Positions 1 through 64,000 of a stretch of DNA of 64,000 nt are shown in pieces; the stretch's first letter is position 1, and every line of letters begins with the position of its first letter. The position numbers and the translations under genes were made by a program. Source of the stretch: Candidatus Accumulibacter aalborgensis (GTDB lineage Bacteria > Pseudomonadota > Gammaproteobacteria > Burkholderiales > Rhodocyclaceae); NCBI RefSeq assembly GCF_900089955.1, contig NZ_FLQX01000107.1, positions 1 through 64,000 of the forward strand. The letters run 5' to 3'. The notes under the pieces were generated by a model. It was not told the origin of the DNA, made no database searches, and was given only the letters and a program-made list of their open reading frames with translations.

Positions 1-54
1 CATCTTGACTTCAACACCACGACAGCGCCGCCGTTTCCTCCGCGTAGCGGCTTC

Positions 55-118
55 GTCCAACCCTTCGCTCAACAGGCACCGGCAAGCCGGCGCCTGCCGC
101 TTAGCTCAAACGTTAGGT
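55..118 (+). repeat. attC recombination site (integron cassette)
   Basis: The 64-base element opens with GTCCAAC (55-61, fits RYYYAAC) and closes with GTTAGGT (112-118, fits GTTRRRY). Between them lies an imperfect inverted repeat centred near 84 (AGGCACCGG against CCGGCGCCT). Length, end motifs and folding potential are those of an attC site of a gene cassette. It lies just upstream of the TIR-receiver gene and so marks the junction with the preceding cassette. Confidence 0.75.
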
Positions 119-151
119 TCCAGAACGTGCACACGAATATTGGAAGCCACG

Positions 152-1198
152 ATGACCGCTTTCATCAGCCACTCGTTTGAAAACAAGCCTGAGTTCGAGA
201 ACGTCACAGATGCGCTCGATCTACGGGCCGTGCCGTATTGGAACCCCGCTGCGATTCGGCCAGGAGGATCGCTCCGCGAACAACTTCGGGCTGCAGTTGA
301 GCGGTGCGACTTGTGCATATTTATTGCGACTCGCAAGTCGATCGACTCCAGTTGGTGTGGCGCCGAACTCGGGGCGTTTTGGGGTGCGGGCAAACCAATC
401 GTCGTTTACGTGGCTGAACCTTCCCTTTCCGACGGGGAATTACCCCAGATTGTTCAGGGCGATGTGTGGGAACGCCGAATTGCCAAGATTGCAGATCGCG
501 CTAAGGAGATCATTGCCCAAGGTAGCACTGTCGGCGCCTCGATAGACAGGAACAGGAACTCCTCCGTTGCACAATTGACCGTGGAGCAGTTGGAAAAGAT
601 GATCGTTGGCGCCGTATCGCTGGCTGCGGCAACTTCTAAAGACAAAGCGGCGCCGTCGAACTTCGACGAGGTGGGAACTGCTGTCCGAGGGGCGGCGCGA
701 AAGGTCTTAGCGGGCTTCCAGGCTTCGGAGGCTGCGTCGCGCGAGTTGGTCGACTTGTGGCACAACAAAATACTGTGGGTCGATGATCGACCTGAGAACA
801 ATGCGTTCGAACGTCAGGCGTTCGAGGCCATGGGGCTAGAGTTCACTCTTGCCCTGTCCACTCACGAGGCGCTGCATGTTCTTGCCACACGGAAGTTCGC
901 CGCCATCATCTCGGACATGGGGCGAAAGGAAGGACCACGGGAGGGCTACGCACTACTGGAAGCGGTTCGCGCAGTTGACCAAGCTACGCCCTTCTTCATC
1001 TACGCAGGTTCGCGTGCCGCGCAGCACCAACGTGAGGCAGCGCTCCGCGGCGCTCAAGGGACAACCAATATCGCTGACGAACTCGTCGAAATGGTTACCC
1101 GCGCGCTACCGACTGGAACCCGTCGTTCCAGCCGACCGCCTCGGCGGCGGCTGAACTCCAACGTTAGCTTGCACAAGAAGAATCATGGACGCAGCTGA
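152..1198 (+). CDS. TIR domain-response regulator receiver fusion, integron cassette gene
   Basis: The 348-residue protein starts at the ATG at 152. An in-frame extension to base 5 is rejected because it would run through the attC site. Residues 1-140 are a TIR-like domain: an N-terminal FISHS strand and a WCGAELG motif whose Glu sits where TIR NADases carry the catalytic Glu. Residues about 240-325 look like a receiver domain (ILWVDD, then ISDM as the likely phospho-Asp). The usual Thr/Ser and Lys of receivers are not clearly kept, so phosphorylation is uncertain. The gene is bounded by attC-like sites and has no promoter of its own that I can see, as expected for a cassette. TIR proteins often act in anti-phage NAD depletion or signalling; a defence role here is inference. 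Confidence 0.8.
   Translation: MTAFISHSFENKPEFENVTDALDLRAVPYWNPAAIRPGGSLREQLRAAVERCDLCIFIATRKSIDSSWCGAELGAFWGAGKPIVVYVAEPSLSDGELPQIVQGDVWERRIAKIADRAKEIIAQGSTVGASIDRNRNSSVAQLTVEQLEKMIVGAVSLAAATSKDKAAPSNFDEVGTAVRGAARKVLAGFQASEAASRELVDLWHNKILWVDDRPENNAFERQAFEAMGLEFTLALSTHEALHVLATRKFAAIISDMGRKEGPREGYALLEAVRAVDQATPFFIYAGSRAAQHQREAALRGAQGTTNIADELVEMVTRALPTGTRRSSRPPRRRLNSNVSLHKKNHGRS
1108..1169 (+). repeat. attC-like site downstream of the TIR cassette
   Basis: A stem AGCCG-A-CCGCC / GGCGGCGGCT (about 1131-1152) is followed by GAACTCCAAC and the core GTTAGCT (1163-1169), one mismatch from GTTRRRY. The left end is poorly defined and placed by typical attC length. The site overlaps the last codons of the TIR-receiver gene, which is common in cassettes. 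It is less well conserved than the site at 55-118. Confidence 0.55.
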
Positions 1199-1349
1199 AT
1201 CTATCATCGCCTCCCATGATCACCTTGCGCCGAAGCTCGACATGTACGAGCAGGCTATCCACTTGTACGCCTATCGTCACACACACGGCGCCAGGTCTTG
1301 CAGTCTCCATCCAGGCCTGACCCTGCGCTGCAGGCGACCGGCCGGATAG
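1185..1349 (+). pseudogene. truncated cassette ORF, 54 residues
   Basis: An ATG 15 bases after the attC core opens a 54-codon frame. Its first 33 residues (beginning MDAAESIIASHDHLAPKLD) look like ordinary protein; the remainder is Arg/Cys-rich and looks like read-through into unrelated DNA. I interpret it as the 5' end of a further cassette gene cut where the array meets the chromosome. I recognise no family. It could instead be a genuine small cassette ORF. Confidence 0.35.
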
Positions 1350-1435
1350 AGCCGCGCCCGTCGCCTGCGCTTTCACATTGAACGGCCGCTTCGCAAGACC
1401 CTGACTAGCCTGGAATAAGGGATTTCAAAGACGCC

Positions 1436-3985
1436 ATGCAACTCCTTTCTTTCGCGTGGCGGATGCTGCGCCGCGATGCTCGGGGCGGTGAATTGCGCTT
1501 GCTGGCCGCGGCGCTGGCCGTGGCGGTGGCGGCGCTGACGGCGGTCGGTTTTTTTGCCGATCGCGTCCGCCAGGCACTGGACCGCGAGTCGCACCAACTG
1601 CTCGGCGCCGACTTGTTGCTGACCGCGGACCATCCGTGGCCGGCCGAACTGGCCATTGCCGCGCGTGCGCGTGGCCTGCAGGTGGTCGAGACGAAAACCT
1701 TTCCGAGCATGGTGACCCATGGTGCCGGCAACGAACTGCGCGCGCAACTGGCCGAGATCAAGGCCGTCGCTGCCGGTTATCCGCTGCGCGGTTCGTTGCG
1801 TATCGCCCCGGCGCTGAACGTCGCCGACGCGCCGGCACGCGGCGTTCCGGCCGCCGGGACAATCTGGATCGACGAACGCCTGGCCTCGGCGCTGGCGGCG
1901 CGCGTCGGCGACCGCGTCGTCGTCGGGCAGATTTCGCTCGTCGTCGATGCGCTGCTGACGCTGGAGCCCGATCGCGGAATCAATTTCTTCAGCGTCGCGC
2001 CACGCCTGTTGATGAACCTCGACGACTTGCCGGCAACGGCTTTACTGCAGGTTGGCAGCCGCGTCGGCTATCGACTGCTGGTCGCCGGTGAACCGTCGCT
2101 CGTACAACGCTTTCAGCGCGAGATCGAGCCACGACTGGCGCGTGGCGAACGGATCGAAGACGCGCAGAACGGCCGCCCGGAGATCCGCAGCGCACTCGAG
2201 CGGGCGCAGAAATTCCTCGGCCTTTCGGCGCTGCTGACCGTCGTTCTGGCGGCGGTGGCGGTGGCGCTCGCGGCGCGGCGCTATGTCGCACGCCATCTCG
2301 ATCCCTGTGCCGTGATGCGTTGTCTCGGGGCGACGCAAGCCTTGCTCCTGCGCCTCTTTCTCGGCCAGTTCGCCGTCCTCGGTCTGCTCGCCTCGGCGCT
2401 GGGCTGTGTCCTCGGTTACCTGGCGCACTTCGCCTTGTACGCCTGGCTCGCCCAGTTGCTGGCGACACCGCTGCCGCCGCCCGGTCCGCTGCCGGCAGTG
2501 CAGGGCGTGGTGGTCGGTATGGTGCTCCTCTTCGGCTTTGCCGTGCCGCCTCTGTTGCAGCTCAGGAAGGTATCGACGCTGCGCGTCCTGCGCCGCGAAC
2601 TCGGCAGTCCGCAGAGCGGTTTGCTCGGCGCTTATCTGGTTGGCTTCCTGGCGCTGGCCGGCCTGATGTTCTGGGTGGCCGGTGAGGTCGAACTGGGCGC
2701 CTGGGTGGTCGCCGGTTTCACCATCGCCCTGATCGCGTTTGCCCTCATCGCCCGCCTGGCGGTCAGGCTGGCCGCAGCCGCACGCGGCGGTGGAAGAGGT
2801 GAATGGGGTGGGCGGGGCGGGCAGGCCGGCATCGGCTGGCGCTATGGTCTGGCCAGCCTCGAACGGCGAGCGAGCGCCAGCGTCGTCCAGATCGTTGCGC
2901 TGTCGCTTGGCTTCATGGCCTTGCTGCTGTTGACCGCGATCCGGGGCGATCTGCTCGACGCCTGGCGAGGTGCCGTTCCCGTCGAGGCACCCAACCGCTT
3001 CGTGATCAACATTCAGCCGGAACAGGTGGCGCCGGTTCGTGCCCGGATGATCGCTGAGGGATTGTCTCCCGACCTCGCTCCGATGGTCCGTGGCCGCCTG
3101 ACGCGAATCAACGACCTTGCCGTCAGCGCCGCGAGCTACACCGATGACCGGGCACAGCGGCTGATCGACCGCGAGTTCAACCTGTCGATGCGCGCTGACC
3201 TGCCGGAGGGTAACCGGCTGAGCGCCGGACGCTGGTTCTCGGCCACCGATCTGGCAGGGAGTGGCGATGAAGCGGCGGCTTCGGTCGAGGACGGTCTGGC
3301 CAAGACGCTGGGTCTGGCTGTCGGTGACCGCATCGAGTTCGTCGTCGCCGGCGAGTCGATCAGGATGCGCGTGGTGGGGCTACGCAAGGTCAACTGGGAT
3401 ACCATGCGGGCGAATTTCTTTGTCCTGACGCCGCCGCGGGTGCTCGAGGGCTACCCGGCAAGCTGGATCACGAGCTTCTACCTAGCCCCGGAGAAGGCGG
3501 ATTTCGTCAATCGCCTGATCGGCGAGTTTCCCAACCTGACGGTCATCGACGTCGCCGCCATCCTGCGGCAGTTGCAGTCGATCATCGATCAGGTGGCGCA
3601 GGCCGTGCAGTTCATCTTTCTCTTCACGCTGGTCGCCGGCGTCATCGTTCTCTATGCGGCATTGGCTTCTGCGGCCGACGAGCGCCGCTACGAACTGGCG
3701 GTGATGCGCGCCCTGGGCGCTCGCCAGGAGCAGTTGCGGCGCGCCTTGCTGGCCGAATTTGCGGCGATCGGTGGCCTTTCGGGGCTGATTGCCGCGCTGG
3801 GGGCTATCGGCGTCGGCCAGTTTCTGGCGCGCCAGGTTTTCCACTTCGACGTGGCGATCAATCCGTGGCTGCCGCCGCTCGCCGTCTTCTCTGGCGCCGT
3901 GCTGGTCACCGGCGCGGGATGGTTCGCCGCCGCCCGCTTGCTGCACGCAGCACCCATCGAAGCGCTGCGTGGGGGCAGCGCCTAG
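1436..3985 (+). CDS. FtsX-like ABC transporter permease (YbbP-like)
   Basis: The 849-residue integral membrane protein has the layout of the YbbP/FtsX-like permease family, in which about 800-850 residues is usual. There is an N-terminal membrane helix (about 20-43), a large extracytoplasmic domain, helices around 260-345 and 395-445, a second soluble domain and a closing three-helix FtsX block (about 725-845) ending EALRGG. Family members work with a YbbA-type ATPase in lipid or lipoprotein export or release. No ATPase gene is adjacent, so the partner must lie elsewhere. The ATG has only a weak ribosome site. The exact substrate is unknown. Confidence 0.85.
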   Translation: MQLLSFAWRMLRRDARGGELRLLAAALAVAVAALTAVGFFADRVRQALDRESHQLLGADLLLTADHPWPAELAIAARARGLQVVETKTFPSMVTHGAGNELRAQLAEIKAVAAGYPLRGSLRIAPALNVADAPARGVPAAGTIWIDERLASALAARVGDRVVVGQISLVVDALLTLEPDRGINFFSVAPRLLMNLDDLPATALLQVGSRVGYRLLVAGEPSLVQRFQREIEPRLARGERIEDAQNGRPEIRSALERAQKFLGLSALLTVVLAAVAVALAARRYVARHLDPCAVMRCLGATQALLLRLFLGQFAVLGLLASALGCVLGYLAHFALYAWLAQLLATPLPPPGPLPAVQGVVVGMVLLFGFAVPPLLQLRKVSTLRVLRRELGSPQSGLLGAYLVGFLALAGLMFWVAGEVELGAWVVAGFTIALIAFALIARLAVRLAAAARGGGRGEWGGRGGQAGIGWRYGLASLERRASASVVQIVALSLGFMALLLLTAIRGDLLDAWRGAVPVEAPNRFVINIQPEQVAPVRARMIAEGLSPDLAPMVRGRLTRINDLAVSAASYTDDRAQRLIDREFNLSMRADLPEGNRLSAGRWFSATDLAGSGDEAAASVEDGLAKTLGLAVGDRIEFVVAGESIRMRVVGLRKVNWDTMRANFFVLTPPRVLEGYPASWITSFYLAPEKADFVNRLIGEFPNLTVIDVAAILRQLQSIIDQVAQAVQFIFLFTLVAGVIVLYAALASAADERRYELAVMRALGARQEQLRRALLAEFAAIGGLSGLIAALGAIGVGQFLARQVFHFDVAINPWLPPLAVFSGAVLVTGAGWFAAARLLHAAPIEALRGGSA

Positions 3986-4087
3986 CCAGCCCTGCCGCTG
4001 AGGGCGCCGTATCCGTTATCATAGCGTTCGCGCCAGGAGCGATCGTCGACCGCTGGTCCGATGCCGTCCCCGTGGCCATTCTTGACC

Positions 4088-4105
4088 AAACGGTCATGAC
4101 CGTTT
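4088..4105. promoter_or_regulatory. 18-bp perfect palindrome, possible operator
   Basis: AAACGGTCATGACCGTTT is a perfect 18-base palindrome in the leader of the SixA-Nudix gene, 92 bases before its ATG and just after TTGACC, which could serve as a -35. Such dyads are typical of dimeric repressor sites (for example TetR or GntR type). No regulator gene is adjacent, so assignment is speculative. Confidence 0.35.
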
Positions 4106-4119
4106 CCCCTCACCCCCGA

Positions 4120-4147
4120 CCCCTCTCCCGCGTGCGCGGGAGAGGGG
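4120..4147. repeat. intergenic palindromic repeat
   Basis: CCCCTCTCCCGCG and CGCGGGAGAGGGG form a 13-bp perfect stem around a two-base centre, preceded by CCCTCACCCCCGA. This composition is that of the short dispersed palindromes common in proteobacterial intergenic regions. It has no trailing T run and is not a terminator. Confidence 0.55.
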
Positions 4148-4196
4148 AGATTCGTGAGTCGCTCGCGCGACTTTCATAGCAAAAAGGAGTTTCGAC

Positions 4197-5231
4197 ATGA
4201 AGGGCAACACATTGCTGGTATTGCGACACGGGAAGTCGGACTGGACGACCGGTCACGAGGACTTTCACCGCCCACTGGTCAGTCGGGGCCATCTGGGTAG
4301 CCAGAAGATGGGGGCGTGGATAAAGGCGCGGAAACTGCTTCCCGACGCCGTGCTCAGTTCCCCCGCCGAGCGCGCACGCGCCACCACCGTGGCCGCCTGC
4401 GAAGCGATGGGCATACGGTTGGACAAGGTGCGCTGGGATGAGCGGATCTATGGGGCGCCGGTCGAAGACCTGCTCGCAGCGCTGGCCGAGTGCCCGAAGA
4501 GCGCGCGTCGGGTGATGCTCGTCGGGCATAATCCGGGGCTGGAAGAACTGGTCGAATATCTGGCCGCAGGCCAACTCGAGATTCCTGCCGACGGCAAGGT
4601 CCTGCCAACGTCGGCGCTGGCCCAACTGACCATGCTCGAGGACTGGCAGAAACTCGGGCGTGGCTGCGCCAGCCTGATTTCGCTGACCCGACCCGGCGAA
4701 GTGCCGGACGCTGTGGGGGCCAAGCCGGCGAAGGTGGCGAAGGTGGCGAAGGTGACGAGTGCCGCCGATGCGGCCGATGCGGCCGATGCAGATGCCGACG
4801 AGGAACGAGGCCCTGTCCCGGACTACTTCTTCACGCAGTCGGCCGTAATTCCCTATCGCTTGGCCGGCGGCAAGCCGGAAATCATGATCATTGCCTCGCG
4901 CAAGGGGACGCGCTGGGTCATTCCAAAAGGGGTCAAGGAGCCCGAACTCTCGCTGCGTGACTCAGCCAGCAAGGAGGCCTTCGAGGAGGCGGGAGTGCGC
5001 GGCCAACTCGACGAGGAGCCGATCGGCGATTACGATTACGAGAAGTGGGGTGGCGTCTGCAATGTCGTGGTCTTCCCGATGGCGGTGACCGAATGCGTTC
5101 CCGAAGACCAGTGGGAAGAAAACCACCGCGAACGGCGCTGGGTCAAGGCGAAGGAAGCCAGGCGCCTGCTCGACGAGCCGGCATTGCAAAAACTCGTCGG
5201 GAAGCTGGCCAAGCGGCTGGTCGCACGCTGA
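4197..5231 (+). CDS. SixA-like histidine phosphatase fused to Nudix hydrolase
   Basis: The 344-residue protein joins two hydrolase domains. Residues 1-165 are a SixA-type histidine phosphatase: LRHGKSDW carries the phosphate-accepting His, and VGHNPG the second conserved His. Residues about 175-200 are a low-complexity Lys/Val then Ala/Asp linker encoded by short tandem DNA repeats (about 4730-4800). Residues 202-344 are a Nudix domain with PKG...SKEAFEEAGV, a Nudix box in which Arg is Lys and the first Glu is displaced. An AGGAG lies before the ATG. Mycobacterial MutT1 combines the same two domains in the opposite order. Likely substrates are phosphohistidine, (di)nucleoside polyphosphates or inositol/phosphate esters; the true one cannot be read from sequence. 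Confidence 0.85.
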   Translation: MKGNTLLVLRHGKSDWTTGHEDFHRPLVSRGHLGSQKMGAWIKARKLLPDAVLSSPAERARATTVAACEAMGIRLDKVRWDERIYGAPVEDLLAALAECPKSARRVMLVGHNPGLEELVEYLAAGQLEIPADGKVLPTSALAQLTMLEDWQKLGRGCASLISLTRPGEVPDAVGAKPAKVAKVAKVTSAADAADAADADADEERGPVPDYFFTQSAVIPYRLAGGKPEIMIIASRKGTRWVIPKGVKEPELSLRDSASKEAFEEAGVRGQLDEEPIGDYDYEKWGGVCNVVVFPMAVTECVPEDQWEENHRERRWVKAKEARRLLDEPALQKLVGKLAKRLVAR

Positions 5232-5345
5232 GCGGGCCGGGCAAGCCGGACAGGCAGAACACAGGCCAGCAGCGCAGGTCGGGGCAGCGCGGGATTTCGG
5301 CGTTGCTCAAGACAGGGCTCATCCGACATGTTCGCGGCCAGGGCT

Positions 5346-5380
5346 GTTGGGTTACGCCCTGCGGGCTAACCCAACCTACG
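5346..5380. repeat. dispersed palindromic repeat (GTTGGGTTACG type)
   Basis: GTTGGGTTACGCCC and GGGCTAACCCAAC surround a short centre and are followed by CTACG. The same unit is scattered through many proteobacterial genomes. Its right end supplies the TAG stop codon of the small minus-strand ORF at 5376-5540. Confidence 0.55.
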
Positions 5381-5540
5381 ACGGGAACTCTGTCTTCTCA
5401 CTTGCCAGAATGCCGACCAGATCCAGGTAGTCCTTCCGGTTCTGGCGGATGACCAGGAAGAACACGAGTCCCAGCAGTGCGGCGATGATCAGGATCGGCA
5501 ACTCATGCCAGCCCAGACTTGCAAGAAGTTGAAGGTTCAT
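5376..5540 (-). CDS. small single-helix membrane protein, hypothetical
   Basis: This 54-residue frame has an ATG preceded by GGGAAAG. One strong hydrophobic helix (ILIIAALLGLVFFLVI, about 16-31) is followed by a charged tail RQNRKDYLDLVG. Composition and ribosome site favour a real membrane miniprotein. A longer frame to 5672 exists but adds unconvincing sequence. The stop codon lies in a dispersed repeat, so the original C terminus may have been altered. It is downstream of serA on the same strand with 148 bases between. No family is recognised. Confidence 0.45.
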   Translation of the reverse strand: MNLQLLASLGWHELPILIIAALLGLVFFLVIRQNRKDYLDLVGILASEKTEFPS

Positions 5541-5688
5541 GGCTTTCCCGTCGATGGCTTGGTCAAGCGTCAGGCCTTGACCTGGCGCAAGGTCGTGGGA
5601 CCCGTTCCCCGGTGACTTGGTTCCATCGCTCCAATCCGCGGAGCCACTCACGGCTGCCCCTCCCGACCACACCGGGAGGGGCAGCCGG

Positions 5689-6861
5689 CTAGATTACCCG
5701 CACCCGGATCACGTCGGCAACCGCCTTGATGGCATCGATCACCGCGTCGCCTGGCGCGGTCTCGACGTCGACGATGTTGAACGCCAGCTCGCCGCGGCTC
5801 TTGTTCATCATGTCGACGACGTTGACCTGGTTATTGGCCAGAACCGAGAGGACATGGCCGAGGACTCCGGACACGTTCTGGTTGGAGAAGGTGATCCGCG
5901 AAGTGCCTGGGCTGCGCTCCATGCTGATTTTCGGGAAGTTGACCGAATTGACGATGTGGCCGTTTTCGAGGTAATCGACCAGTTGGTTGGCCGCCATCAC
6001 GGCACAGTTTTCCTCCGACTCTTCGGTGCTCGCACCGATGTGCGGCATGGCGATGATTTTCGGGTGGCCGATCAGCGCCGGTTCCGGAAAATCGCAAACG
6101 TACTTGCCGAGTCTGCCGGTGCCCAGACTGCGCAGCACAGCGGCCGAGTCGACGATCGCGTCTCGCGCGAAGTTGAGCAACACGGCCCCTTCCCTGATCG
6201 CCGCCAGCGTATCGTCGTTGATCATGTGGCGCGTCGCGTCGACCGCCGGCACATGCAGCGACACGTAGTCCGAGCGGGCGAGCAGCGATGGCAGGTTCTC
6301 CATGCGGCTGACTTCGTTCGACAGTCGCCAGGCGGCATCGATTGACAACACCGGATCAAAACCGACCACCTTCATGCCCATCGCCAGCGCCATGTCGGCG
6401 ACCAGTGAGCCGATCGCTCCCAGGCCGACGATGCCGAGCGTCTTGCCGCTGATCTCGTTGCCGGCAAAGCGGGATTTCTCCTTTTCCAGCCGTGGCGACA
6501 TCTCTGCCGGATCGGTGAGGTCGCCGAGCGTCTGCACAAAATTCATGCTATCGACAATGCCCCGCGCGCTCAGCAGCATGCCGGCCATGACCAGTTCCTT
6601 GACCGCGTTGGCATTCGCGCCGGGAGTATTGAAGACGACGATTCCCTGCTTGCCGTATTCGGCTACCGGGACGTTGTTGACGCCGGCACCGGCGCGCGCG
6701 ACGGCCAGCAGCGAAGCCGGCACGTCAACGCCCTGGAGCTTCTGACTGCGCAGGAGAAAAGCGTCGGGGTGGGCGATATCGCTGCCCACTTCATACGTCT
6801 GACGGGGAAACCGATCGAGGCCCTTGACCGAGATCTTGTTGTAGGTTCTGACCTTGTACAT
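5689..6861 (-). CDS. serA: D-3-phosphoglycerate dehydrogenase
   Basis: The 390-residue enzyme oxidises 3-phosphoglycerate to 3-phosphohydroxypyruvate, the first step of serine synthesis, in the cytosol. Visible parts are the N-terminal substrate domain, a Rossmann motif GLGAIGSLV around residue 147, the catalytic region (conserved Arg, Glu and a PHIGAST motif carrying the catalytic His) and a C-terminal ACT domain from about 315 (ISVLANNQVNVVDM), probably for serine feedback. The serC-like gene lies 69 bases upstream in the same direction, so the two form a serine operon. The ~390-residue form is the shorter ACT-bearing type. Confidence 0.93.
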   Translation of the reverse strand: MYKVRTYNKISVKGLDRFPRQTYEVGSDIAHPDAFLLRSQKLQGVDVPASLLAVARAGAGVNNVPVAEYGKQGIVVFNTPGANANAVKELVMAGMLLSARGIVDSMNFVQTLGDLTDPAEMSPRLEKEKSRFAGNEISGKTLGIVGLGAIGSLVADMALAMGMKVVGFDPVLSIDAAWRLSNEVSRMENLPSLLARSDYVSLHVPAVDATRHMINDDTLAAIREGAVLLNFARDAIVDSAAVLRSLGTGRLGKYVCDFPEPALIGHPKIIAMPHIGASTEESEENCAVMAANQLVDYLENGHIVNSVNFPKISMERSPGTSRITFSNQNVSGVLGHVLSVLANNQVNVVDMMNKSRGELAFNIVDVETAPGDAVIDAIKAVADVIRVRVI

Positions 6862-6930
6862 GAGAATGTCGCTCTAAGTGAGAGTTGTGAAGAGGACGCC
6901 CTGAGGCGAAAGCAGGCGCAATCAGTCCGA

Positions 6931-8046
6931 TCAGGCGGCGACCTGCGCGTAGCCCCAGGCCAGCCAGGGCATCAGCGCCTGCAGGTCGGAGGCCTCGACG
7001 GTGGCTCCGCACCAGATGCGGATACCCGCCGGGGCGTCCTTGTACGAGCCGATGTCGAAGGCGACCTCCTCGCTGTCGAGCAGCTTGACGAGTTTCTTGA
7101 CGCGTTCCGCGTCGAGTTGCACGCTCAGGCAGACGCTCGTGTTCGAGCGCGTCGCCGCATCCTTGGCGAGGAACGAAATCCAGTCGTTGGCGGCGACAAA
7201 ATCTGCGATCACGGCCAGATTGGCTTCGCTGCGCGCGATGGCCGCCTTGACGCCGCCAATTGCCTCGATCCACTGCAGAGCGTCGAGATAGTCGGCCACG
7301 CAGAGCATCGAAGGAGTGTTGATCGTTTCGCCACGGAAGATGCCTTCGCTGAGCTTGCCGCCCGCAGTCAGTCGGAAAACCTTCGGCATCGGCCAGGGTG
7401 GGTTGTAGCTCTCCAGGCGCGCCACGGCGCGCGGACCCAGGATCAGCATCCCGTGCGCTCCTTCACCACCGAGTACCTTCTGCCAGGAGAAAGTCACCAC
7501 GTCGAGCTTGTCCCAGGGCAAATCCATGGCGAAAACGGCCGAAGTGGCGTCGCAGATGGTCAGTCCGGCGCGATCATCGGGGATCCAGTCACCGTTGGGC
7601 ACCTTGACGCCGGAGGTCGTCCCGTTCCAGGTGAAGACGACGTCGTTATTGAAGTTCACTGACGCCAAGTCGACGATGTCGCCGTAGTCGGCTTTCAGCA
7701 CGTTGGCGTTGGCGAGCTTCAGTTGCTTGACCACGTCGGTGACCCAGCCCGAGCCAAAAGACTCCCAGGCCAGAACATCGACGCCGCGCTGGCCGAGCAG
7801 CGACCAAAGCGCCATTTCCACCGCCCCGGTATCCGATCCCGGCACCACCCCGACCCGGTAGCCTTCGGGCAGGCCGAGGATACGAGCCGTCTCCGAACAC
7901 ACCAGCCCGAGCGTTTTTTTGCCGAGCGCGGAGCGATGCGAGCGCCCCAGGGTGTCGAGTTGCAGGGCGTCGACGTCATAGCCGGGGCGCTTGCTGCAGG
8001 GACCCGACGAGAAGTTGGGATTCTTGGGTTTTGCGGTGGGTTGCAT
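6931..8046 (-). CDS. serC: phosphoserine aminotransferase (short divergent type)
   Basis: The 371-residue class-V PLP aminotransferase converts 3-phosphohydroxypyruvate plus glutamate to phosphoserine. It begins [14 protein letters not shown] and carries the PLP-lysine motif [13 protein letters not shown] (Lys about residue 199). This is the divergent subfamily found in alphaproteobacteria and some archaea rather than the E. coli-like SerC. It is the first gene of the serC-serA operon, and pathway and context agree. Confidence 0.88.
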
Positions 8047-8195
8047 GATTGCCTCTGTCTGGGGAAGAAGAAACGAGCGGGCACCGCCTTCCCGAAGGTC
8101 CGGTCGCCCGCATCGAACAAACGCGTGATTGTACCAGAGTGCGTTTTTGGGCGGCTCACTAGACGGTCACGAAAGGCCTGAGACAGACCAGAGAC

Positions 8196-8226
8196 GTAGG
8201 GTGCAATAAGCGCAGCGCATTGCACC
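8196..8226. repeat. dispersed palindromic repeat (GGGTGCAATAAGCGC type)
   Basis: GTAGGGTGCAATAAGCGC and GCGCATTGCACC form an inverted pair between serC and the XRE-type gene. It is a common intergenic repeat in proteobacteria. The rest of the 8047-8313 gap shows no gene. Confidence 0.5.
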
Positions 8227-8313
8227 GCCAGTTGGCGCTGAGGATGTCGGTAGTGCTGCAGGCGTCGCTGGCCGATGTATAGTGACGGTGTCCTTTTTTG
8301 GCAAGGAGTTGTC

Positions 8314-9066
8314 ATGACCAGTCCGCCCCCGCCGTCGGTAAAGCGCAAGGCCCCAGCGGCCAAGCGATCAGCCAGAAAACCATCTCCAGCCACGAAGAAG
8401 GCCGCAACGGCTGCACCAGCCGAACCAGGTCTGGTCGATCAGGTACGCGCCATGGCGGGCAGGTTGCTGGACATCAGTGCGGCGACCGGTGTCGCCGGGC
8501 GAGCGCTGGAGACCGCCGGCAAGGTATCTAGGGCGCTGCGCGATGGGCAAGCGCTGGCTGCGGCGAGCGAAGTCGTGCGGGCCGTATTGCCGAGCATGGC
8601 CGAGCCCGCTGCCTGGGGCAAGACCGGCGCGGCGATCCGTGCGATGCGCGAGGCGGCGGGGCTGACGATCGCTGAAGTCGGCGCCGCGATCGACCTCAAG
8701 GACCCGTCGTTGATCGAGGCCCTGGAAAACGGTCGCATCGCGCTGTCGTTCGAACTGATCCTGCGTCTGGCGGCGGTCTTCGGTCGCAGTGATCCGATCG
8801 GTTTTATCATGACCTTTACTCGCAGTTCGAATCCCGATCTGTGGAAGAGCCTTGAAGCACTCGGTGTCGGCAAGCTGGTGCTTCAGTCGGTACGCGAGCA
8901 CCAGTTCGTCAATGTCTATCGCAGCAACGACGATGCGCGTGGCCTCAACGACGAGGAATTCGTCGAGATTCTGAGCTTCACGCAAGCGGCCTTCGAGATG
9001 GCCATGGCCTTGCGCACGCGTTACGCGGCCGCAGACGACCAGGTTTCAAGTGCCAGCGAGGAGTGA
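8314..9066 (+). CDS. XRE-family helix-turn-helix protein with basic N-terminal tail
   Basis: The 250-residue protein starts at the ATG at 8314, six bases after AAGGAG. Its first 40 residues are Lys/Ala/Pro-rich (KRKAPAAKRSARKP, ATKKAA), resembling histone-H1-like DNA-binding tails. Residues about 105-160 form an XRE-type helix-turn-helix (IRAMREAAGLTIAEVGAAIDLKDPSLIEALENG). The remainder is a helical domain without recognised fold. It is probably a cytoplasmic, nucleoid-associated transcription regulator. It stands alone and its target is unknown. Confidence 0.7.
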   Translation: MTSPPPPSVKRKAPAAKRSARKPSPATKKAATAAPAEPGLVDQVRAMAGRLLDISAATGVAGRALETAGKVSRALRDGQALAAASEVVRAVLPSMAEPAAWGKTGAAIRAMREAAGLTIAEVGAAIDLKDPSLIEALENGRIALSFELILRLAAVFGRSDPIGFIMTFTRSSNPDLWKSLEALGVGKLVLQSVREHQFVNVYRSNDDARGLNDEEFVEILSFTQAAFEMAMALRTRYAAADDQVSSASEE

Positions 9067-9181
9067 CAAAGGCGAGTCGCTGATCCAGCGCCGGTGGCGA
9101 TAACGGCCAGCGGCTTGCAAGGCGGCGTCATTTCTGGTATTTAATCGTTTTTTTGCAAACAGAAAAACAGGGTCTTCAAAC

Positions 9182-9607
9182 ATGGCTCAAGACTTGCTCT
9201 ACAAGCATTTCACTCCCTACGTACTGAAAGCCGGCGAGGAATTCATGAACAACGATCAGTTGGATCATTTTCGCGGCATCCTCGAGGCGCTCAAGCAGCA
9301 GTTGATGGAGGACATCGAGCGTACGGTGAATACGATGAAGGATGAGGCGACCGTCTTCGCTGATCCCAATGACCGCGCGAGTCAGGAAACCGATATCGCG
9401 ATCGAGTTGCGTAACCGCGATCGCGAGCGCAAGCTGGTCAAAAAGATCGAGGAGACCATCAGCCGTATCGATAGCGGCGACTACGGTTTTTGCGCCGCCT
9501 GCGGTGTCGAGATCGGCATCAAGCGACTGGAAGCGCGCCCGACGGCAACGCTGTGCATCGACTGCAAGACACTGGAAGAAGTACGCGAGAAGCAGATCGC
9601 CAAGTAG
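9182..9607 (+). CDS. dksA: RNA polymerase-binding transcription factor DksA
   Basis: The 141-residue protein has the DksA plan: an N-terminal coiled coil with the tip motif DPNDRA (DxxDxA, residues about 59-64), then a C4 zinc finger (FCAACG ... LCIDC) near 102-126. DksA binds the secondary channel of RNA polymerase and, with ppGpp, controls rRNA and amino-acid promoters. The intact tip aspartates predict an active DksA rather than an inert TraR-like homologue. A strong bidirectional terminator follows at 9640. Confidence 0.92.
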   Translation: MAQDLLYKHFTPYVLKAGEEFMNNDQLDHFRGILEALKQQLMEDIERTVNTMKDEATVFADPNDRASQETDIAIELRNRDRERKLVKKIEETISRIDSGDYGFCAACGVEIGIKRLEARPTATLCIDCKTLEEVREKQIAK

Positions 9608-9639
9608 GCAAGCAGCCGCTCCGATCGACGGCCGGCAGG

Positions 9640-9670
9640 AAAAAAAAGGACGCCTGAGCGTCCTTTTTTT
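9640..9670. terminator. bidirectional intrinsic terminator between dksA and pnp
   Basis: AAAAAAAGGACGC, loop CTGA, GCGTCCTTTTTTT: a seven-base GC-containing stem flanked by an A run and a T run. It can therefore terminate dksA on the plus strand and pnp on the minus strand. Confidence 0.9.
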
Positions 9671-9700
9671 GCGGCTGTCACAGTCGATGCGTTGCTCTGG

Positions 9701-11818
9701 TCAGGACGCCGGTGCGGCTGCCGTCCCACCCTCTTCGACGGTCAGTGCCTTCATCGACAGGCGCACGCGACCCTTCTCGTCGGCTTCCAGGACCTTGACG
9801 CGCACTTTCTGGCCATCCTTGAGGTAGTCGGCTACGGCATTGACGCGCTCGTTGGCAATCTGCGAAATGTGCAGCAGACCGTCACGGCCGGGCAGAATGC
9901 TGACGATGGCGCCGAAATCGAGCAGCTTGAGCACCGTGCCGTCATAGACCTTGCCGACTTCGACATCGGCAGTAATCGACTCGATGCGCGCCCGGGCGGC
10001 GTCGGCCGCTTCGCCGCTGACCGAAGCGATGGTGATCGTGCCGTCGTCCTTGATATCGATCGTTGTGCCGGTCTCCTCGGTGATGGCGCGGATGACGGCA
10101 CCGCCCTTGCCGATCACGTCGCGGATCTTCTCGGGATTGATCTTCATGGTGTACAGGCGCGGCGCGTACGTCGATACCTCGTCGCGGTGCCCGGACATCG
10201 ATCCCTGCATCTGCTGAAGAATGTGCAGGCGGGCTTCGCCGGCCTGAGCCAGCGCGACCTGCATGATTTCCTTGGTGATTCCCTGGATCTTGATGTCCAT
10301 CTGCAGAGCGGTGACCCCTGATTCGGTGCCCGCGACCTTGAAGTCCATATCGCCGAGATGATCCTCGTCGCCCAGAATATCGGTCAGCACCGCAAAGCGG
10401 TTGCCATCCTTGATCAGGCCCATGGCGATTCCCGCGACGTGCGCCTTGAGCGGCACACCGGCATCCATCAGCGCCAGCGATGCACCGCAGACGCTGGCCA
10501 TCGAGCTCGATCCGTTCGACTCGGTGATTTCGGAGACGACGCGAATGGTGTATGAGAAGTCTTCCGGCGCCGGCAGGACGGCGAGCAGTGCCCGCTTGGC
10601 CAGACGGCCGTGACCGATCTCCCGCCGCTTTGGCGTGCCGACGCGTCCACATTCGCCGGTCGCGTAGGGCGGGAAGTTGTAGTGCAACATGAAGCGCTCG
10701 CGGTACTCACCGGAAAGCGCATCGATGATCTGCTCGTCGCGACCAGTACCCAGGGTGGCCACGACGATGGCCTGCGTCTCGCCACGCGTGAACAGCGACG
10801 AACCATGCGCGCGCGGCAGTACTCCCGAGCGGATGACGATCGGTCGCACGGTACGGGTATCGCGGCCGTCGATGCGCGGTTCGCCGGCGAGGATGCGGCC
10901 GCGGACAATACGGGCTTCGACGTCCGAGACCATGTTGCGCACGGCGCTCGCGTCCGGGGCGTCGTCGGTCGCGGTCATCGCTTCCACCGCGTAGGCGGTG
11001 ATCTCCTTGATCCGCTGGGTACGCAACTGTTTGCTGGTAATCCGGTAGGCTTCTTGCAGTTCAGCCTCGACGAGCTGATTGAGTTTGCCATGCACGGCTT
11101 CGTTTCTGGCTGCGGGTGTCCAGTCCCATTCGGGTTTGCCGGCCTCGTCGGCCAGTTCATTGATTGCGTTGATCACCACCTGGAGCTGCTGGTGTCCGTA
11201 GACCACCGCGCCGAGCATGATTTCCTCGGACAGTTCCCTGGCTTCCGACTCAACCATCAGGACGGCTGCCTGCGTCCCGGCAACGACCAGATCGAGCTGG
11301 CTGGACTTGAGTTGCGTCGCCGTCGGGTTGACGACGTATTGACCATCGATATAGCCGACGCGGGCGCCGCCGATCGGTCCGTCGAAGGGAATACCGGAGA
11401 TCGCCATCGCCGCCGAGGCGCCGATCATCGCCGGGATGTCGGGATCGATTTCCGGATTGAGCGACATCACCATGGCCACGACCTGAACTTCGTGGTAGAA
11501 GCCTTCCGGGAACAGCGGGCGGAGGGGGCGGTCGATCAGGCGGGAGGTCAGCGTCTCCTTCTCCGAGGGGCGACCTTCACGCTTGAAGAAGCCGCCCGGA
11601 ATTCTCCCTGCGGCATACGTTTTTTCTATGTAATCAACGGTCAGCGGGAAAAAGTCCTGACCGGGCTTGGCCATCTTGTTGCCGACCACGGAGACCAGAA
11701 CGACCGTGTCGTCGATCGAGACGATGACCGCTCCGCCGGCCTGGCGTGCGATTTCCCCGGTTTCGAGGGTCACCTGGTGGGCGCCGTAGGCGAAGCTTTT
11801 CTTGACGATATTAAACAT
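9701..11818 (-). CDS. pnp: polynucleotide phosphorylase
   Basis: The 705-residue 3'-5' exoribonuclease phosphorolytically degrades mRNA, usually within the degradosome. Start is MFNIVKKSF at 11818 with GAGAAAGG upstream; an upstream in-frame TTG is less likely. Two RNase PH-like domains are separated by a helical region. A KH domain (about 560-620, [17 protein letters not shown]) and an S1 domain (about 625-695) close the protein. It lies downstream of rpsO in the conserved rpsO-pnp arrangement, with a terminator-like hairpin between that may tune expression. Confidence 0.96.
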
Positions 11819-11895
11819 TGTTGCCTTTCTCAATAGTCTGGCGCGTGCCTGCCCACGACTCCGGCAGGCAATTCAAGCGACGCGCCCATTGGTTC

Positions 11896-11925
11896 AAAAA
11901 AGCCGCCATAACAAAAACGGCGGCG
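11896..11925 (-). terminator. rpsO-pnp intergenic terminator or attenuator
   Basis: Read on the minus strand: GCCGCC, an eleven-base T-rich loop, GGCGGC, then TTTTTT. It lies between rpsO and pnp, where enteric bacteria have a partial terminator and RNase III site, and probably lowers pnp read-through. Confidence 0.7.
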
Positions 11926-12003
11926 CAGCCCGCGAAGGGCTGGCCGCTGACGGCTTTTCGAGTAGCCTGCACTTCCGACCGCTGAGCGGATCGGCGGGCA
12001 GGC

Positions 12004-12273
12004 TTATTTGCGCAGGCCGAGACGCTGAATCAGGGAACGATACGAATCGACATCGGTGCTCTTCAGATAGTCGAGCAATTTGCGGCGGCGACTGACCATA
12101 CGCAACAATCCGCGACGCGAGTGGTTGTCCTTCTTGTGTTCCTTGAAATGCCCGGTCAGGTCATTGATGCGTGCAGTGAGCAGAGCTACCTGCACTTCCG
12201 AAGAACCGGTATCACCAGCAGCACGCTGGTAGTCGGTCATGATTTGCGCTTTTTGCGCAACATTGATCGCCAT
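12004..12273 (-). CDS. rpsO: 30S ribosomal protein S15
   Basis: The 89-residue protein has the usual S15 length. The signatures [16 protein letters not shown] and [12 protein letters not shown], with the closing RLGLRK, identify it. S15 is a primary 16S rRNA-binding protein of the small subunit. It is followed by pnp, as in most proteobacteria. Confidence 0.97.
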
Positions 12274-12431
12274 GTCAAACTCTCTTTCCTGAAGAACGGC
12301 GCAGCCCCGGTTTGATAGAGCCCACGCCAGATTGATGAATGTTGTAATTCGCTTGGCGAAGCGAGCCGGCGATTCTAACGTGTGCCGGGCCTGACGGCAA
12401 GAAGCGCTGTGCCTTTTTCAGCCAGAAGTCC

Positions 12432-12456
12432 GTTGGGGTGAGGAACGAACCCCAAC
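12432..12456. repeat. GTTGGGG-family palindromic REP-like element
   Basis: GTTGGGGT at the left and ACCCCAAC at the right bracket the centre GAGGAACGA in a 25-base unit. Identical copies occur at 25167-25191 and 49011-49035, variants at 52095 and 52317. It is the first member of a REP family in this window, facing a degenerate partner at 12474. Confidence 0.8.
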
Positions 12457-12473
12457 AGCCCGCCCAACAGCTT

Positions 12474-12511
12474 CCCCAACGCCACACGTTGGGGTTCCTG
12501 CGTCACGCCAA
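12474..12511. repeat. degenerate GTTGGGG-family repeat pair
   Basis: CCCCAAC (12474-12480) and GTTGGGG (12488-12494) make a seven-base hairpin. GTTGGGGTTCCTGCGTCAC continues as the reverse complement of the element at 52095, but its last arm is decayed (GCCAAG). It ends beside the stop of the cytochrome b fusion gene. Confidence 0.65.
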
Positions 12512-12512
12512 G

Positions 12513-14426
12513 CTATTGCCGCGGCTGAAAGGCCATCGAGCGCGCCGAGACGGTGAAGGCATCCGAGAAGCAGGCGCCGTCCTCAGCACCGTGCTGCTTG
12601 AGGAAGGGGAAGATCGCCTCGACCATGCGTACCGATCCGCAGGCGTAGATCTCGTGCTGCTTCAGTTCGGGAAAGTCCTCGATGATCGCCTCATGGACCA
12701 GGCCGGTGCGTCCGCTCCACTGGTCTTCGGGCGAGGGCTCGGAGAGGACGGGGATGAAGTGGAAGTTTTCGTGCTCGCTCGCCCAGCGTACCGGCAAGTC
12801 GGGCAGGTAGAGGTCCTTGAGCGCCTTTACTCCCCAGTAGAGATGGATCTCGCGCTTCAGCCCGCGCTTGAAGGCATCCTCGACCATGCTCTTGACCGGC
12901 GCGAAGCCGGTCGCGCCGGCGACGAAAACGATCGGTCGCTCCGACTCGCGCAGCGAGAAGTCGCCGATCGGGCCCTCGAAGTGGATTTCGTCGCCTTCCT
13001 TCATTTGCTCGAAAACGTGCGTCGTGAACCGGCCACTGGGCATCAGACGGATCTGCAGTTCGACGAACTCGGCTTCGTGCGGCGGATTGGCGAACGAGAA
13101 GGCGCGACGCTGTCCATCGTCGAGGATGATGTTGATGTACTGCCCGGCCTTGAAGCTTATCTGCTTCCCTGGCGGCAGCTTGAGCAGGACGCGCATGACG
13201 TCGTAGCTCAGTTTCTCCATGCTCACGACGCGGGCCGTGTACTCCTGGAAAACCCTGGCCAGCGCGCTTGCTTCATACTCGACGACGGCGTCTTCAAGAG
13301 CCGTGGCGCAGCACATCAGCACCTTGCCCTGGGCTAGTTCTTCGGCCGACAGCGCATTGGGCTGATACAGACCGGGATCGACCTTGCCCTGCAGGACCGT
13401 GCACTTGCAGACGCCACAGCCGCCGTTACGGCACTCGTAGGGCAGGTTGATCTCCTGCCGCAGGCCGGCGTCGAGCAGCGTTTCGTCAAACCTGGCGCTG
13501 ACCGAACGATGATCAGGGTGGAAGGTGATCGAGGTCAGCGCACTCGCTGAACCGCGTCTTTTTGGCGGCAGCCAGGGTAACAGGAAGAGCAGTGCGGTGA
13601 GACCGATGACCCAGTACCAGACATGCATCGGGTTGAGCACATAGACCAGCGCCAGGACTGGCAACTCGAACCAGTCGAACGCAATGTTGGTCGGCACGAC
13701 CGACATGTCGGCTTCACCGCCCTGGCTGAAAATCGGCTTGACCAGCGCCAGCACCAGAAACATCAGCGAAACCATGATGGCGATCGGGCGCGGCGGGTTG
13801 ATGTGCGCGCGCGGCACGCGCTGCACGTGCACCCACATGATGATCACCACGATCAGCGGGACGCCGATGTGGATGAACGCCAGCAGCGTGAAGAGACGGC
13901 TATTGACCGCTTCGAGAGTCAGGAAGTTGCGGATCAGCGTGCCGTTGAACATGGGCAGGATGTCGAACCACTCGGCGGTGGCGATGACGACGAATTGCGC
14001 CAGCTTGTCCCAGACGAGCATGAAGCCATTGACGCCGGCGACGTAGACCAGCCACAGCAGAGCGACGCCGGTCAGCCACGAGAAAGCGCGAAAACCGCGG
14101 TAACGATCGTAGGCAAAGTGCCGAACCATGTGCAGGAGCATGGTCAGGATCATGCCATCGGTTGCGTAACGGTGGACGCTGCGCAGGATGCCGCCGGCCC
14201 ACCACTGGTTGTGGGTGATCCGTTCGACCGAGCTGAAGGCGTCATGGACTCCGGTGTCGGCGAAGATGTAGAGGTAGAGGCCCGAGCCGACCAGCAACCA
14301 GAACTGCCAGAAACTGATCGTCCCCAGGTGGTAGAAGGGGTTCAGCTTGTCGCCGAAGGCGACGTTGAAAACGTTCTCGACGCGCATGAAGAGCCAGCGC
14401 AGGATTTGTTGCAGGAGTTTGACCAT
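12513..14426 (-). CDS. cytochrome b-[2Fe-2S] ferredoxin-FAD/NAD(P) reductase fusion
   Basis: The 637-residue fusion has three parts. Residues 1-285 are a cytochrome b/b6-like membrane module with two heme-ligand pairs spaced 14 apart (H85/H99, H186/H200). Residues 295-390 are a plant-type [2Fe-2S] ferredoxin with C332, C337, C340 and C372. Residues 395-625 are a ferredoxin-NADP reductase-like module: AFSFANPP for FAD, VAGATGFAP for NAD(P) and a closing CGSVRMVE. It should pass electrons between NAD(P)H and the quinone pool, in either direction. A protein of this architecture was, as I recall, noted in Accumulibacter and proposed to let the TCA cycle run anaerobically. It is the last gene of an operon behind an FNR-type box. 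Confidence 0.88.
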   Translation of the reverse strand: MVKLLQQILRWLFMRVENVFNVAFGDKLNPFYHLGTISFWQFWLLVGSGLYLYIFADTGVHDAFSSVERITHNQWWAGGILRSVHRYATDGMILTMLLHMVRHFAYDRYRGFRAFSWLTGVALLWLVYVAGVNGFMLVWDKLAQFVVIATAEWFDILPMFNGTLIRNFLTLEAVNSRLFTLLAFIHIGVPLIVVIIMWVHVQRVPRAHINPPRPIAIMVSLMFLVLALVKPIFSQGGEADMSVVPTNIAFDWFELPVLALVYVLNPMHVWYWVIGLTALLFLLPWLPPKRRGSASALTSITFHPDHRSVSARFDETLLDAGLRQEINLPYECRNGGCGVCKCTVLQGKVDPGLYQPNALSAEELAQGKVLMCCATALEDAVVEYEASALARVFQEYTARVVSMEKLSYDVMRVLLKLPPGKQISFKAGQYINIILDDGQRRAFSFANPPHEAEFVELQIRLMPSGRFTTHVFEQMKEGDEIHFEGPIGDFSLRESERPIVFVAGATGFAPVKSMVEDAFKRGLKREIHLYWGVKALKDLYLPDLPVRWASEHENFHFIPVLSEPSPEDQWSGRTGLVHEAIIEDFPELKQHEIYACGSVRMVEAIFPFLKQHGAEDGACFSDAFTVSARSMAFQPRQ

Positions 14427-14489
14427 GGTCGATGTCAGCTCAGGAAATGGGTGAGGCGTCAGTGCTTGATGTGCAAGTCGCGGTAGCGA

Positions 14490-14987
14490 TCACTTGAAGA
14501 ACAGGCCGCCGCGATCCGGGTTGAAGTCGATCACCATCACCTGCCCGGGGGCGAGGGTGATCTTCTCATCCTTGATGTAGTCGAAGCCGGGCTTCATGAG
14601 GTCGTCGTCCATCCTGACCGCCAGTTGGTGGCTGCCGGCCTTGACCTCGAAGCGCTTGTAGACCGTCGATACACCGTCTTTGTAGAGGCCGGTGGGGTGC
14701 ATCACGGCACGGAAAACCGGCTGGCCGTCGAGATCGACTTCAAGCCTGATGTCCGAGCGCTCGCGCGGGCAATCCATCGGCGCGCGCATGTTGGGCGGCA
14801 TTTTCGCCAATTCTTCAGGCGTTCGCTTGCGACACTCGCGGCCGCCGAGGTGACTGATCGAAAGCTTGATCAGTGCGACGTCGTCGGGAATCTGCTGGTA
14901 CTTCGGCGAGCTGGCAAAGGTGCCGATGAAAGCGGCGAAGGCGCCGTAAAGGATTACCTGGCCGACGAGGGCGGCGGGTTTAAGCAT
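14490..14987 (-). CDS. membrane-anchored extracytoplasmic protein of the cytochrome b operon
   Basis: The 165-residue protein has one N-terminal helix (AALVGQVILYGAFAAFIGTFA) and a soluble domain, probably periplasmic, rich in beta-type segments (DIRLEVDLDGQPVFRAVM). Start is the ATG at 14987, which overlaps the TAA of the upstream cytochrome b gene by eight bases, so the two are translationally coupled. Two or three Cys are present (GGRECRKR, APMDCPRE) but no CxxCH. No family is recognised. Position between two cytochrome b fusions suggests an accessory or assembly subunit of one complex. Confidence 0.7.
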   Translation of the reverse strand: MLKPAALVGQVILYGAFAAFIGTFASSPKYQQIPDDVALIKLSISHLGGRECRKRTPEELAKMPPNMRAPMDCPRERSDIRLEVDLDGQPVFRAVMHPTGLYKDGVSTVYKRFEVKAGSHQLAVRMDDDLMKPGFDYIKDEKITLAPGQVMVIDFNPDRGGLFFK

Positions 14988-16551
14988 GATGTGAAACTCT
15001 CCGCAGATAGGGTGGCAGTCTGTCACTTGCCGCCGGTTGGGATTCGAGTCGGGTTCTGAATTCGGCCAGAGCACTGGCCAGTGCTCTGCCGTCGTGCTGG
15101 GAAGCGGCGACCAGGTGCAGGCGCGATGCCGGCACGGTCCGGCGCAGATGCGGCTCGCGCTGGCCCAGCAGGCGTTCGCTCGTCCAGCGATCGCCGAGGC
15201 GGAAGTCGCAGCCGCCGCTGCGGCAGGTCGCCACCAGAACTCCGTCGGCACCGCTACGCAGCGCGTATTCGACAAAGGCCGGTGGCAACATGCCCGTGCA
15301 GATCAGCGGGATCACCGCCGTATCGCTGGCGGCAAGGTTGGCGGCATCAGCTCCGCGCGTGCAACCGAAGACGACGATGCGCGTGCGGCCATCGAGCCTG
15401 GCCAGGGCCGCTTCGAGTTCGTCGCGCAGCGCATTGACCGGCTGCTGCGGCATGTCTATGCCGGTGACCAGTGTCTCACGTCGGCGGAAGGGCGTCGACG
15501 ACGGGCACGAGCCGGCGCAGATGCCACAACTCGCGCAGAGGTCGGCATCGACCACGGCAAGCTTCAGACCCGGTCGGCGTGGATGCGGCACCATGGAAAT
15601 TGCGGCGTAGGGGCAGTCGGCCAGGCAGCGGTCGCAGCCGGTACAGTTGGCGGCGTCGACCACCGCCACCGGTTGCGGGCCAGGGTGAGGCAGCAGCGGC
15701 AGGGCGAAGAGCAGCGCCGTCACGCCGAACAGCAGTGACCAGACGATAGCCGGCGAGGTAGCGTCGGTCAGCGGATGGATGAACAGGATGAACCAGTCGA
15801 AATGGAGTGCGCCGGGAACCATCGCCAGATTGGCCGGTGGGTTGCTGAGCGCCGGTTTGATCAGGGCGAGGACGAGCAGTGCCGCCAGCGTTCCCAGCAT
15901 CACGCGCCGTGAAGGGAGATAATCGACATGCGCAATGCGCTGGACGTGCGCCCAGAGCGCCAGGATGAGCAGCAGCGGCAGGCCGATATGGATGAACACC
16001 AGCAGCGTGAAGAAGCGGTCGCTGATCGACTCCGGGGCCATGAAGTTGCGCGCTGAAGGTTGGCTGAAGATCGGCAGCCAGTCGAGCAGTTCGCTGGTCG
16101 CCGTAGCCGACAACTGTGCCAACTGGTCCCAGACGATCCAGTAGCCGCCGATGCCAGCCGCGTAGGCGAGCCAGATCAGTGGGATGCCGGTCATCCAGGA
16201 GTACAGGCGGAAGCCGTGATAGCGTCCATACGACCATTCGCGGATCAGGTGCAGCATCATGACCAGCATGAAACCGTCGGAAGCATAGCGATGCACGCTG
16301 CGCAGGACACCGCCGAGGTACCACTGCGCGAGCGAAAGATCGCCGATCGAGCTGTAAACGGCGTCGATGCCGGTATCGAGTACGGTGTACAGATAAAGTC
16401 CACTGGCGACGACGAGCCAGAGCAGATACATGCCAACGGCGCCGAGATGGCGCAACGGGTTGTCTTCGCCGCCGAACGGAGAATCGAGAGCTTCTTCGCT
16501 GCGCAAAAAGACGCTTTTCGCGCTCTTGCGCAAAGCGCTGTGGAAACTCAC
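14980..16551 (-). CDS. cytochrome b-two [4Fe-4S]-MvhD-like domain fusion
   Basis: The 523-residue protein probably starts at the GTG at 16551; an extension to 16869 would read into ispH DNA. Residues 25-290 form a cytochrome b/b6 module with H87/H101 and H188/H202, closely resembling the paralogue downstream. Two 4Fe-4S motifs follow (C303, C306, C309, C313 and C339, C342, C345, C349). Residues about 390-480 match the MvhD/FlpD delta domain of hydrogenase-heterodisulfide reductase complexes (C397, C418, ALRSGADGVLV, C443, C448). MvhD hands electrons to Hdr-type flavoproteins. Coupling it to a membrane cytochrome b suggests a quinone-linked electron entry or exit module. It leads the operon, behind an FNR-type promoter. 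Confidence 0.83.
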   Translation of the reverse strand: MSFHSALRKSAKSVFLRSEEALDSPFGGEDNPLRHLGAVGMYLLWLVVASGLYLYTVLDTGIDAVYSSIGDLSLAQWYLGGVLRSVHRYASDGFMLVMMLHLIREWSYGRYHGFRLYSWMTGIPLIWLAYAAGIGGYWIVWDQLAQLSATATSELLDWLPIFSQPSARNFMAPESISDRFFTLLVFIHIGLPLLLILALWAHVQRIAHVDYLPSRRVMLGTLAALLVLALIKPALSNPPANLAMVPGALHFDWFILFIHPLTDATSPAIVWSLLFGVTALLFALPLLPHPGPQPVAVVDAANCTGCDRCLADCPYAAISMVPHPRRPGLKLAVVDADLCASCGICAGSCPSSTPFRRRETLVTGIDMPQQPVNALRDELEAALARLDGRTRIVVFGCTRGADAANLAASDTAVIPLICTGMLPPAFVEYALRSGADGVLVATCRSGGCDFRLGDRWTSERLLGQREPHLRRTVPASRLHLVAASQHDGRALASALAEFRTRLESQPAASDRLPPYLRRVSHHA

Positions 16552-16596
16552 GGGGAGGCGTCCTGAGCCGTTGCCGGCAGTAATTATTAGCCATTG

Positions 16597-16638
16597 ATTA
16601 TATTGACAGCGGCGGCGAGGTGAATTGACGCGTGTCAA
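16597..16638 (-). promoter_or_regulatory. FNR-type class II promoter of the cytochrome b fusion operon
   Basis: TTGACGCGTGTCAA (16625-16638) is a perfect TTGAC-N4-GTCAA dyad, one base per arm from the FNR consensus TTGAT-N4-ATCAA. On the minus strand a perfect -10, TATAAT, lies at 16597-16602. The dyad centre is 32 bases from the -10 centre, the geometry of an FNR site centred at -41.5. The GTG start is about 40 bases beyond the inferred transcription start. Anaerobic or NO-responsive activation is predicted. Confidence 0.75.
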
Positions 16639-16657
16639 ATCCGCCAGCCGCTGATCC

Positions 16658-17581
16658 TCAGGGCTGCAATTCGCGCGGCAGAGCGAAGGTGACGTTCTCC
16701 TCGGTGCCGTCGAGTTGGACGACCTGCAGGCGGTTGCCAGCCGATAGTCGGTCGGCGACGTTCTGGACAAGTATCTCGGGCGCCGACGCGCCGGCGGTGA
16801 CGCCGACGTGGCTGGCTCCGGCCAGCCAGGCCGGGTCGATCTGTTCGGCCTGATCGACCAGGTAGGCACGCGCGCCGATCAGTTCGGCGACTTCGCGCAG
16901 CCGGTTCGAGTTGGAACTCGACCGGCTGCCGACGACGAGAACGACCTCGCTCGACCTGGCCAGTTTCTTGACCGCATCCTGGCGGTTTTGCGTGGCGTAG
17001 CAGATGTCATCCTTCTTCGGGCCGATGATGTCCGGAAAGCGCTCCTGCAGCGCGGCGACGACCTGCGCGGCGTCGTCGACCGAGAGCGTGGTCTGCGTGA
17101 CGTAGGCCAGTCGGGTGGGCGAGCGGACTTCGAGGCGCTGCGCGTCGGCGACGGTTTCGACCAGATACATGCCGTCGGCACTCTGACCCATGGTTCCCTC
17201 GACCTCGGGGTGCCCCTTGTGGCCGATCATGACGATCTCGCGGCCCTCCTTGCGCATCCTGGCGACTTCGACGTGCACCTTGGTGACCAGCGGGCAGGTG
17301 GCATCGAAAACCTTGAGGCCACGCGCTGATGCCTCTTCGACCACCGCTTTCGAAACGCCGTGGGCACTGAAGATGACCGTGCTGCCGGTGGGCACGTCGG
17401 CAAGTTCGTCGATGAAGATGGCTCCCTTGGTGCGCAGATCGTCGCAAACGAACTGGTTATGCACCACTTCATGACGCACGTAGATCGGCGCGCCGAATTT
17501 TTCAATGGCGCGCTCGACGATGGCGATGGCACGTTCAACACCGGCGCAGAAGCCGCGCGGGTTGGCCAGAAGGATCTGCAT
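16658..17581 (-). CDS. ispH: 4-hydroxy-3-methylbut-2-enyl diphosphate reductase
   Basis: The 307-residue iron-sulfur enzyme makes IPP and DMAPP in the last step of the MEP isoprenoid pathway. Start [14 protein letters not shown] is at 17581. The three cluster cysteines are in GFCAG, DATCPL and ICYATQNRQ, and the EGTMGQ and TAGAS(A)P segments are present. fkpB lies 11 bases upstream in the same direction, the usual betaproteobacterial order. A frame reaching 18076 is an artefact crossing fkpB. Confidence 0.96.
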
Positions 17582-17592
17582 GCTTGTGCCCC

Positions 17593-18051
17593 TTACATGA
17601 TGGCGATGACTTCGACTTCGAAGCGCACCGGCTTGCCGGCGAGCGGATGATTGAAGTCGAAGAGCGCGCTGGTCTCGCTCAGTTCGCGCAGGAAGCCGGC
17701 AAAGCCGCCGCCGTCGGGCGCGCTGAACTCGATCAGCGAGTTGGCCCGGAGTTCGATTTCCGGTGGCAGTGCGCTGCGCGCGATGCGCTCGACGAGGCGT
17801 GGATTGTGGGCGCCGAAAGCGTCGTCGGCCGCCAGTTGAAAGACCTGGCGTTGGCCGGCGGCCATTCCGAGCAGGCAACGTTCGAGCGTTTCCGCAAGCT
17901 GGCCGCTGCCCATCTGCAGCGTCGCCGGCGACAGATCGAAGGTGCTGACGTGCTCTGTGCCGTCGACGTCGGATAGGCTGTAGTGCAGCGTCAGGTAGCT
18001 GTCGCGAGCGACTGTCGGGGTGGTGCCTGAAGGTGCGTTGGCGGGTTTCAT
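17593..18051 (-). CDS. fkpB: FKBP-type peptidyl-prolyl isomerase, SlpA/FkpB type
   Basis: The 152-residue protein belongs to the short FKBP family (SlpA/FkpB): the N-terminal [13 protein letters not shown] strand, then [15 protein letters not shown] and [21 protein letters not shown]. These are prolyl isomerases with an inserted chaperone flap. It normally sits between lspA and ispH; here it keeps contact with ispH but is cut off from lspA by the methylase/HEAT module. Its former promoter was probably in the upstream operon, so it may now depend on read-through. Confidence 0.9.
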
Positions 18052-18107
18052 GAAGCTTCCTGGATTGTTCCGTCAAAATTGGGTTGGGGGCTCATCCGAT
18101 AGGGTGA

Positions 18108-19157
18108 CTACCGTGCGCTCGCCCCGGAAACAAACAACGCTCCTTGACCCAGAGATTCATTCTTCGCTTTTGCTTTCTTCGCCGGGTCTAATGCGCAGAC
18201 CGTCTCACTGATGAAGTAATTGGCTTGGCTATTGTTCAACTTTTCTAATACTCGCTTCACGGTCTCAGGACTATGGCCCTCAAGGAAACGAAACGCGGAT
18301 GAAGCAAGATATTCCCGATTCATTTCAAAAGTTAGCCACTTACGCTTTAGCGCCTCGGAGGTAAATCCGGTGGTGTTTGATCCACCAAAAATATCCAGCA
18401 CGACATCTTCCTCGTCAGTCAGCATTTTTATAAAGAACGCAGGGAGTTCCGAGGGGAACCGCGCCGGATGGCGTTCAAGCCCGAGTTCCTTGCAGAACCG
18501 GAGATAGCTGGAGTTGCTATCGGTGTTCGGTATAGAAAGCAGGTTGGAAGGAATCGCCCCCCCATTATCCGTCCCAAACCCAGCACTTATGTCATGCCCT
18601 GACGGGCGTCTTTTTGGCGTATAGAAACTCTCTGGGTCCTCGATCAACTTTTTCATCCGATCGGAATACGGAGTCAGTACTTTCCGAACGTCGGCCTTCG
18701 GAAAGTCGGTCTTGCTAAACCACCACACAGTGTTGACGGAATCCTTTGCCCGAATTTTTCGTTTGTTTACCCATTCAATTGGCGACGGCAGCTTTGCCGG
18801 ATTGAACCAGTAGAAATCTTCAGCAAGGTGAAACCCGATCTCGTCGCAAAAAGCCAAGAGTACGCGGAAGTTATACAGCGAACGGGATGGAATTCCAGAG
18901 CGGTATGCCCCACCTAAGTCGAGAACAAAACTCCCGCTTTCCTTGAGAACTCGGAAGACCTCTTGCCCGAATGGCTTAATCCACTGGACGTACTCTGTTT
19001 CCGCAACATTGCCGTAGGTTTTTTGCCGCCGAAGTGCGAACGGCGGCGATGTCATAACCAGATCAATGCTGTTGTCGGGTAGTTCTGCGAGAAGCTCAAG
19101 AGAATCTCCAACATAGGCCTGACCACTGGAGGTATGGTAAAGCGGTTTGCTCTGCAT
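18108..19157 (-). CDS. site-specific DNA methyltransferase, beta class
   Basis: The 349-residue protein has motif IV TSPPF near residue 37 and motif I DIFGGSNTTG near 265, that is, catalytic motif before the SAM motif, the beta-class order. TSPPF is more typical of N4-cytosine than N6-adenine methylases. Target recognition would lie between (about 70-240). It follows the HEAT-repeat gene by one base (TGA-C-ATG), so the two are coupled. Codon and base use is visibly more AT-rich than the flanking fkpB and lspA, pointing to transfer. Modification of a defence pair is the likely role. Confidence 0.88.
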   Translation of the reverse strand: MQSKPLYHTSSGQAYVGDSLELLAELPDNSIDLVMTSPPFALRRQKTYGNVAETEYVQWIKPFGQEVFRVLKESGSFVLDLGGAYRSGIPSRSLYNFRVLLAFCDEIGFHLAEDFYWFNPAKLPSPIEWVNKRKIRAKDSVNTVWWFSKTDFPKADVRKVLTPYSDRMKKLIEDPESFYTPKRRPSGHDISAGFGTDNGGAIPSNLLSIPNTDSNSSYLRFCKELGLERHPARFPSELPAFFIKMLTDEEDVVLDIFGGSNTTGFTSEALKRKWLTFEMNREYLASSAFRFLEGHSPETVKRVLEKLNNSQANYFISETVCALDPAKKAKAKNESLGQGALFVSGASAR

Positions 19158-19158
19158 G

Positions 19159-20634
19159 TCAGTATTCCCTCAGGTCGTTGACCCAGCTTGCCACAATTTG
19201 CCACAACACGCTTGCGGCGAAATAGACTTCCGGGTCTGCCTTGCAGATGGCTTCAACATCGCCGTGAACAAACTTATCTTTGCCATAGCCGACGACGTAG
19301 CTAATCCACTTTCTCAGGTTCTCATCGGCCCCCACGACCATGTCTGACGGATTGAATTTGCCAGTTCGAGCAAGTACCCAGGATATACCGTCGCGCTTGG
19401 CGGTGTCACCGCTTTTTAGGAGATTGATCAGGTGAGGAATCTGTGGCTCAGCAATCCGCAACAGCGCGCGGGCTGCTTCAACCTTGATCTCCAAGGGACT
19501 TGAGTTGAATGTATCAACAAGTGCAGTCGCTGATGTAGCAGAAGCGAATTGGCCAAGTGCCCAAGCTGCTCCAGCCCGCAACTCGTCGTCACGTTGAGCG
19601 TCCCTCAAGACTTCGATCAGCAACTGTTCGCTCCGGCTCTTGGGTATTTCGGATGCGACAATGACTGTTTCAAGCTGCGTTTCAAGGGGAACCGTCATAA
19701 CCGGACTGCGTAGCTTGTTCTCCATGAACTCCCAGCCGTTCGGCTCGTCATATGCCGCAAGCGCTGCCGCAGCCTCAAGCTGGACATAAATATCCTCATC
19801 GGCATCGGTCATTCTCGATTCGAGCACTGGCTTGGCGGTTGTGTAGCCTCGATACCGCAACGCCTTTGCGGCCGCATATCGCTCGCTCAAGTTGACGCTT
19901 GCGAGCTTGTCTATGAAGTAGCCTTCGCCAACTGACGTGGGGCATTGGAGCTTTGTGTTGACCGAAACAACTGACGCAACAATCTGATTGGCCTCGACGA
20001 TATCGCCAGCGTTGACCTGGGGTAGCAAGGTGATCTTGCCTTTGCTCCGGCTCAACTGGATCGATTGTCGCCGTGCCTCCGGGATAGGAGTCAGGCTGAT
20101 CCTCCCGTATTCCACAGAGAAAACAACTGATCGCTGGTTGGCAGCAGCGCATGTCCACATCACCCGTATTTCGGAGCCTTCCTCGACCCCTTTTGGCTGC
20201 GTGATGGATACCTGTCCGGCGGCAAACGCCTTCCGCATGTCCTTCACGCTTATGAGGTGGACAGGCGAGATTTGTTTCAAATCTATGGGAGAATCATTGT
20301 TTTGCTCGAATACGACGATTGAAACAAGGTCGTCGTCCCGCATACCAGCGTCCCAAGCCCGCTTCGGGTCATTGAGGGAATGGGACATTGATATTTCAAG
20401 TTTTGTTTTGCCGCGGGATTCAAACCGGATGCCTGTGTTCAAACACAGAATGTCAGGAACCCGCACACGCTTGATTTTTATCTTCTTCCAGATTTTGAAG
20501 CCTGTGGAACCACGCTCAAGCTCTATCGGATTGAATCCCATCGCTTTCAGTCGGTTGATCGTTGCATTCGTGCCTGCGGCGCCAACAGCAAGTTTTCTCA
20601 GAAAACTGTCGTCACTCTTGAAATTATTTGCCAT
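19159..20634 (-). CDS. putative nuclease-like protein with C-terminal HEAT repeats, R-M partner
   Basis: The 491-residue protein starts at MANNFKSDD. Residues about 45-115 resemble a PD-(D/E)xK-type nuclease core: VPDILCL (D61), FESRGKTKLEISM (E72, K76/K78, E80), then a helix and DDDLVSIVVFE. A middle domain of unknown fold follows (120-250). Residues about 265-470 are HEAT-like helical repeats (ERYAAAKALRYRG, DIYVQLEAAAALAAY, DELRAGAAWALGQF, IKVEAARALLRIA). Immediate coupling to a DNA methylase makes it the likely restriction partner, but the nuclease call is inference from residue spacing. No REBASE-type family is recognised by me. Confidence 0.6.
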   Translation of the reverse strand: MANNFKSDDSFLRKLAVGAAGTNATINRLKAMGFNPIELERGSTGFKIWKKIKIKRVRVPDILCLNTGIRFESRGKTKLEISMSHSLNDPKRAWDAGMRDDDLVSIVVFEQNNDSPIDLKQISPVHLISVKDMRKAFAAGQVSITQPKGVEEGSEIRVMWTCAAANQRSVVFSVEYGRISLTPIPEARRQSIQLSRSKGKITLLPQVNAGDIVEANQIVASVVSVNTKLQCPTSVGEGYFIDKLASVNLSERYAAAKALRYRGYTTAKPVLESRMTDADEDIYVQLEAAAALAAYDEPNGWEFMENKLRSPVMTVPLETQLETVIVASEIPKSRSEQLLIEVLRDAQRDDELRAGAAWALGQFASATSATALVDTFNSSPLEIKVEAARALLRIAEPQIPHLINLLKSGDTAKRDGISWVLARTGKFNPSDMVVGADENLRKWISYVVGYGKDKFVHGDVEAICKADPEVYFAASVLWQIVASWVNDLREY

Positions 20635-20795
20635 CGCGCCACCCGAAGAAGCTCTCAATGGTGTTCGGTGACGTCATAACGGGTGGTAACGGTTTTGCCC
20701 ATCGTGGCTACTCCGAAAGACTACGCGCGAGACGCAAGGCAATATTGATGTCCTTGGCATTTATCGAGTGTCTGATTACGCTGCTCTGACCAGAC

Positions 20796-21290
20796 CTACG
20801 GGATTCTAACATCGCGTTCAGCAGGCTTGGCGGCAAACTGTTCCCAGGCCATCAGCACGGCTCCGACGCTGATCGCCGAGTCGGCGATGTTGAACGCTGG
20901 CCAGTAGAAACCGGCGGCATGCCATTGAATGAAGTCGATCACGGCGCCGAAACGAAGGCGGTCGATGACGTTGCCGAGCGCGCCGCCGAGAATCAGCGTC
21001 AGCGCCAGCGAGAGGCGGAATTCGCCGCTGTGGCGAGGCAGCACGCTGGCAATCCACGCCGAGACGCCGAGCGCCAGGGCGGTGAAAAACCAGCGCTGCC
21101 AGCCGCCGGCGTCGGAGAGAAAGCTGAACGCAGCCCCGGCATTGAAGGTCAATACCCAGTTGAAGAACGGCGCGACACGAATCGAGTCGCCCGGCTGCAG
21201 CCAGGCGAGGACCAGCCATTTGCTGATCTGGTCGAGGAGGACGATGATTCCGGCCAGCCACAGCCAGCGGTCGACCTTACGCGAAGGCAC
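20796..21290 (-). CDS. lspA: lipoprotein signal peptidase
   Basis: The 164-residue inner-membrane aspartyl protease removes signal peptides from prolipoproteins. Four hydrophobic segments and the conserved blocks [22 protein letters not shown] (catalytic Asp) and FNIADS (second Asp) are all present. Its start overlaps the end of ileS by 14 bases. Downstream, where fkpB would be expected, lies 161 bases of spacer and then the HEAT-repeat/methylase module. Confidence 0.96.
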
Positions 21291-24123
21291 GAGCTTCGCC
21301 CTCGGCGTAGAGGTTGCTGACGCAGCGGTCGCACAGGCCGGGATGATCGGGATGCGCCCCGACGTCCTCGCGCACGTGCCAGCAGCGCTCGCATTTGGCG
21401 TACGCCAGCGGCGTGCAGAGCAGTTTTTCGGACTCGTCGTCGATCACCTCGGTCTGCGAGCAGATGAGAACGAAGCGCAGGTCGTCGCCCAGAGAAGTGA
21501 GGAGTTCATGTTTTTCTCCGTGGCAGTGCACACGTACCGCCGCCTGCAGCGACGAGCCGATGCGACCCTCGATGCGCAGATCCTCGAGCGCGCGCATGAC
21601 TTCAGCGCGATAGCCACGGATTTTGCGCCATTTGTCGAGCAGTTCGGGTTCCGAGGCCGGTGCCGGTAGCGGCTGCCAGGTCTGCAGCATGATCGAGTCG
21701 TCGCTCACCTTGCCAGCGCCACCAACGCCGCTCTGCAGTTGCCAGATCTCCTCGGCGGTAAAGCAGAGAATCGGCGCCATCAGCTTGATGAAGGATTGCA
21801 GGATATGCCACAGTGCGCTTTGCGCCGAACGCCGTGCCGCCGAGCCGGCGGCAGTGGTGTACAAGCGGTCCTTGAGGATGTCGAGGTAGAAGCCGCCGAG
21901 GTCCTCGGAACAGAAGGTCTGCAGCGACTGGACGACGCGGTGGAACTCGAAGCGCTCGTAGTCCGCTTCACACTGCGCTTGCATTTGCCGCGTCATGGCT
22001 AGCGCGTAGCGGTCGATTTCCAGCCATTGCTCGACCGGCAGCAGGTCACGCGTGACGTCGAAGTCGGCCGTGTTGGCAAGCAGGAAGCGCAGCGTGTTGC
22101 GGATACGACGGTAAGCTTCGACGACGCGCTTGAGGATTTCGTCGGAGATAGTCAGTTCGCCCGAGTAGTCGGTGGCTGCGACCCACAGGCGGAGGATGTC
22201 GGCGCCGAGTGTGTCGGCGATCTTTTGCGGCGCGATGACGTTGCCTCTGGACTTCGACATTTTCAGACCCTTGCCGTCGACGACGAAGCCATGCGTCAGC
22301 AGCGCCTTGTACGGCGCGCGGCCGTCCATGGCGCAGCCGATCAGGAGCGAACTCTGGAACCAGCCGCGATGCTGATCCGAACCTTCGAGGTAGAGATCCG
22401 CCGGGTAGGCCAGTTCGGCCTGATGCGAGCCGCGCAGGACGCTGGCGTGCGTGGCGCCCGAATCGAACCAGACGTCGAGCGTGTCGCTCATCTTGCGATA
22501 CTCGTCCGCCTCCGGGCCGAGCAGTTCGCTGGGAGGAAGGGCGAACCAGGCTTCGATGCCGGACTTTTCGACGCGTTGCGCGACAGCTTCGATCAGCTCG
22601 GCGGTGCGTGGATGCGGCGCTCCGGTTTCGCGATGCAGGAAGAAAGGCAGCGGAACACCCCAGTTGCGCTGGCGCGAGACGCACCAGTCCGGCCGCGTCC
22701 GGATCATCGCTTCGAGACGCGCGCGGCCCCAGGTCGGGAAGAACTGAGTTTCGTCGACTGCGCGCTCTGCGCACCAGCGCAGGGTGGGCTGTTCCTCGCC
22801 GGCGTCCGTTGGAGTGCCGGCGGGTGAGTTGGCACGATGCTCCATGCCGACGAACCATTGCGTCGTGGCGCGCAAAATGATCGGCGTCTTGTGCCGCCAG
22901 CAGTGCGGGTAGCTGTGCTGGATCTTCTCGGCCTTGAGCAGGTGGCCGTTCGCTTCAAGTTCCTGCAGGACCAGCGGGTTGGCCGCCCAGACGCTCTTGC
23001 CAGCCAGTTCGCCGACGGTCAGCGCCGGCGTGCCGGCGACGAAGCTGCCGTCGTCACCGACCGGGTTGTTGACCGGCAAACCGTAGACCTTGCCGATCAG
23101 GTAGTCGTCGGTGCCATGCGCCGGCGCCGTGTGGACCAGCCCTGTGCCCGCCTCGAGAGTGACGTGCCGGCCACAGATGATCGCCACGTCGCGCGTCTGG
23201 AACGGGTGCTTGAGCAGGACGTGCTCGAGCGCGGCGCCTTTCGCCGAACCGAGCACGCTGCCGGTCAGCGCATAGCGCTGCAGGCAGGCGTCGGCCAGTT
23301 CGCGAACGAGGATCAGCGCACCTTTCTCGGTGTCGATCAGCTCATAGTCGAAGTCCGGGTGGGCGCTGACGGCCTCGTTGGCCGGCAGGGTCCAGGGGGT
23401 GGTCGTCCAGATCACGGCAAAGGCCGGGCCGCGCAAGTGAGTCAGGCCGAAGGCCCTGGCCACCTTGTCGGCGTGATTGGCATGCACCTCGAAGGCGACG
23501 TCGATTGCTGATGAGGTCTTGTCTTCGTATTCGACCTCGGCTTCAGCCAGCGCCGAACGGCAGTCGAGGCACCAGTTAACCGGCTTGAGGCCCTGGTAGA
23601 GGTAACCCTTGGCGAGCATCTTGCCAAGCGTACGGATTTCGTCGGCTTCGGTCTGGAAGTTCATGGTCAGGTAAGGTTGCTCCCAGTCGCCGAGAACGCC
23701 GAGGCGGATGAAGTCCTTTTTCTGGCGCTCGATCTGCTCGCCGGCGAAGGCACGACACAGCTCGCGGACGCGATCGGCAGGCAAGTGCTTGCCGTGCAGC
23801 TTTTCGATCTGGTGCTCGATCGGCAATCCGTGGCAATCCCAGCCCGGAACGTAGGGGGCGTCGAAACCGGCCAGCGTCCGCGAGCGGACGATGATGTCCT
23901 TGAGAATCTTGTTGACCGCGTGGCCGATGTGAATGTCGCCGTTGGCATAAGGTGGTCCGTCGTGCAGCACGAAGCGTGGGCGGCCCGCCGATGCCGCGCG
24001 GATCCTTTCGTAGAGTCCTGTTTCTTGCCAGGCGGCGACCCACCGTGGTTCGCGCTTGGCGAGGTCGCCGCGCATCGGAAATGGCGTGTCGGTCAGATTG
24101 AGGGTTTTCTTGTAGTCAGCCAT
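21277..24123 (-). CDS. ileS: isoleucyl-tRNA synthetase
   Basis: The 948-residue class I synthetase starts at [19 protein letters not shown], with HIGH as [15 protein letters not shown], an editing domain (about 200-400), KMSKS as [11 protein letters not shown] and a C-terminal zinc finger CERCWHVRE...CDRCVSN. Length and zinc site are those of the bacterial type 1 enzyme. It lies eight bases after ribF and overlaps lspA, the conserved operon order. Confidence 0.97.
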
Positions 24124-24131
24124 AGCGGTTC

Positions 24132-25055
24132 TCACAACTGGAAGTAGGCTTTCGCGGTTTCGACGTCGCTGGCGATTTGCGCCTTCAGGGCGTTGAAATC
24201 GGGGAATTTCATTTCGTCGCGCAGCTTGTGCAGGAAGCGGACGTTGAGATGGGCACCGTAGATGTCGGCGCAGAAGTCGAACAGGTGGACCTCGAGCAGT
24301 GGGCGCACCACTTGGTGCACACTCGGTCGGTAGCCCAGGTTGGCGGCGCCCCGGTGCGGGCCGCCGGGAAGTCCCTTGACCTCGACCGCGAAGACGCCCT
24401 GCAGCGGCGGCCGCTCGTGTTTGATGCGGATGTTGGCCGTGGCGAAGCCCAGTTGCCGACCGAGTTGGTCTCCCCGCACGACGCGTCCGTCGATCGAGTA
24501 GGGGCGGCCGAGCAGACGCGCGGCGTGTTCGAGGCGACCCGCCTGGAGCGCGTCGCGAACCGCCGAGCTGGAGGCGCGTTCGCCTTCGAGGGTGACGCTG
24601 TCCATGGCCTCGACCTGAAAACCAAGGTCGGCGCCCGCGTCGCGCAGCAGCGCGAAGTCACCGCCGCGTCCAGCGCCAAAGCGGAAGTCGTCACCGACGA
24701 TCAGATGGCGTACGCGCAGCGCGCCGACCAGCACGCGGGAGATGAACTCTGCGGCGCTCAGCGCAGCAAAGCGGGCGTTGAAGTGGCAGACGTAGGTGAG
24801 ATCGACGCCGTCGTCAGCGATCAGTTCGAGCTTCTCGCGCAGCGTGGACAGGCGTGCCGGCGCCGATTCGGGGGCAAAGAACTCGCGCGGATGCGGCTCG
24901 AAAGTGAGCACCGCCGCCGGCAGTCCGGCCGCGGCCGCGGCCGCCGTCAGGCGTGCGAGCAGCGCGCGGTGGCCAAGATGCACGCCATCGAAGTTGCCTA
25001 TGGTGAGGACGGTGGCACTGTGCGCTGTCTGTGAAAAACCTCGGTAGACGAGCAT
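24132..25055 (-). CDS. ribF: bifunctional riboflavin kinase/FMN adenylyltransferase
   Basis: The 307-residue enzyme makes FMN and FAD from riboflavin. The N-terminal adenylyltransferase domain has [16 protein letters not shown] and [14 protein letters not shown]; the C-terminal kinase domain (about 180-305) has [20 protein letters not shown]. It is the first gene of the ribF-ileS-lspA block. Confidence 0.96.
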
Positions 25056-25166
25056 CGGGCGCTAGAGGGAACGAACAAAACATGCCATTATAACCGGCTT
25101 TGTACCGCGCTGGCCAAGATGCGGCTGGTAGCTGGTATTGTGCTCTATTGGCAGCCATCGGCAGTC

Positions 25167-25191
25167 GTTGGGGTGAGGAACGAACCCCAAC
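25167..25191. repeat. GTTGGGG-family palindromic REP-like element
   Basis: A 25-base copy identical to 12432-12456 lies between divergent ribF and ccoI, ending 11 bases before the ccoI ribosome site (GGAG at 25202). It thus forms part of the ccoI leader. Confidence 0.8.
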
Positions 25192-25207
25192 ACCTCAGCG
25201 TGGAGAT

Positions 25208-27664
25208 ATGGACAGCGACCATTGCTATCATTGCGGCCAACCCGTACCGACAGGCGTCGATCTCGTGGTCAGCATCGACGAGCAGCCACAGGCGATGTGC
25301 TGTGGCGGTTGTCAGGCCGTTGCGCAGGCGATTGTCGGCAATGGGCTGGCTGACTACTACCGCCACCGTGACGCACTGCCCAGTTCGCCACGTGAGGCGC
25401 TGCCGGCGATCGTCGAGGGCTTGCAACTCTATGATCACGCGAACTTTCAGAAGAGTTTCGTGCGCGTCCTCGGTGATCGTGGCGAGTGCAGCGAGCGTGA
25501 GGCGGCGCTGATCCTCGAAGGGATTAGCTGTTCGGCGTGCATCTGGCTGAACGAACAGCACCTGTCGCGACTGGCCGGTGTCACTTCGGTCGACATCAAT
25601 TATGCGACGCGACGTGCCCGGGTTCGCTGGGATGAGCGGCGGATCAAGCTGTCCGGGATTCTGGCGGCGATCGCCGCCATCGGCTATCGCGCTTATCCCT
25701 ACGATGCTGCCAAGAGCGAGGAACTGGCGCGCAAGGAGCGGCGCAGCGCGCTCTGGCGGGTATTTGTCGCCGGCTTCGGCATGATGCAGGTGATGATGTA
25801 CGCGGTGCCCGTCTATCTGGCCGGCGCCGGTGAGATGACCCCCGAGGTCGAGCAGTTGATGCGCTGGGCGAGCCTCGCGCTGACGCTGCCGGTCATCTTC
25901 TACTCGGCTGCACCCTTCTTCGGCAATGCCTGGCGCGATCTGCGACTGCGCCGCGTCGGCATGGATGTGCCGGTAGCGCTGGGCATCGGCGCCGCCTTTG
26001 CAGCCAGCGTGTGGGCCACGCTGACGGCCGGCGGCGAGGTCTATTTCGATTCGGTAACCATGTTCGTCTTCTTTCTGCTCAGTGGGCGCTTCCTGGAAAT
26101 GACCGCCCGTCAGCGTGCAGTCAGTGTCACCGAGGCGCTGGCCCGGCTGATGCCGGTGGTCGCCGCGCGCGTGCCGGCGTACCCGGCGAACCGCGACGCC
26201 GTGCAAGTCATGGCGGCCGATCTGCGCCCAGGGGATGTCGTGCTGGTCAGGCCGGGCGAGACGATTCCAGCCGATGGACAGGTGATCGAGGGCCAGAGCA
26301 GCGCTGACGAGTCGCTGCTGACCGGCGAGAGTGCGCCGGTCAGCAAGCGCCCCGGAGCGTCCGTGACCGGTGGGGCGATCAACATCGAAAGCCCCTTGCT
26401 GGTCGAAGTCACCGCGGTTGGCGAGGGCACGCGCCTGTCGGCGATTGTCCGTCTGATGGAGCGTGCGGCAGCCGAGAAGCCGCGCATCGTCGAACTCGCA
26501 GACCGTATTGCCAGTCGCTTCATCGTCACGCTGCTGTTCCTGGCGGCGGCGGTGGCCGTTGCCTGGTGGTTCATCGATCCTGGCCGGGCGCTGTGGATCA
26601 CGGTTTCCGTGCTGGTCGTGACTTGCCCCTGCGCACTGTCGCTGGCGACCCCGGTGGCGCTCACCGTAGCCAGCGGGGCAATGGCCAGAGTCGGCCTGTT
26701 GGTGACGCGCAGCCATGCTGTCGAGACGCTGGCACGGGCCAGCCATTTCGTTTTTGACAAGACGGGTACGCTGACCAGCGGCCGCATGCAGTTGCTGGAA
26801 CTGCTGCCGCTCGGCACACTTGATCAGACGGCGAGCCTGGCTCTGGCCGCCGCTCTCGAACAGGCGTCGGAGCATCCGATCGGAGCTGCCTTGCGGGCCG
26901 CCGCCGCCGGTGAGCATCTGCCGACCGTGCACTCGCCGAGCAACGAGCCGGGCTGTGGCGTCGCCGCCGTGCATGGCGGCCGGCAGGTGCGCCTCGGTCG
27001 GCCGGACCATGCCCTCGCCCTGCACGGCAAACCCTTGCCGGAATCCGCGCAGGCGCTACTGGCCAGCGGTGATACGGTGGTTGCGCTCGCTGACGAGGCG
27101 GGCTGGATCGCGCTCATGCGTCTGGGCGACGCGCTGCGGCCGGAAGCGGCGGGGATGGTCGCCGCCTTGCGCGCGCACGGACGGCAGGTGGCGCTGCTGA
27201 CCGGCGACGGCGAACCGGCCGCTCGCCGTGTCGCGCGCGCGCTGGGGATCGACGAGGTGCAGGCGAACGCATCGCCGCAGGCCAAGCAGGACTACGTGCG
27301 CCGCTTGCAGGCCAGCGGCGCGGTCGTGGCGATGGTCGGCGACGGCGTCAATGACGCGCCGGTTCTGGCGCAGGCACAGGTCTCGGTGGCCATGGGCGGC
27401 GGTTCGCAGTTGGCGCGCACACAGGCGGACCTGATCCTGCTCTCCGAAAACCTGGATCACCTGCGGCGCGGTTTTCTCGTGGCGCGCAGTTCGCTGTACG
27501 TGCTCAGGCAGAACCTGCTATGGTCGTTTGCCTACAATCTGGTCGCCTTGCCACTGGCGATGACCGGCTTCATCACCCCGTGGATGGCCGGTGTCGGCAT
27601 GTCCGGCAGTTCCTTGCTGGTGGTTGCGAATTCATTGCGACTGCAGAAGATCGCCGGGAGTTGA
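25208..27664 (+). CDS. ccoI: copper-translocating P-type ATPase of cbb3 assembly
   Basis: The 818-residue protein starts at [10 protein letters not shown], with GGAG just upstream. An N-terminal Cys-rich segment (CYHCG, CCGGC) typical of CcoI/FixI precedes a heavy-metal-associated domain with CSACIW. Eight membrane helices follow, with the CPC metal site as [11 protein letters not shown], the phosphorylation motif [11 protein letters not shown] loop LLTGESAP and hinge [13 protein letters not shown]. CcoI delivers Cu to cytochrome cbb3 oxidase. ccoS and ccoNOQP follow directly, fixing the assignment over CopA. Confidence 0.94.
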
Positions 27665-27667
27665 GCC

Positions 27668-27883
27668 ATGATGGAAACGTTGTATCTGCTGATTCCGATC
27701 TCCGTGGTGCTGGTCTTCCTGATCGGCATCGCCTTCTGGTGGTCACTGCGCAACGGTCAATTCGACGATCTGGAAGGGCCGGCCTACCGCATCCTCATGG
27801 ACGACGACAGCCCGCCACCGAAAGCGGTGGCGGGCGAGGTTCCGCCCGCTCCAACGGTCAGGCCTTTTCAAGATCATTGTTGA
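27668..27883 (+). CDS. ccoS: cbb3-type oxidase assembly protein CcoS
   Basis: The 71-residue protein starts three bases after ccoI. One helix (LLIPISVVLVFLIGIAFWWSL) is followed by the CcoS motif NGQFDDLEGPAYRILMDDD. CcoS is needed for cofactor insertion into cbb3 oxidase. The tail after residue 47 is encoded by a perfect ten-base hairpin (27811-27834), an apparent repeat-derived extension. Confidence 0.9.
   Translation: MMETLYLLIPISVVLVFLIGIAFWWSLRNGQFDDLEGPAYRILMDDDSPPPKAVAGEVPPAPTVRPFQDHC
27811..27834. repeat. perfect hairpin inside ccoS coding sequence
   Basis: CCCGCCACCG, loop AAAG, CGGTGGCGGG: ten perfect base pairs. It encodes Pro-rich residues of the non-conserved CcoS tail. It has no trailing T run, so is not a terminator. 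Confidence 0.5.
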
Positions 27884-27991
27884 CCGAGGTCAAGACGTCG
27901 ATCCGGCGGGCCGGGATAATGTCTCTCTATGGGGTGGACGCTTCGGCAGTGCGTGCCTGGGGTGTTCAGGGAGGTTTCTCTGTTGGGGTTC

Positions 27992-28018
27992 GGGTGCGTT
28001 TCGACGCACCCTTTTTTT
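27992..28018 (+). terminator. intrinsic terminator after ccoIS
   Basis: GGGTGCGT, loop TTCG, ACGCACCC, then TTTTTTT. It separates ccoIS from the ccoNOQP operon, which has its own FNR-type promoter 35 bases further on. Confidence 0.88.
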
Positions 28019-28052
28019 GTCTGCGAGCAGGCGTCTGTTGCCGCCGGAGAGC

Positions 28053-28066
28053 TTGATCTGTGTCAA
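28053..28066 (+). promoter_or_regulatory. FNR/ANR-type box upstream of ccoNOQP
   Basis: TTGATCTGTGTCAA matches TTGAT-N4-ATCAA at nine of ten positions. A -10-like TAGCAT lies at 28089-28094, with centre 32 bases from the box centre, the class II FNR spacing. Oxygen-controlled activation of cbb3 oxidase by FNR/ANR is established in many proteobacteria. Confidence 0.75.
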
Positions 28067-28170
28067 ATGAGCGCCCATCGGGGTAGAATAGCATCCGCAA
28101 AATCAGTGCTCAGCATAAGGGCATTCAGGGCGGTGAAAGCCGGTTATTTGGTCAACAAAGAGGTGAGTCC

Positions 28171-29598
28171 ATGTCGGAAACTCAGTCAACATACAACTAC
28201 AAGGTGGTGCGGCAGTTTGCCGTGATGACCGTCATCTGGGGGATTGTCGGAATGCTGGTCGGCGTGATCATTGCCGCCCAGATGGTCTGGCCGGAACTGA
28301 ACATGGGCTGGCTGCATTTCGGCCGATTGCGTCCGCTCCATACCAATGCGGTCATTTTCGCCTTCGGCGGTTGCGCCCTCTTCGCCACCTCCTATTACGT
28401 CGTGCAACGTACCTGCCATACGCGAATCTTCTCCGACGGTCTGGCCGCCTTCACCTTCTGGGGCTGGCAACTGGTGATCGTTCTGGCGGCGATCACCCTG
28501 CCGCTGGGTATCACTCAGGGCAAGGAATATGCCGAACTCGAATGGCCGATCGACATTCTGATCACCGTGGTCTGGGTGGCCTACGCAATCGTCTTCTTCG
28601 GCACCATCGCCAAGCGCAAGGTCACGCACATTTACGTGGCCAACTGGTTCTATGGCGGCTACATTCTTGCCGTTGCGCTGCTGCACGTGGTCAACAGCGC
28701 CGCCATCCCGGTTTCGCTGACCAAGTCCTACTCGGCCTATGCTGGTGTGCAGGACGCGATGGTGCAGTGGTGGTACGGCCACAACGCGGTCGGCTTCTTC
28801 CTCACCGCGGGCTTTCTCGGCATGATGTACTACTTCGTACCGAAGCAGGCCGGTCGCCCGGTCTATTCGTACCGGCTGTCCGTGGTGCACTTCTGGGCGC
28901 TGATCTTTACCTACATGTGGGCCGGTCCGCACCACCTGCACTATACCGCGCTGCCCGACTGGACGCAGTCGGTGGGCATGCTGTTCTCGCTGATCCTGCT
29001 GGCGCCTTCGTGGGGCGGCATGATCAACGGCGTGATGACGCTGTCGGGCGCATGGCACAAGCTGCGTGACGACCCGATCCTCAAGTTCCTGATCACCTCG
29101 CTGTCGTTCTATGGCATGTCGACCTTCGAAGGCCCGATGATGGCCATCAAGACGGTCAATGCTCTGTCGCATTACACCGACTGGACGATCGGACACGTAC
29201 ACTCCGGTGCGCTGGGTTGGGTGGCGATGATTTCCATCGGCTCGATCTACTACCTGTTGCCGCGTCTGTTCGCCAAGCCCGAAATGTTCAGCGTCAAATT
29301 GATCACCGTGCATTTCTGGGTGGCCACGATCGGCGTTGTGCTCTACATCGCGTCGATGTGGATTGCCGGGGTCATGCAGGGCCTGATGTGGCGGGCAGTG
29401 AATGCTGACGGTACGCTGACCTACAGCTTTGTCGAATCGGTCAAGGCCTCGTATCCCTTCTGGGCGATCCGTTTCCTGGGTGGCTGCCTCTTCCTGAGCG
29501 GCATGCTGATCATGGCCTACAACATGGTCAAGACGATTGCCGGTGGCCGGGCGGTTGATGACGCGCTGGTCTTGCAACCGGCGGCTAACCACGCCTGA
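28171..29598 (+). CDS. ccoN: cbb3-type cytochrome c oxidase subunit I
   Basis: The 475-residue catalytic subunit of the high-affinity terminal oxidase contains about twelve helices, low-spin heme b and the heme b3-CuB site. Ligand motifs are [12 protein letters not shown], the [17 protein letters not shown] helix (CuB His), [13 protein letters not shown] (two CuB His) and [15 protein letters not shown]. In cbb3 enzymes the active-site Tyr is on helix VII; a Tyr is present (HYTALPDW, and the Ser/Tyr-rich helix next to it). Oxygen is reduced at nanomolar levels. Confidence 0.96.
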
Positions 29599-29611
29599 GG
29601 AGGGGAATGAA

Positions 29612-30226
29612 ATGAAACTTACGCATGACGCAATTGAACGTAATGTCGGTTTGATGGTTGTCCTGACTCTGCTGGTGGTCAGCGTCGGCGGCCTGGTCGA
29701 AATCGTACCGCTGTACTTCCAGAAATCGACCACCGAACCGGTGACCGGACTCAAGCCCTATGACCCGGTCCGCCTGACGGGGCGTGACGTGTACATTCGC
29801 GAAGGCTGCTACCTGTGTCACTCGCAGATGATCCGTCCATTCCGTGCCGAGACCGAGCGCTATGGGCATTATTCGGTCGCCGGCGAGTTCGTCTATGACC
29901 ATCCGTTCCAATGGGGTTCCAAGCGCACCGGGCCGGACCTGCACCGTGTCGGTGGGCGCTACTCGGACGAATGGCACCGTGCTCACCTGATCAATCCGCG
30001 TGATCTGGTTCCCGAGTCGAACATGCCAGCGTTCGCTTTTCTCGAGAAGGCGCCCGCTGATGCGAGCAGCATAGAGGCCAAGATGCGCGCGCTGCGCAAG
30101 GTCGGTGTCCCCTATACCGATGAAGAAATCGCCGGCGCCAGGAAGCAGCTTGAGGGCAAGAGCGAGCTCGACGCCCTGATCGCCTACCTGCAGGGGATGG
30201 GCCTCGAATTGAAGAACGCGAAATAA
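29612..30226 (+). CDS. ccoO: cbb3-type oxidase subunit II, monoheme cytochrome c
   Basis: The 204-residue protein starts at [11 protein letters not shown] with AGGAGGGG upstream. One N-terminal anchor ([22 protein letters not shown]), heme c motif GCYLCHSQ and Met ligand in ESNMPAFAF. It passes electrons from CcoP to CcoN. The [22 protein letters not shown] block is characteristic of CcoO. Confidence 0.95.
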
Positions 30227-30230
30227 GCGC

Positions 30231-30425
30231 ATGGACATCAACGATCTGCGGGCCATCGTCACGGTGGTCTCCTTCCTGACTTTCCTCGGGATCGTCTGGT
30301 GGGCTTACGGCGTGAAGGCCAACAAGAAGCGCTTCGAAGAAGCGGCCATGCTGCCCTTCGCAGATGAAGAAGCGGAGCGGGCCGAACTCGGCCTGGATCG
30401 CAACCGGGAAAGGAAAGCATCATGA
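30231..30425 (+). CDS. ccoQ: cbb3-type oxidase subunit CcoQ
   Basis: The 64-residue single-helix protein (VTVVSFLTFLGIVWWAYG) ends in a charged tail FADEEAE. CcoQ stabilises the cbb3 complex. It starts four bases after ccoO and overlaps ccoP by four (ATGA). Confidence 0.9.
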   Translation: MDINDLRAIVTVVSFLTFLGIVWWAYGVKANKKRFEEAAMLPFADEEAERAELGLDRNRERKAS

Positions 30426-31327
30426 GCGATTTTGTCAATCAGTTTTGGAACTGGTACGTCATTCTTTTGGTGCTGGTCAGCATCATCGCCTGCGGCGTCC
30501 TGCTGTGGACGCAAAGCGTCACGACTCCTGGCAAAGGGGACACGACCGGGCACGTGTGGGACGAGAACCTTGAGGAGTACAACAACCCGCTGCCAAAGTG
30601 GTGGATGTGGCTGTTCTATATCACGGTCATCTTCTCGCTGGTCTATTGCGTGCTCTATCCCACGCTGGGCAGTTACCAGGGCGTCCTTGGCTGGTCGTCC
30701 GATGGGCAGTGGGCGAAAGAAAAAGCCAAGGCCGACGAGCAGACCAAACCTCTTTATGACAAATACATGAAGATGGACCTCAAGGCGCTGGCCGCGGACA
30801 AGGAAGGCGTCGAGACGGGCAAACGGCTGTATCTGACCTATTGCATGCAGTGTCATGGTGCCGATGCGCGGGGCTCGAAGGGCTTCCCCAACCTGGCTGA
30901 CAATGACTGGCAGTGGGGCGGCGAGCCGGAGACGATCGTCGAGACGATCAGCAACGGCCGTATGGGTGTGATGCCGCCGCACGCTCAACTCGGCGCCGAG
31001 ACGATCAAGGATCTGGCCAACTACGTGCGTTCGCTTTCCGGTTTGCCGGCCGATTCGGTGCGCGTGACCAAGGGTCAGGAAGCCTTCAATTCGGTCGGCT
31101 GCTCCGGCTGTCATGGGCCTGATGCCAAGGGTATGCACGCCGTCGGAGCGCCGAATCTGACCGACAAGATCTGGCTCTACGGCAGTTCGGAAGGGACGAT
31201 CATCGAGACGATCACCAAGGGCCGCACCAATCAGATGCCGGCGTGGAAAGAGTTCCTCGGCGAAGAAAAAGTGCACGTTTTGGCCGCTTACGTGCTGAGT
31301 CTTGGCTCCGGCGCCGGCAGCCAGTAA
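30422..31327 (+). CDS. ccoP: cbb3-type oxidase subunit III, diheme cytochrome c
   Basis: The 301-residue protein has an N-terminal transmembrane pair (14-36 and about 60-82, the DUF4405-like CcoP N domain with DENLEEYNNPLPKWW) and two c-type heme domains, CMQCHG (about 141) and CSGCHG (about 226). It takes electrons from soluble cytochrome c. A terminator follows immediately. Confidence 0.95.
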   Translation: MSDFVNQFWNWYVILLVLVSIIACGVLLWTQSVTTPGKGDTTGHVWDENLEEYNNPLPKWWMWLFYITVIFSLVYCVLYPTLGSYQGVLGWSSDGQWAKEKAKADEQTKPLYDKYMKMDLKALAADKEGVETGKRLYLTYCMQCHGADARGSKGFPNLADNDWQWGGEPETIVETISNGRMGVMPPHAQLGAETIKDLANYVRSLSGLPADSVRVTKGQEAFNSVGCSGCHGPDAKGMHAVGAPNLTDKIWLYGSSEGTIIETITKGRTNQMPAWKEFLGEEKVHVLAAYVLSLGSGAGSQ

Positions 31328-31342
31328 GCGACGCCAGATTGG

Positions 31343-31377
31343 CGGAGCGGCCGTAGTGTAGCCGCTCCGTTTTTTTT
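31343..31377 (+). terminator. intrinsic terminator after ccoNOQP
   Basis: CGGAGCGGC, a short loop, GCCGCTCCG, then eight T. It lies 15 bases after the ccoP stop and separates the oxidase genes from ccoG. Confidence 0.9.
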
Positions 31378-31424
31378 GCTGCCAACCCGTTGCGCGCGGG
31401 GGGCATGCCGTATTTACTCCATGG

Positions 31425-31438
31425 CTGATTCACATCAA
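31425..31438 (+). promoter_or_regulatory. FNR/ANR-type box upstream of ccoG
   Basis: CTGATTCACATCAA matches TTGAT-N4-ATCAA at nine of ten positions. A -10-like TAGCAT lies at 31460-31465, 31 bases centre to centre, nearly the same arrangement as at ccoN. It gives ccoG its own promoter after the terminator. Confidence 0.68.
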
Positions 31439-31506
31439 GGCTACAATCACGCCGGAATGTAGCATTAGAGTTTGGTGTAATACTGAAATGGATCGGAGCC
31501 AAGATC

Positions 31507-32922
31507 ATGGTTGACACGGCCGGCAGCAAGGCCAAGGCAATTCCCATCAACGTCGATGGCTTGTACGAGAAGCACAGAACCGTCCATGCCCGCAGCGTAA
31601 CGGGGCGCTTCAACAACTGGCGTTGGGCGATGGTTTTTGTCACCCAGGCGCTGTTCTATGGTTTGTGCTGGCTCCAATGGGGCGGGCGGCAGGCGGTCCT
31701 CTTTCACCTGGTTGAACGCAAGTTCTACATTTTCGGTATGGTTTTCTGGCCGCAGGACGTCATCTATCTGGCGATACTGCTGGTGATTTCGGCTTACGGA
31801 CTGTTTCTGGTCACCGCCATTGGTGGCCGCCTGTTCTGTGGCTACGCGTGCCCACAGACGGTCTACACCGAGATCCTGATGTGGATCGAGCGCAAGATCG
31901 AGGGTGAGCGGCCGGCGCGCATGAAGCTCGACGCGCAACCGATGAACGCACGGAAGTTCCGGCTGAAGCTGATCAAGCATTCGCTGTGGCTGCTGATCGC
32001 CCTTTGGACGGGGATCACCTTTGTCGGCTATTTCACACCGATCAAGGACTTGCTCAGCGGGATGGCCTCGTTCGAGTTGGGACCGTGGGAGGCTTTCTGG
32101 ATTTTTTTCTATGCCGCCTTCCTGTACATGATGGCCGGTTTCATGCGCGAGCAGGTGTGCAAGTACATGTGTCCCTACGCCCGCTTTCAGGGCGTGATGT
32201 TCGACCCGGACACCCTGATCATCAGCTATGACCCCGCGCGGGGTGAGCCGCGGGGTCTGCGCCGGAAGGGAGCCGCTGCCGGCGCGCAACCTTTGGGGGA
32301 TTGCGTAGACTGCAGCATCTGTGTTCAGGTCTGCCCGACGGGAATCGATATTCGCAACGGTTTGCAGCTCGAATGCATCGCCTGCGCGGCCTGTATCGAT
32401 GCCTGCGACCAGGTGATGGACAAGGTGGGTTCGCCGCGCGGCCTGATTCGCTACTCGACCGAGAATGCCCTGGAAAAGCACTACTCCGTGGGCGAGATGT
32501 TCGGCCACCTGCTGCGCTTCAGAACCCTGCTGTATACCAGTATTCTGTTGGCCATTGTCCTGGCGGCGGTGTGGAGTCTGGCGCACCGCGTGCCACTGAA
32601 GGTCGATGTGCTGCGCGACCGCTCGACCTTGTCACGTGAGGCCGACGATGGACGCATCGAGAACGTGTTCCGCCTTCACATCTCGAATACCGACGACTCG
32701 GCGCATCGTTATTCGATTGCGGTCAGCGGTATCGAGGGGATTGATATTGTCGGCGATCACCAGGTCGAGATTCCCGCAGCGTCGTCAACCACCGTGGCCC
32801 TCTCCGCGCGTGTTCAGCCGGGGACCGGCAACAAGGGCGCGAACCAGATCTTCTTCGAGGTGAGGGCCGAGAATAACGATCAGATCGCGGTGCGCGAGAA
32901 AACGAGCTTCTTCCTGCCATGA
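31507..32922 (+). CDS. ccoG: cbb3 oxidase accessory protein CcoG (4Fe-4S polyferredoxin)
   Basis: The 471-residue protein of the RdxA/FixG family has membrane helices around 46-66, 82-102, 160-180 and 200-215, with CGYACPQTVYTEI and CKYMCPYARFQGVM (NapH-like) and a 2x[4Fe-4S] domain CVDCSICVQVCPTGID...CIACAACIDACDQVMD. The C-terminal Ig-like periplasmic domain follows a helix near 340-360. CcoG has been shown to reduce Cu(II) for cbb3 assembly in other bacteria. ATG at 31507 follows GGAG. Confidence 0.93.
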   Translation: MVDTAGSKAKAIPINVDGLYEKHRTVHARSVTGRFNNWRWAMVFVTQALFYGLCWLQWGGRQAVLFHLVERKFYIFGMVFWPQDVIYLAILLVISAYGLFLVTAIGGRLFCGYACPQTVYTEILMWIERKIEGERPARMKLDAQPMNARKFRLKLIKHSLWLLIALWTGITFVGYFTPIKDLLSGMASFELGPWEAFWIFFYAAFLYMMAGFMREQVCKYMCPYARFQGVMFDPDTLIISYDPARGEPRGLRRKGAAAGAQPLGDCVDCSICVQVCPTGIDIRNGLQLECIACAACIDACDQVMDKVGSPRGLIRYSTENALEKHYSVGEMFGHLLRFRTLLYTSILLAIVLAAVWSLAHRVPLKVDVLRDRSTLSREADDGRIENVFRLHISNTDDSAHRYSIAVSGIEGIDIVGDHQVEIPAASSTTVALSARVQPGTGNKGANQIFFEVRAENNDQIAVREKTSFFLP

Positions 32923-33500
32923 GTGCCATGAATACCGTTAATCCGAGAACTCTGAAGTCATATTCCGCCAGCCAACCGTGGTACCGCCAGCCGTGGCCAT
33001 GGTTGCTCATGCTTGGCCCGGCGACGGCCATTGTGGCGGGTCTGTTCACCGCCTACCTGGCAGTGGTCACCAATGATGGTTTGGTCGAGGACGACTACTA
33101 CAAGCAGGGCCTGACCGTAAATCAGCGCACGGAGCGCGATCATCGAGCGGCTGAACTGGGAATCGAGGCCGAGTTTGTCCTTGGCGCTGACGGCGGGCGA
33201 ATCAGGGTTTTGCTCCGCTCGCACCAGGGCGTGCACTTGCCCGAGGCGCTTGCCTTGCGCATTGCGCATCCGACGCGCCCGGGCTTCGATCAGAACGTGC
33301 TGCTGCATTTGGAGTCGGCGGGCGTGTACACCGGCTCGCTGGTACCTTTGCCGCCTGGTCGCTGGCACACTACCCTCGAGGACGACAAGCAGCAATGGCG
33401 CCTGGTGGGCGATTGGGTCACGGAGAAGGATTCGACCCTGCGCGGGATGGCGTCTGCCAAGTTCGTGGCCAGAGCTAATGGAAGTTCCGACGGGAGGTAA
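32919..33500 (+). CDS. FixH family protein
   Basis: The 193-residue protein overlaps the ccoG stop (ATGA). One N-terminal helix (LLMLGPATAIVAGLFTAYLAVV), then DDYYKQGL, the FixH signature, and an extracytoplasmic beta domain. FixH/CcoH proteins help assemble cbb3 oxidase, and the position after ccoG supports this. Confidence 0.85.
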   Translation: MSAMNTVNPRTLKSYSASQPWYRQPWPWLLMLGPATAIVAGLFTAYLAVVTNDGLVEDDYYKQGLTVNQRTERDHRAAELGIEAEFVLGADGGRIRVLLRSHQGVHLPEALALRIAHPTRPGFDQNVLLHLESAGVYTGSLVPLPPGRWHTTLEDDKQQWRLVGDWVTEKDSTLRGMASAKFVARANGSSDGR

Positions 33501-33502
33501 GC

Positions 33503-33643
33503 ATGGCTTGGGATCTGTTGTTTTCGAGTGACTACGGGCTGTTCAGCGTATTCGTGATTGTCTTCATCATTGGCATGGCGATCTGGTTTCCGTATTTCTA
33601 CAACAAGAAAATGCGTGAGGACGAGGGGCAAGCCAGTAAATAG
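33503..33643 (+). CDS. DUF3149-like small membrane protein
   Basis: This 46-residue frame has GGGAGG seven bases before its ATG. It reads MAWDLLFSSDYGLFSVFVIV, one helix continuing to WFPYFYNKKM, then an acidic tail. Such 40-50-residue proteins follow fixH in related betaproteobacteria (DUF3149). Function is unknown; a cbb3 accessory role is plausible from context. Confidence 0.72.
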   Translation: MAWDLLFSSDYGLFSVFVIVFIIGMAIWFPYFYNKKMREDEGQASK

Positions 33644-33697
33644 CCCAGCAGCCAGGACGCTTTTGGCCACTGGCGTTGCAGGGTTCCCGGAGCAGGC

Positions 33698-34417
33698 GTG
33701 GCTGGGGAGATCAAGAGAGCATTGATGCCTGATGCGCCAGTACGCCATTTGCTATTGGCGCTGACGGTATCGGTGCTGCTTCACGCTGCACTCCTGATCC
33801 GTGTCCACACGGTGTCGCCCGTCCGCCTGGAAGTGGCGACCCCGACGATCCAGGCGGTAATCAGTGTTCGCCCCGCTGTGGTCGCGGTGCCGCGACCACA
33901 GCCTGTAGTCGGCGTCCCCGTTCTGCCGTCCCCGCCGGCTGCCCCGTCCGCGACGCTGCGGCGGCGCGTTCCCCCCATGCAGGCCGTGTTGCCTGCGACC
34001 GCCACGGAGTCCCCTGCGGTGGCCTCGGCGACGTTGGCGCCCGAGCAGGTCTTGCCATCTGCGCTCCCGGCGCAGGTCAGCGGCAGCCTGGAAGCGACGC
34101 CAGAACGCGTCAGCCCCGACGACCTGCGCCAATACCGTGTCGCCCTGGCGATAGCGGCACGTCGCTTCAAGCGCTACCCCTCGCTGGCGCGGGAGCGGGG
34201 ATGGGAGGGGACTGTCGAGGTAGCACTCGATGTGACTGCCTGGCAGCCTGCCCCCGCAATTTCGCTCGTACGATCAAGCGGACGGGCTGCCCTGGATGAG
34301 CAGGCAATGTCGATGATCGAACAGGCAACGGCGGCCACGACGCTGCCTGAGCGTCTCAAGGGCAGGGCGTTTCGGGTCTTGTTGCCGATTGAGTTCTCGC
34401 TGACTGCCGATCACTAA
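33698..34417 (+). CDS. TonB family energy transducer-like protein
   Basis: The 239-residue protein has an N-terminal anchor (LLLALTVSVLLHAALLI), a Pro/Val/Ala-rich periplasmic spacer (about 45-135) and a TonB C-terminal domain (about 145-235, RRFKRYPSLARERGWEGTVEVALDV). TonB couples the proton motive force to outer-membrane receptors. GTG at 33698 has GGAG upstream; ATG at 33725 is an alternative. No ExbBD genes adjoin, so it may be an orphan TonB. Confidence 0.8.
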   Translation: MAGEIKRALMPDAPVRHLLLALTVSVLLHAALLIRVHTVSPVRLEVATPTIQAVISVRPAVVAVPRPQPVVGVPVLPSPPAAPSATLRRRVPPMQAVLPATATESPAVASATLAPEQVLPSALPAQVSGSLEATPERVSPDDLRQYRVALAIAARRFKRYPSLARERGWEGTVEVALDVTAWQPAPAISLVRSSGRAALDEQAMSMIEQATAATTLPERLKGRAFRVLLPIEFSLTADH

Positions 34418-34953
34418 CCGTTCGCTGGCCGCAGTTCTTCCTCGTGGAACGTGAAGCGACCAGCCTTGCGGTCGGCAAAATAGGCGCGCAGGCAGCTTGT
34501 AACGCTCTGAAAGGCAAGCTGCTGCCAAGGGATGTTTTCCTCGGCGAAGAGCGCCGTCTCCAGGGTTTCGAGGCCGGCAGAGAAGCACTTGCTGATCATC
34601 CGGGCACGGTAAAAGAGGTGCACCTGGCTGATATGTGGCACACTGACGAGGGAAAACGGCTGACAAATCTCGACCTGAGCGCACGCTTCCTCGAGCGTTT
34701 CGCGCCTGGCCGCCTCGGCCGTCGACTCGCCGTTTTCCATGAAGCCGGCTGGCAGTGTCCAGAAGCCATAGCGCGGCGAGATCGAGCGCCGGCAGAGCAG
34801 AATCTGGTCCTGCCACTCGGCGACACAGCCGACCACCAGCTTGGGGTTGAGATAGTGAATCGTGCCGCAGCCCTGGCACACGTGACGGGGCAGGTTGTCG
34901 CCTTCCGGAATCAGAAGCCTGACTGTTTCGCCGCATTGACCGCAGAACTTCAT
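34414..34953 (-). CDS. Nudix hydrolase with N-terminal zinc ribbon
   Basis: The 179-residue protein has a C4 zinc ribbon (CGQCG ... CQGCG, residues 4-29) and a Nudix box GFMENGESTAEAARRETLEEACA (about 70-92), with all catalytic Glu and only the box Gly changed to Cys. The layout resembles NudC-like or ADP-ribose-type pyrophosphatases, but the NudC specificity motif SQPWPFPxS is absent. It converges on the TonB gene with a four-base overlap. Confidence 0.85.
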   Translation of the reverse strand: MKFCGQCGETVRLLIPEGDNLPRHVCQGCGTIHYLNPKLVVGCVAEWQDQILLCRRSISPRYGFWTLPAGFMENGESTAEAARRETLEEACAQVEICQPFSLVSVPHISQVHLFYRARMISKCFSAGLETLETALFAEENIPWQQLAFQSVTSCLRAYFADRKAGRFTFHEEELRPANG

Positions 34954-35111
34954 TGCTGAAACTCCCTTGCCCGTTGTCTGATCAATGTGCCTAGTTTATC
35001 CTTCATTGCGCCTTTCCCGGTGCCTCAGGGGCGCAATCTGGCTACAATGCGCGACAGTGACGATCTTCAGCCAGCGACGTTCGCAGAACGCGCAATGACA
35101 AGGGGTACTGG

Positions 35112-35969
35112 ATGTTTCTGATTGTTGGGTACGTGATCATTCTGGTGGCAGCACTCGGAACCTATGCGGTGCACGGCAGTCTGGCCGCGCTGTGGGTACC
35201 CCTGGAATACGTCGCCATCGTTGGTTTGACCATCGGCGGCTTTGTGGCCAGCAACGATCTCAAGATCATCAAAACCACTGTTGGCGCGCTGCCGGGGATC
35301 TTCAAGGGATCGAAGTTTACCAAGGTTCTTTATGTCGACCTTTTGGCGATGCTCTTCGAGGTTCTGGCCAAGGTGCGCAAGGAGGGCCTGATGTCGATCG
35401 AGAACGACGTCGAAAACCCTCACGACAGCCCGATATTCGGCAAGTACCCGTCGCTTGCCGAGGACCATCATGTCATGGAATTCATCACCGATTATCTGCG
35501 CATGATGGTCGGCGGCAATCTCAATGCCATCGAGATCGAGAACCTGATGGACATCGAAATCGAGACGCACCACCACGAGGCCGAGACACCCGGTCACGTG
35601 GTATCCAAAGTCGCTGACGCTGTCCCGGCGTTCGGCATCATCGTGGCCGTGATGGGTGTGGTCAATGTCATGGGATCTGTCGGTGAGCCGCCGGCTGTGC
35701 TGGGCAAGATGATCGGTGGGGCCCTGGTCGGCACCTTCCTCGGCATCCTGATTGCCTACGGTTTTGTCTCACCGGTGGCCAGCCTGCTGGAGCAGAAGGC
35801 ACAGGACGGCGCGAAAATTTACCAGGTGATCAAGGTCGTCTTGCTGGCCTCGATGTCCGGCTACGCGCCGCAGGTTGCCGTCGAGTTTGGACGCAAGACG
35901 CTGGTCTCCGGGGTTCGCCCGACTTTCCGCGAACTCGAAGACGAACTCAAGGCTCGCAAGGGAAAGTAA
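35112..35969 (+). CDS. motA: flagellar motor stator protein MotA
   Basis: The 285-residue inner-membrane protein has four helices (5-22, 30-48, 170-190, 203-222), a cytoplasmic loop with the charged residues that contact FliG, and the proton-channel helix AVPAFGIIVAVMGVV. It forms the stator with MotB. RBS AGGGG lies ten bases before ATG. motB follows 32 bases downstream. Confidence 0.95.
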   Translation: MFLIVGYVIILVAALGTYAVHGSLAALWVPLEYVAIVGLTIGGFVASNDLKIIKTTVGALPGIFKGSKFTKVLYVDLLAMLFEVLAKVRKEGLMSIENDVENPHDSPIFGKYPSLAEDHHVMEFITDYLRMMVGGNLNAIEIENLMDIEIETHHHEAETPGHVVSKVADAVPAFGIIVAVMGVVNVMGSVGEPPAVLGKMIGGALVGTFLGILIAYGFVSPVASLLEQKAQDGAKIYQVIKVVLLASMSGYAPQVAVEFGRKTLVSGVRPTFRELEDELKARKGK

Positions 35970-36001
35970 GCCATCGTGCGGCAATTGATCGGAGAGGTTG
36001 A

Positions 36002-36964
36002 ATGACTGAAGACGTAAGACCGATCGTCATCAAGCGCATCAAGAAGGTCGCTGCTGGTCACCACGGAGGGGCGTGGAAAATCGCCTATGCCGACTTCGTG
36101 ACGGCGATGATGGCGTTCTTTCTGCTGATGTGGCTACTCGGCTCGACGGCCAGCGGTGACCTGAAGGGAATCGCCGATTATTTTCAGAATCCGCTGAAGA
36201 TCGCTTCGCAAGGGGGGTCCGGAAGCGGCGACAGTTCGAGCATTCTCAAGGCCGGCGGCAAGGACTTGACGCGCCGGGCCGGCCAGGTCAAGGCGGGCGA
36301 TATCGATGCCAAGAGCAAGGCCGTGAATCTCAAAGAAGCCAATGCCGAGCAGGCGCGCAAGGATTTTGAAGAGCGCGAGAAGGCCCTGCTCGGAGATCTC
36401 AAGAAGAGCATCGAGAAATTGATCGAGAGCAACCCGGCGCTCAAACAATTCAAAAGCCAACTGTTGATCGACATCACCAGCGAGGGTCTGCGCATTCAAA
36501 TCGTAGACGAGCAGAATCGGCCAATGTTTGACACCAGTAGTGCCGACCTGAAGCCGCATACGCGAGTCATCCTGCGCGAGATTGGCAAGGCGCTCAATGC
36601 CGTGCAGAACAAGTTGAGCCTGTCAGGTCACACCGACGCCGCGCAGTATGGCGGCGGCGACAAAGGTTTCTCGAACTGGGAGCTTTCGGCCAATCGTGCC
36701 AATGCTTCCCGGCGAGAACTGATTGCCGGTGGAATGGACGAAAACAAGGTGTTGCGCGTCGTTGGCCTGGCGTCCACTGTCCTGTTCGACAAGAACGACC
36801 CCTTGAGTTCGATCAATCGCCGGATCAGCATCATCGTCCTGAACAAGAGATCCGAGGAAGCGTTGTTGCAGGAAGACGGCAAGGGGGATTCGGTCGAGGT
36901 CGGCGGCGAGGGGATAGACGCCAGCACGCTCTCTCCACCGCACGGTCTAGGCCGCAAGGAATGA
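36002..36964 (+). CDS. motB: flagellar motor stator protein MotB
   Basis: The 320-residue protein has one N-terminal helix with the proton-binding Asp (YADFVTAMMAFFLLMWLLG, D31), a plug/linker segment and an OmpA-like peptidoglycan-binding domain (about 165-290, LSGHTDAAQYGGGDKGFSNWELSANRANASRR). It anchors the MotA4-MotB2 stator to the cell wall. No other flagellar gene is nearby. Confidence 0.95.
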   Translation: MTEDVRPIVIKRIKKVAAGHHGGAWKIAYADFVTAMMAFFLLMWLLGSTASGDLKGIADYFQNPLKIASQGGSGSGDSSSILKAGGKDLTRRAGQVKAGDIDAKSKAVNLKEANAEQARKDFEEREKALLGDLKKSIEKLIESNPALKQFKSQLLIDITSEGLRIQIVDEQNRPMFDTSSADLKPHTRVILREIGKALNAVQNKLSLSGHTDAAQYGGGDKGFSNWELSANRANASRRELIAGGMDENKVLRVVGLASTVLFDKNDPLSSINRRISIIVLNKRSEEALLQEDGKGDSVEVGGEGIDASTLSPPHGLGRKE

Positions 36965-37008
36965 ACTGGCCGGGTCCGCGGCCCCGGCAGCTTGTGCAGC
37001 TCAGTCCG

Positions 37009-39107
<2,099 letters not shown>

Positions 39108-39108
<1 letters not shown>

Positions 39109-39440
39109 TGCGCACACCACAAGCCCCCGCGAACGCGCCTGAAACCTTAGCAACCGGCGCCGACCCGGAGACGATCGTCTGCCCGAGTTGCGAGCAGGCC
39201 GTGCCTCGCAGCGCGCTCTACTGCCCGTATTGTTGCGGCGAGGATGGTCGGCGCGGGGCGACCAAGCGGGGTTTTTTCATCGGCGGCGTTTTCGGCTTGC
39301 TGGCCGGTGGCCTGTTCAGCGCCGTTTGGTCTTCGCTCGTCGGACCCGAGCAAGCGACAGGGCAACTGGTGCTGGCGATCACCCTTGCCTGCGGTGCCGC
39401 TGGCGCGATCGGAGGCGCAATCCTCAGCCGGAGGCGGTGA
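39108..39440 (+). CDS. zinc-ribbon membrane protein, hypothetical
   Basis: The 110-residue protein starts at the ATG overlapping the purB stop (TGATG), implying coupling. A zinc ribbon CPSCEQAVPRSALYCPYCCGEDG (about 25-47) precedes two glycine-rich helices (FFIGGVFGLLAGGLFSAVW and LVLAITLACGAAGAIGGAIL). No function is recognised. Confidence 0.65.
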
Positions 39441-39536
39441 AGGTGGGACGGTTTAACGGCTGACAGAGACGGCGCCAACGGCCTTGACTTCTTCCCGGTA
39501 GACGTCGTGTCTGCGGGTACCAGTTTGCATAAAGCT

Positions 39537-40652
39537 TCATCGGTTAAGCTCGGTGTTGACTACCGGCTCAAGAGTATTCCGGCCACCCTCTTCAAACCAG
39601 CGGGTACGCAGACGATGTGACAGTTGCAATATGGGCTGCTCAACCACACGATAACCCAGCCAGCCGTAGCCCAGAACCGCTGCCAGCATGGTCAGGACGG
39701 CGATAATATTGTCCAGCAAGCTATCCGGTAGCGGGGATGTCAGCAGCCATAACCGGCCGACTGCGGACAGTACAAGAACATGAGACAAATATACAGAGTA
39801 CGACATATCACCGATGAATTGCAGCGATTTTGGCAGGGTAAATCTATTCAGCTTCTCAAGCGTCATTACGGAGAGCACCAGAAGCCCGTACAGGGAGCCA
39901 AGGGTGACGACTCGTAAGAGGCCTTCCTGTTTAATAATATCGAGAGCGTAAACAGCGGGAATCCCGACCAACAGAACAAGGCTGATCAAGATGCTGGCGT
40001 GACGTGCTGGCAAATGCGGAACCGAATCTTTCGAAATAGCGATTGCCACCAGTGCGCCAATGATGAACTCAAGAGAATACGGGTGAAGGGCAATGCGCGC
40101 CGCTGGTGGAAAATCGCCAACCGAAAAAACAAGATTGATCACGATGATTATCGTGCCCCATGAAAGCAGCGCAGGCAATAGCAAGCACTCATGGAGTAGG
40201 AGCAGAACGGCAAACACGAGGTAGAACCATAGTTCGTGAATGAGCGACCAGGCAACCATGACCAGCGGCAATTGGTTGCCGGGCAGGAGGAAAAATGAGG
40301 AGACCAGCTGGACATGCTGCCCTTGCGAGGAATTGACCCAACTCGGCTTGATGAAAAATATAGCCGCCGTCAAGAAAAAGTAGAGCCAGTAAGTCGGATA
40401 GATGCGGCTAAACCGCCCCCAAAGGAAGCGCATCATCTCGCCACTACGGCCGAAGCGGCCTTTCGTTACCGTCACCATAACGAAGCCGCTGATCACGAAA
40501 AAAAGATCGACACCTGATTGCCCAAAACTGAAAAAGTCGGGAAGAATGAGATCTCCACCAGAGTATTTTCTCTCGACTGACAAAGAGTGAAACGCTACGA
40601 CGCCGAGGACCGCAATGCCTCTGATTGCTTGAATTGACAACAATTGTTTCAT
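39537..40652 (-). CDS. acyltransferase 3 family membrane protein
   Basis: The 371-residue protein starts at MKQLLSIQAIRGIAVLGVV, the usual beginning of OafA/YrhL-type acyltransferases, with the catalytic His in VAFHSLS. GVDLFFVISGFVM and RIYPTYWL follow, and about ten helices. These enzymes O-acetylate or acylate surface sugars. The gene is more AT-rich than its neighbours and stands alone, which suggests transfer. The ribosome site is weak; a start at 40730 is possible. Confidence 0.87.
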   Translation of the reverse strand: MKQLLSIQAIRGIAVLGVVAFHSLSVERKYSGGDLILPDFFSFGQSGVDLFFVISGFVMVTVTKGRFGRSGEMMRFLWGRFSRIYPTYWLYFFLTAAIFFIKPSWVNSSQGQHVQLVSSFFLLPGNQLPLVMVAWSLIHELWFYLVFAVLLLLHECLLLPALLSWGTIIIVINLVFSVGDFPPAARIALHPYSLEFIIGALVAIAISKDSVPHLPARHASILISLVLLVGIPAVYALDIIKQEGLLRVVTLGSLYGLLVLSVMTLEKLNRFTLPKSLQFIGDMSYSVYLSHVLVLSAVGRLWLLTSPLPDSLLDNIIAVLTMLAAVLGYGWLGYRVVEQPILQLSHRLRTRWFEEGGRNTLEPVVNTELNR

Positions 40653-40990
40653 GAGCAAGGTAAACGCCTGATCGGGCCACCAACCGAAAATCTCCCTGAG
40701 GTCACTCCCGGGTGGTACATATAGGAACAAACCGTCGGAAAGAGTGACTCAAGAATCCATAGAACAATAACCCGGCGTGAATTCAGGTCAAACAAGAATT
40801 CTCCCGATTGTGTCACCGCCACGGTAGGCCGGCCAATACCGCGCCGGGGACGGCGAGCGCTGAGCGAATGTGTCTGCTCTCGGCAATATAGCATAGGGTC
40901 TGAGCATGGCCGTTGCGAGATTGTCGCGGTCGCCACAGGAGCGAGGCACCACTGAAGCTAGAGCGTCATGCCAGCCTTGGCTGCGCGAGT
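40653..40990. other. intergenic region between dinB and acyltransferase gene
   Basis: These 338 bases contain no convincing gene on either strand. The acyltransferase promoter should lie here on the minus strand; I see no clear -35/-10 pair, regulator dyad or terminator. Confidence 0.4.
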
Positions 40991-42268
40991 TCAACGCTTG
41001 GTCAGATCCAGCTCGCCCTGCCGCGGTTCGCTTGGATCGTCCTCGTCAGCACGCGTCGCCAGAGTGCTGACGCGCACGCCGAGCAGCCGAAGCTTACGTT
41101 CGAGCGGCACCCGGCGCAGGCATTCGCGGGCAGCGCGCAGAATGTCGTGGGCGTCGGCAGTGGCCGCGGCGAGCGTCAGGTCGCGCGTGACTGTCTGAAA
41201 ATCGGCAAAGCGCAGCTTCACGCCGATCGTTCGCCCTCGGTAGCTCTTGCGCCGCAGGTCTTCAGCGACGTGTCGGCACAAGGCGATGAGGACGCCACTC
41301 AGCGTCTCACGGTCGTCGCGCACATGCAGGTCGCGCTCGAAGGTTGTTTCGCGGCTGATCGACTTCGGTTCTGCAGAGGTAAGCAGCGGTCGGTCGTCGA
41401 TGCCGTGTGCCGCTTCGCTCAGCCAAACACCATAGCCGCGACCGAAGTGGCGTTGCAGAAGTGCCGTGTCGGCATGCGCCAGTTGCCTGATCGCATGGAT
41501 TCCGAGTTCGGCGAGGCGTGCGCTCGCCTTCGGGCCGATGCCATTGATCTTGCGTACCGGCAAGGGCCAGATGCGCTGCGCCAGATCATCGGCCGCGAGC
41601 AGCGTCAGGCCGTCGGGCTTGTCGAGGTCGGAGCCGATTTTTGCCAGCAGCTTGTTGGCGGCGACGGCAATCGAACACGACAGGCCGGTGGCCTGGCGTA
41701 CTGCTTCCTTGATGCGCTGGGCCAGCGAGCGGGAATCTTCCGCAAGTGCGCTCAGATCGAGGTAAATCTCGTCGATTCCGCGGTCTTCGATCGCTGGCAC
41801 GATACGCGCGACGGCGGCCTTGAAAAGCCGCGAGTAATGGCGATAGGCGGCAAAGTCTACCGGCAGCAGAATCGCTTCCGGCGCCAGCCTGGCTACCTTC
41901 ATGATGCCCATCGCCGAAGCCACGCCGAGGGCGCGCGCTTCATAGGTGGCGGTGGTAATGACGCCGCGGCCGACGTAGTCGCGCAGGCGAGAGAAGCACC
42001 GACTGCCGTCGACCAGGACGACCGGCTGCTGCGCGTTGCTGCCACCGATCACCAGCGGCTGCCCGCGCAGTTCCGGGTAGCGCAGGAGATCGACGGAAGC
42101 GTAGAACGCATCCATGTCGAGATGCGCGATGCGGCGCGGCAGCGCTTTCAAGTGCCTGATTGGGTGGGCGGAGGTCGCCCGGGAAGCCGACTGTCGACCC
42201 CCAGGGCGGCATGATGCGCGGGAATGACCAGGTATCGTCGGTCGGGTCTGCCCTGCGGAGTGCGGCAC
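40991..42268 (-). CDS. dinB: DNA polymerase IV (Y-family)
   Basis: The 425-residue translesion polymerase has the palm motif HLDMDAFYASVD and catalytic DEIYLDL (GIDEIYLDLS), the helix-hairpin-helix region (INGIGPKASARLAELGI) and a C-terminal little-finger domain. The terminal QGELDL resembles a beta-clamp-binding peptide (QxxLxL). The first 45 residues before RRIAHLDMDAF are longer than usual, so the true start may be internal. It begins nine bases after the SCO gene. No LexA-like box was recognised. Confidence 0.9.
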   Translation of the reverse strand: MPHSAGQTRPTIPGHSRASCRPGGRQSASRATSAHPIRHLKALPRRIAHLDMDAFYASVDLLRYPELRGQPLVIGGSNAQQPVVLVDGSRCFSRLRDYVGRGVITTATYEARALGVASAMGIMKVARLAPEAILLPVDFAAYRHYSRLFKAAVARIVPAIEDRGIDEIYLDLSALAEDSRSLAQRIKEAVRQATGLSCSIAVAANKLLAKIGSDLDKPDGLTLLAADDLAQRIWPLPVRKINGIGPKASARLAELGIHAIRQLAHADTALLQRHFGRGYGVWLSEAAHGIDDRPLLTSAEPKSISRETTFERDLHVRDDRETLSGVLIALCRHVAEDLRRKSYRGRTIGVKLRFADFQTVTRDLTLAAATADAHDILRAARECLRRVPLERKLRLLGVRVSTLATRADEDDPSEPRQGELDLTKR

Positions 42269-42277
42269 CGCTGCCGC

Positions 42278-43159
42278 TCAAGGCGCCTTCGACTCACTCC
42301 GGCGGCGATTCTTCCAGAAATTGATCGACAGGTAGATCATGAAGCCGACGAAGGTGAGAAAGCCGGCAATCTGGAAATACAGCGAGTAGTTGGTCCGGTA
42401 GCGGCCGGTGACGGGGTCGTAGATCGAGCAGATGATCCTGACCCGTTCCATGATCTCTTTGAGAGTACCGACCTCGGCCGGGATCGCCGAGCCGGTGATC
42501 AGCCCCTTGAGCGGCTCGGCGAGGTCTTCGGCGGTGAACTTTTCGCCATAAACCTGGCGCACGATGCGTCCTTCGGCGTCGACCATCGTCACCTGGTTGA
42601 GGTGGTCGAAGCCAGCCGGGGTGGCGACAAAGCTGAAACCGAAATTTCGCGTCAGGTCACCGACGATCGCCGGGGCCGGGCTCAGAAATTCCCAGTTGGG
42701 CAGGTGAATGCCGTACTGTTTGGCGAAGTCCCTGAGCGCTGCCGGCGAGTCGAAAGGCTGGTTGAAGCCGATGCTGATGACGTTGAAACGCTCCGCGCCA
42801 ATCATGCCGACGGTATTCTGGACGGCTTTCTGCAAGTTGCGCGTGGTCGTCGGGCAGACCTGAAAACAGGCGGTGTAGATGAAGCTGACCAGCAATGGCT
42901 TGCCGCGGTAACGCGCCAGGTCGACCGGCCGTCCCTCGCGGTCGAGCAGGACGAAGTCGCCCACCGGCTTGCCGATCGCGCTTTGGGACAACGTGAAAGC
43001 CGCTTTTTCGTCGAGGGCAGTGAGTGCCAGGCCGCTGTTGATTCCCTGCGGGCGGGCCGTGAGCCTGGGTTTGTCAGTAGGGACCTCGTCGGCCAGAACC
43101 GGATTGACCGCCAGAAAGGCTAGCGATGCGAAGAGTGCGCGGAAAGATCGACCGATCAC
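42278..43159 (-). CDS. SCO1/SenC family copper-assembly protein
   Basis: The 293-residue protein has a signal segment (1-23), a thioredoxin-like domain with Cu-binding CFQVC (about 101-105) and a distant His in AGFDHLNQV, and unusually a C-terminal membrane helix (FQIAGFLTFVGFMIYLSINFW). SCO proteins metallate CuA of subunit II. It follows ctaB in the atypical heme-copper oxidoreductase operon, whose subunit II has a CuA site. Confidence 0.9.
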   Translation of the reverse strand: MIGRSFRALFASLAFLAVNPVLADEVPTDKPRLTARPQGINSGLALTALDEKAAFTLSQSAIGKPVGDFVLLDREGRPVDLARYRGKPLLVSFIYTACFQVCPTTTRNLQKAVQNTVGMIGAERFNVISIGFNQPFDSPAALRDFAKQYGIHLPNWEFLSPAPAIVGDLTRNFGFSFVATPAGFDHLNQVTMVDAEGRIVRQVYGEKFTAEDLAEPLKGLITGSAIPAEVGTLKEIMERVRIICSIYDPVTGRYRTNYSLYFQIAGFLTFVGFMIYLSINFWKNRRRSESKAP

Positions 43160-43179
43160 TGCCGTTGGCCGGTGGCAGA

Positions 43180-44076
43180 TCAGAACGCGAATTGTCGGTC
43201 CACGATGGCGGCCAGCAGCACCAGAGTCAACTGGATCAGCGAGGCATGAAAACAGACCATCGCCGATTTGCGGTTGGGGTCACGCGTCAGTCGCCAGGCT
43301 TTCTGGATGAAGAGGAAGCCGCCGAGGGCAGCGCCGGCGAAGTAGATCGCACCAAGCCCGAAGGCCAGCGGCAGGAGCGACGCGGCGACCAGTGCCAGGG
43401 TGCTGAAAAAAATCGTGTCCGCTGCCCGCTGATCACCGACGACGACCGGCAGCATCGGCACGCCGGCCGCTTCGTAGTCGGCGCGGAAAGCGATCGCCAG
43501 ACTCCAGAAGTGCGGTGGCGTCCACAGAAAGAGCACCAGCGCCAGCGCCAGCGGTACGCCGCCAGGTTGCGGGTCGGCGGCGGTGGCTCCGGCCAGCACC
43601 GCCCAACTGCCGGCCAGGCCGCCGAAAACGATGTTCAGCCAGGTCCGCCGCTTCAGCCATACGGTGTAGACGATGGCATAGAAGAAAGCGCCGAGAAAGA
43701 CGAACAGCGCCGACCACGCGTTGAGTGCCAGCCACGCACTGCCGACTGACAGCGCCATCAGTGCGCAGATGACCAGCAGCCAGATGGGTCCGTGCCGCAG
43801 TTCGCCGGTGACGAAAGGGCGCTTGCTGGTGCGCGCCATCAGGTGGTCGGTGTCGTGCTCGTAATACTGGTTGAAGGCGCCGGCGCTGGCCGAAGAGACC
43901 AGTACCGACAGGGTCAGCACCAGCAGTTGCAGCAGGCTCAGGCCAGGCCCCGGGCTGACCGCCAGTCCGGCCAGCGCGGTAAAGGTGATGACGACGCCAA
44001 TGCGCAGCTTGAAGACGCCCAGAATGGCACGGAAGGGGAAACCGGGGGTGCTGTTCGATGGGAGTGTGGATTGCAT
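43180..44076 (-). CDS. ctaB: protoheme IX farnesyltransferase (heme O synthase)
   Basis: The 298-residue UbiA-type enzyme adds a farnesyl group to heme b. Motifs NQYYEHDTDHLMARTSKRP (the NxxxDxxxD-like prenyl diphosphate site) and the later DYEAAGVPMLP are present, with nine helices. With CtaA across the divergent promoter it would supply heme O/A to the adjoining oxidoreductase; cbb3 oxidase needs neither. Confidence 0.94.
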   Translation of the reverse strand: MQSTLPSNSTPGFPFRAILGVFKLRIGVVITFTALAGLAVSPGPGLSLLQLLVLTLSVLVSSASAGAFNQYYEHDTDHLMARTSKRPFVTGELRHGPIWLLVICALMALSVGSAWLALNAWSALFVFLGAFFYAIVYTVWLKRRTWLNIVFGGLAGSWAVLAGATAADPQPGGVPLALALVLFLWTPPHFWSLAIAFRADYEAAGVPMLPVVVGDQRAADTIFFSTLALVAASLLPLAFGLGAIYFAGAALGGFLFIQKAWRLTRDPNRKSAMVCFHASLIQLTLVLLAAIVDRQFAF

Positions 44077-44199
44077 TGGCGTCGATAGCTTGGCGATCAG
44101 TTGAAAGACGATGGGACGGACGGATCGGGTCGCTGAGTCAGATCTCAGACCTCAGACCTGCTTGAATCGAGCCTGTACTCCAGGCCCGATTGAGGCAGG

Positions 44200-44222
44200 C
44201 CCCCACGCCGATAGCGTGGGGG
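44200..44222. repeat. intergenic hairpin between HCO subunit I and ctaB
   Basis: CCCCCACGC, loop CGATA, GCGTGGGGG: nine perfect pairs, 12 bases past the subunit I stop. No T run follows in the transcribed direction, so it may stabilise the upstream mRNA rather than terminate. Confidence 0.5.
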
Positions 44223-44233
44223 AGATTGCCCGA

Positions 44234-45928
44234 TCAGCTCAGCAGCCAGACCTCGGACAGGTACTTCCAGTTGACGAAGTAGTATAGAACGAAGCAGACG
44301 AAGAGCAACAGCGCCAGGACGACGGTGCCGGGAACGCCGACGTGGTCGCTGCCGTGCGCGACCGCCGACGCGGCCTGGGTGTTGGCCGGGATCGGCGTCG
44401 GCTGGTTGGAGACCTTGCCGCCGTCAAGCTTCTTGCCGAACAGCAGCGAACCGACGACGAGCAGGATCCATAATCCGCCGCCAATCACGGCAATGACGCC
44501 AAAGATCCCGGTCAGGCCCATCATCAGGTAGGCGGCACCCGGCCATTCATACTGGAACGGTGCGCCGGAGAAGGCCATGTCCCAGTGCCGGCGGGAGACG
44601 CCCAGCGTGCCGGCACCCATCATCACCAGGCCGAGAACCGACATGCTGATGCCGAACAGGTAGGGCTGGATCTGGCACAGTTTCGGCAGGATCATTTCGC
44701 GCCGGAAGAGGACCGGGACCAGCAGGTAGGTGATCGACATGAAGGCCAGAGTCGTTCCGGTCACCACCGTGGTGTGGAAGTGGCCGGGGACATAGAAGGT
44801 GTTGTGCATCAGCATGTTGATCTGCTCGGTACCGAGCACGACACCCGAGATGCCGCCGAGGAAGCCGAAGCTGACCAGCGAGATGAACATTCCGGAGAAC
44901 ACCGGGTTGCCCCAGGGCGCCTTGCGCAGCCATTCGAAGAGGCCGTTGGTGTAGCCCTTGCGCCGCTGCGCCGCTTCGATCGCGCCGGGAACCGTAAAGC
45001 CGTGGATCATCGAGGCCATGACCGCAAAATACATGAAGTAGGAAGTGTTGAGTACCTTCCACTCGGAACTCATTCCGGGGTCGGAGAGCAGGTGGTGCGC
45101 ACTGGCAAGTTGCAGGAACAGGATGTAGAGCAGGAAAGCTCCGCGCGACACTTTCTCGGACAGCGGCTTGGCGCCGAAAATCACGGCCGCGGTCAGATAC
45201 CAGATGGAGACGTGTGCCGCCACGTTGATCTGCTGCGACGAGTGCCCCAGGCCCCACCACACCATGCGGTACAACTGCGCGTCGATTTCCTTGATCAGGC
45301 CGATCGACCAGAGAAAGGTCGGGATCAGGATGCCTGCGCCGGCGAGGATGGTGAAGGTGGCGATGATCGCCGCCGTCAAAGCGCCGAAAGTGACCAGCGG
45401 CAGCGAGCCCTGATAGGTCTTGTCCTTCTTGGCAACGACCAGCGTGCCAAAGAAAACGGCCGTACCGAGCAGCGCACCGACGGCGACCAGGATGATCCCC
45501 AGGTAGAAGTGCGGCGCTGCCTGCATCGGCACGTAGGAAGTGAACATCACGCTCGATTCGCCCTGGAAGATGGCGATATTGGTCGTGATGCCGCCGACGA
45601 CCATCAGCCAGAAACCAAGCCAGGCGATCTTTGGCGTCGCCAATCGGCAGCGGAGCAGCGTCGATGAGGCGAAGTAGAGGACGGCCATCTCGAAGAACAG
45701 GATCCACAGGATCAGCATGTCGACGCCGTGGGCGGTGAGAATCAGGTAGAACTGGTCGGCCGGCAGCAGCTTGATCGCCGGCCAGCGCGTGAGGATGACC
45801 AGCAGCGCGGTGATGCCGCCGACGAGCAGCCAGAGGACGCCGGCGACAGCGTTCCAGCGCATCAGCTTTTCGGCCTGGTCCTCGAATTGCAGTCCGGAGA
45901 CGGGACAGGTACGGTAGGTCGTTGCCAT
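44234..45928 (-). CDS. B-type-like heme-copper oxidoreductase subunit I lacking the active-site Tyr
   Basis: The 564-residue membrane protein keeps all six metal-ligand histidines: H67 (TAHGVDM, low-spin heme), H229 (GLGHSSQQ, CuB), H278/H279 (ASAHHLL, CuB), H383 and H385 (VPGHFHTT), with H375 also conserved. In oxygen reductases of types A and B helix VI reads HPEVY or HPxVY; here it is H229-S-S-Q-Q233, so the His-linked Tyr is Gln. No Tyr follows within that turn. Enzymes without this Tyr are usually nitric oxide reductases, though cNOR/qNOR use Glu there. The gene lies with CuA subunit II, a IIa-like peptide, ctaB and sco, downstream of an FNR/DNR-type box. Oxygen versus NO reduction is unresolved; NO is the better guess. 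Confidence 0.8.
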   Translation of the reverse strand: MATTYRTCPVSGLQFEDQAEKLMRWNAVAGVLWLLVGGITALLVILTRWPAIKLLPADQFYLILTAHGVDMLILWILFFEMAVLYFASSTLLRCRLATPKIAWLGFWLMVVGGITTNIAIFQGESSVMFTSYVPMQAAPHFYLGIILVAVGALLGTAVFFGTLVVAKKDKTYQGSLPLVTFGALTAAIIATFTILAGAGILIPTFLWSIGLIKEIDAQLYRMVWWGLGHSSQQINVAAHVSIWYLTAAVIFGAKPLSEKVSRGAFLLYILFLQLASAHHLLSDPGMSSEWKVLNTSYFMYFAVMASMIHGFTVPGAIEAAQRRKGYTNGLFEWLRKAPWGNPVFSGMFISLVSFGFLGGISGVVLGTEQINMLMHNTFYVPGHFHTTVVTGTTLAFMSITYLLVPVLFRREMILPKLCQIQPYLFGISMSVLGLVMMGAGTLGVSRRHWDMAFSGAPFQYEWPGAAYLMMGLTGIFGVIAVIGGGLWILLVVGSLLFGKKLDGGKVSNQPTPIPANTQAASAVAHGSDHVGVPGTVVLALLLFVCFVLYYFVNWKYLSEVWLLS

Positions 45929-45942
45929 CTATTGATTCCCCC

Positions 45943-46482
45943 TTATTTCACGTAGATACGGCCAAGCATCGAGGAGTGGCCGATGCCGCAGTACTCGTTG
46001 CAGACGATGGCATAAGTGCCTTCCTTGGTCGGCGTCATCTTGACCACATGCTCATAGCCGGGGAGCACTTCGATGTTGATGTTCACCGGCTGCAGCGAGA
46101 AGCCGTGCGCGTAATCCATCGACGAGAGGTGGATCTTGTAGGTCTGACCCTTTTCCAGTTCCAGAATCGGATACCAGGCCCACAGGCGGGCGATCAGGTA
46201 GCCATCGCCGCCGGCCGGCACCTTGACCACCGGGATGTTCTGATCGGTCTCGGTACGGATGGTGTTCTCGGCAATGAACTTTTCGGCTTTGGCGCCGAAC
46301 AGCTCGGGGGTCGTTTTGTAAGCCTCATTCGACAGGTTCTGTTTCCCGTAGACGTGCCAGTAGATCATCATCGCGAACATGATCATCCCCCAGACGAAGG
46401 CGATCGCGATCCACGCCCACTCGACCTTGTCGATCGGTTGCTTCCACCAGAGCCGATCCGACGGCGGCAGAATTGCACTCAT
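45943..46482 (-). CDS. heme-copper oxidoreductase subunit II with CuA site
   Basis: The 179-residue protein has one N-terminal helix (WAWIAIAFVWGMIMFAMMIYW) and a cupredoxin domain with an intact CuA set: His in DYAHGFSLQ, then CNEYCGIGHSSM (C-x3-C-x3-H-x2-M). A CuA site implies electrons from cytochrome c or a similar periplasmic donor. Single-helix anchoring is the B-type (ba3-like) form. The gene ends 14 bases before subunit I. Confidence 0.92.
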   Translation of the reverse strand: MSAILPPSDRLWWKQPIDKVEWAWIAIAFVWGMIMFAMMIYWHVYGKQNLSNEAYKTTPELFGAKAEKFIAENTIRTETDQNIPVVKVPAGGDGYLIARLWAWYPILELEKGQTYKIHLSSMDYAHGFSLQPVNINIEVLPGYEHVVKMTPTKEGTYAIVCNEYCGIGHSSMLGRIYVK

Positions 46483-46512
46483 ATTTGATTCTCCCTGAAG
46501 TGACTTCGTGGG

Positions 46513-46662
46513 TTAGCGGGCGACCGGCGTGTTCATGATGTCGATGATTCCCCACAGGATGTAGAGCAGCCCCGGTGACGCCACGCCGAGAAAGAGGAGC
46601 AGGAAGTGGTTGTCCAGCAGCTTCTGCATGAACGGAATGTCGTCATCGTTTTGGTCGGCCAT
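46513..46662 (-). CDS. subunit IIa-like single-helix peptide of the heme-copper oxidoreductase
   Basis: This 49-residue peptide, MADQNDDDIPFMQKLLDNHF onward, has one helix (LLLFLGVASPGLLYILWGII). It is first in the operon, with GGGGGA upstream of the ATG. B-type oxidases have a similar one-helix subunit IIa (CbaD-like). It is short and sequence similarity cannot be judged by eye, but position and topology fit. Confidence 0.68.
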   Translation of the reverse strand: MADQNDDDIPFMQKLLDNHFLLLFLGVASPGLLYILWGIIDIMNTPVAR

Positions 46663-46787
46663 TTGTGTATCCCCCATCACTGATTGGCGCTCGTGGCGCA
46701 TGGTAAGTGGCTAAGTTGCCAGGTTGCAAAGTTGCAGAAAACGTCGAATTCCGTAATTCCTTGGCCCGTCGGGGCACAATTGGGCGA

Positions 46788-46830
46788 AGAATACCTGCAG
46801 TTGGCGGGTTCTTGATTTGATGCACGTCAA
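46788..46830 (-). promoter_or_regulatory. FNR/DNR-type promoter of the atypical oxidoreductase operon
   Basis: TTGATGCACGTCAA (46817-46830) matches TTGAT-N4-ATCAA at nine of ten positions. On the minus strand a -10-like TATTCT lies at 46788-46793, 33 bases centre to centre, close to class II geometry. No comparable -10 is placed for the divergent ctaA, so the box should serve the oxidoreductase. FNR, ANR and the NO sensor DNR share this consensus. Confidence 0.72.
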
Positions 46831-46986
46831 GAACGCGGAAACACCGTGATCGGCGGAAAAACCAGCAGGAACGGGCATTGCAGCGTTGGCCCCGCGACCC
46901 ATGGTCGCCGGCGATTCGGCGCCCGACAGGCGTGGCAAAGAGCCTATAATCCGCGTCTGCCGCTTCCGTTCTCCTCGGTTCCCCAT

Positions 46987-48036
46987 ATGGATAAAATCGC
47001 TCGTCGACAAATCGCTGTCTGGCTGCTCGTCTGCAGCGCCATGGTCCTGGCCATCCTGGTCGTCGGTGGCGTCACCCGCCTGACCCATTCCGGCCTGTCG
47101 ATCGTCGAGTGGCGACCGATCGTCGGCATCATTCCGCCGCTCGATCAGCGTGAGTGGGATGAAACCTTCGCCAAGTACAAGGAAACGCCCGAGTACCGGC
47201 AGGTGAACCAGCGGATGACGCTCGATGAGTTCAAGGGCATTTTCTTCTGGGAGTACTGGCACCGCGTCCTCGGGCGGCTGATCGGCGCCGTTTTCCTGCT
47301 GCCCTTCGTCTATTTCTGGCTGCGCGGCAAGATCGATCGGCCCTTGCTGCCCAGGTTGCTGGCGATCTTCGTCCTCGGCGGTCTGCAGGGGGCGATGGGC
47401 TGGTACATGGTCAAGAGCGGGCTGGTCGATGATCCGCGCGTCAGTCACTATCGCCTGACCGCGCATCTGTCGCTGGCTTTCCTGATCTTCGTCTCGATGT
47501 TCTGGCTGGCGCTGGGGCTGCTCGCCGAGCGCTCTCGGGCAAGGAGCGACGACCCGCTGCGGGGAGTGCAGCGCACGGGTTTCTGGCTGTCGATCCTGGT
47601 CGCCTACATGGTCGTCAGCGGCGGCTTGGTCGCCGGCATCCGGGCCGGCAAGGCCTACAACAGTTTTCCCTTGATGAACGGTCACCTCCTGCCCCCGGAG
47701 AGTTTTGTCATTGATCCATGGTACCTCAATTTCTTCAACAACATGGCGCTGGTCCAGTTTGATCACCGCCTGGGCGCCTGGCTGCTGGCTTTTCTGGTTC
47801 CCTGGCTGTGGTGGCAGACGCGGTCGGCAGCGATTTCCGTACCGGCGCGTCGGGCCGCCACGCTGCTCCTGTTGGTGCTCTTCGTCCAGATCCTGCTCGG
47901 CATTGCCACGCTGCTGCTCGCAGTTCCGGTTGGGCTGGGCGCCGCGCATCAGGGTGGCGCGATGGTCGTTCTCGGCGTGCTGTTGTGGTTGAATCACGAA
48001 CTCCGGGTCGAGCGTACGCCGGGTCATGCCACTTGA
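46987..48036 (+). CDS. ctaA: heme A synthase, COX15/CtaA family
   Basis: The 349-residue membrane protein starts at MDKIARRQIAVWL. It has eight helices in two pseudo-repeats with paired heme His (EYWHRVLGR, YRLTAHLSL; QFDHRLGAW, AAHQGGAMV) and the VTRLTHSGLSIVEWRPI segment of the type 2 (mitochondrial-like) CtaA. It oxidises heme O to heme A. It is divergent from the oxidoreductase operon. A second CtaA-like gene overlaps its stop. Confidence 0.93.
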   Translation: MDKIARRQIAVWLLVCSAMVLAILVVGGVTRLTHSGLSIVEWRPIVGIIPPLDQREWDETFAKYKETPEYRQVNQRMTLDEFKGIFFWEYWHRVLGRLIGAVFLLPFVYFWLRGKIDRPLLPRLLAIFVLGGLQGAMGWYMVKSGLVDDPRVSHYRLTAHLSLAFLIFVSMFWLALGLLAERSRARSDDPLRGVQRTGFWLSILVAYMVVSGGLVAGIRAGKAYNSFPLMNGHLLPPESFVIDPWYLNFFNNMALVQFDHRLGAWLLAFLVPWLWWQTRSAAISVPARRAATLLLLVLFVQILLGIATLLLAVPVGLGAAHQGGAMVVLGVLLWLNHELRVERTPGHAT

Positions 48037-48968
48037 TCGCCAGCCAGGGCCTGCGCTGGCGGAGAATTCGGGCGACGGCAGTGCTGCTGACCGTGCTCTC
48101 GCTGCTGGTCGTTGCGCTGAGCGCCTACCTGCGCCTTGACGCTGCCGGACTCGGTTGTGCCGATTGGCCGGGCTGCTACGCCAGGTCGCTGGCCGGCGAA
48201 CCGCAGGCACTGCCTCTCAGCGTCGCGCGCCTGCTGCACCGCGCGACAGCGTCGCTCTCACTGCTGCTGGCCTGCGCTCTGGTCTGGGATTGCCGGCGCC
48301 GGCCCGCGGTTCAGTCGGCGGCACGTCCGGCGACGCTCCTTCTGCTGCTGATGCTCGTCCTGTCGATGCTCGGCATCTGGAGTGCGGATCCGAGGCGGGT
48401 GCTGGTCGGTTTCCTGAACATCATCGGCGGCCTTAGCGTGGTGGCTCTCTCGTGGCAAGTCGTGCTCGCCAGTCGGCCGCGCACCCTGCTCGACCGTGTG
48501 ACGGCGCCGACGGTGCTGCTGCATCTGGGAGCCGCTGCCTTGTTGCTGACCGTCGTGCTCGGCGCGCTGATTGGTGCCGGCCATGCGGCGCTGGCGGGCG
48601 CCTGGTTCCCGGACTACGGCGGCGATTGGTTTCCTGGGTGGCCGCCAGCGGCGGGCTGGGCTGGCCTGCGGCCCTTCGCGACACTCTCCGGCACGCCGCT
48701 CGCTGACGACCCTGGCGGCATAGCGCTGCATGCGCTGCATCGCTACGCCGCGCTCGCCACGCTTCTTCTGTTGGGCAGTGCCGGGCTGCAGGCGCTGACT
48801 GACGAGACGCGGCGCCCAGCGGCGATTACTCTGCTGGTCCTGCTGGCCAGCGCAATCGCCGTGGGGAGCCTGACCGTGACCAGTGGTTTCAGCCTGTGGT
48901 TGGCGATCAGCCATGTCGTCTGCGCCGCACTGTTGCTGGCCGCCGTGGTGACGCTGCTCCGACGCTGA
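48033..48968 (+). CDS. second CtaA/COX15-like protein
   Basis: The 311-residue membrane protein probably starts at the TTG at 48033, overlapping the ctaA stop by four bases; no ATG fits. It carries the type 1 CtaA-like sequence LRLDAAGLGCADWPGCY with a Cys pair, paired His (LLHRATAS; HALHRYAA) and eight helices. Long extracytoplasmic loop at about 190-235 with no counterpart in the first copy. Tandem, dissimilar CtaA genes suggest either a two-protein synthase or a modified heme A for the adjoining enzyme. Confidence 0.8.
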   Translation: MIASQGLRWRRIRATAVLLTVLSLLVVALSAYLRLDAAGLGCADWPGCYARSLAGEPQALPLSVARLLHRATASLSLLLACALVWDCRRRPAVQSAARPATLLLLLMLVLSMLGIWSADPRRVLVGFLNIIGGLSVVALSWQVVLASRPRTLLDRVTAPTVLLHLGAAALLLTVVLGALIGAGHAALAGAWFPDYGGDWFPGWPPAAGWAGLRPFATLSGTPLADDPGGIALHALHRYAALATLLLLGSAGLQALTDETRRPAAITLLVLLASAIAVGSLTVTSGFSLWLAISHVVCAALLLAAVVTLLRR

Positions 48969-49010
48969 CCCGTCGATCGGTGTGCCGCTTGCCGGGAACC
49001 CGTAGGTGCC

Positions 49011-49035
49011 GTTGGGGTGAGGAACGAACCCCAAC
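49011..49035. repeat. GTTGGGG-family palindromic REP-like element
   Basis: A 25-base copy identical to those at 12432 and 25167. It lies 42 bases after the second ctaA-like gene. Confidence 0.8.
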
Positions 49036-49060
49036 CTCAACGGGTCGAGGAAGGGATTAC

Positions 49061-49087
49061 GTTGGGGTTGTTCCTTCGTTACCCCAA
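49061..49087. repeat. variant GTTGGGG-family element, inverted to its neighbour
   Basis: GTTGGGG and ACCCCAA bracket TTGTTCCTTCGTT. Its centre resembles the reverse complement of the neighbouring element, so 49011-49087 is an inverted REP doublet (BIME-like). Confidence 0.7.
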
Positions 49088-49343
49088 AGCGCTGCGCGTT
49101 GCTGTCGCGGCGTCGACTGCGGCCACGGCCGCCCCACGCATCGGGTCGCGCAGATCATCAGAGACGGTATCCGAAGCGCACTTCCGGCCGCCAGATGGCT
49201 CTTTCCGCAGACTCCTTGCAGCCGATTCACAAAGACTGCACCCCCGGCCGAAGTGCCAGCTATACTGATATCGTTGCCTTTGCACTACCTGGCGGTCGCT
49301 GTTTTCGTCCGTAATTCCAAAACCCAAAGTAAGGAGAAATATC

Positions 49344-52025
49344 GTGTCCCATCAGCCAATGACTTGTAACAACCGCGGAGATATTCTGGTTGTTGGTGAC
49401 TGGTTCGTTGATGAATACTGGTTCGTGGCCCGGCACCATTCCGGAGTCAGTTCGCACGCGAAGCCTCTTCATTATCGTATAGTCAGTGAAGAGAATGATG
49501 TCGTAAAAGATCTTTGTGGTGGCGGATTCATCTCGCGGGTTCTCTATGAGCTTCGAGAATACCAGGTTGATGGTTTAACGAACGCAACCGCTGAGATAAC
49601 AAAACTTCAAGAGCGTCTACCAGGCCTTGCCGAGAGCAAGCGAAAGACGCTGCGGAAGCCGATTGCTGACTTCATGGATCAAATCGCTGCCCATAATGAA
49701 AAACGACCAGGTGAGGACTGTTGTAGTCTCCACACCATGGAGCATCTTAATAAATTAATAGGTAGAATAGGTGAATCTGAACGCTTGGAAAATGATCATA
49801 TAAAAATATTTGGATACCCAGAAGAGAACGAAAATGCCATGCAAAACTTATTGACGAAGGAATATCGCATTTTTGGCTTGGGCCGCTGGCATGATAATGA
49901 TACACTTGTCTTGCCGCACTTTCTCCACGCCGGCTGCCATACCGGCGACGCGACGATTGCGGCGGCGTCCTTTTCTCTGACACCCCAAAAATGTCAGCGA
50001 CCCGTCGATGCTAAACTCTTCAATCTGGAACCAGCTGGTTCGAAGCATGGCACTGTTCGCTGCATCAGAGCGTACGAATCCGTTACCTTCAAGCAACTGC
50101 ACCGGATTGATTGGGAGCCGGCGCCAGCTCTAAACGAGAATACTACCCTTTATTCCGATAAGTACAAAAAAGAGGTAGAGAAGTTCTTGGACCTTAAACC
50201 GAAGAACCTTGCGGTGATCATTGATGACCATTTAAAAGGCGTCATTGACGACAATCTTGTTAAATGCATCCAAGACAAACTTAAAGACCAAAATGAAACG
50301 GCCAGGTGGTTTGTGCGCACCAAGGATAAGCGGATTCGCGAGACTGCCAATAAAGCCAATCGCGAAGACAATATGGAATGGCCAGCGTGGTTGAGAAACC
50401 TCGATCGGATCGAACTGCTGGCCGTCGGGCCGGAGATATCCTCTCGCTCCTATCCCAACAACCGCCTGCTGACGGACAACGATCGCTTGGTCGAACATGC
50501 CTACGAACTCATCGATGCGCTAAGGTCCAAGGAAAGGCGCAACAAGCGGCAGGTAACCCATCTGGTGCTGACATCCGACAGCTTGGAGGTTGTGGTCGTG
50601 CTCGGTGAGTGGTGCTTTAGCGCCAAGCCGTCGGACAAGATAAAGAACATCGATCTGGAGAAGATCAACTGGACGAGTGCCTTCTTTGCGGCACTTGCCC
50701 ATGAGGTGTTGACCGCTAAGGAGGAATGGGAGAGCGACGAGGAAGCATGCCAGAAGATGGTTGAACGCGCGGCCAATAACGCCCACGAACATAGCGGCGT
50801 TAGGTTGCCCAAGAGTTTAGGGACAACCTCGACCGGCTCAGGCAAGGCAAAAATCACCACAAATGTTAGAAGACTCGACACCTGGGCCGTCACACACCGG
50901 GACTGGGTGAGTGCGAAGTTAGTTGATCACTTTGGTATCATTGATGACCAAGATAAAGAAGCAAAGACAAAACAGGCCTTGGTCATCGTTCCGGCCACCC
51001 CTGGGAGCGCGGGTCTCCCGCCCGCAAGCGGGCCGGAGACCCGCGCTCCCAAGTCAAGCGTCCTGGCCGGAACGACGACCAAGGCCACAAAACATCTTGA
51101 CGTGTGGCGGGCATCGACTGATTTACCTGGCTATATCGTCTGCATCAAGGAAAAGCGTGCTGCTATCCGGCGCATTTGGCAAAAGATCAATTCATTCGTT
51201 CAGCAGGATGACGCTTTGCAATCCGTGAGCATACTCCTTGAGGCCGACCCTGGCGTCGGCAAGAGCTACTTGGCAGAAAAACTGTCGGATAACATTCCGA
51301 ACTGTACGCTTGTGAAGTGTGATATTACTCAAATGGTCGAGCGCACTGAACTCCTTGACCTGTTCGATATGGTGGCCAGCGCCCAGGCGGAGAAAAGTGG
51401 ACCAGTGTTCGTCTTCGTTGACGAAATCAATGCAACACTCGGCGGCAGCCCCGTCTACGGCGCGTTCCTGTCGCCGTTGGAAGCGGGAACATACACGAGG
51501 AATGGACAACACACGAAACTGAAGCCATGCATCTGGATGTTTGCCGGAACCAGAGATAATAAGGGTGAGAATGAGAATAGGGTACAAACGGAAAAACGGG
51601 CAGACTTCGAAAAGCGAATGACCTTGTACACGAAGATCGACTATCGGTCACTTAATGAAAACCGAATTGGGGAAAGGAATAAAGTCGACGTAATTAACGA
51701 GGCGAAACTGGAGCAGGTGTATTTAGGCGCACAAATGATCAACAACGCTTTTAAGGACGTTAACCAGATAGACGAGGAGGTCCTCAAAGCCTTCGCCATG
51801 TTGGAGCCAAGCGAGGCGCCTGCACGAAGCATCAAGCGAATGGCCAACTCCCTGGAAAATGTCCAGTACGGCCGAGTGCATAAAGGCAACTGTACCAGCT
51901 TGGAGTGGGTCGATTTTATTGCTGGCACTCTCGGGGCAGAACGTCAAGGGTCACAGTATCAGGCCACGTGGAGGGAGGAGTTCAGACTCGGAGACGTTAG
52001 CTATGTGCAACTCAACCTCAAGTGA
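49344..52025 (+). CDS. large AAA+ ATPase with N-terminal PfkB/ribokinase-like region
   Basis: The 893-residue protein starts at a GTG with AAGGAG seven bases upstream. The N-terminal 10-320 resembles a PfkB-fold sugar-kinase/sensor domain (ILVVGDWFVDEYWFV at the start, CGGGFISRVLYEL, LAVIIDDHLKGVIDDNLVKCI), though the catalytic Asp motif is not clear. The middle (330-545) is unassigned. A Pro/Ala/Gly linker (553-570) comes from an inserted palindrome. Residues about 580-870 are an AAA+ module: Walker A ADPGVGKS (636-641), Walker B VFVFVDEIN (688-696). The 49800-50300 part is AT-rich against its surroundings. REP-like elements and a RAYT remnant border it. I recognise no named family; a defence or conflict role is inference. 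Confidence 0.65.
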   Translation: MSHQPMTCNNRGDILVVGDWFVDEYWFVARHHSGVSSHAKPLHYRIVSEENDVVKDLCGGGFISRVLYELREYQVDGLTNATAEITKLQERLPGLAESKRKTLRKPIADFMDQIAAHNEKRPGEDCCSLHTMEHLNKLIGRIGESERLENDHIKIFGYPEENENAMQNLLTKEYRIFGLGRWHDNDTLVLPHFLHAGCHTGDATIAAASFSLTPQKCQRPVDAKLFNLEPAGSKHGTVRCIRAYESVTFKQLHRIDWEPAPALNENTTLYSDKYKKEVEKFLDLKPKNLAVIIDDHLKGVIDDNLVKCIQDKLKDQNETARWFVRTKDKRIRETANKANREDNMEWPAWLRNLDRIELLAVGPEISSRSYPNNRLLTDNDRLVEHAYELIDALRSKERRNKRQVTHLVLTSDSLEVVVVLGEWCFSAKPSDKIKNIDLEKINWTSAFFAALAHEVLTAKEEWESDEEACQKMVERAANNAHEHSGVRLPKSLGTTSTGSGKAKITTNVRRLDTWAVTHRDWVSAKLVDHFGIIDDQDKEAKTKQALVIVPATPGSAGLPPASGPETRAPKSSVLAGTTTKATKHLDVWRASTDLPGYIVCIKEKRAAIRRIWQKINSFVQQDDALQSVSILLEADPGVGKSYLAEKLSDNIPNCTLVKCDITQMVERTELLDLFDMVASAQAEKSGPVFVFVDEINATLGGSPVYGAFLSPLEAGTYTRNGQHTKLKPCIWMFAGTRDNKGENENRVQTEKRADFEKRMTLYTKIDYRSLNENRIGERNKVDVINEAKLEQVYLGAQMINNAFKDVNQIDEEVLKAFAMLEPSEAPARSIKRMANSLENVQYGRVHKGNCTSLEWVDFIAGTLGAERQGSQYQATWREEFRLGDVSYVQLNLK
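51002..51051. repeat. 50-bp near-perfect palindrome inserted in frame in the AAA+ gene
   Basis: TGGGAGCGCGGGTCTCC (51002-51018) and its exact reverse complement (51035-51051) enclose GCCCGC-AA-GCGGGC, mismatched at one C-C pair only. It is a REP-like mobile palindrome of a second family. The reading frame stays open through it, encoding GSAGLPPASGPETRAP as an interdomain linker. Confidence 0.85.
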
Positions 52026-52094
52026 TTGCATTGCCTGTTACTTTCGGCACGCGTCAGCCAGGGCTTCGCCTCTTGGATATCATATGATCAGGAC

Positions 52095-52119
52095 GTTGGG
52101 GTGACGCAGGAACCCCAAC
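52095..52119. repeat. GTTGGGG-family element upstream of RAYT remnant
   Basis: GTTGGGGTGACGC then AGGAACCCCAAC: 25 bases, a centre variant. It lies 27 bases before the ATG of the decayed transposase. Confidence 0.8.
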
Positions 52120-52146
52120 AGCCAACCAATCCGCTATCATTTCGCG

Positions 52147-52312
52147 ATGCGCTTTTCGTCGGGTCAAGCTCACCGGCGCACTGTACTTCCCCGCGGTCTA
52201 GCTCGCCGACCGCCAGTCGAGCGTCCTCGTCGAGGCTATCGACGCCTTGCGCGAAACCTTGCGACGATTTGTCCACACCCGTCCCCGCCGCATTGAGGCG
52301 AGAGTGTTGGGA
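52147..52312 (+). pseudogene. REP-associated tyrosine transposase (RAYT) remnant
   Basis: After ATGCGCTTT, one extra T and a frame change, the sequence reads RRVKLTGALYFPAV, a TAG stop, then LADRQSSVLVEAIDALRETL, RRFVHTRPRRIEA. This follows the N terminus of RAYT/TnpA_REP transposases (pattern RRVKxxGxxYFFTVxLADR...DALRxAxRxVxxxxPFRIDA). The catalytic HUH and Tyr regions are missing; the fragment ends at the next REP. One frameshift, one stop and truncation make it inactive. Confidence 0.72.
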
Positions 52313-52316
52313 GAGT

Positions 52317-52341
52317 GTTGGGGTTCGTACCTCACCCCAAC
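52317..52341. repeat. GTTGGGG-family element downstream of RAYT remnant
   Basis: GTTGGGGTTCGTAC then CTCACCCCAAC: 25 bases, in opposite orientation to 52095-52119. The two bracket the transposase remnant, the arrangement known for REP/RAYT units. Confidence 0.8.
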
Positions 52342-52380
52342 GGCACTGGTGAACTGCTGGCGGATTCGCGTTCGCGCCGC

Positions 52381-52857
52381 TCAGTGCTTGTGTTCGCCGC
52401 CGGGAGAGGCGGTCGCGGTCAGGTCGCGGACGTCGGCCTTGACCGTGATCGCTTCGATCTTCTTGTCCGCGCCTTCGACCTGCAGCGTCAAGGGGACCGA
52501 GTCACCTTTCTTCAGCGGCTGTTTCAGGTCGATGAGCATCAAGTGGTAGCCGCCGGGTCCGAGCCGCACAGGTTTGCCGGCAGGGATTTCAAGGCGCGGA
52601 ATGGGGCGCATTTGCATGACGTCGCCAGCCATCCTCATTTCGTGCATTTCGGTGAGTGCGGCAGCCGAGCTGGCCGCGCCGACGATCGTCGCTCCCGACT
52701 TGCTGCTGATCTCCATGAAGGCACCGGTGGCCTGCTGGCCGGCCACCGTGCCGCGCACCCAGGCGTCCTTGACCTCGACATCGGCGGCCAGCGCTGCCGT
52801 CGTCCACACGCCGGCGACGATGGCTGCCAGGGCCAGCGGGGTTCGTATTCCTTTCAA
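52381..52857 (-). CDS. PCuA(C) family periplasmic copper chaperone
   Basis: The 158-residue secreted protein has a signal peptide (1-25, cleavage after ALA) and the copper motif spread over HEMRMAGDVMQM and GPGGYHLMLIDLK (HxM ... M ... HxM form), as in PCuAC/DUF461. It shuttles Cu(I) to CuA or CuB sites with SCO partners. SCO and a YdbL-like gene lie upstream on the same strand. The tail is His-rich (GEHKH). Confidence 0.92.
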   Translation of the reverse strand: MKGIRTPLALAAIVAGVWTTAALAADVEVKDAWVRGTVAGQQATGAFMEISSKSGATIVGAASSAAALTEMHEMRMAGDVMQMRPIPRLEIPAGKPVRLGPGGYHLMLIDLKQPLKKGDSVPLTLQVEGADKKIEAITVKADVRDLTATASPGGEHKH

Positions 52858-52968
52858 GGCGTACTCCTTGTTCGTTCAGGGAAAGCGATTATAAGCGCGT
52901 GCCTGCGCTTCCTGCTGCGGCAAGGTGTCGCAGGCACGACGTACGATCGGCCGCGCCTGGCGCAGCGC

Positions 52969-53391
52969 TCAGGGTTTCTGGCTCCAGTTGCCCTTGGCAT
53001 CCTCGATCCACCAGCCGGAATGGAACTGCTCCTTCCAGCGCTTGACCTGTGCCTCCCGAGCGGCGGGCTCGAGGGCCTTGCCGCCCTGGCCTTCGGCGAG
53101 GGCGTAGATCAGCGAGTTGCGGTCAGGGTTCTCGTTGTCAATCAGCTTTTCGGCGATCTGTCGCTGCGGCAGCGTCAGCCGGCTGCCATCGCGCAGCTTG
53201 ACCATGCCATCGTAGCCCAGACCGATGATGCCTACTTCGTAAAAGCGGACGAGTCGCGAGGCGCGCTGCGCCAGGCTGTGTTTGACCACCACTACCGGCG
53301 GCGTGCCGATATCGAGATTGATCTGGTCGCTTGCCGGCGCGGCGGCGGCCGGCAGCGAAAGCAGGGCGAGCAGCAGGAGAAAGCGTTTCAT
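52969..53391 (-). CDS. YdbL-like (DUF1318-type) secreted protein, tentative
   Basis: The 140-residue protein has a signal peptide (MKRFLLLLALLSLPAAAAPA) and a small domain. The region RQIAEKLIDNENPDRNSLIYALAE ... WWIEDAKGNWSQK recalls the YdbL/DUF1318 pattern (a helix then a closing GxW), but YdbL's N-terminal block is different. Function unknown. It is 51 bases downstream of the SCO gene and 111 upstream of PCuAC. Confidence 0.5.
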   Translation of the reverse strand: MKRFLLLLALLSLPAAAAPASDQINLDIGTPPVVVVKHSLAQRASRLVRFYEVGIIGLGYDGMVKLRDGSRLTLPQRQIAEKLIDNENPDRNSLIYALAEGQGGKALEPAAREAQVKRWKEQFHSGWWIEDAKGNWSQKP

Positions 53392-53441
53392 GTCAGGTGT
53401 CCAGAAGGGTCATTTGCTGCCACGATCGTCTGTGGGCAGGA

Positions 53442-54047
53442 TCATTTGCCGGCTAGCAACAGCTTCAGATCAGCGGCGATACGGTCCGGCGTTTCGCCGT
53501 GGCGGATGAGCAGCCGCAAGCGCCCCTGCGGGTCAAAGGCGTAGCTGCCGGTCGTGTGGTCGATGCTGTAGCTGCCCGCAGTCGTGCCGGCCTGCCTAGC
53601 GTAGAAAACCTTGAATTCCCTGGCCACTGCCGCCGTCGTGGCGTCGTCGCCGCGCAGTCCGATGAAGCTGGGGTGAAAAGCCGTGACATAGGCAGCCAGC
53701 ACTTGCGAAGTGTCGCGCGCCGGATCGAGGGTGACAAAAATCACCTGCACGCGGCTGGCGTCATCGCCGAGACGGGTGAGGACTTCGCGCATCGTCGCCA
53801 GCGTCGTCGGGCAGACATCCGGACACTGGGTATAACCGAAGAAAACGACGACTGCCTTGCCCTTGAAATCGGCCAGGTGACGCGGCTGACCCTGGGCGTC
53901 GGTCAGCGAGAAGTCCTTGCCCCAGTCGGCACCGGAAATGTCGGTCGACGTGAAGGCCGGCGGCTCGGAACAGCCGAACAACAGCACGGTCATGCACACG
54001 ATCAGCGTCGAGAAAAAGGTCGAGAAGAGGGTAGGGAAGCGTTTCAT
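53442..54047 (-). CDS. SCO1/SenC family lipoprotein
   Basis: The 201-residue protein has a lipobox (VLLFGCSEP, Cys about 26), so it is membrane-tethered in the periplasm. The thioredoxin fold has Cu-binding CPDVC (74-78) within FFGYTQCPDVCPTTL and the His of YSIDHTTGSYAFD. It is a second SCO, distinct from the C-terminally anchored one at 42278, and likely works with the nearby PCuAC protein. Confidence 0.93.
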   Translation of the reverse strand: MKRFPTLFSTFFSTLIVCMTVLLFGCSEPPAFTSTDISGADWGKDFSLTDAQGQPRHLADFKGKAVVVFFGYTQCPDVCPTTLATMREVLTRLGDDASRVQVIFVTLDPARDTSQVLAAYVTAFHPSFIGLRGDDATTAAVAREFKVFYARQAGTTAGSYSIDHTTGSYAFDPQGRLRLLIRHGETPDRIAADLKLLLAGK

Positions 54048-54127
54048 GGTGTCCGGTGGTCGGCTGCCAGCGAAGGGCTGGCGGCTTGCCGCGCTGCTGC
54101 AGGTGGCTCATTGTCCCCCATTCCGGC

Positions 54128-54157
54128 GCCGCCGCCCAAGGGTATTTTGCCTGCGCG
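54128..54157. repeat. GCCGCCGCCCAAGGG-type dispersed repeat, copy 1
   Basis: GCCGCCGCCCAAGGGTATTT then TGCCTGCGCG. A second copy at 56425-56454 differs at two positions. Both lie at the ends of minus-strand genes. Confidence 0.6.
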
Positions 54158-54163
54158 CATGTC

Positions 54164-56389
54164 TCAGCCGAGTTCGAGGCAAAACCGAATCCGATTGCGC
54201 CCGTCCTCTTTGGCCTGGTACATCGCCGCGTCAGCCCACTTCAAGAGCTTGTCGGGGCTGACTTCATCACTGATAAACAAGCTCACACCGATGCTGACCG
54301 TGCAATGATGGTCGATGGTGTGGTCTGCCATTCCATCGCGCTTGACGATCATCGAATAAGGTTCTGACAAGCTGAGACGGATTTTTTCGGCAATGCGCCT
54401 GACCTGTAAAGTCGACTCGTCCTTATCGGTGTGCAACTCGCTGAGCAGCACCACAAACTCATCGCCACCAAAGCGCGCGACGGTATCCGTCTCACGCACA
54501 CAGCGTTTCAGTCGCGCTGCGACATCAATCAACAGCAAGTCTCCCGCTTCATGCCCATGCCTATCATTCAGCGGCTTGAAGTGATCCAGATCGAGGAACA
54601 TCAGCGCGCCATAGCAGCCACTGCGTTTGCTGGCCGCCATGCTGTGGTTCAGGCGCTCGTGGAGTGTCAGGCGGTTCGGCAGTTGCGTCAGGGTGTCATG
54701 GAAAGCCAGATGCTGTACTTTCTCGTCGGCTCGCCGGCGCTCGGTGATGTCATGCGAGACGACGACGACGCGTTTGGTGCGGCCTTCGTCGTCCATGACG
54801 ATGCCGCTGCGCGATTCCAGCAGACAGGTGCTACCGTTGGCCATCAGAAACCGATATTCGAGATGCTGGCCGATTCCCGTCGCGACGGCCTCGCGGAAGG
54901 CCCGGATGACGCGTTCACGGTCGGCCGGATGGATGTCGTCGAAAGACGAGCTGCCGACAATTTCCCGCTCACCGAGCAGGCGCGCGTAGGACGGACTGTT
55001 GTACAGGCGTCGCCCGTCGGCGTCGAGAATCGCGACGAAGCCATTGAGGTTCTCGGCGATCAGGCGGAACGACTCTTCCTGTTCACGTAGAACCTCCTCT
55101 GCTTTCTTGTTCGCGGTGATGTCTTCGGTGAAGATGATGATCCCGCCGATGGATCGCTGAGCGTTGTACCAGGGTCGTATCTCCCAACGCACCCACTTCA
55201 CGGAACCGTCAAGCCTTTCGAAACGGTCGCCTTCCGATCGCAATACCTCGCCCGCCAGCCCTCGGCGATGAAACTCCTTCCATTGTTCCGGAATCTCCGG
55301 GAAAACGTCGTAGTGGGATAAGCCATGCAGATCACGCTTGTCGAGACCGTGGTCGGCAAACCAGTGGTTACTGGTGTACAAATACCGCATGTCGCGGTCG
55401 AACATCGCCAGACCAGCGGGAGCGTACTCGATGAAGAGTCGGCGCAATTCTTCGCTCGCGGCCAGAGACTCTTCCGCCCGCTTGATCGCGGTGATATCGG
55501 AGAACAAGGTCACCACCTGCCGGATATTGCCTTGCACATCGGGCACCGCGCTGATGGTCTGCATCTCGACGTACACTTCGCCGTCCTTGCGCCGGTTCCA
55601 GACTTCGCCGGACCAGTAACCATCGTCGATCAGATCGTGCCGCATGGCCGCGTAGAAGGCCTGATCCTGACGGTCGGAAGCGAGAAATCGCGAGTTGCGG
55701 CCCAAGGCTTCGTCGCGGCTGTAGCCAGTGATTCGGGTGAAGGCACGATTGACGTCGACAATCGTGCCGTCGGCGGTGGTGATCATGATCCCTTCGCGGG
55801 CGTGCGAGAAAACGCAGGCGGCCAGTTGCAGACGGCCCTCGGCCTGCTTACGATCGCTGATGTCGCTGAGCATGACACGAAAGACTGGATGGCCACTTTC
55901 GTTGCTCGCGATGGTGGCTTCCATACGCGCCCAAAAGATCGCGCCATCCCGTTTCACCATCCGCAATTCGCAGGCCTGTGCTTCGGCGACCTCGATGAGC
56001 CGCTTGCGGTGAAAGTAGTAGATGACCTGGTCGTCCCCGAAGACGAAGCGGGACAAGGGCTGCATGAGCAGAGCTTCTCGGACCACACCCAGCAGTGTGG
56101 CGGCAGTGAGGTTGGCCTCCAGGATGACTTCTTTCTCGGAGAGCGTGCAATAGCCTACCGGCGCCATGTCGTAAAGTTCGCAATAGCGCTCCCTGGCGGC
56201 ATCAATCCGGCGCAGTTCCTCGTTCTGCATCTGCAGCTCGATCTGGTGCACGCGCAGTTCATGCAGCGCCTTCTGCATGGCTTCCAGCGACATGGCCTCG
56301 CGCTGACCCGCCAAACCGGTTTCCCGGACGATGGCTTCAGCCTGCGAGCGCAGCGCCTGCTCGGCGGGGGATTTGTCCTTGGTGCTCAC
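54164..56389 (-). CDS. multi-PAS diguanylate cyclase
   Basis: The 741-residue protein starts at a GTG with GGAGG six bases upstream. A coiled-coil N region (about 35-65) is followed by four PAS domains (about 70-185, 190-315, 325-440, 445-565) and a GGDEF domain (about 580-740) with FGGDEFVVLL and an I-site RETD five residues before it. It should make c-di-GMP in the cytosol with product inhibition. No EAL domain and no membrane helix are seen. Sensed ligand is unknown. Confidence 0.93.
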   Translation of the reverse strand: MSTKDKSPAEQALRSQAEAIVRETGLAGQREAMSLEAMQKALHELRVHQIELQMQNEELRRIDAARERYCELYDMAPVGYCTLSEKEVILEANLTAATLLGVVREALLMQPLSRFVFGDDQVIYYFHRKRLIEVAEAQACELRMVKRDGAIFWARMEATIASNESGHPVFRVMLSDISDRKQAEGRLQLAACVFSHAREGIMITTADGTIVDVNRAFTRITGYSRDEALGRNSRFLASDRQDQAFYAAMRHDLIDDGYWSGEVWNRRKDGEVYVEMQTISAVPDVQGNIRQVVTLFSDITAIKRAEESLAASEELRRLFIEYAPAGLAMFDRDMRYLYTSNHWFADHGLDKRDLHGLSHYDVFPEIPEQWKEFHRRGLAGEVLRSEGDRFERLDGSVKWVRWEIRPWYNAQRSIGGIIIFTEDITANKKAEEVLREQEESFRLIAENLNGFVAILDADGRRLYNSPSYARLLGEREIVGSSSFDDIHPADRERVIRAFREAVATGIGQHLEYRFLMANGSTCLLESRSGIVMDDEGRTKRVVVVSHDITERRRADEKVQHLAFHDTLTQLPNRLTLHERLNHSMAASKRSGCYGALMFLDLDHFKPLNDRHGHEAGDLLLIDVAARLKRCVRETDTVARFGGDEFVVLLSELHTDKDESTLQVRRIAEKIRLSLSEPYSMIVKRDGMADHTIDHHCTVSIGVSLFISDEVSPDKLLKWADAAMYQAKEDGRNRIRFCLELG

Positions 56390-56409
56390 CTGGTACCTCC
56401 ATCGTCAGC

Positions 56410-56910
56410 TTAATCCATTTCGCTGCCGCCGCCCAAGGGTCTTTCGCCTGCGCGGGCAGTCGGGCGCTGGTGGCAATCTCTGGCGACCGCGATCAGCGGC
56501 GCGGCCTCTGCCGCAGTGACGATCGCGAAGGGCAGCGGCAGGCTGCGCTGTCGGGTGACGGTCAGCAGCAATCGGTCACGCGTGATCAGCAGGTCGGCGC
56601 GGCAGCGTCGCGCAAGAATCAGGAATTTCTGGTCGTCGGCGTCGCGGCAGCGCGGCAAGGCGAAATTCTCTGCGCCGGCGGCCTCGCACAAGGTGACGAA
56701 GCCGCGGTAGTCGGCGAGCAGCGACTGTTGTGCACTGGTGTCGAGAGCGAAGCGCGGGTAGCCGGCAACGCGCTCGAGTTCGGCAAGGCAGGGCTGATCG
56801 GCAAAGCACTGCACAGCACCGCAGTGGATCGCCCTGTGCAGCGCTTGTGCCGGCGGGTCGGCGAAGTGCAGCAAGTCGATGACGACGTTGGTGTCGAGGA
56901 CCGCGCGCAT
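56410..56910 (-). CDS. PIN-domain protein (putative toxin type)
   Basis: The 166-residue protein begins RAVLDTNVVIDLL, the first acidic motif of PIN ribonucleases; the others are ELERV and DADDQKFLILA, with ADLLITRD. This is the COG1569-like PIN group often called a toxin. No antitoxin gene adjoins. The last 15 residues (RAGERPLGGGSEMD) are encoded by a dispersed repeat (56425-56454), so the ancestral C terminus was shorter or different. Confidence 0.8.
   Translation of the reverse strand: MRAVLDTNVVIDLLHFADPPAQALHRAIHCGAVQCFADQPCLAELERVAGYPRFALDTSAQQSLLADYRGFVTLCEAAGAENFALPRCRDADDQKFLILARRCRADLLITRDRLLLTVTRQRSLPLPFAIVTAAEAAPLIAVARDCHQRPTARAGERPLGGGSEMD
56425..56454. repeat. GCCGCCGCCCAAGGG-type dispersed repeat, copy 2
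   Basis: GCCGCCGCCCAAGGGTCTTT then CGCCTGCGCG. It is the counterpart of 54128-54157 and encodes the C-terminal residues of the PIN protein. Confidence 0.6.
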
Positions 56911-56913
56911 GCG

Positions 56914-58050
56914 TTAGCCGAGCTCGAGTTCAGCGACCACGTGATCGGCGATGGCCAGGCACGAAGTCAGCCCCGGCGATTCGATGCCGAACAGGTTGAT
57001 CAGGCCGGCGATGCCGTGTTGCCTTGGCCCCTGGATGACGAAATCGGCGGCCGGATCGCTGCGGCCGCTGATCTTTGGCCGGATACCGGCGTAGGCCGGC
57101 GCCAGCGCGTCATCCGGCAAGCCCGGCCAGTAGCGGCGAATCTCGGCGTAGAAAGCGTCGGCGCGCGCCGGGTCGACACGATAGTCGAGATCGCCGATCG
57201 GCCGCCCTGGCGTTGGGTCGGGCAACCACTCGACATCCGGGCCGAAGCGCGCCTGGCCGCCGAGGTCCAGCGTCAGGTGGACGCCGAGGCCGCCGACCTC
57301 GGGCAGCGGATAGATCAGCCGTGCGAACGGCGAACGTCCCGCGAGTGCGTAGTAGTTGCCTTTGGCGTGGAAGTTCTGCGGGATCAACGCGGTCGGGAAT
57401 CCGGCCAGCGAGGCAGCGACCTGCGGCGCCCACAGTCCGGTAGCGTTGATCATCATCGCCGCGCGCAAGCGTAGAGGGTCAGCGCCGCCGCTGGCGAGCA
57501 GCAGGCCGGACTGCTCGACCGATCCGCTGCACAACGGGCTGCGCAGCGCCAACACGGCGCCGGCGCGCTCTGCGTCGCCGAGCAGCGCCAGCATCAGTCC
57601 GTGGCTGTCGATGATGCCGGTGGACGGAGAGAGGAGGGCAGCGGCGCAGCGCAGTTCGGGTTCCTGTGCGCGGACCTCGGCGATGCTCAGCAGCCGCAGG
57701 TCGTCGACGCCGTTGGCCGCTCCCTGCCGCTGCAGCGCGCTGAGTCTGTCCGTTTGCGTGCTGGACGTGGCGACGATCAACTTGCCACAGCGCCGGTGGC
57801 TGACGCCGTGCGTGGCGCAGAAGTCGTAGAGCTGGCCGCGGCCGGCAACGCACAGCCGTGCCTTCAAGGAACCGGTCGGGTAGTAGATCCCGGCATGGAT
57901 CACTTCACTGTTGCGGGCACTCGTTTCGCTTCCGAAGGCGCCATTGCGTTCGAGGATCAGCGTCTCGATGCCGCGCCGTGCGAGCGCGCGTGCGCAGGCC
58001 AGGCCGACCACCCCGGCACCGATGACCGCCGCTGCCACGCTCTCCATCAT
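56914..58050 (-). CDS. FAD-dependent oxidoreductase, LhgO-like
   Basis: The 378-residue DAO-family flavoprotein has an N-terminal FAD motif [19 protein letters not shown] and the segment [24 protein letters not shown] seen in L-2-hydroxyglutarate dehydrogenase/oxidase (LhgO). ATPase-like or Hdr parts are absent. The PIN gene follows three bases downstream, so they may be co-transcribed by chance. A quinone- or oxygen-linked 2-hydroxyacid oxidation is the likely reaction. Two ATGs lie in tandem at the start. Confidence 0.85.
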
Positions 58051-58063
58051 TGGCTCTCCGAGG

Positions 58064-58687
58064 CTAGCTGGGCCAGGTGCGTCGTTTGAAGCTGTCTACG
58101 GACTTGCCGAGTGCCTTGCAGGGGGAGGTCTGGATTCGTCGCATGAGTTCCAGCGGCACCGCGGGCAGGCCGAAGTCATTCTGGAGCTTTTGCTCCATGC
58201 GCAACCAGAGCAGGGCGGTCACTTCGGCATCGGCCAGTGCGCGGTGGTATTGGCCGGCAGTCGGGATACCGGCGTGCCGGACCAGAGTTTCCAGCCGGTG
58301 ATTCGGCGCTTCCGGATAGACCCGGCGGGCCACTTTCATCGAACAGAGCAGCTCGGTGGGACATGGTTTGCCGATGCGGTCGAGTTCGGCGCCCAGGAAG
58401 CCATGATCGAAAGAAGCGTTGTGCGCGACAAGGGGGCGGCCGGCGATGAAGACGATCAACTGGTGCATCACCACCTCGGCTTTCGGCGCCTGGCGGATCA
58501 TCGCGTTGGTGATGCCGGTCAGTTGCTGGATGAAGGGCGGAATGGTGCGACCGCCGTTCATCAGGCTCTGGAAGCGGTCGATGATTCCCGTCTCGTCGAT
58601 GACCACCGCCGCGACCTCGGTGGCCCGGTCGCCGAACCGCGGTGACAGTCCGGTGGTTTCAAAGTCGATGATCACCCGCTCATGCAT
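58064..58687 (-). CDS. DnaQ-like 3'-5' exonuclease
   Basis: The 207-residue protein starts at [14 protein letters not shown], with GGGAGG six bases upstream. The DEDDh exonuclease motifs [18 protein letters not shown] and HRALADAEV are complete. The protein lacks a polymerase and resembles stand-alone DnaQ-type proofreaders (ExoX/PolC-like exonuclease). Substrate is unknown. The downstream FAD gene is 13 bases away. Confidence 0.9.
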
Positions 58688-58771
58688 ACTGCCTCCCGTT
58701 CCTTCCACAAGTCTACACCTGCTGAAGGAGAGCTGAGGGAAAGTCCGCGATCGAAAACGATCCCTCATTGC

Positions 58772-58820
58772 TTGCCGCGCGCTGCTTGCGGGAGAAGCAC
58801 ATGCAAGCAGCGCGCGGCAA
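58772..58820. repeat. 18-bp perfect inverted repeat, intergenic
   Basis: TTGCCGCGCGCTGCTTGC (58772-58789) and its exact reverse complement (58803-58820) are separated by 13 bases. It lies between divergent exonuclease and DUF1415 genes. There is no T run, so it is more likely a REP-like palindrome or a regulatory dyad than a terminator. Confidence 0.7.
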
Positions 58821-58957
58821 CCCCACGAGTGTCGATCGCGTGGTGCCTGACAATCTTCCCGACTCTGCAGTGGCTCCCGGGGCCAAGTGCGAGATTGACG
58901 CTACCTGGTGGGGACTCTTATACTCCCTTACGAGGAACCGATTCCGAGACGCTTACC

Positions 58958-59539
58958 ATGACTCAAGCGATACCCAGCCTAAGCGACGACCGGGTCGTCG
59001 CGGCGACGCGCCACTGGCTCGAACGCGCCGTGATCGGCCTCAACCTCTGCCCCTTTGCCAAAGGCGTTCAGGCGAAGGGGCAGATACGCTACGTCGTCAG
59101 CGACGCGCGCAATGACGATGCCTTGCTGGTCGACCTCGAACGCGAGCTGCAGGGGCTCGTGGCGGCTGCGCCGGAAGAAGTCGATACGACGCTGCTGATC
59201 CACCCCTGGGTACTGACTTCGTTCGCTGACTTCACGCACTTTCTCGATCTCGTCGACGTGGTGCTGGGAATGCAGCGCTTGCACGGCGTGCTGCAGGTCG
59301 CCAGTTTCCACCCGGACTACGTCTTTGCCGATACTGAACCCGATGACATCACCAACTGCAGCAACCGCTCGCCTTTTCCGACCCTGCATTTGCTGCGCGA
59401 AGCCAGCCTCGACCGGGCGGTGGCCGCTTTTCCCGACGCCGCGGCAATCTACGAGCGCAACATGCAGACGCTCAGGGATCTCGGCCGCGAGGGGTGGCTG
59501 GACCTGGATGTAGGCGCGCCGCCTGGCGAGAACGGGTAG
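58958..59539 (+). CDS. DUF1415 family protein
   Basis: The 193-residue protein starts at MTQAIPSLSDDRVVAATRHW. The conserved LNLCPFAKG near the start and FHPDYVFAD...NRSPFPTLHLLRE identify DUF1415, a family of unknown function found in proteobacteria. No signal or membrane helix is present. arfB follows three bases downstream. Confidence 0.9.
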   Translation: MTQAIPSLSDDRVVAATRHWLERAVIGLNLCPFAKGVQAKGQIRYVVSDARNDDALLVDLERELQGLVAAAPEEVDTTLLIHPWVLTSFADFTHFLDLVDVVLGMQRLHGVLQVASFHPDYVFADTEPDDITNCSNRSPFPTLHLLREASLDRAVAAFPDAAAIYERNMQTLRDLGREGWLDLDVGAPPGENG

Positions 59540-59542
59540 CCG

Positions 59543-59965
59543 ATGATTTCTGCCGTGTCGCCAGCGATCGGGCTGCGTGAGGAAGAAATCGAGTTCATCG
59601 CCATTCGCGCGCAGGGCGCCGGTGGGCAGAACGTCAACAAGGTGTCGAACGCGATTCATCTGCGCTTCGACATCGGCGCCTCGTCGCTGCCCGATGTAAT
59701 CAAGGAACGTTTGCTGACCCTGCACGATCAACGGATCAGCGCTGACGGTGTGGTGATCATCAAGGCGCAGGCCCACCGCAGCCTCGAGCGCAATCGCGTC
59801 GATGCGCTCACGCGCTTGCGCGAAATGATCGCCAGGGCGGCGTTCACGCCGGCACCTCGTCGGCCGACGCGGCCAACCCGCGGTTCGCAAGTCAGGCGTG
59901 TCGAGGGCAAGGTCAAGCGTGGCGTCGTGAAACTGCTGCGCGCCAAGGTGAGCAGCGAACAATGA
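59543..59965 (+). CDS. arfB: alternative ribosome-rescue factor B
   Basis: The 140-residue peptidyl-tRNA hydrolase has the GGQ motif as RAQGAGGQNVNKVSNAIHLRFD (about 22-43) and a basic C-terminal tail (RRPTRPTRGSQVRRVEGKVKRG) that enters the mRNA channel of stalled ribosomes. The length matches ArfB/YaeJ. Confidence 0.93.
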   Translation: MISAVSPAIGLREEEIEFIAIRAQGAGGQNVNKVSNAIHLRFDIGASSLPDVIKERLLTLHDQRISADGVVIIKAQAHRSLERNRVDALTRLREMIARAAFTPAPRRPTRPTRGSQVRRVEGKVKRGVVKLLRAKVSSEQ

Positions 59966-60020
59966 ACAAGGAGGGTTTGTCGATGCGTAGCGACTGCCGT
60001 GCACCGGCGGAGGCGTCGTG

Positions 60021-60560
60021 ATGGCGCCCGCTGATGTGCTCGGGTTCTGGTTCGGAGAGGTGACACCGGCGCAGTGGTGGGCGAAATCGGATGCCTTCGA
60101 CCGCCTGGTGGAAGCACGGTTCGGTGCCCTGCATGCTGCAGCCATGCGTTGCGAGTTGTACGCGTGGCGCGACTGCGGCGAAGGACGACTGGCTGAGATC
60201 ATTGTCCTCGACCAGTTTTCACGCAACATTCATCGCCATCGTCCCGAGGCGTTCGCGGCCGACGGCATGGCCCTGGTACTGGCTCAGGAAGCCGTCGCTG
60301 CCGGAGTGGACCACACGTTGGAGCCACCGCGTCGCGCTTTTCTGTACCTGCCCTATATGCACAGTGAATCGGCAGCAATACACTCCATTGCGGTCAGGCT
60401 TTTCGCTCTGCCGGGCATGGCCGACAACCTCGCCTTCGAACGGCAACACCAGTCGATCATCGAGCGTTTCGGGCGTTATCCGCACCGCAACGTCGTTCTT
60501 GGTCGCGCCTCAACGCCGGCAGAGCTCGAATTCCTGCGGACGCCGGGGTCGGCCTTCTAG
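60021..60560 (+). CDS. DUF924 family protein
   Basis: The 179-residue protein has APADVLGFWFGE at the start, WWAKSDAFDRLV and LIVLDQFSRN(I)HR-type blocks of the helical DUF924 family. GGAGG lies before a GTG at 60018 and the ATG at 60021; either could start it. The structure is a TPR-like helical bundle; function is unknown. Confidence 0.9.
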   Translation: MAPADVLGFWFGEVTPAQWWAKSDAFDRLVEARFGALHAAAMRCELYAWRDCGEGRLAEIIVLDQFSRNIHRHRPEAFAADGMALVLAQEAVAAGVDHTLEPPRRAFLYLPYMHSESAAIHSIAVRLFALPGMADNLAFERQHQSIIERFGRYPHRNVVLGRASTPAELEFLRTPGSAF

Positions 60561-60581
60561 GCGCAGACAAGGGAGAAAAAG

Positions 60582-60995
60582 ATGGCCTTTCAGCAGAGTT
60601 TCGAGGTTAACACCCGCGGTCGCGGGACCATCGAGATCACCCATAACGTGGCCCGGATCGTCAGCGCTTCGGGAATCCAGGTCGGGCTGGCCCACGTTTT
60701 CGTCCAGCACACCAGTTGTTCGGTCGTGCTGACCGAAAACGCCGACCCTTCGGTGCGCCGTGATCTCGAAACGCTGGCCGCCAGATGGGCGCCCGATGGC
60801 GACGCCGCCTACCGGCACGACAATGAGGGCGATGACGACATGGCGGCGCACGGACGGAACATTCTGGCCGGTGCTTCGGTGACCATTCCTGTCGGCGGCA
60901 GCGACATGCTGCTCGGTACCTGGCAGGGAATCTATCTCTGGGAGCACCGAACGTTGTCCCAGCGGCGCCGGGTCGTCGTCACGGTCATTGGCTGA
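60582..60995 (+). CDS. YjbQ/UPF0047 family protein
   Basis: The 137-residue protein has the family motifs VFVQHTSCSVVLTENADPSV and HGRNILAGASVTIPV(G)...GTWQGIYLWEHR. UPF0047 proteins fold as a beta-barrel trimer, and some have weak thiamine-phosphate synthase activity. GGGAG lies before the ATG. It follows the DUF924 gene by 21 bases. Confidence 0.92.
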   Translation: MAFQQSFEVNTRGRGTIEITHNVARIVSASGIQVGLAHVFVQHTSCSVVLTENADPSVRRDLETLAARWAPDGDAAYRHDNEGDDDMAAHGRNILAGASVTIPVGGSDMLLGTWQGIYLWEHRTLSQRRRVVVTVIG

Positions 60996-61067
60996 AGGGT
61001 CGTTAGTTGCGTTCATGCTTGCTAGACTCGGCTGCTTGACCGTCTGGCGACTACAAAAGGAAAGTCA

Positions 61068-61952
61068 ATGAAAATAGGATTTATCGGTCTGGGGATCATG
61101 GGGCGCCCGATGGCGCTGAACTTGCTGCAGGGTGGTCACCAGGTCACCGTCTGGGCACGCCGGGAGGAATCGATGCAGCCCTTGCTCGCCGCTGGCGCGA
61201 GCGGCGCTGCCAGTCCCGCCGCAGTCGCCGAGGCGGTGGAGGTGGTAGTCTCGATGGTCGCCGATGCACCCGACGTCGAACAGGTGATGCTTGGCGAGCT
61301 GGGCGTCGCGACGGCTGCCAGGGAAGGGCTGGTCGCTGTCGATATGAGCACCATTCGGCCGGCAGCGGCGCGTGACCTTGCCGCGCGCCTGCTGGCCAAG
61401 GGGATCGACTTCCTCGATGCGCCGGTTTCCGGCGGTGAGGTCGGGGCGATCGCCGGTACGCTATCGATCATGGTCGGCGGTACGGCTGCTGCGTTCGCGA
61501 CTGCGCGACCGGCTTTCGCCTGCATGGGCAAGAACATCGTTCATGTCGGCGATTCCGGCGCCGGGCAGGTGGCCAAGGCGGCCAACCAGATCGTCACCGG
61601 GGTCGGTGTGCTGACCGTCGCCGAAGCGCTGAATTTTGCCGCCAGGAGCGGCGTCGATCCGGCTCGCGTCCGCGAGGCGCTGCTCGGTGGTTTCGCCTAT
61701 TCCAAGATTCTCGAGAATCACGGCCAGCGGATGCTCGACCGCAACTTCAAGCCGGGCTTCAAGTCCTGGATGCATCAGAAGGACATGAACATCGTCATGC
61801 AGAGCGCGCACGAACTGGGCCTGTGCCTGCCGGTATCGGCGGCGACGGCGCAGATGTACAACGCGATGGTCGGGTCGGGGCTAGGCGAGGAGGACTCGAT
61901 CGCCATTCTCAAGCTGCTCGAACGGCTGTCGGGTGCCGAGTCGGAGTCATGA
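61068..61952 (+). CDS. NAD(P)-dependent beta-hydroxyacid dehydrogenase, copy 1 (GarR-like)
   Basis: The 294-residue enzyme has the Rossmann motif GFIGLGIMGRPMALNLL, the family signature FLDAPVSGGEVGAIAGTLSIMVGG and the catalytic Lys in VAKAANQIVTG. It should reduce tartronate semialdehyde, succinic semialdehyde or a similar aldehyde acid. A tandem homologue overlaps its stop. AAAGGAAAG lies before ATG. Confidence 0.92.
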   Translation: MKIGFIGLGIMGRPMALNLLQGGHQVTVWARREESMQPLLAAGASGAASPAAVAEAVEVVVSMVADAPDVEQVMLGELGVATAAREGLVAVDMSTIRPAAARDLAARLLAKGIDFLDAPVSGGEVGAIAGTLSIMVGGTAAAFATARPAFACMGKNIVHVGDSGAGQVAKAANQIVTGVGVLTVAEALNFAARSGVDPARVREALLGGFAYSKILENHGQRMLDRNFKPGFKSWMHQKDMNIVMQSAHELGLCLPVSAATAQMYNAMVGSGLGEEDSIAILKLLERLSGAESES

Positions 61953-62827
61953 TGCGCGTCGGTTTCATCGGCCTGGGAATGATGGGCCGGCCGATGGCGC
62001 TGCACCTGCTGCGCAGCGGCAATCAGTTGGCCGTCTGGGCACGCCGACCCGAGGCCAGCGGGCCGCTGCTCGCGGCTGGCGCGGTGCGTTGCGCCACGGC
62101 GGCCGATGTCGCGCGGCGTTCCGAAGTGGTGTTCACGATGGTCACCGGCGGTGCTGACGTCGAACACGTGGCGCTGGCGGCCGACGGCCTGGTCGAAGGT
62201 TTTGCCGCCGGTTCGATTCTGGTCGACATGAGCACCATTGCCCCGGAAAAGGCGCGGTCGCTCGCCCGGCGCCTGTCCGCTCGGGGCATCGAGATGCTCG
62301 ATGCCCCGGTTTCCGGCGGTGAGCAGGGGGCGATCGCCGCGACGCTGGCGATCATGGTCGGCGGCCCGGCGGCGGTGCTCGAGCGCGTGCGGCCGCTGTT
62401 CGAGGTTCTCGGCAAGACGATCGTCCATGTCGGCGACCACGGCGCGGGGCAGGTGGCAAAGGCGTGCAATCAGATGGTCATGGTCGGCGCGATCCAGGCC
62501 GTCGCCGAGGCGCTGCACTTTGGCCGCGCCGCCGGGGCCGATCCGGCCAGGGTGCGCCAGGCGCTCGCCGGCGGTTCGGCCGGTAGCCGGGCGCTGGAAG
62601 TGATGGGCGCGAGAATGGTCGAGCGAAACTTTGCCGCTGGCGTCGAAGCGCGTCTGCACGACAAGGATTACGCCGTCGTTCTCGCCGAAGCCCATCGCCT
62701 CGGCGTTCCGCTGCCGGTCTCAGCAGCGGTCTGCCAACAGCTCAACGCGCTGATGGCGAAGGGCTGGGGACACTTGGACACGGCAGTGCTGTTGCGTATT
62801 CTGGAATCGGTCGGGAGCGGCCGATAA
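61949..62827 (+). CDS. NAD(P)-dependent beta-hydroxyacid dehydrogenase, copy 2
   Basis: The 292-residue protein is homologous to the preceding gene throughout (GFIGLGMMGRPMALHLL, MLDAPVSGGEQGAIAATLAIMVGG, catalytic Lys in VAKACNQMVMVG). It starts at an ATG overlapping the first stop; a second ATG at 61952 is possible. The tandem pair points to duplication and substrate divergence. Confidence 0.9.
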   Translation: MMRVGFIGLGMMGRPMALHLLRSGNQLAVWARRPEASGPLLAAGAVRCATAADVARRSEVVFTMVTGGADVEHVALAADGLVEGFAAGSILVDMSTIAPEKARSLARRLSARGIEMLDAPVSGGEQGAIAATLAIMVGGPAAVLERVRPLFEVLGKTIVHVGDHGAGQVAKACNQMVMVGAIQAVAEALHFGRAAGADPARVRQALAGGSAGSRALEVMGARMVERNFAAGVEARLHDKDYAVVLAEAHRLGVPLPVSAAVCQQLNALMAKGWGHLDTAVLLRILESVGSGR

Positions 62828-63318
62828 AAACGCTGGCCATCGTTCTTGCCGTCTTGCTGAGCGCTTGCGCGGGCCTCAGCGGCCTGGCACAGAAGCCCGA
62901 AGTCAGCGTGGCCGGCTTGAAGCTGCTTCAGCTCGGGTTTTTCGAACAACGCTTCGCGCTGCAGTTGCGGATCAAGAATCCCAATGACGTCGAGTTGCCG
63001 ATCAGCGGTCTGAGCTTCGCCATCGAACTCAACGGACAGCCGTTCCTCACCGGATTGTCGGACAAGGCCGTGACTGTGCCACGTTTTGGTGAAGCGGTGC
63101 TCGAGGTGACGGCCAGCGCTTCTCTGGGTAACGCGCTGAAACAGCTTCGCGAGTTGCGGAACGCTGACCGTGATCGCGTCGACTACCGGATTGTCGGTTG
63201 TGTCAGCCTCGTCGGCGTCGGCAGCATGCCCTTCGAACGGCGCGGCGATTTGCCGATACCGGCGATCGACCTGGCGCCCAGAAAGGCATTGCCACCGCCG
63301 GGATCGGAACGAACCTGA
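62824..63318 (+). CDS. LEA type 2-like lipoprotein with apparent ATA start
   Basis: Read from ATA at 62824, the protein is (M)KTLAIVLAVLLSACAGLSG: a complete lipoprotein signal with lipobox LSAC. No ATG, GTG or CTG upstream fits, and the first in-frame TTG (62854) would remove the signal. Residues about 30-130 resemble an LEA type 2/WHy domain (LLQLGFFEQRFALQLRIKNPNDVELPISGLSFAIELNG). The ATA lies where the preceding stop codon TAA overlaps, so a former ATGA may have become ATAA. LEA-type lipoproteins are thought to protect envelope components in stress. 164 codons. Confidence 0.65.
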   Translation: MKTLAIVLAVLLSACAGLSGLAQKPEVSVAGLKLLQLGFFEQRFALQLRIKNPNDVELPISGLSFAIELNGQPFLTGLSDKAVTVPRFGEAVLEVTASASLGNALKQLRELRNADRDRVDYRIVGCVSLVGVGSMPFERRGDLPIPAIDLAPRKALPPPGSERT

Positions 63319-63343
63319 CGCGGCTTTCCGGCGCTGCCGGCAC

Positions 63344-63565
63344 CTATCTGACGGGAATGATCAGCTTGTCCCACCCTGAGGCATCATCTTCCCTGCTGTC
63401 GCCCTGGCCACGCCGAAGCGTGGCCAGGCGAGCTTCGACGGCAGCGATCGATTCCTCGGTGAGCTGGAGACTGCGGCGGTCAGCGCCGCAGCGGCGTTCA
63501 GGCAGTCCAGCAGGTCGCCCAAGTTGATTCTGGCGGCGGTCTGGTCCTCTTTGCGGACGCATCAC
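63344..63565 (-). CDS. hypothetical small protein
   Basis: A 73-residue frame, Arg-rich at the N terminus, ends SLQLTEESIAAVEARLATLRRGQ...GWDKLIIPVR, which could form a short helix. A perfect hairpin (63404-63427) lies within it. No signal or family is recognised, and the frame may be spurious. Confidence 0.35.
   Translation of the reverse strand: MMRPQRGPDRRQNQLGRPAGLPERRCGADRRSLQLTEESIAAVEARLATLRRGQGDSREDDASGWDKLIIPVR
63404..63427. repeat. perfect ten-base hairpin
   Basis: CTGGCCACGC, loop CGAA, GCGTGGCCAG. No T run on either strand. It could be a palindromic repeat or an RNA stability element downstream of the lipoprotein gene. Confidence 0.5.
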
Positions 63566-63791
63566 TTACTCCTTGAAATCACTCGATCGACGACACGGCA
63601 ACTGGCGCCGAAACGCCTGTCCAGCGTGCGCATCATGCCAACCGACCGGCGGTGCAGCGGTGGCTGACTTCTCACGGCTATGGCACCCGTATCACCGCGT
63701 CAGACCGACCTGGATTCTGTAAATTATCAGCGATACGGCGCAGGACGGCCAATGGATCACACTTATGGCGCAGACATCGACAGCGATACTA

Positions 63792-64000
63792 TCAGCCAAT
63801 TCTATCTGCCGGAACCAGTCGCAAGCCTGCCGGCAAGGACTCGCCGAAAGCGCGGCGTTGGTCGGCTTTGTCGAGTTCGACGACGGTCGTCACCTGCTCG
63901 ATCCAGGTGGCGCTGGCGTTGCTCGCAGTCAGGCGCGCCAGTACGCTTCGCCGTTTGGCGTCGGGCAGGTCGCGCGAGCGGTCGCCGGTCAGGCGAGCGA
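63792..64000 (-). CDS. partial CDS, C-terminal end of a protein entering from the right
   Basis: The minus strand stays open from the window edge for 68 codons to TGA at 63792-63794, giving ARLTGDRSRDLPDAKRRSVL and ending LPAGLRLVPADRIG. Codon use is ordinary for this genome. No family is recognised from the fragment. The 226 bases between it and the preceding small ORF hold no clear gene. Confidence 0.45.
   Translation of the reverse strand, partial: ARLTGDRSRDLPDAKRRSVLARLTASNASATWIEQVTTVVELDKADQRRAFGESLPAGLRLVPADRIG

What the first reader, a model, noticed from the sequence alone, without database searches (positions are those of the whole stretch)
12513..16638. Operon of two cytochrome b fusions joined to different electron modules
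One cytochrome b carries two 4Fe-4S motifs and an MvhD-like delta domain; its paralogue carries a 2Fe-2S ferredoxin and an FAD/NAD(P) reductase; a small anchored protein lies between. The cytochrome b modules share both heme pairs with identical 14-residue spacing, implying duplication followed by domain capture. Together they look like a membrane complex linking NAD(P)H, an Hdr-type or ferredoxin pool and quinone. The second fusion was, to my memory, noted in Accumulibacter; the MvhD partner and FNR control look under-described.
Basis: partly seen in the sequence, partly recalled or inferred. Interest (0 to 1): 0.82.

Follow-up and report, generated by a model that had tools for sequence, protein, structure and literature searches.

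The report
Cytochrome b partners of NO reductase
Two unusual membrane cytochromes in a wastewater bacterium turn out to be inherited almost always together with a little-known enzyme, easily mistaken for an oxygen-using oxidase, that probably destroys nitric oxide, so they are most likely the wiring that feeds that enzyme with electrons.

Summary
Three minus-strand genes (16551-12513) encode a cytochrome b-2x[4Fe-4S]-FlpD fusion (P0001), a one-helix protein (P0002) and a cytochrome b-[2Fe-2S]-FAD-NAD fusion (P0003), below a conserved FNR-type site. Subunit I has Gln where oxidases have the active-site Tyr, the published mark of eNOR nitric oxide reductases. Fusion and eNOR occur together in 38 of 199 family genomes (each in 40), 33 of 369 class genomes (each in 34) and 29 of 388 phylum genomes (34 and 30). 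The cytoplasmic module varies (FlpD, Fd-FAD-NAD, diflavin, none); a six-helix cytochrome b with a Qo-like Asp-Trp motif stays, with P0002 beside or fused to it. Best reading: eNOR's dedicated bc1-like quinol-oxidising partner, also wired to cytoplasmic NAD(P)H and Fe-S carriers. In this genome, NirS-like genes are present and eNOR is the only heme-copper NO-reductase candidate above Pfam's cut-off. The eNOR link is strong; complex formation, direction of flow and bifurcation are inferred. No paper found in the held library describes it; the key eNOR paper was not held.

The parts
14980..16551 (-). P0001: cytochrome b (15676-16551), two [4Fe-4S] motifs (about 15487-15666), FlpD/MvhD-like domain (about 15037-15384), 523 aa, GTG start (start codon is an inference from the alignment)
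   Evidence: 4 His and 12 Cys in 37 of 37 rows
14490..14987 (-). P0002: one predicted N-terminal membrane helix and a domain taken to be periplasmic, 165 aa, no known family; start overlaps the end of P0001
   Evidence: Cys53 and Cys74 in 37 of 37 rows; one relative has it fused to P0001
12513..14426 (-). P0003: cytochrome b (13551-14426), plant-type [2Fe-2S] (about 13275-13529), FAD and NAD(P) reductase (about 12546-13250), 637 aa
16625..16638 (.). FNR/CRP-family type palindrome TTGACgcgtGTCAA, 74-87 bp before the P0001 start
   Evidence: conserved in 26 of 26 near loci
45943..46482 (-). CuA (cupredoxin) subunit II of the eNOR-type reductase, 179 aa
   Evidence: homologues hit COX2; H126, C161, E163, C165, H169, M172 in 36 of 36 rows
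44234..45928 (-). eNOR-type heme-copper subunit I, 564 aa, helix VI motif G-H-S-S-Q-Q (Gln at the position of the oxidase Tyr)
   Evidence: Gln233 in 36 of 36 rows
43180..44076 (-). CyoE-like heme o synthase (UbiA family)
   Evidence: a homologue hits UbiA
42278..43159 (-). SCO-like copper-insertion protein with a C-terminal membrane helix
   Evidence: homologues hit SCO1-SenC
46817..46830 (.). FNR-type palindrome TTGATgcacGTCAA between the CuA gene and the divergent ctaA-like gene
   Evidence: also upstream of CuA in 4 of 4 contiguous Accumulibacter clusters checked and in 17 of 35 deeper loci within 450 bp
46987..48036 (+). CtaA-like heme A synthase (name recalled from sequence; homologues lie at the same place in related clusters)

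Best explanation
The operon encodes the electron-delivery half of an eNOR-type nitric oxide reductase system. Shown by sequence: a six-helix, di-heme, bc1-like cytochrome b with a Qo-like Asp-Trp motif is kept together with P0002 and with the eNOR genes (CuA subunit, subunit I, CyoE, SCO), while the domain fused behind its last helix is exchangeable (2x[4Fe-4S]-FlpD, [2Fe-2S]-FAD-NAD, flavodoxin/FAD/NADP diflavin, or nothing). Inferred: the cytochrome b oxidises quinol on the periplasmic side and passes electrons, directly or through P0002, to CuA of eNOR, which reduces NO to N2O; the second electron goes through hemes bL and bH, and the fused cytoplasmic modules exchange it with NAD(P)(H) and a soluble low-potential carrier. 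In Accumulibacter the P0001-type and P0003-type subunits would form a hetero-dimer in place of the cytochrome b homodimer of complex III. In the window's genome the same system has been split by about 28 kb, both parts under FNR-type sites, and eNOR is its only heme-copper NO-reductase candidate beside NirS-like proteins.
For: Co-occurrence in three genome samples. Family: eNOR in 40 and full fusion in 40 of 199, both in 38 (Fisher p 6e-36). Class: 34 and 34 of 369, both in 33. Phylum: 30 and 34 of 388, both in 29; p 8e-45 and 2e-37 (genomes are related, so these p-values overstate independence, and the window's own genome is in each sample). Proximity: same strand, gap under 5 kb, in 37 of 39, 26 of 32 and 13 of 28 such genomes. 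Order CuA-HCO-(CyoE)-SCO-P0001-P0002: HCO upstream on the same strand within 6 kb in 33 of 33 loci that hold both. Four Accumulibacter genomes have all seven genes contiguous. eNOR mark: Gln in place of Tyr and a cupredoxin subunit next to it, per PMC8756737 (passages); window motif GHSSQQ against GHPEVY in its own aa3 oxidase, Gln in 36 of 36. Module exchange: tree; diflavin fusion in L089 and P0001-P0002 fusion in L102; stand-alone cytochrome b with P0002 and no cytoplasmic module in G017/L076. Structure: model of P0001 (pLDDT 87.4, pTM 0.85) matches complex III cytochrome b over residues 15-291 (Z 17.8-21.8 in the 50 rows) and MvhD 5odc_D (target TM 0.65). Qo position: D252-W253 (37 of 37) aligns with the V-W of the PVWY motif of the genome's own bc1 cytochrome b. 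Own genome: three heme-copper oxidases above cut-off, aa3, cbb3 and eNOR, and NirS-like hits.
Against: No biochemistry. eNOR identity rests on one diagnostic residue, the CuA subunit and similarity. The cytochrome b-bH to CuA path needs P0002 or direct contact, and P0002 has no recognised redox cofactor (two invariant Cys only). Exceptions: G014 (fusion cut by a contig end) and G017 (no fusion) have eNOR without full fusion; G077, G114, G413, G671, G687, G695, G775, G825 have the fusion without an eNOR hit (five are 69-82% complete, G077 is 85%, G114 94%, G695 96% with 730 contigs). G462 and G624 have eNOR without fusion, their contigs ending just after eNOR and SCO. In the phylum sample 12 of 28 pairs lie on different contigs and in 3 the genes are on opposite strands. 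Camejo et al. place the 'ba3' oxidase, which I take to be this enzyme, among genes lower when FNR is active in UW-LDO-IC, with small changes, though in UW-1 it was high anaerobically (passages). The Qo alignment is weak on its own: that stretch scored i-Evalue 8 against 8smr_I.
Confidence: 0.68

Rival explanations
1. NAD(P)H-oxidising transmembrane reductase: electrons enter from NAD(P)H (P0003, or diflavin in others) and from a soluble carrier at FlpD (P0001), cross the membrane through the two hemes and reduce CuA/eNOR or quinone, as in NOX-type or ferric reductases.
For: P0003's reductase half is closest to BenC/AntC/MmoC-type reductases and the independent diflavin fusion in L089 is of a type that, to my knowledge, normally oxidises NADPH.
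Against: G017 keeps the cytochrome b and P0002 with eNOR but has no cytoplasmic module, and 32 of 34 class genomes had no intact P0003-type fusion at E <= 1e-60, so NAD(P)H input is not the core role. Outward electron flow would also cost membrane potential (established energetics; inference).
Confidence: 0.17
2. Quinol-to-NAD(P)+ device for anaerobic redox balance in polyphosphate accumulators (the older proposal for the NAD fusion), independent of NO.
For: FNR-type site; the older proposal is alluded to in PMC2289847 (one passage).
Against: The genes travel with eNOR through families that are not polyphosphate accumulators as far as the samples span, and the NAD fusion is absent from most of them. 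Uphill quinol-to-NAD transfer needs a driving reaction that this reading does not supply.
Confidence: 0.08
3. The heme-copper enzyme is an oxygen reductase of unusual active site, and the cytochrome b complex is its quinol donor; NO is irrelevant.
For: Databases and annotators label such genes as cbb3-type or cytochrome oxidases; Camejo et al. list a 'ba3' oxidase in all Accumulibacter genomes, which I infer is this gene because the window's genome has only aa3, cbb3 and this one above cut-off.
Against: The oxidase cross-linking Tyr is Gln in 36 of 36 rows, which PMC8756737 gives as the eNOR mark.
Confidence: 0.07

Closest known systems
Cytochrome bc1 / b6f complex (complex III)
   Same: Di-heme cytochrome b fold, helices A-F, both His pairs, Qo-like motif position.
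   Different: Chain continues after helix F into a cytoplasmic redox module; helices G and H are replaced; I saw no Rieske or c1/f gene in the annotated Defluviimonas cluster, and did not search for one elsewhere; ligand spacing is 14 in both helices.
eNOR nitric oxide reductase (Hemp and Gennis; Murali et al., recalled; PMC8756737 passages)
   Same: Subunit I with Gln at the Tyr position and a CuA subunit II.
   Different: Published accounts that I could see describe two subunits; none mentions a cytochrome b partner. The 2024 PNAS paper on eNOR was not held.
MvhD/FlpD and HdrA2 of methanogens
   Same: P0001's cytoplasmic half resembles the ferredoxin plus MvhD end of HdrA2 (NF040770, 1.1e-22, over residues 295-504) and MvhD 5odc_D in fold.
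   Different: Fused to a membrane cytochrome b; no other FlpD protein in this genome.
BenC/AntC/NqrF-type NAD(P)H reductases
   Same: [2Fe-2S]-FAD-NAD half of P0003.
   Different: Carried behind a six-helix cytochrome b.
ORF RME88945.1 in Table A3 of PMC8756737
   Same: One ORF listed with a C1 cytochrome c domain, cytochrome b6, an Fe-S domain (DMSOR_beta-like) and FlpD (passages).
   Different: Listed without comment, with a cytochrome c domain; not connected there to eNOR in the passages I saw.

Membership tests
eNOR-type NO reductase (44234-46482) | Gln in place of the active-site Tyr in subunit I | tested here: met
   GHSSQQ in window, GHPEVY in own aa3; Gln233 in 36 of 36 rows; criterion from PMC8756737
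eNOR-type NO reductase (44234-46482) | Cupredoxin (CuA) subunit II next to subunit I | tested here: met
   ligand residues in 36 of 36 rows
eNOR-type NO reductase (44234-46482) | NO reductase activity; proton channel | not testable with these tools
   no assay; channel residues were not examined
bc1-type cytochrome b (P0001, P0003) | Two bis-His hemes in helices B and D | tested here: met
   four His in 37 of 37 P0001 rows and in 19 of 19 P0003 rows
bc1-type cytochrome b (P0001, P0003) | PEWY-like Qo motif | tested here: inconclusive
   x-D-W-F/Y at the aligned place; DW in 37 of 37, aligned with PVWY of 8smr_I and of own bc1; the third aromatic varies in 8 of 37
bc1/b6f complex as a whole | Rieske protein and cytochrome c1 or f in the same operon | tested here: inconclusive
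   none annotated in the Defluviimonas cluster; other loci were searched only for the cluster's own genes
FlpD/MvhD (C-terminal part of P0001) | FlpD model above curated cut-off; four Cys ligands of a [2Fe-2S] cluster | tested here: met
   51.4 bits against 22.3; C397, C418, C443, C448 in 37 of 37
Hdr/Mvh system | Hdr partner subunits | tested here: inconclusive
   no other FlpD in own genome; HdrA was not searched there; HdrA2-like FlpD proteins exist in G010 and G069
Ferredoxin-NAD(P)H reductase (C-terminal part of P0003) | Fer2, FAD_binding_6, NAD_binding_1 domains | tested here: met

The most novel reading that the evidence does not exclude
A Rieske-free, quinone-based electron bifurcator: quinol is split at the Qo-like site of the P0001/P0003 cytochrome b hetero-dimer, one electron falling to NO through P0002 and the CuA of eNOR, the other driven through hemes bL and bH into a fused cytoplasmic module that reduces NAD(P)+ or a ferredoxin-like carrier. 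NO respiration would then pay directly for low-potential reductant, and the swappable cytoplasmic module sets which carrier is made.
Probability: 0.22. Interest if true: 0.92.

Novelty: new variant of a known kind. Interest (0 to 1): 0.76.

Why it matters
It gives eNOR, a little-studied NO reductase with a proposed proton channel, a conserved membrane partner, and so a testable answer to where its electrons come from. It offers an explanation for a stated puzzle: Camejo et al. found that few Accumulibacter genomes carry norZ and none norBC although they carry nirS (PMC6446978, passages); the enzyme listed there as 'ba3 oxidase' is probably eNOR (inference). That bears on N2O release from wastewater treatment. 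Natural replacement of the cytoplasmic module behind one cytochrome b is also a useful test bed for how complex III-type proteins exchange electrons with soluble carriers.

Tried and rejected
Selenocysteine: in-frame TGA flagged in several P0001 homologues proved to be the ordinary C-terminal stop in the five loci translated (L104-L107, L119).

An oxidase lost from Accumulibacter: rejected, the homologue lies in the same window.

Assembly artefact for the diflavin fusion in L089: the two cytochrome b parts are identical over 269 aa but differ at DNA level (97.6% over 954 bp, 9 mismatches, 10 gap openings), so I read a recent duplication or gene conversion; it remains one case in one genome.

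Structure of P0003: the model was poor (pLDDT 69.8, pTM 0.41) and is not used beyond its helix list. No complex could be modelled. My first ORF calls on high-GC loci took wrong frames and were replaced by homology-based calls.

Papers: ten-term searches gave nothing on the cytochrome b-FlpD fusion with eNOR and no paper with both Accumulibacter and eNOR. Only the library of open-licence PMC papers was searched. Seen as passages only: PMC2289847, PMC8756737, PMC10734462, PMC12569097, PMC6446978. Garcia Martin et al. 2006, Hemp and Gennis 2008 and Murali et al. 2024 are recalled.
Full report
What is there. The window comes from an Accumulibacter-type genome of 4.7 Mb in 181 contigs; the closest named relatives of P0001 outside it are Candidatus Accumulibacter genomes at 77-84% identity, with four loci from other Betaproteobacteria or unassigned proteobacteria at 70-72%. 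The three genes of the finding are present as described. P0001 is a cytochrome b with 12 cysteines in three clusters' worth of positions behind it; P0003 a cytochrome b with a plant-type [2Fe-2S] domain and a BenC-like FAD/NAD reductase. P0002 has one N-terminal hydrophobic helix and two cysteines that are kept in 37 of 37 rows. Its start overlaps the end of P0001 in 32 of 35 deeper loci.

The link to eNOR. A plasmid of Defluviimonas, found by protein search, has a P0001 homologue (46% identity) directly behind genes for a heme-copper subunit I, CyoE and SCO. Deeper Rhodocyclaceae show the same. A search of the window's own genome with such a subunit I hit the window itself at 44237-45925, 72% identical, preceded by a CuA subunit and followed by CyoE and SCO. 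The subunit carries G-H-S-S-Q-Q where the genome's own aa3 oxidase carries G-H-P-E-V-Y. Gln at the place of the oxidase Tyr is the published mark of eNOR, and a cupredoxin subunit is its partner (PMC8756737, passages). All seven active-site and heme residues checked, Gln included, are the same in 36 of 36 rows.

Co-occurrence. In 199 family genomes eNOR is found in 40 at E <= 1e-60 and cytochrome b hits in 43 at E <= 1e-40. Counting only hits that reach into FlpD gives 40, of which 38 have eNOR; G077 and G114 have the fusion near a contig end and no eNOR, G014's fusion is cut by a contig end, and G017 has none. In 369 class genomes the numbers are 34, 34 and 33 together, in 388 phylum genomes 30, 34 and 29 together. 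Misses: G413 (77% complete) and G462 in the class; G624, G671, G687, G695, G775 and G825 in the phylum. The contigs of G462 and G624 end right after eNOR and SCO. Fisher p-values are far below chance, though genomes are related. Same strand and gap under 5 kb: 37 of 39 family, 26 of 32 class and 13 of 28 phylum genomes with both, own genome counted in the family only; 12 of the 28 phylum pairs are on different contigs. Four genomes of the window's genus have the seven genes in one run. In the window the halves are 27.7 kb apart, and in its close relative G158 on different contigs.

The constant and the variable part. Of 41 deeper loci, 36 have a separate P0002, 25 a second COX1-like gene, 15 a P0003 and 9 a hemerythrin gene of the Defluviimonas type (several loci are cut by contig ends). 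Among 34 class genomes with fusion or eNOR, a full P0003 was found in G280 and a two-contig one in G540. The tree of 69 cytochrome b rows makes the NAD type one clade (99/99), placed among FlpD types with moderate support (the bc1 outgroup has a very long branch, so the root is unsure). G354 has, beside its FlpD copy, a cytochrome b identical over 269 aa that is fused to what reads as a CysJ-like diflavin reductase (the reductase was named from its sequence, not by a family search). Four phylum genomes of one family carry two FlpD-type copies; in three of them, looked at in detail, the copies are in tandem. G355 has P0001 and P0002 as one 682-aa protein. G017 has the eNOR genes, P0002 and a stand-alone cytochrome b that stops right after helix F. 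So the cytochrome b core is what eNOR keeps, P0002 stays with it, and the cytoplasmic module is exchangeable. That argues that quinol, the one donor left to G017's protein, is the core substrate; it is a single case.

Structure and sites. The P0001 model is good (pLDDT 87.4, pTM 0.85). Residues 15-291 match complex III cytochrome b and the FlpD part matches MvhD. Helices A to F are present; the chain leaves the membrane after F, on the cytoplasmic side if the topology is that of complex III. Between helices E and F lies D252-W253, in 37 of 37 rows, aligned with V-W of the PVWY motif in the genome's own bc1; the same alignment against 8smr_I is weak by itself.

Regulation. A FNR-type palindrome precedes P0001 in 26 of 26 near loci and 12 of 36 deeper loci, where P0001 is mostly internal to the cluster, and CuA in 17 of 35 deeper loci and 4 of 4 contiguous Accumulibacter clusters within 450 bp; shuffled upstream regions gave 0.2%. 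FNR, DNR and NnrR sites cannot be told apart this way. Camejo et al. predicted an FNR regulon that includes 'ba3' (PMC6446978, passages). Their data are mixed for my reading: in UW-LDO-IC 'ba3' changed little and fell in a cluster lower under FNR activity; in UW-1 it was high in the anaerobic stage and fell on aeration.

Function. In the window's genome the heme-copper family has three members above cut-off, aa3, cbb3 and eNOR, and one below it, a relative of the second COX1-like gene (48% identity). Three cytochrome d1 hits of 345 bits or more include a NirS-like protein. NO made by NirS therefore has eNOR as its one heme-copper reductase candidate here. I conclude that the operon is eNOR's electron partner (0.68); that quinol is the main donor is inferred; that the cytoplasmic modules receive the second electron (bifurcation) is a bold reading at 0.22; NAD(P)H input is the main rival.

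What is known. No paper found in the held library joins these cytochromes to eNOR. Table A3 of PMC8756737 lists one ORF with a cytochrome c domain, cytochrome b6, an Fe-S domain and FlpD, without comment in the passages I saw. The main eNOR paper was not held, so a description of this cluster there cannot be excluded.

Noticed in passing
L072:2623-4032 (-) and relatives; own genome G000:C95:97294-98463: A second COX1-like protein of about 470 aa with conserved H-V-D-L-S and G-G-G-H-x-L-Q motifs sits in 25 of 41 related eNOR clusters; function unknown, perhaps a NO- or O2-binding relative of subunit I. The own genome has a 48% identical copy on another contig.
   Followed up: partly
window 27880-31327: ccoN and following cbb3 oxidase genes with two FNR-type palindromes at 27880 and 28053.
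   Followed up: no
window 18108-20658: A DNA methyltransferase-like gene (TSPPF motif, read by eye) and a 499-aa neighbour, perhaps a restriction-modification pair, between the FkpB/IspH-like genes and the signal-peptidase-like gene (names recalled).
   Followed up: no
window 49344-52025: An 893-aa protein with an ATPase-like GVGKS motif and no obvious place in the neighbouring heme genes.
   Followed up: no
L013:8157-10158: P0003 homologue of Ca. Accumulibacter appositus matches in several pieces in different frames, as a broken or badly assembled gene would.
   Followed up: no
L108, L109, L110: Genomes of one family carry two tandem FlpD-type cytochrome b genes; in L108 they lie next to an eNOR only 50% identical to the window's.
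   Followed up: partly
L061:14113-14517: A hemerythrin-family gene follows P0001 and P0002 in the Defluviimonas cluster; homologues in 9 of 41 loci.
   Followed up: no
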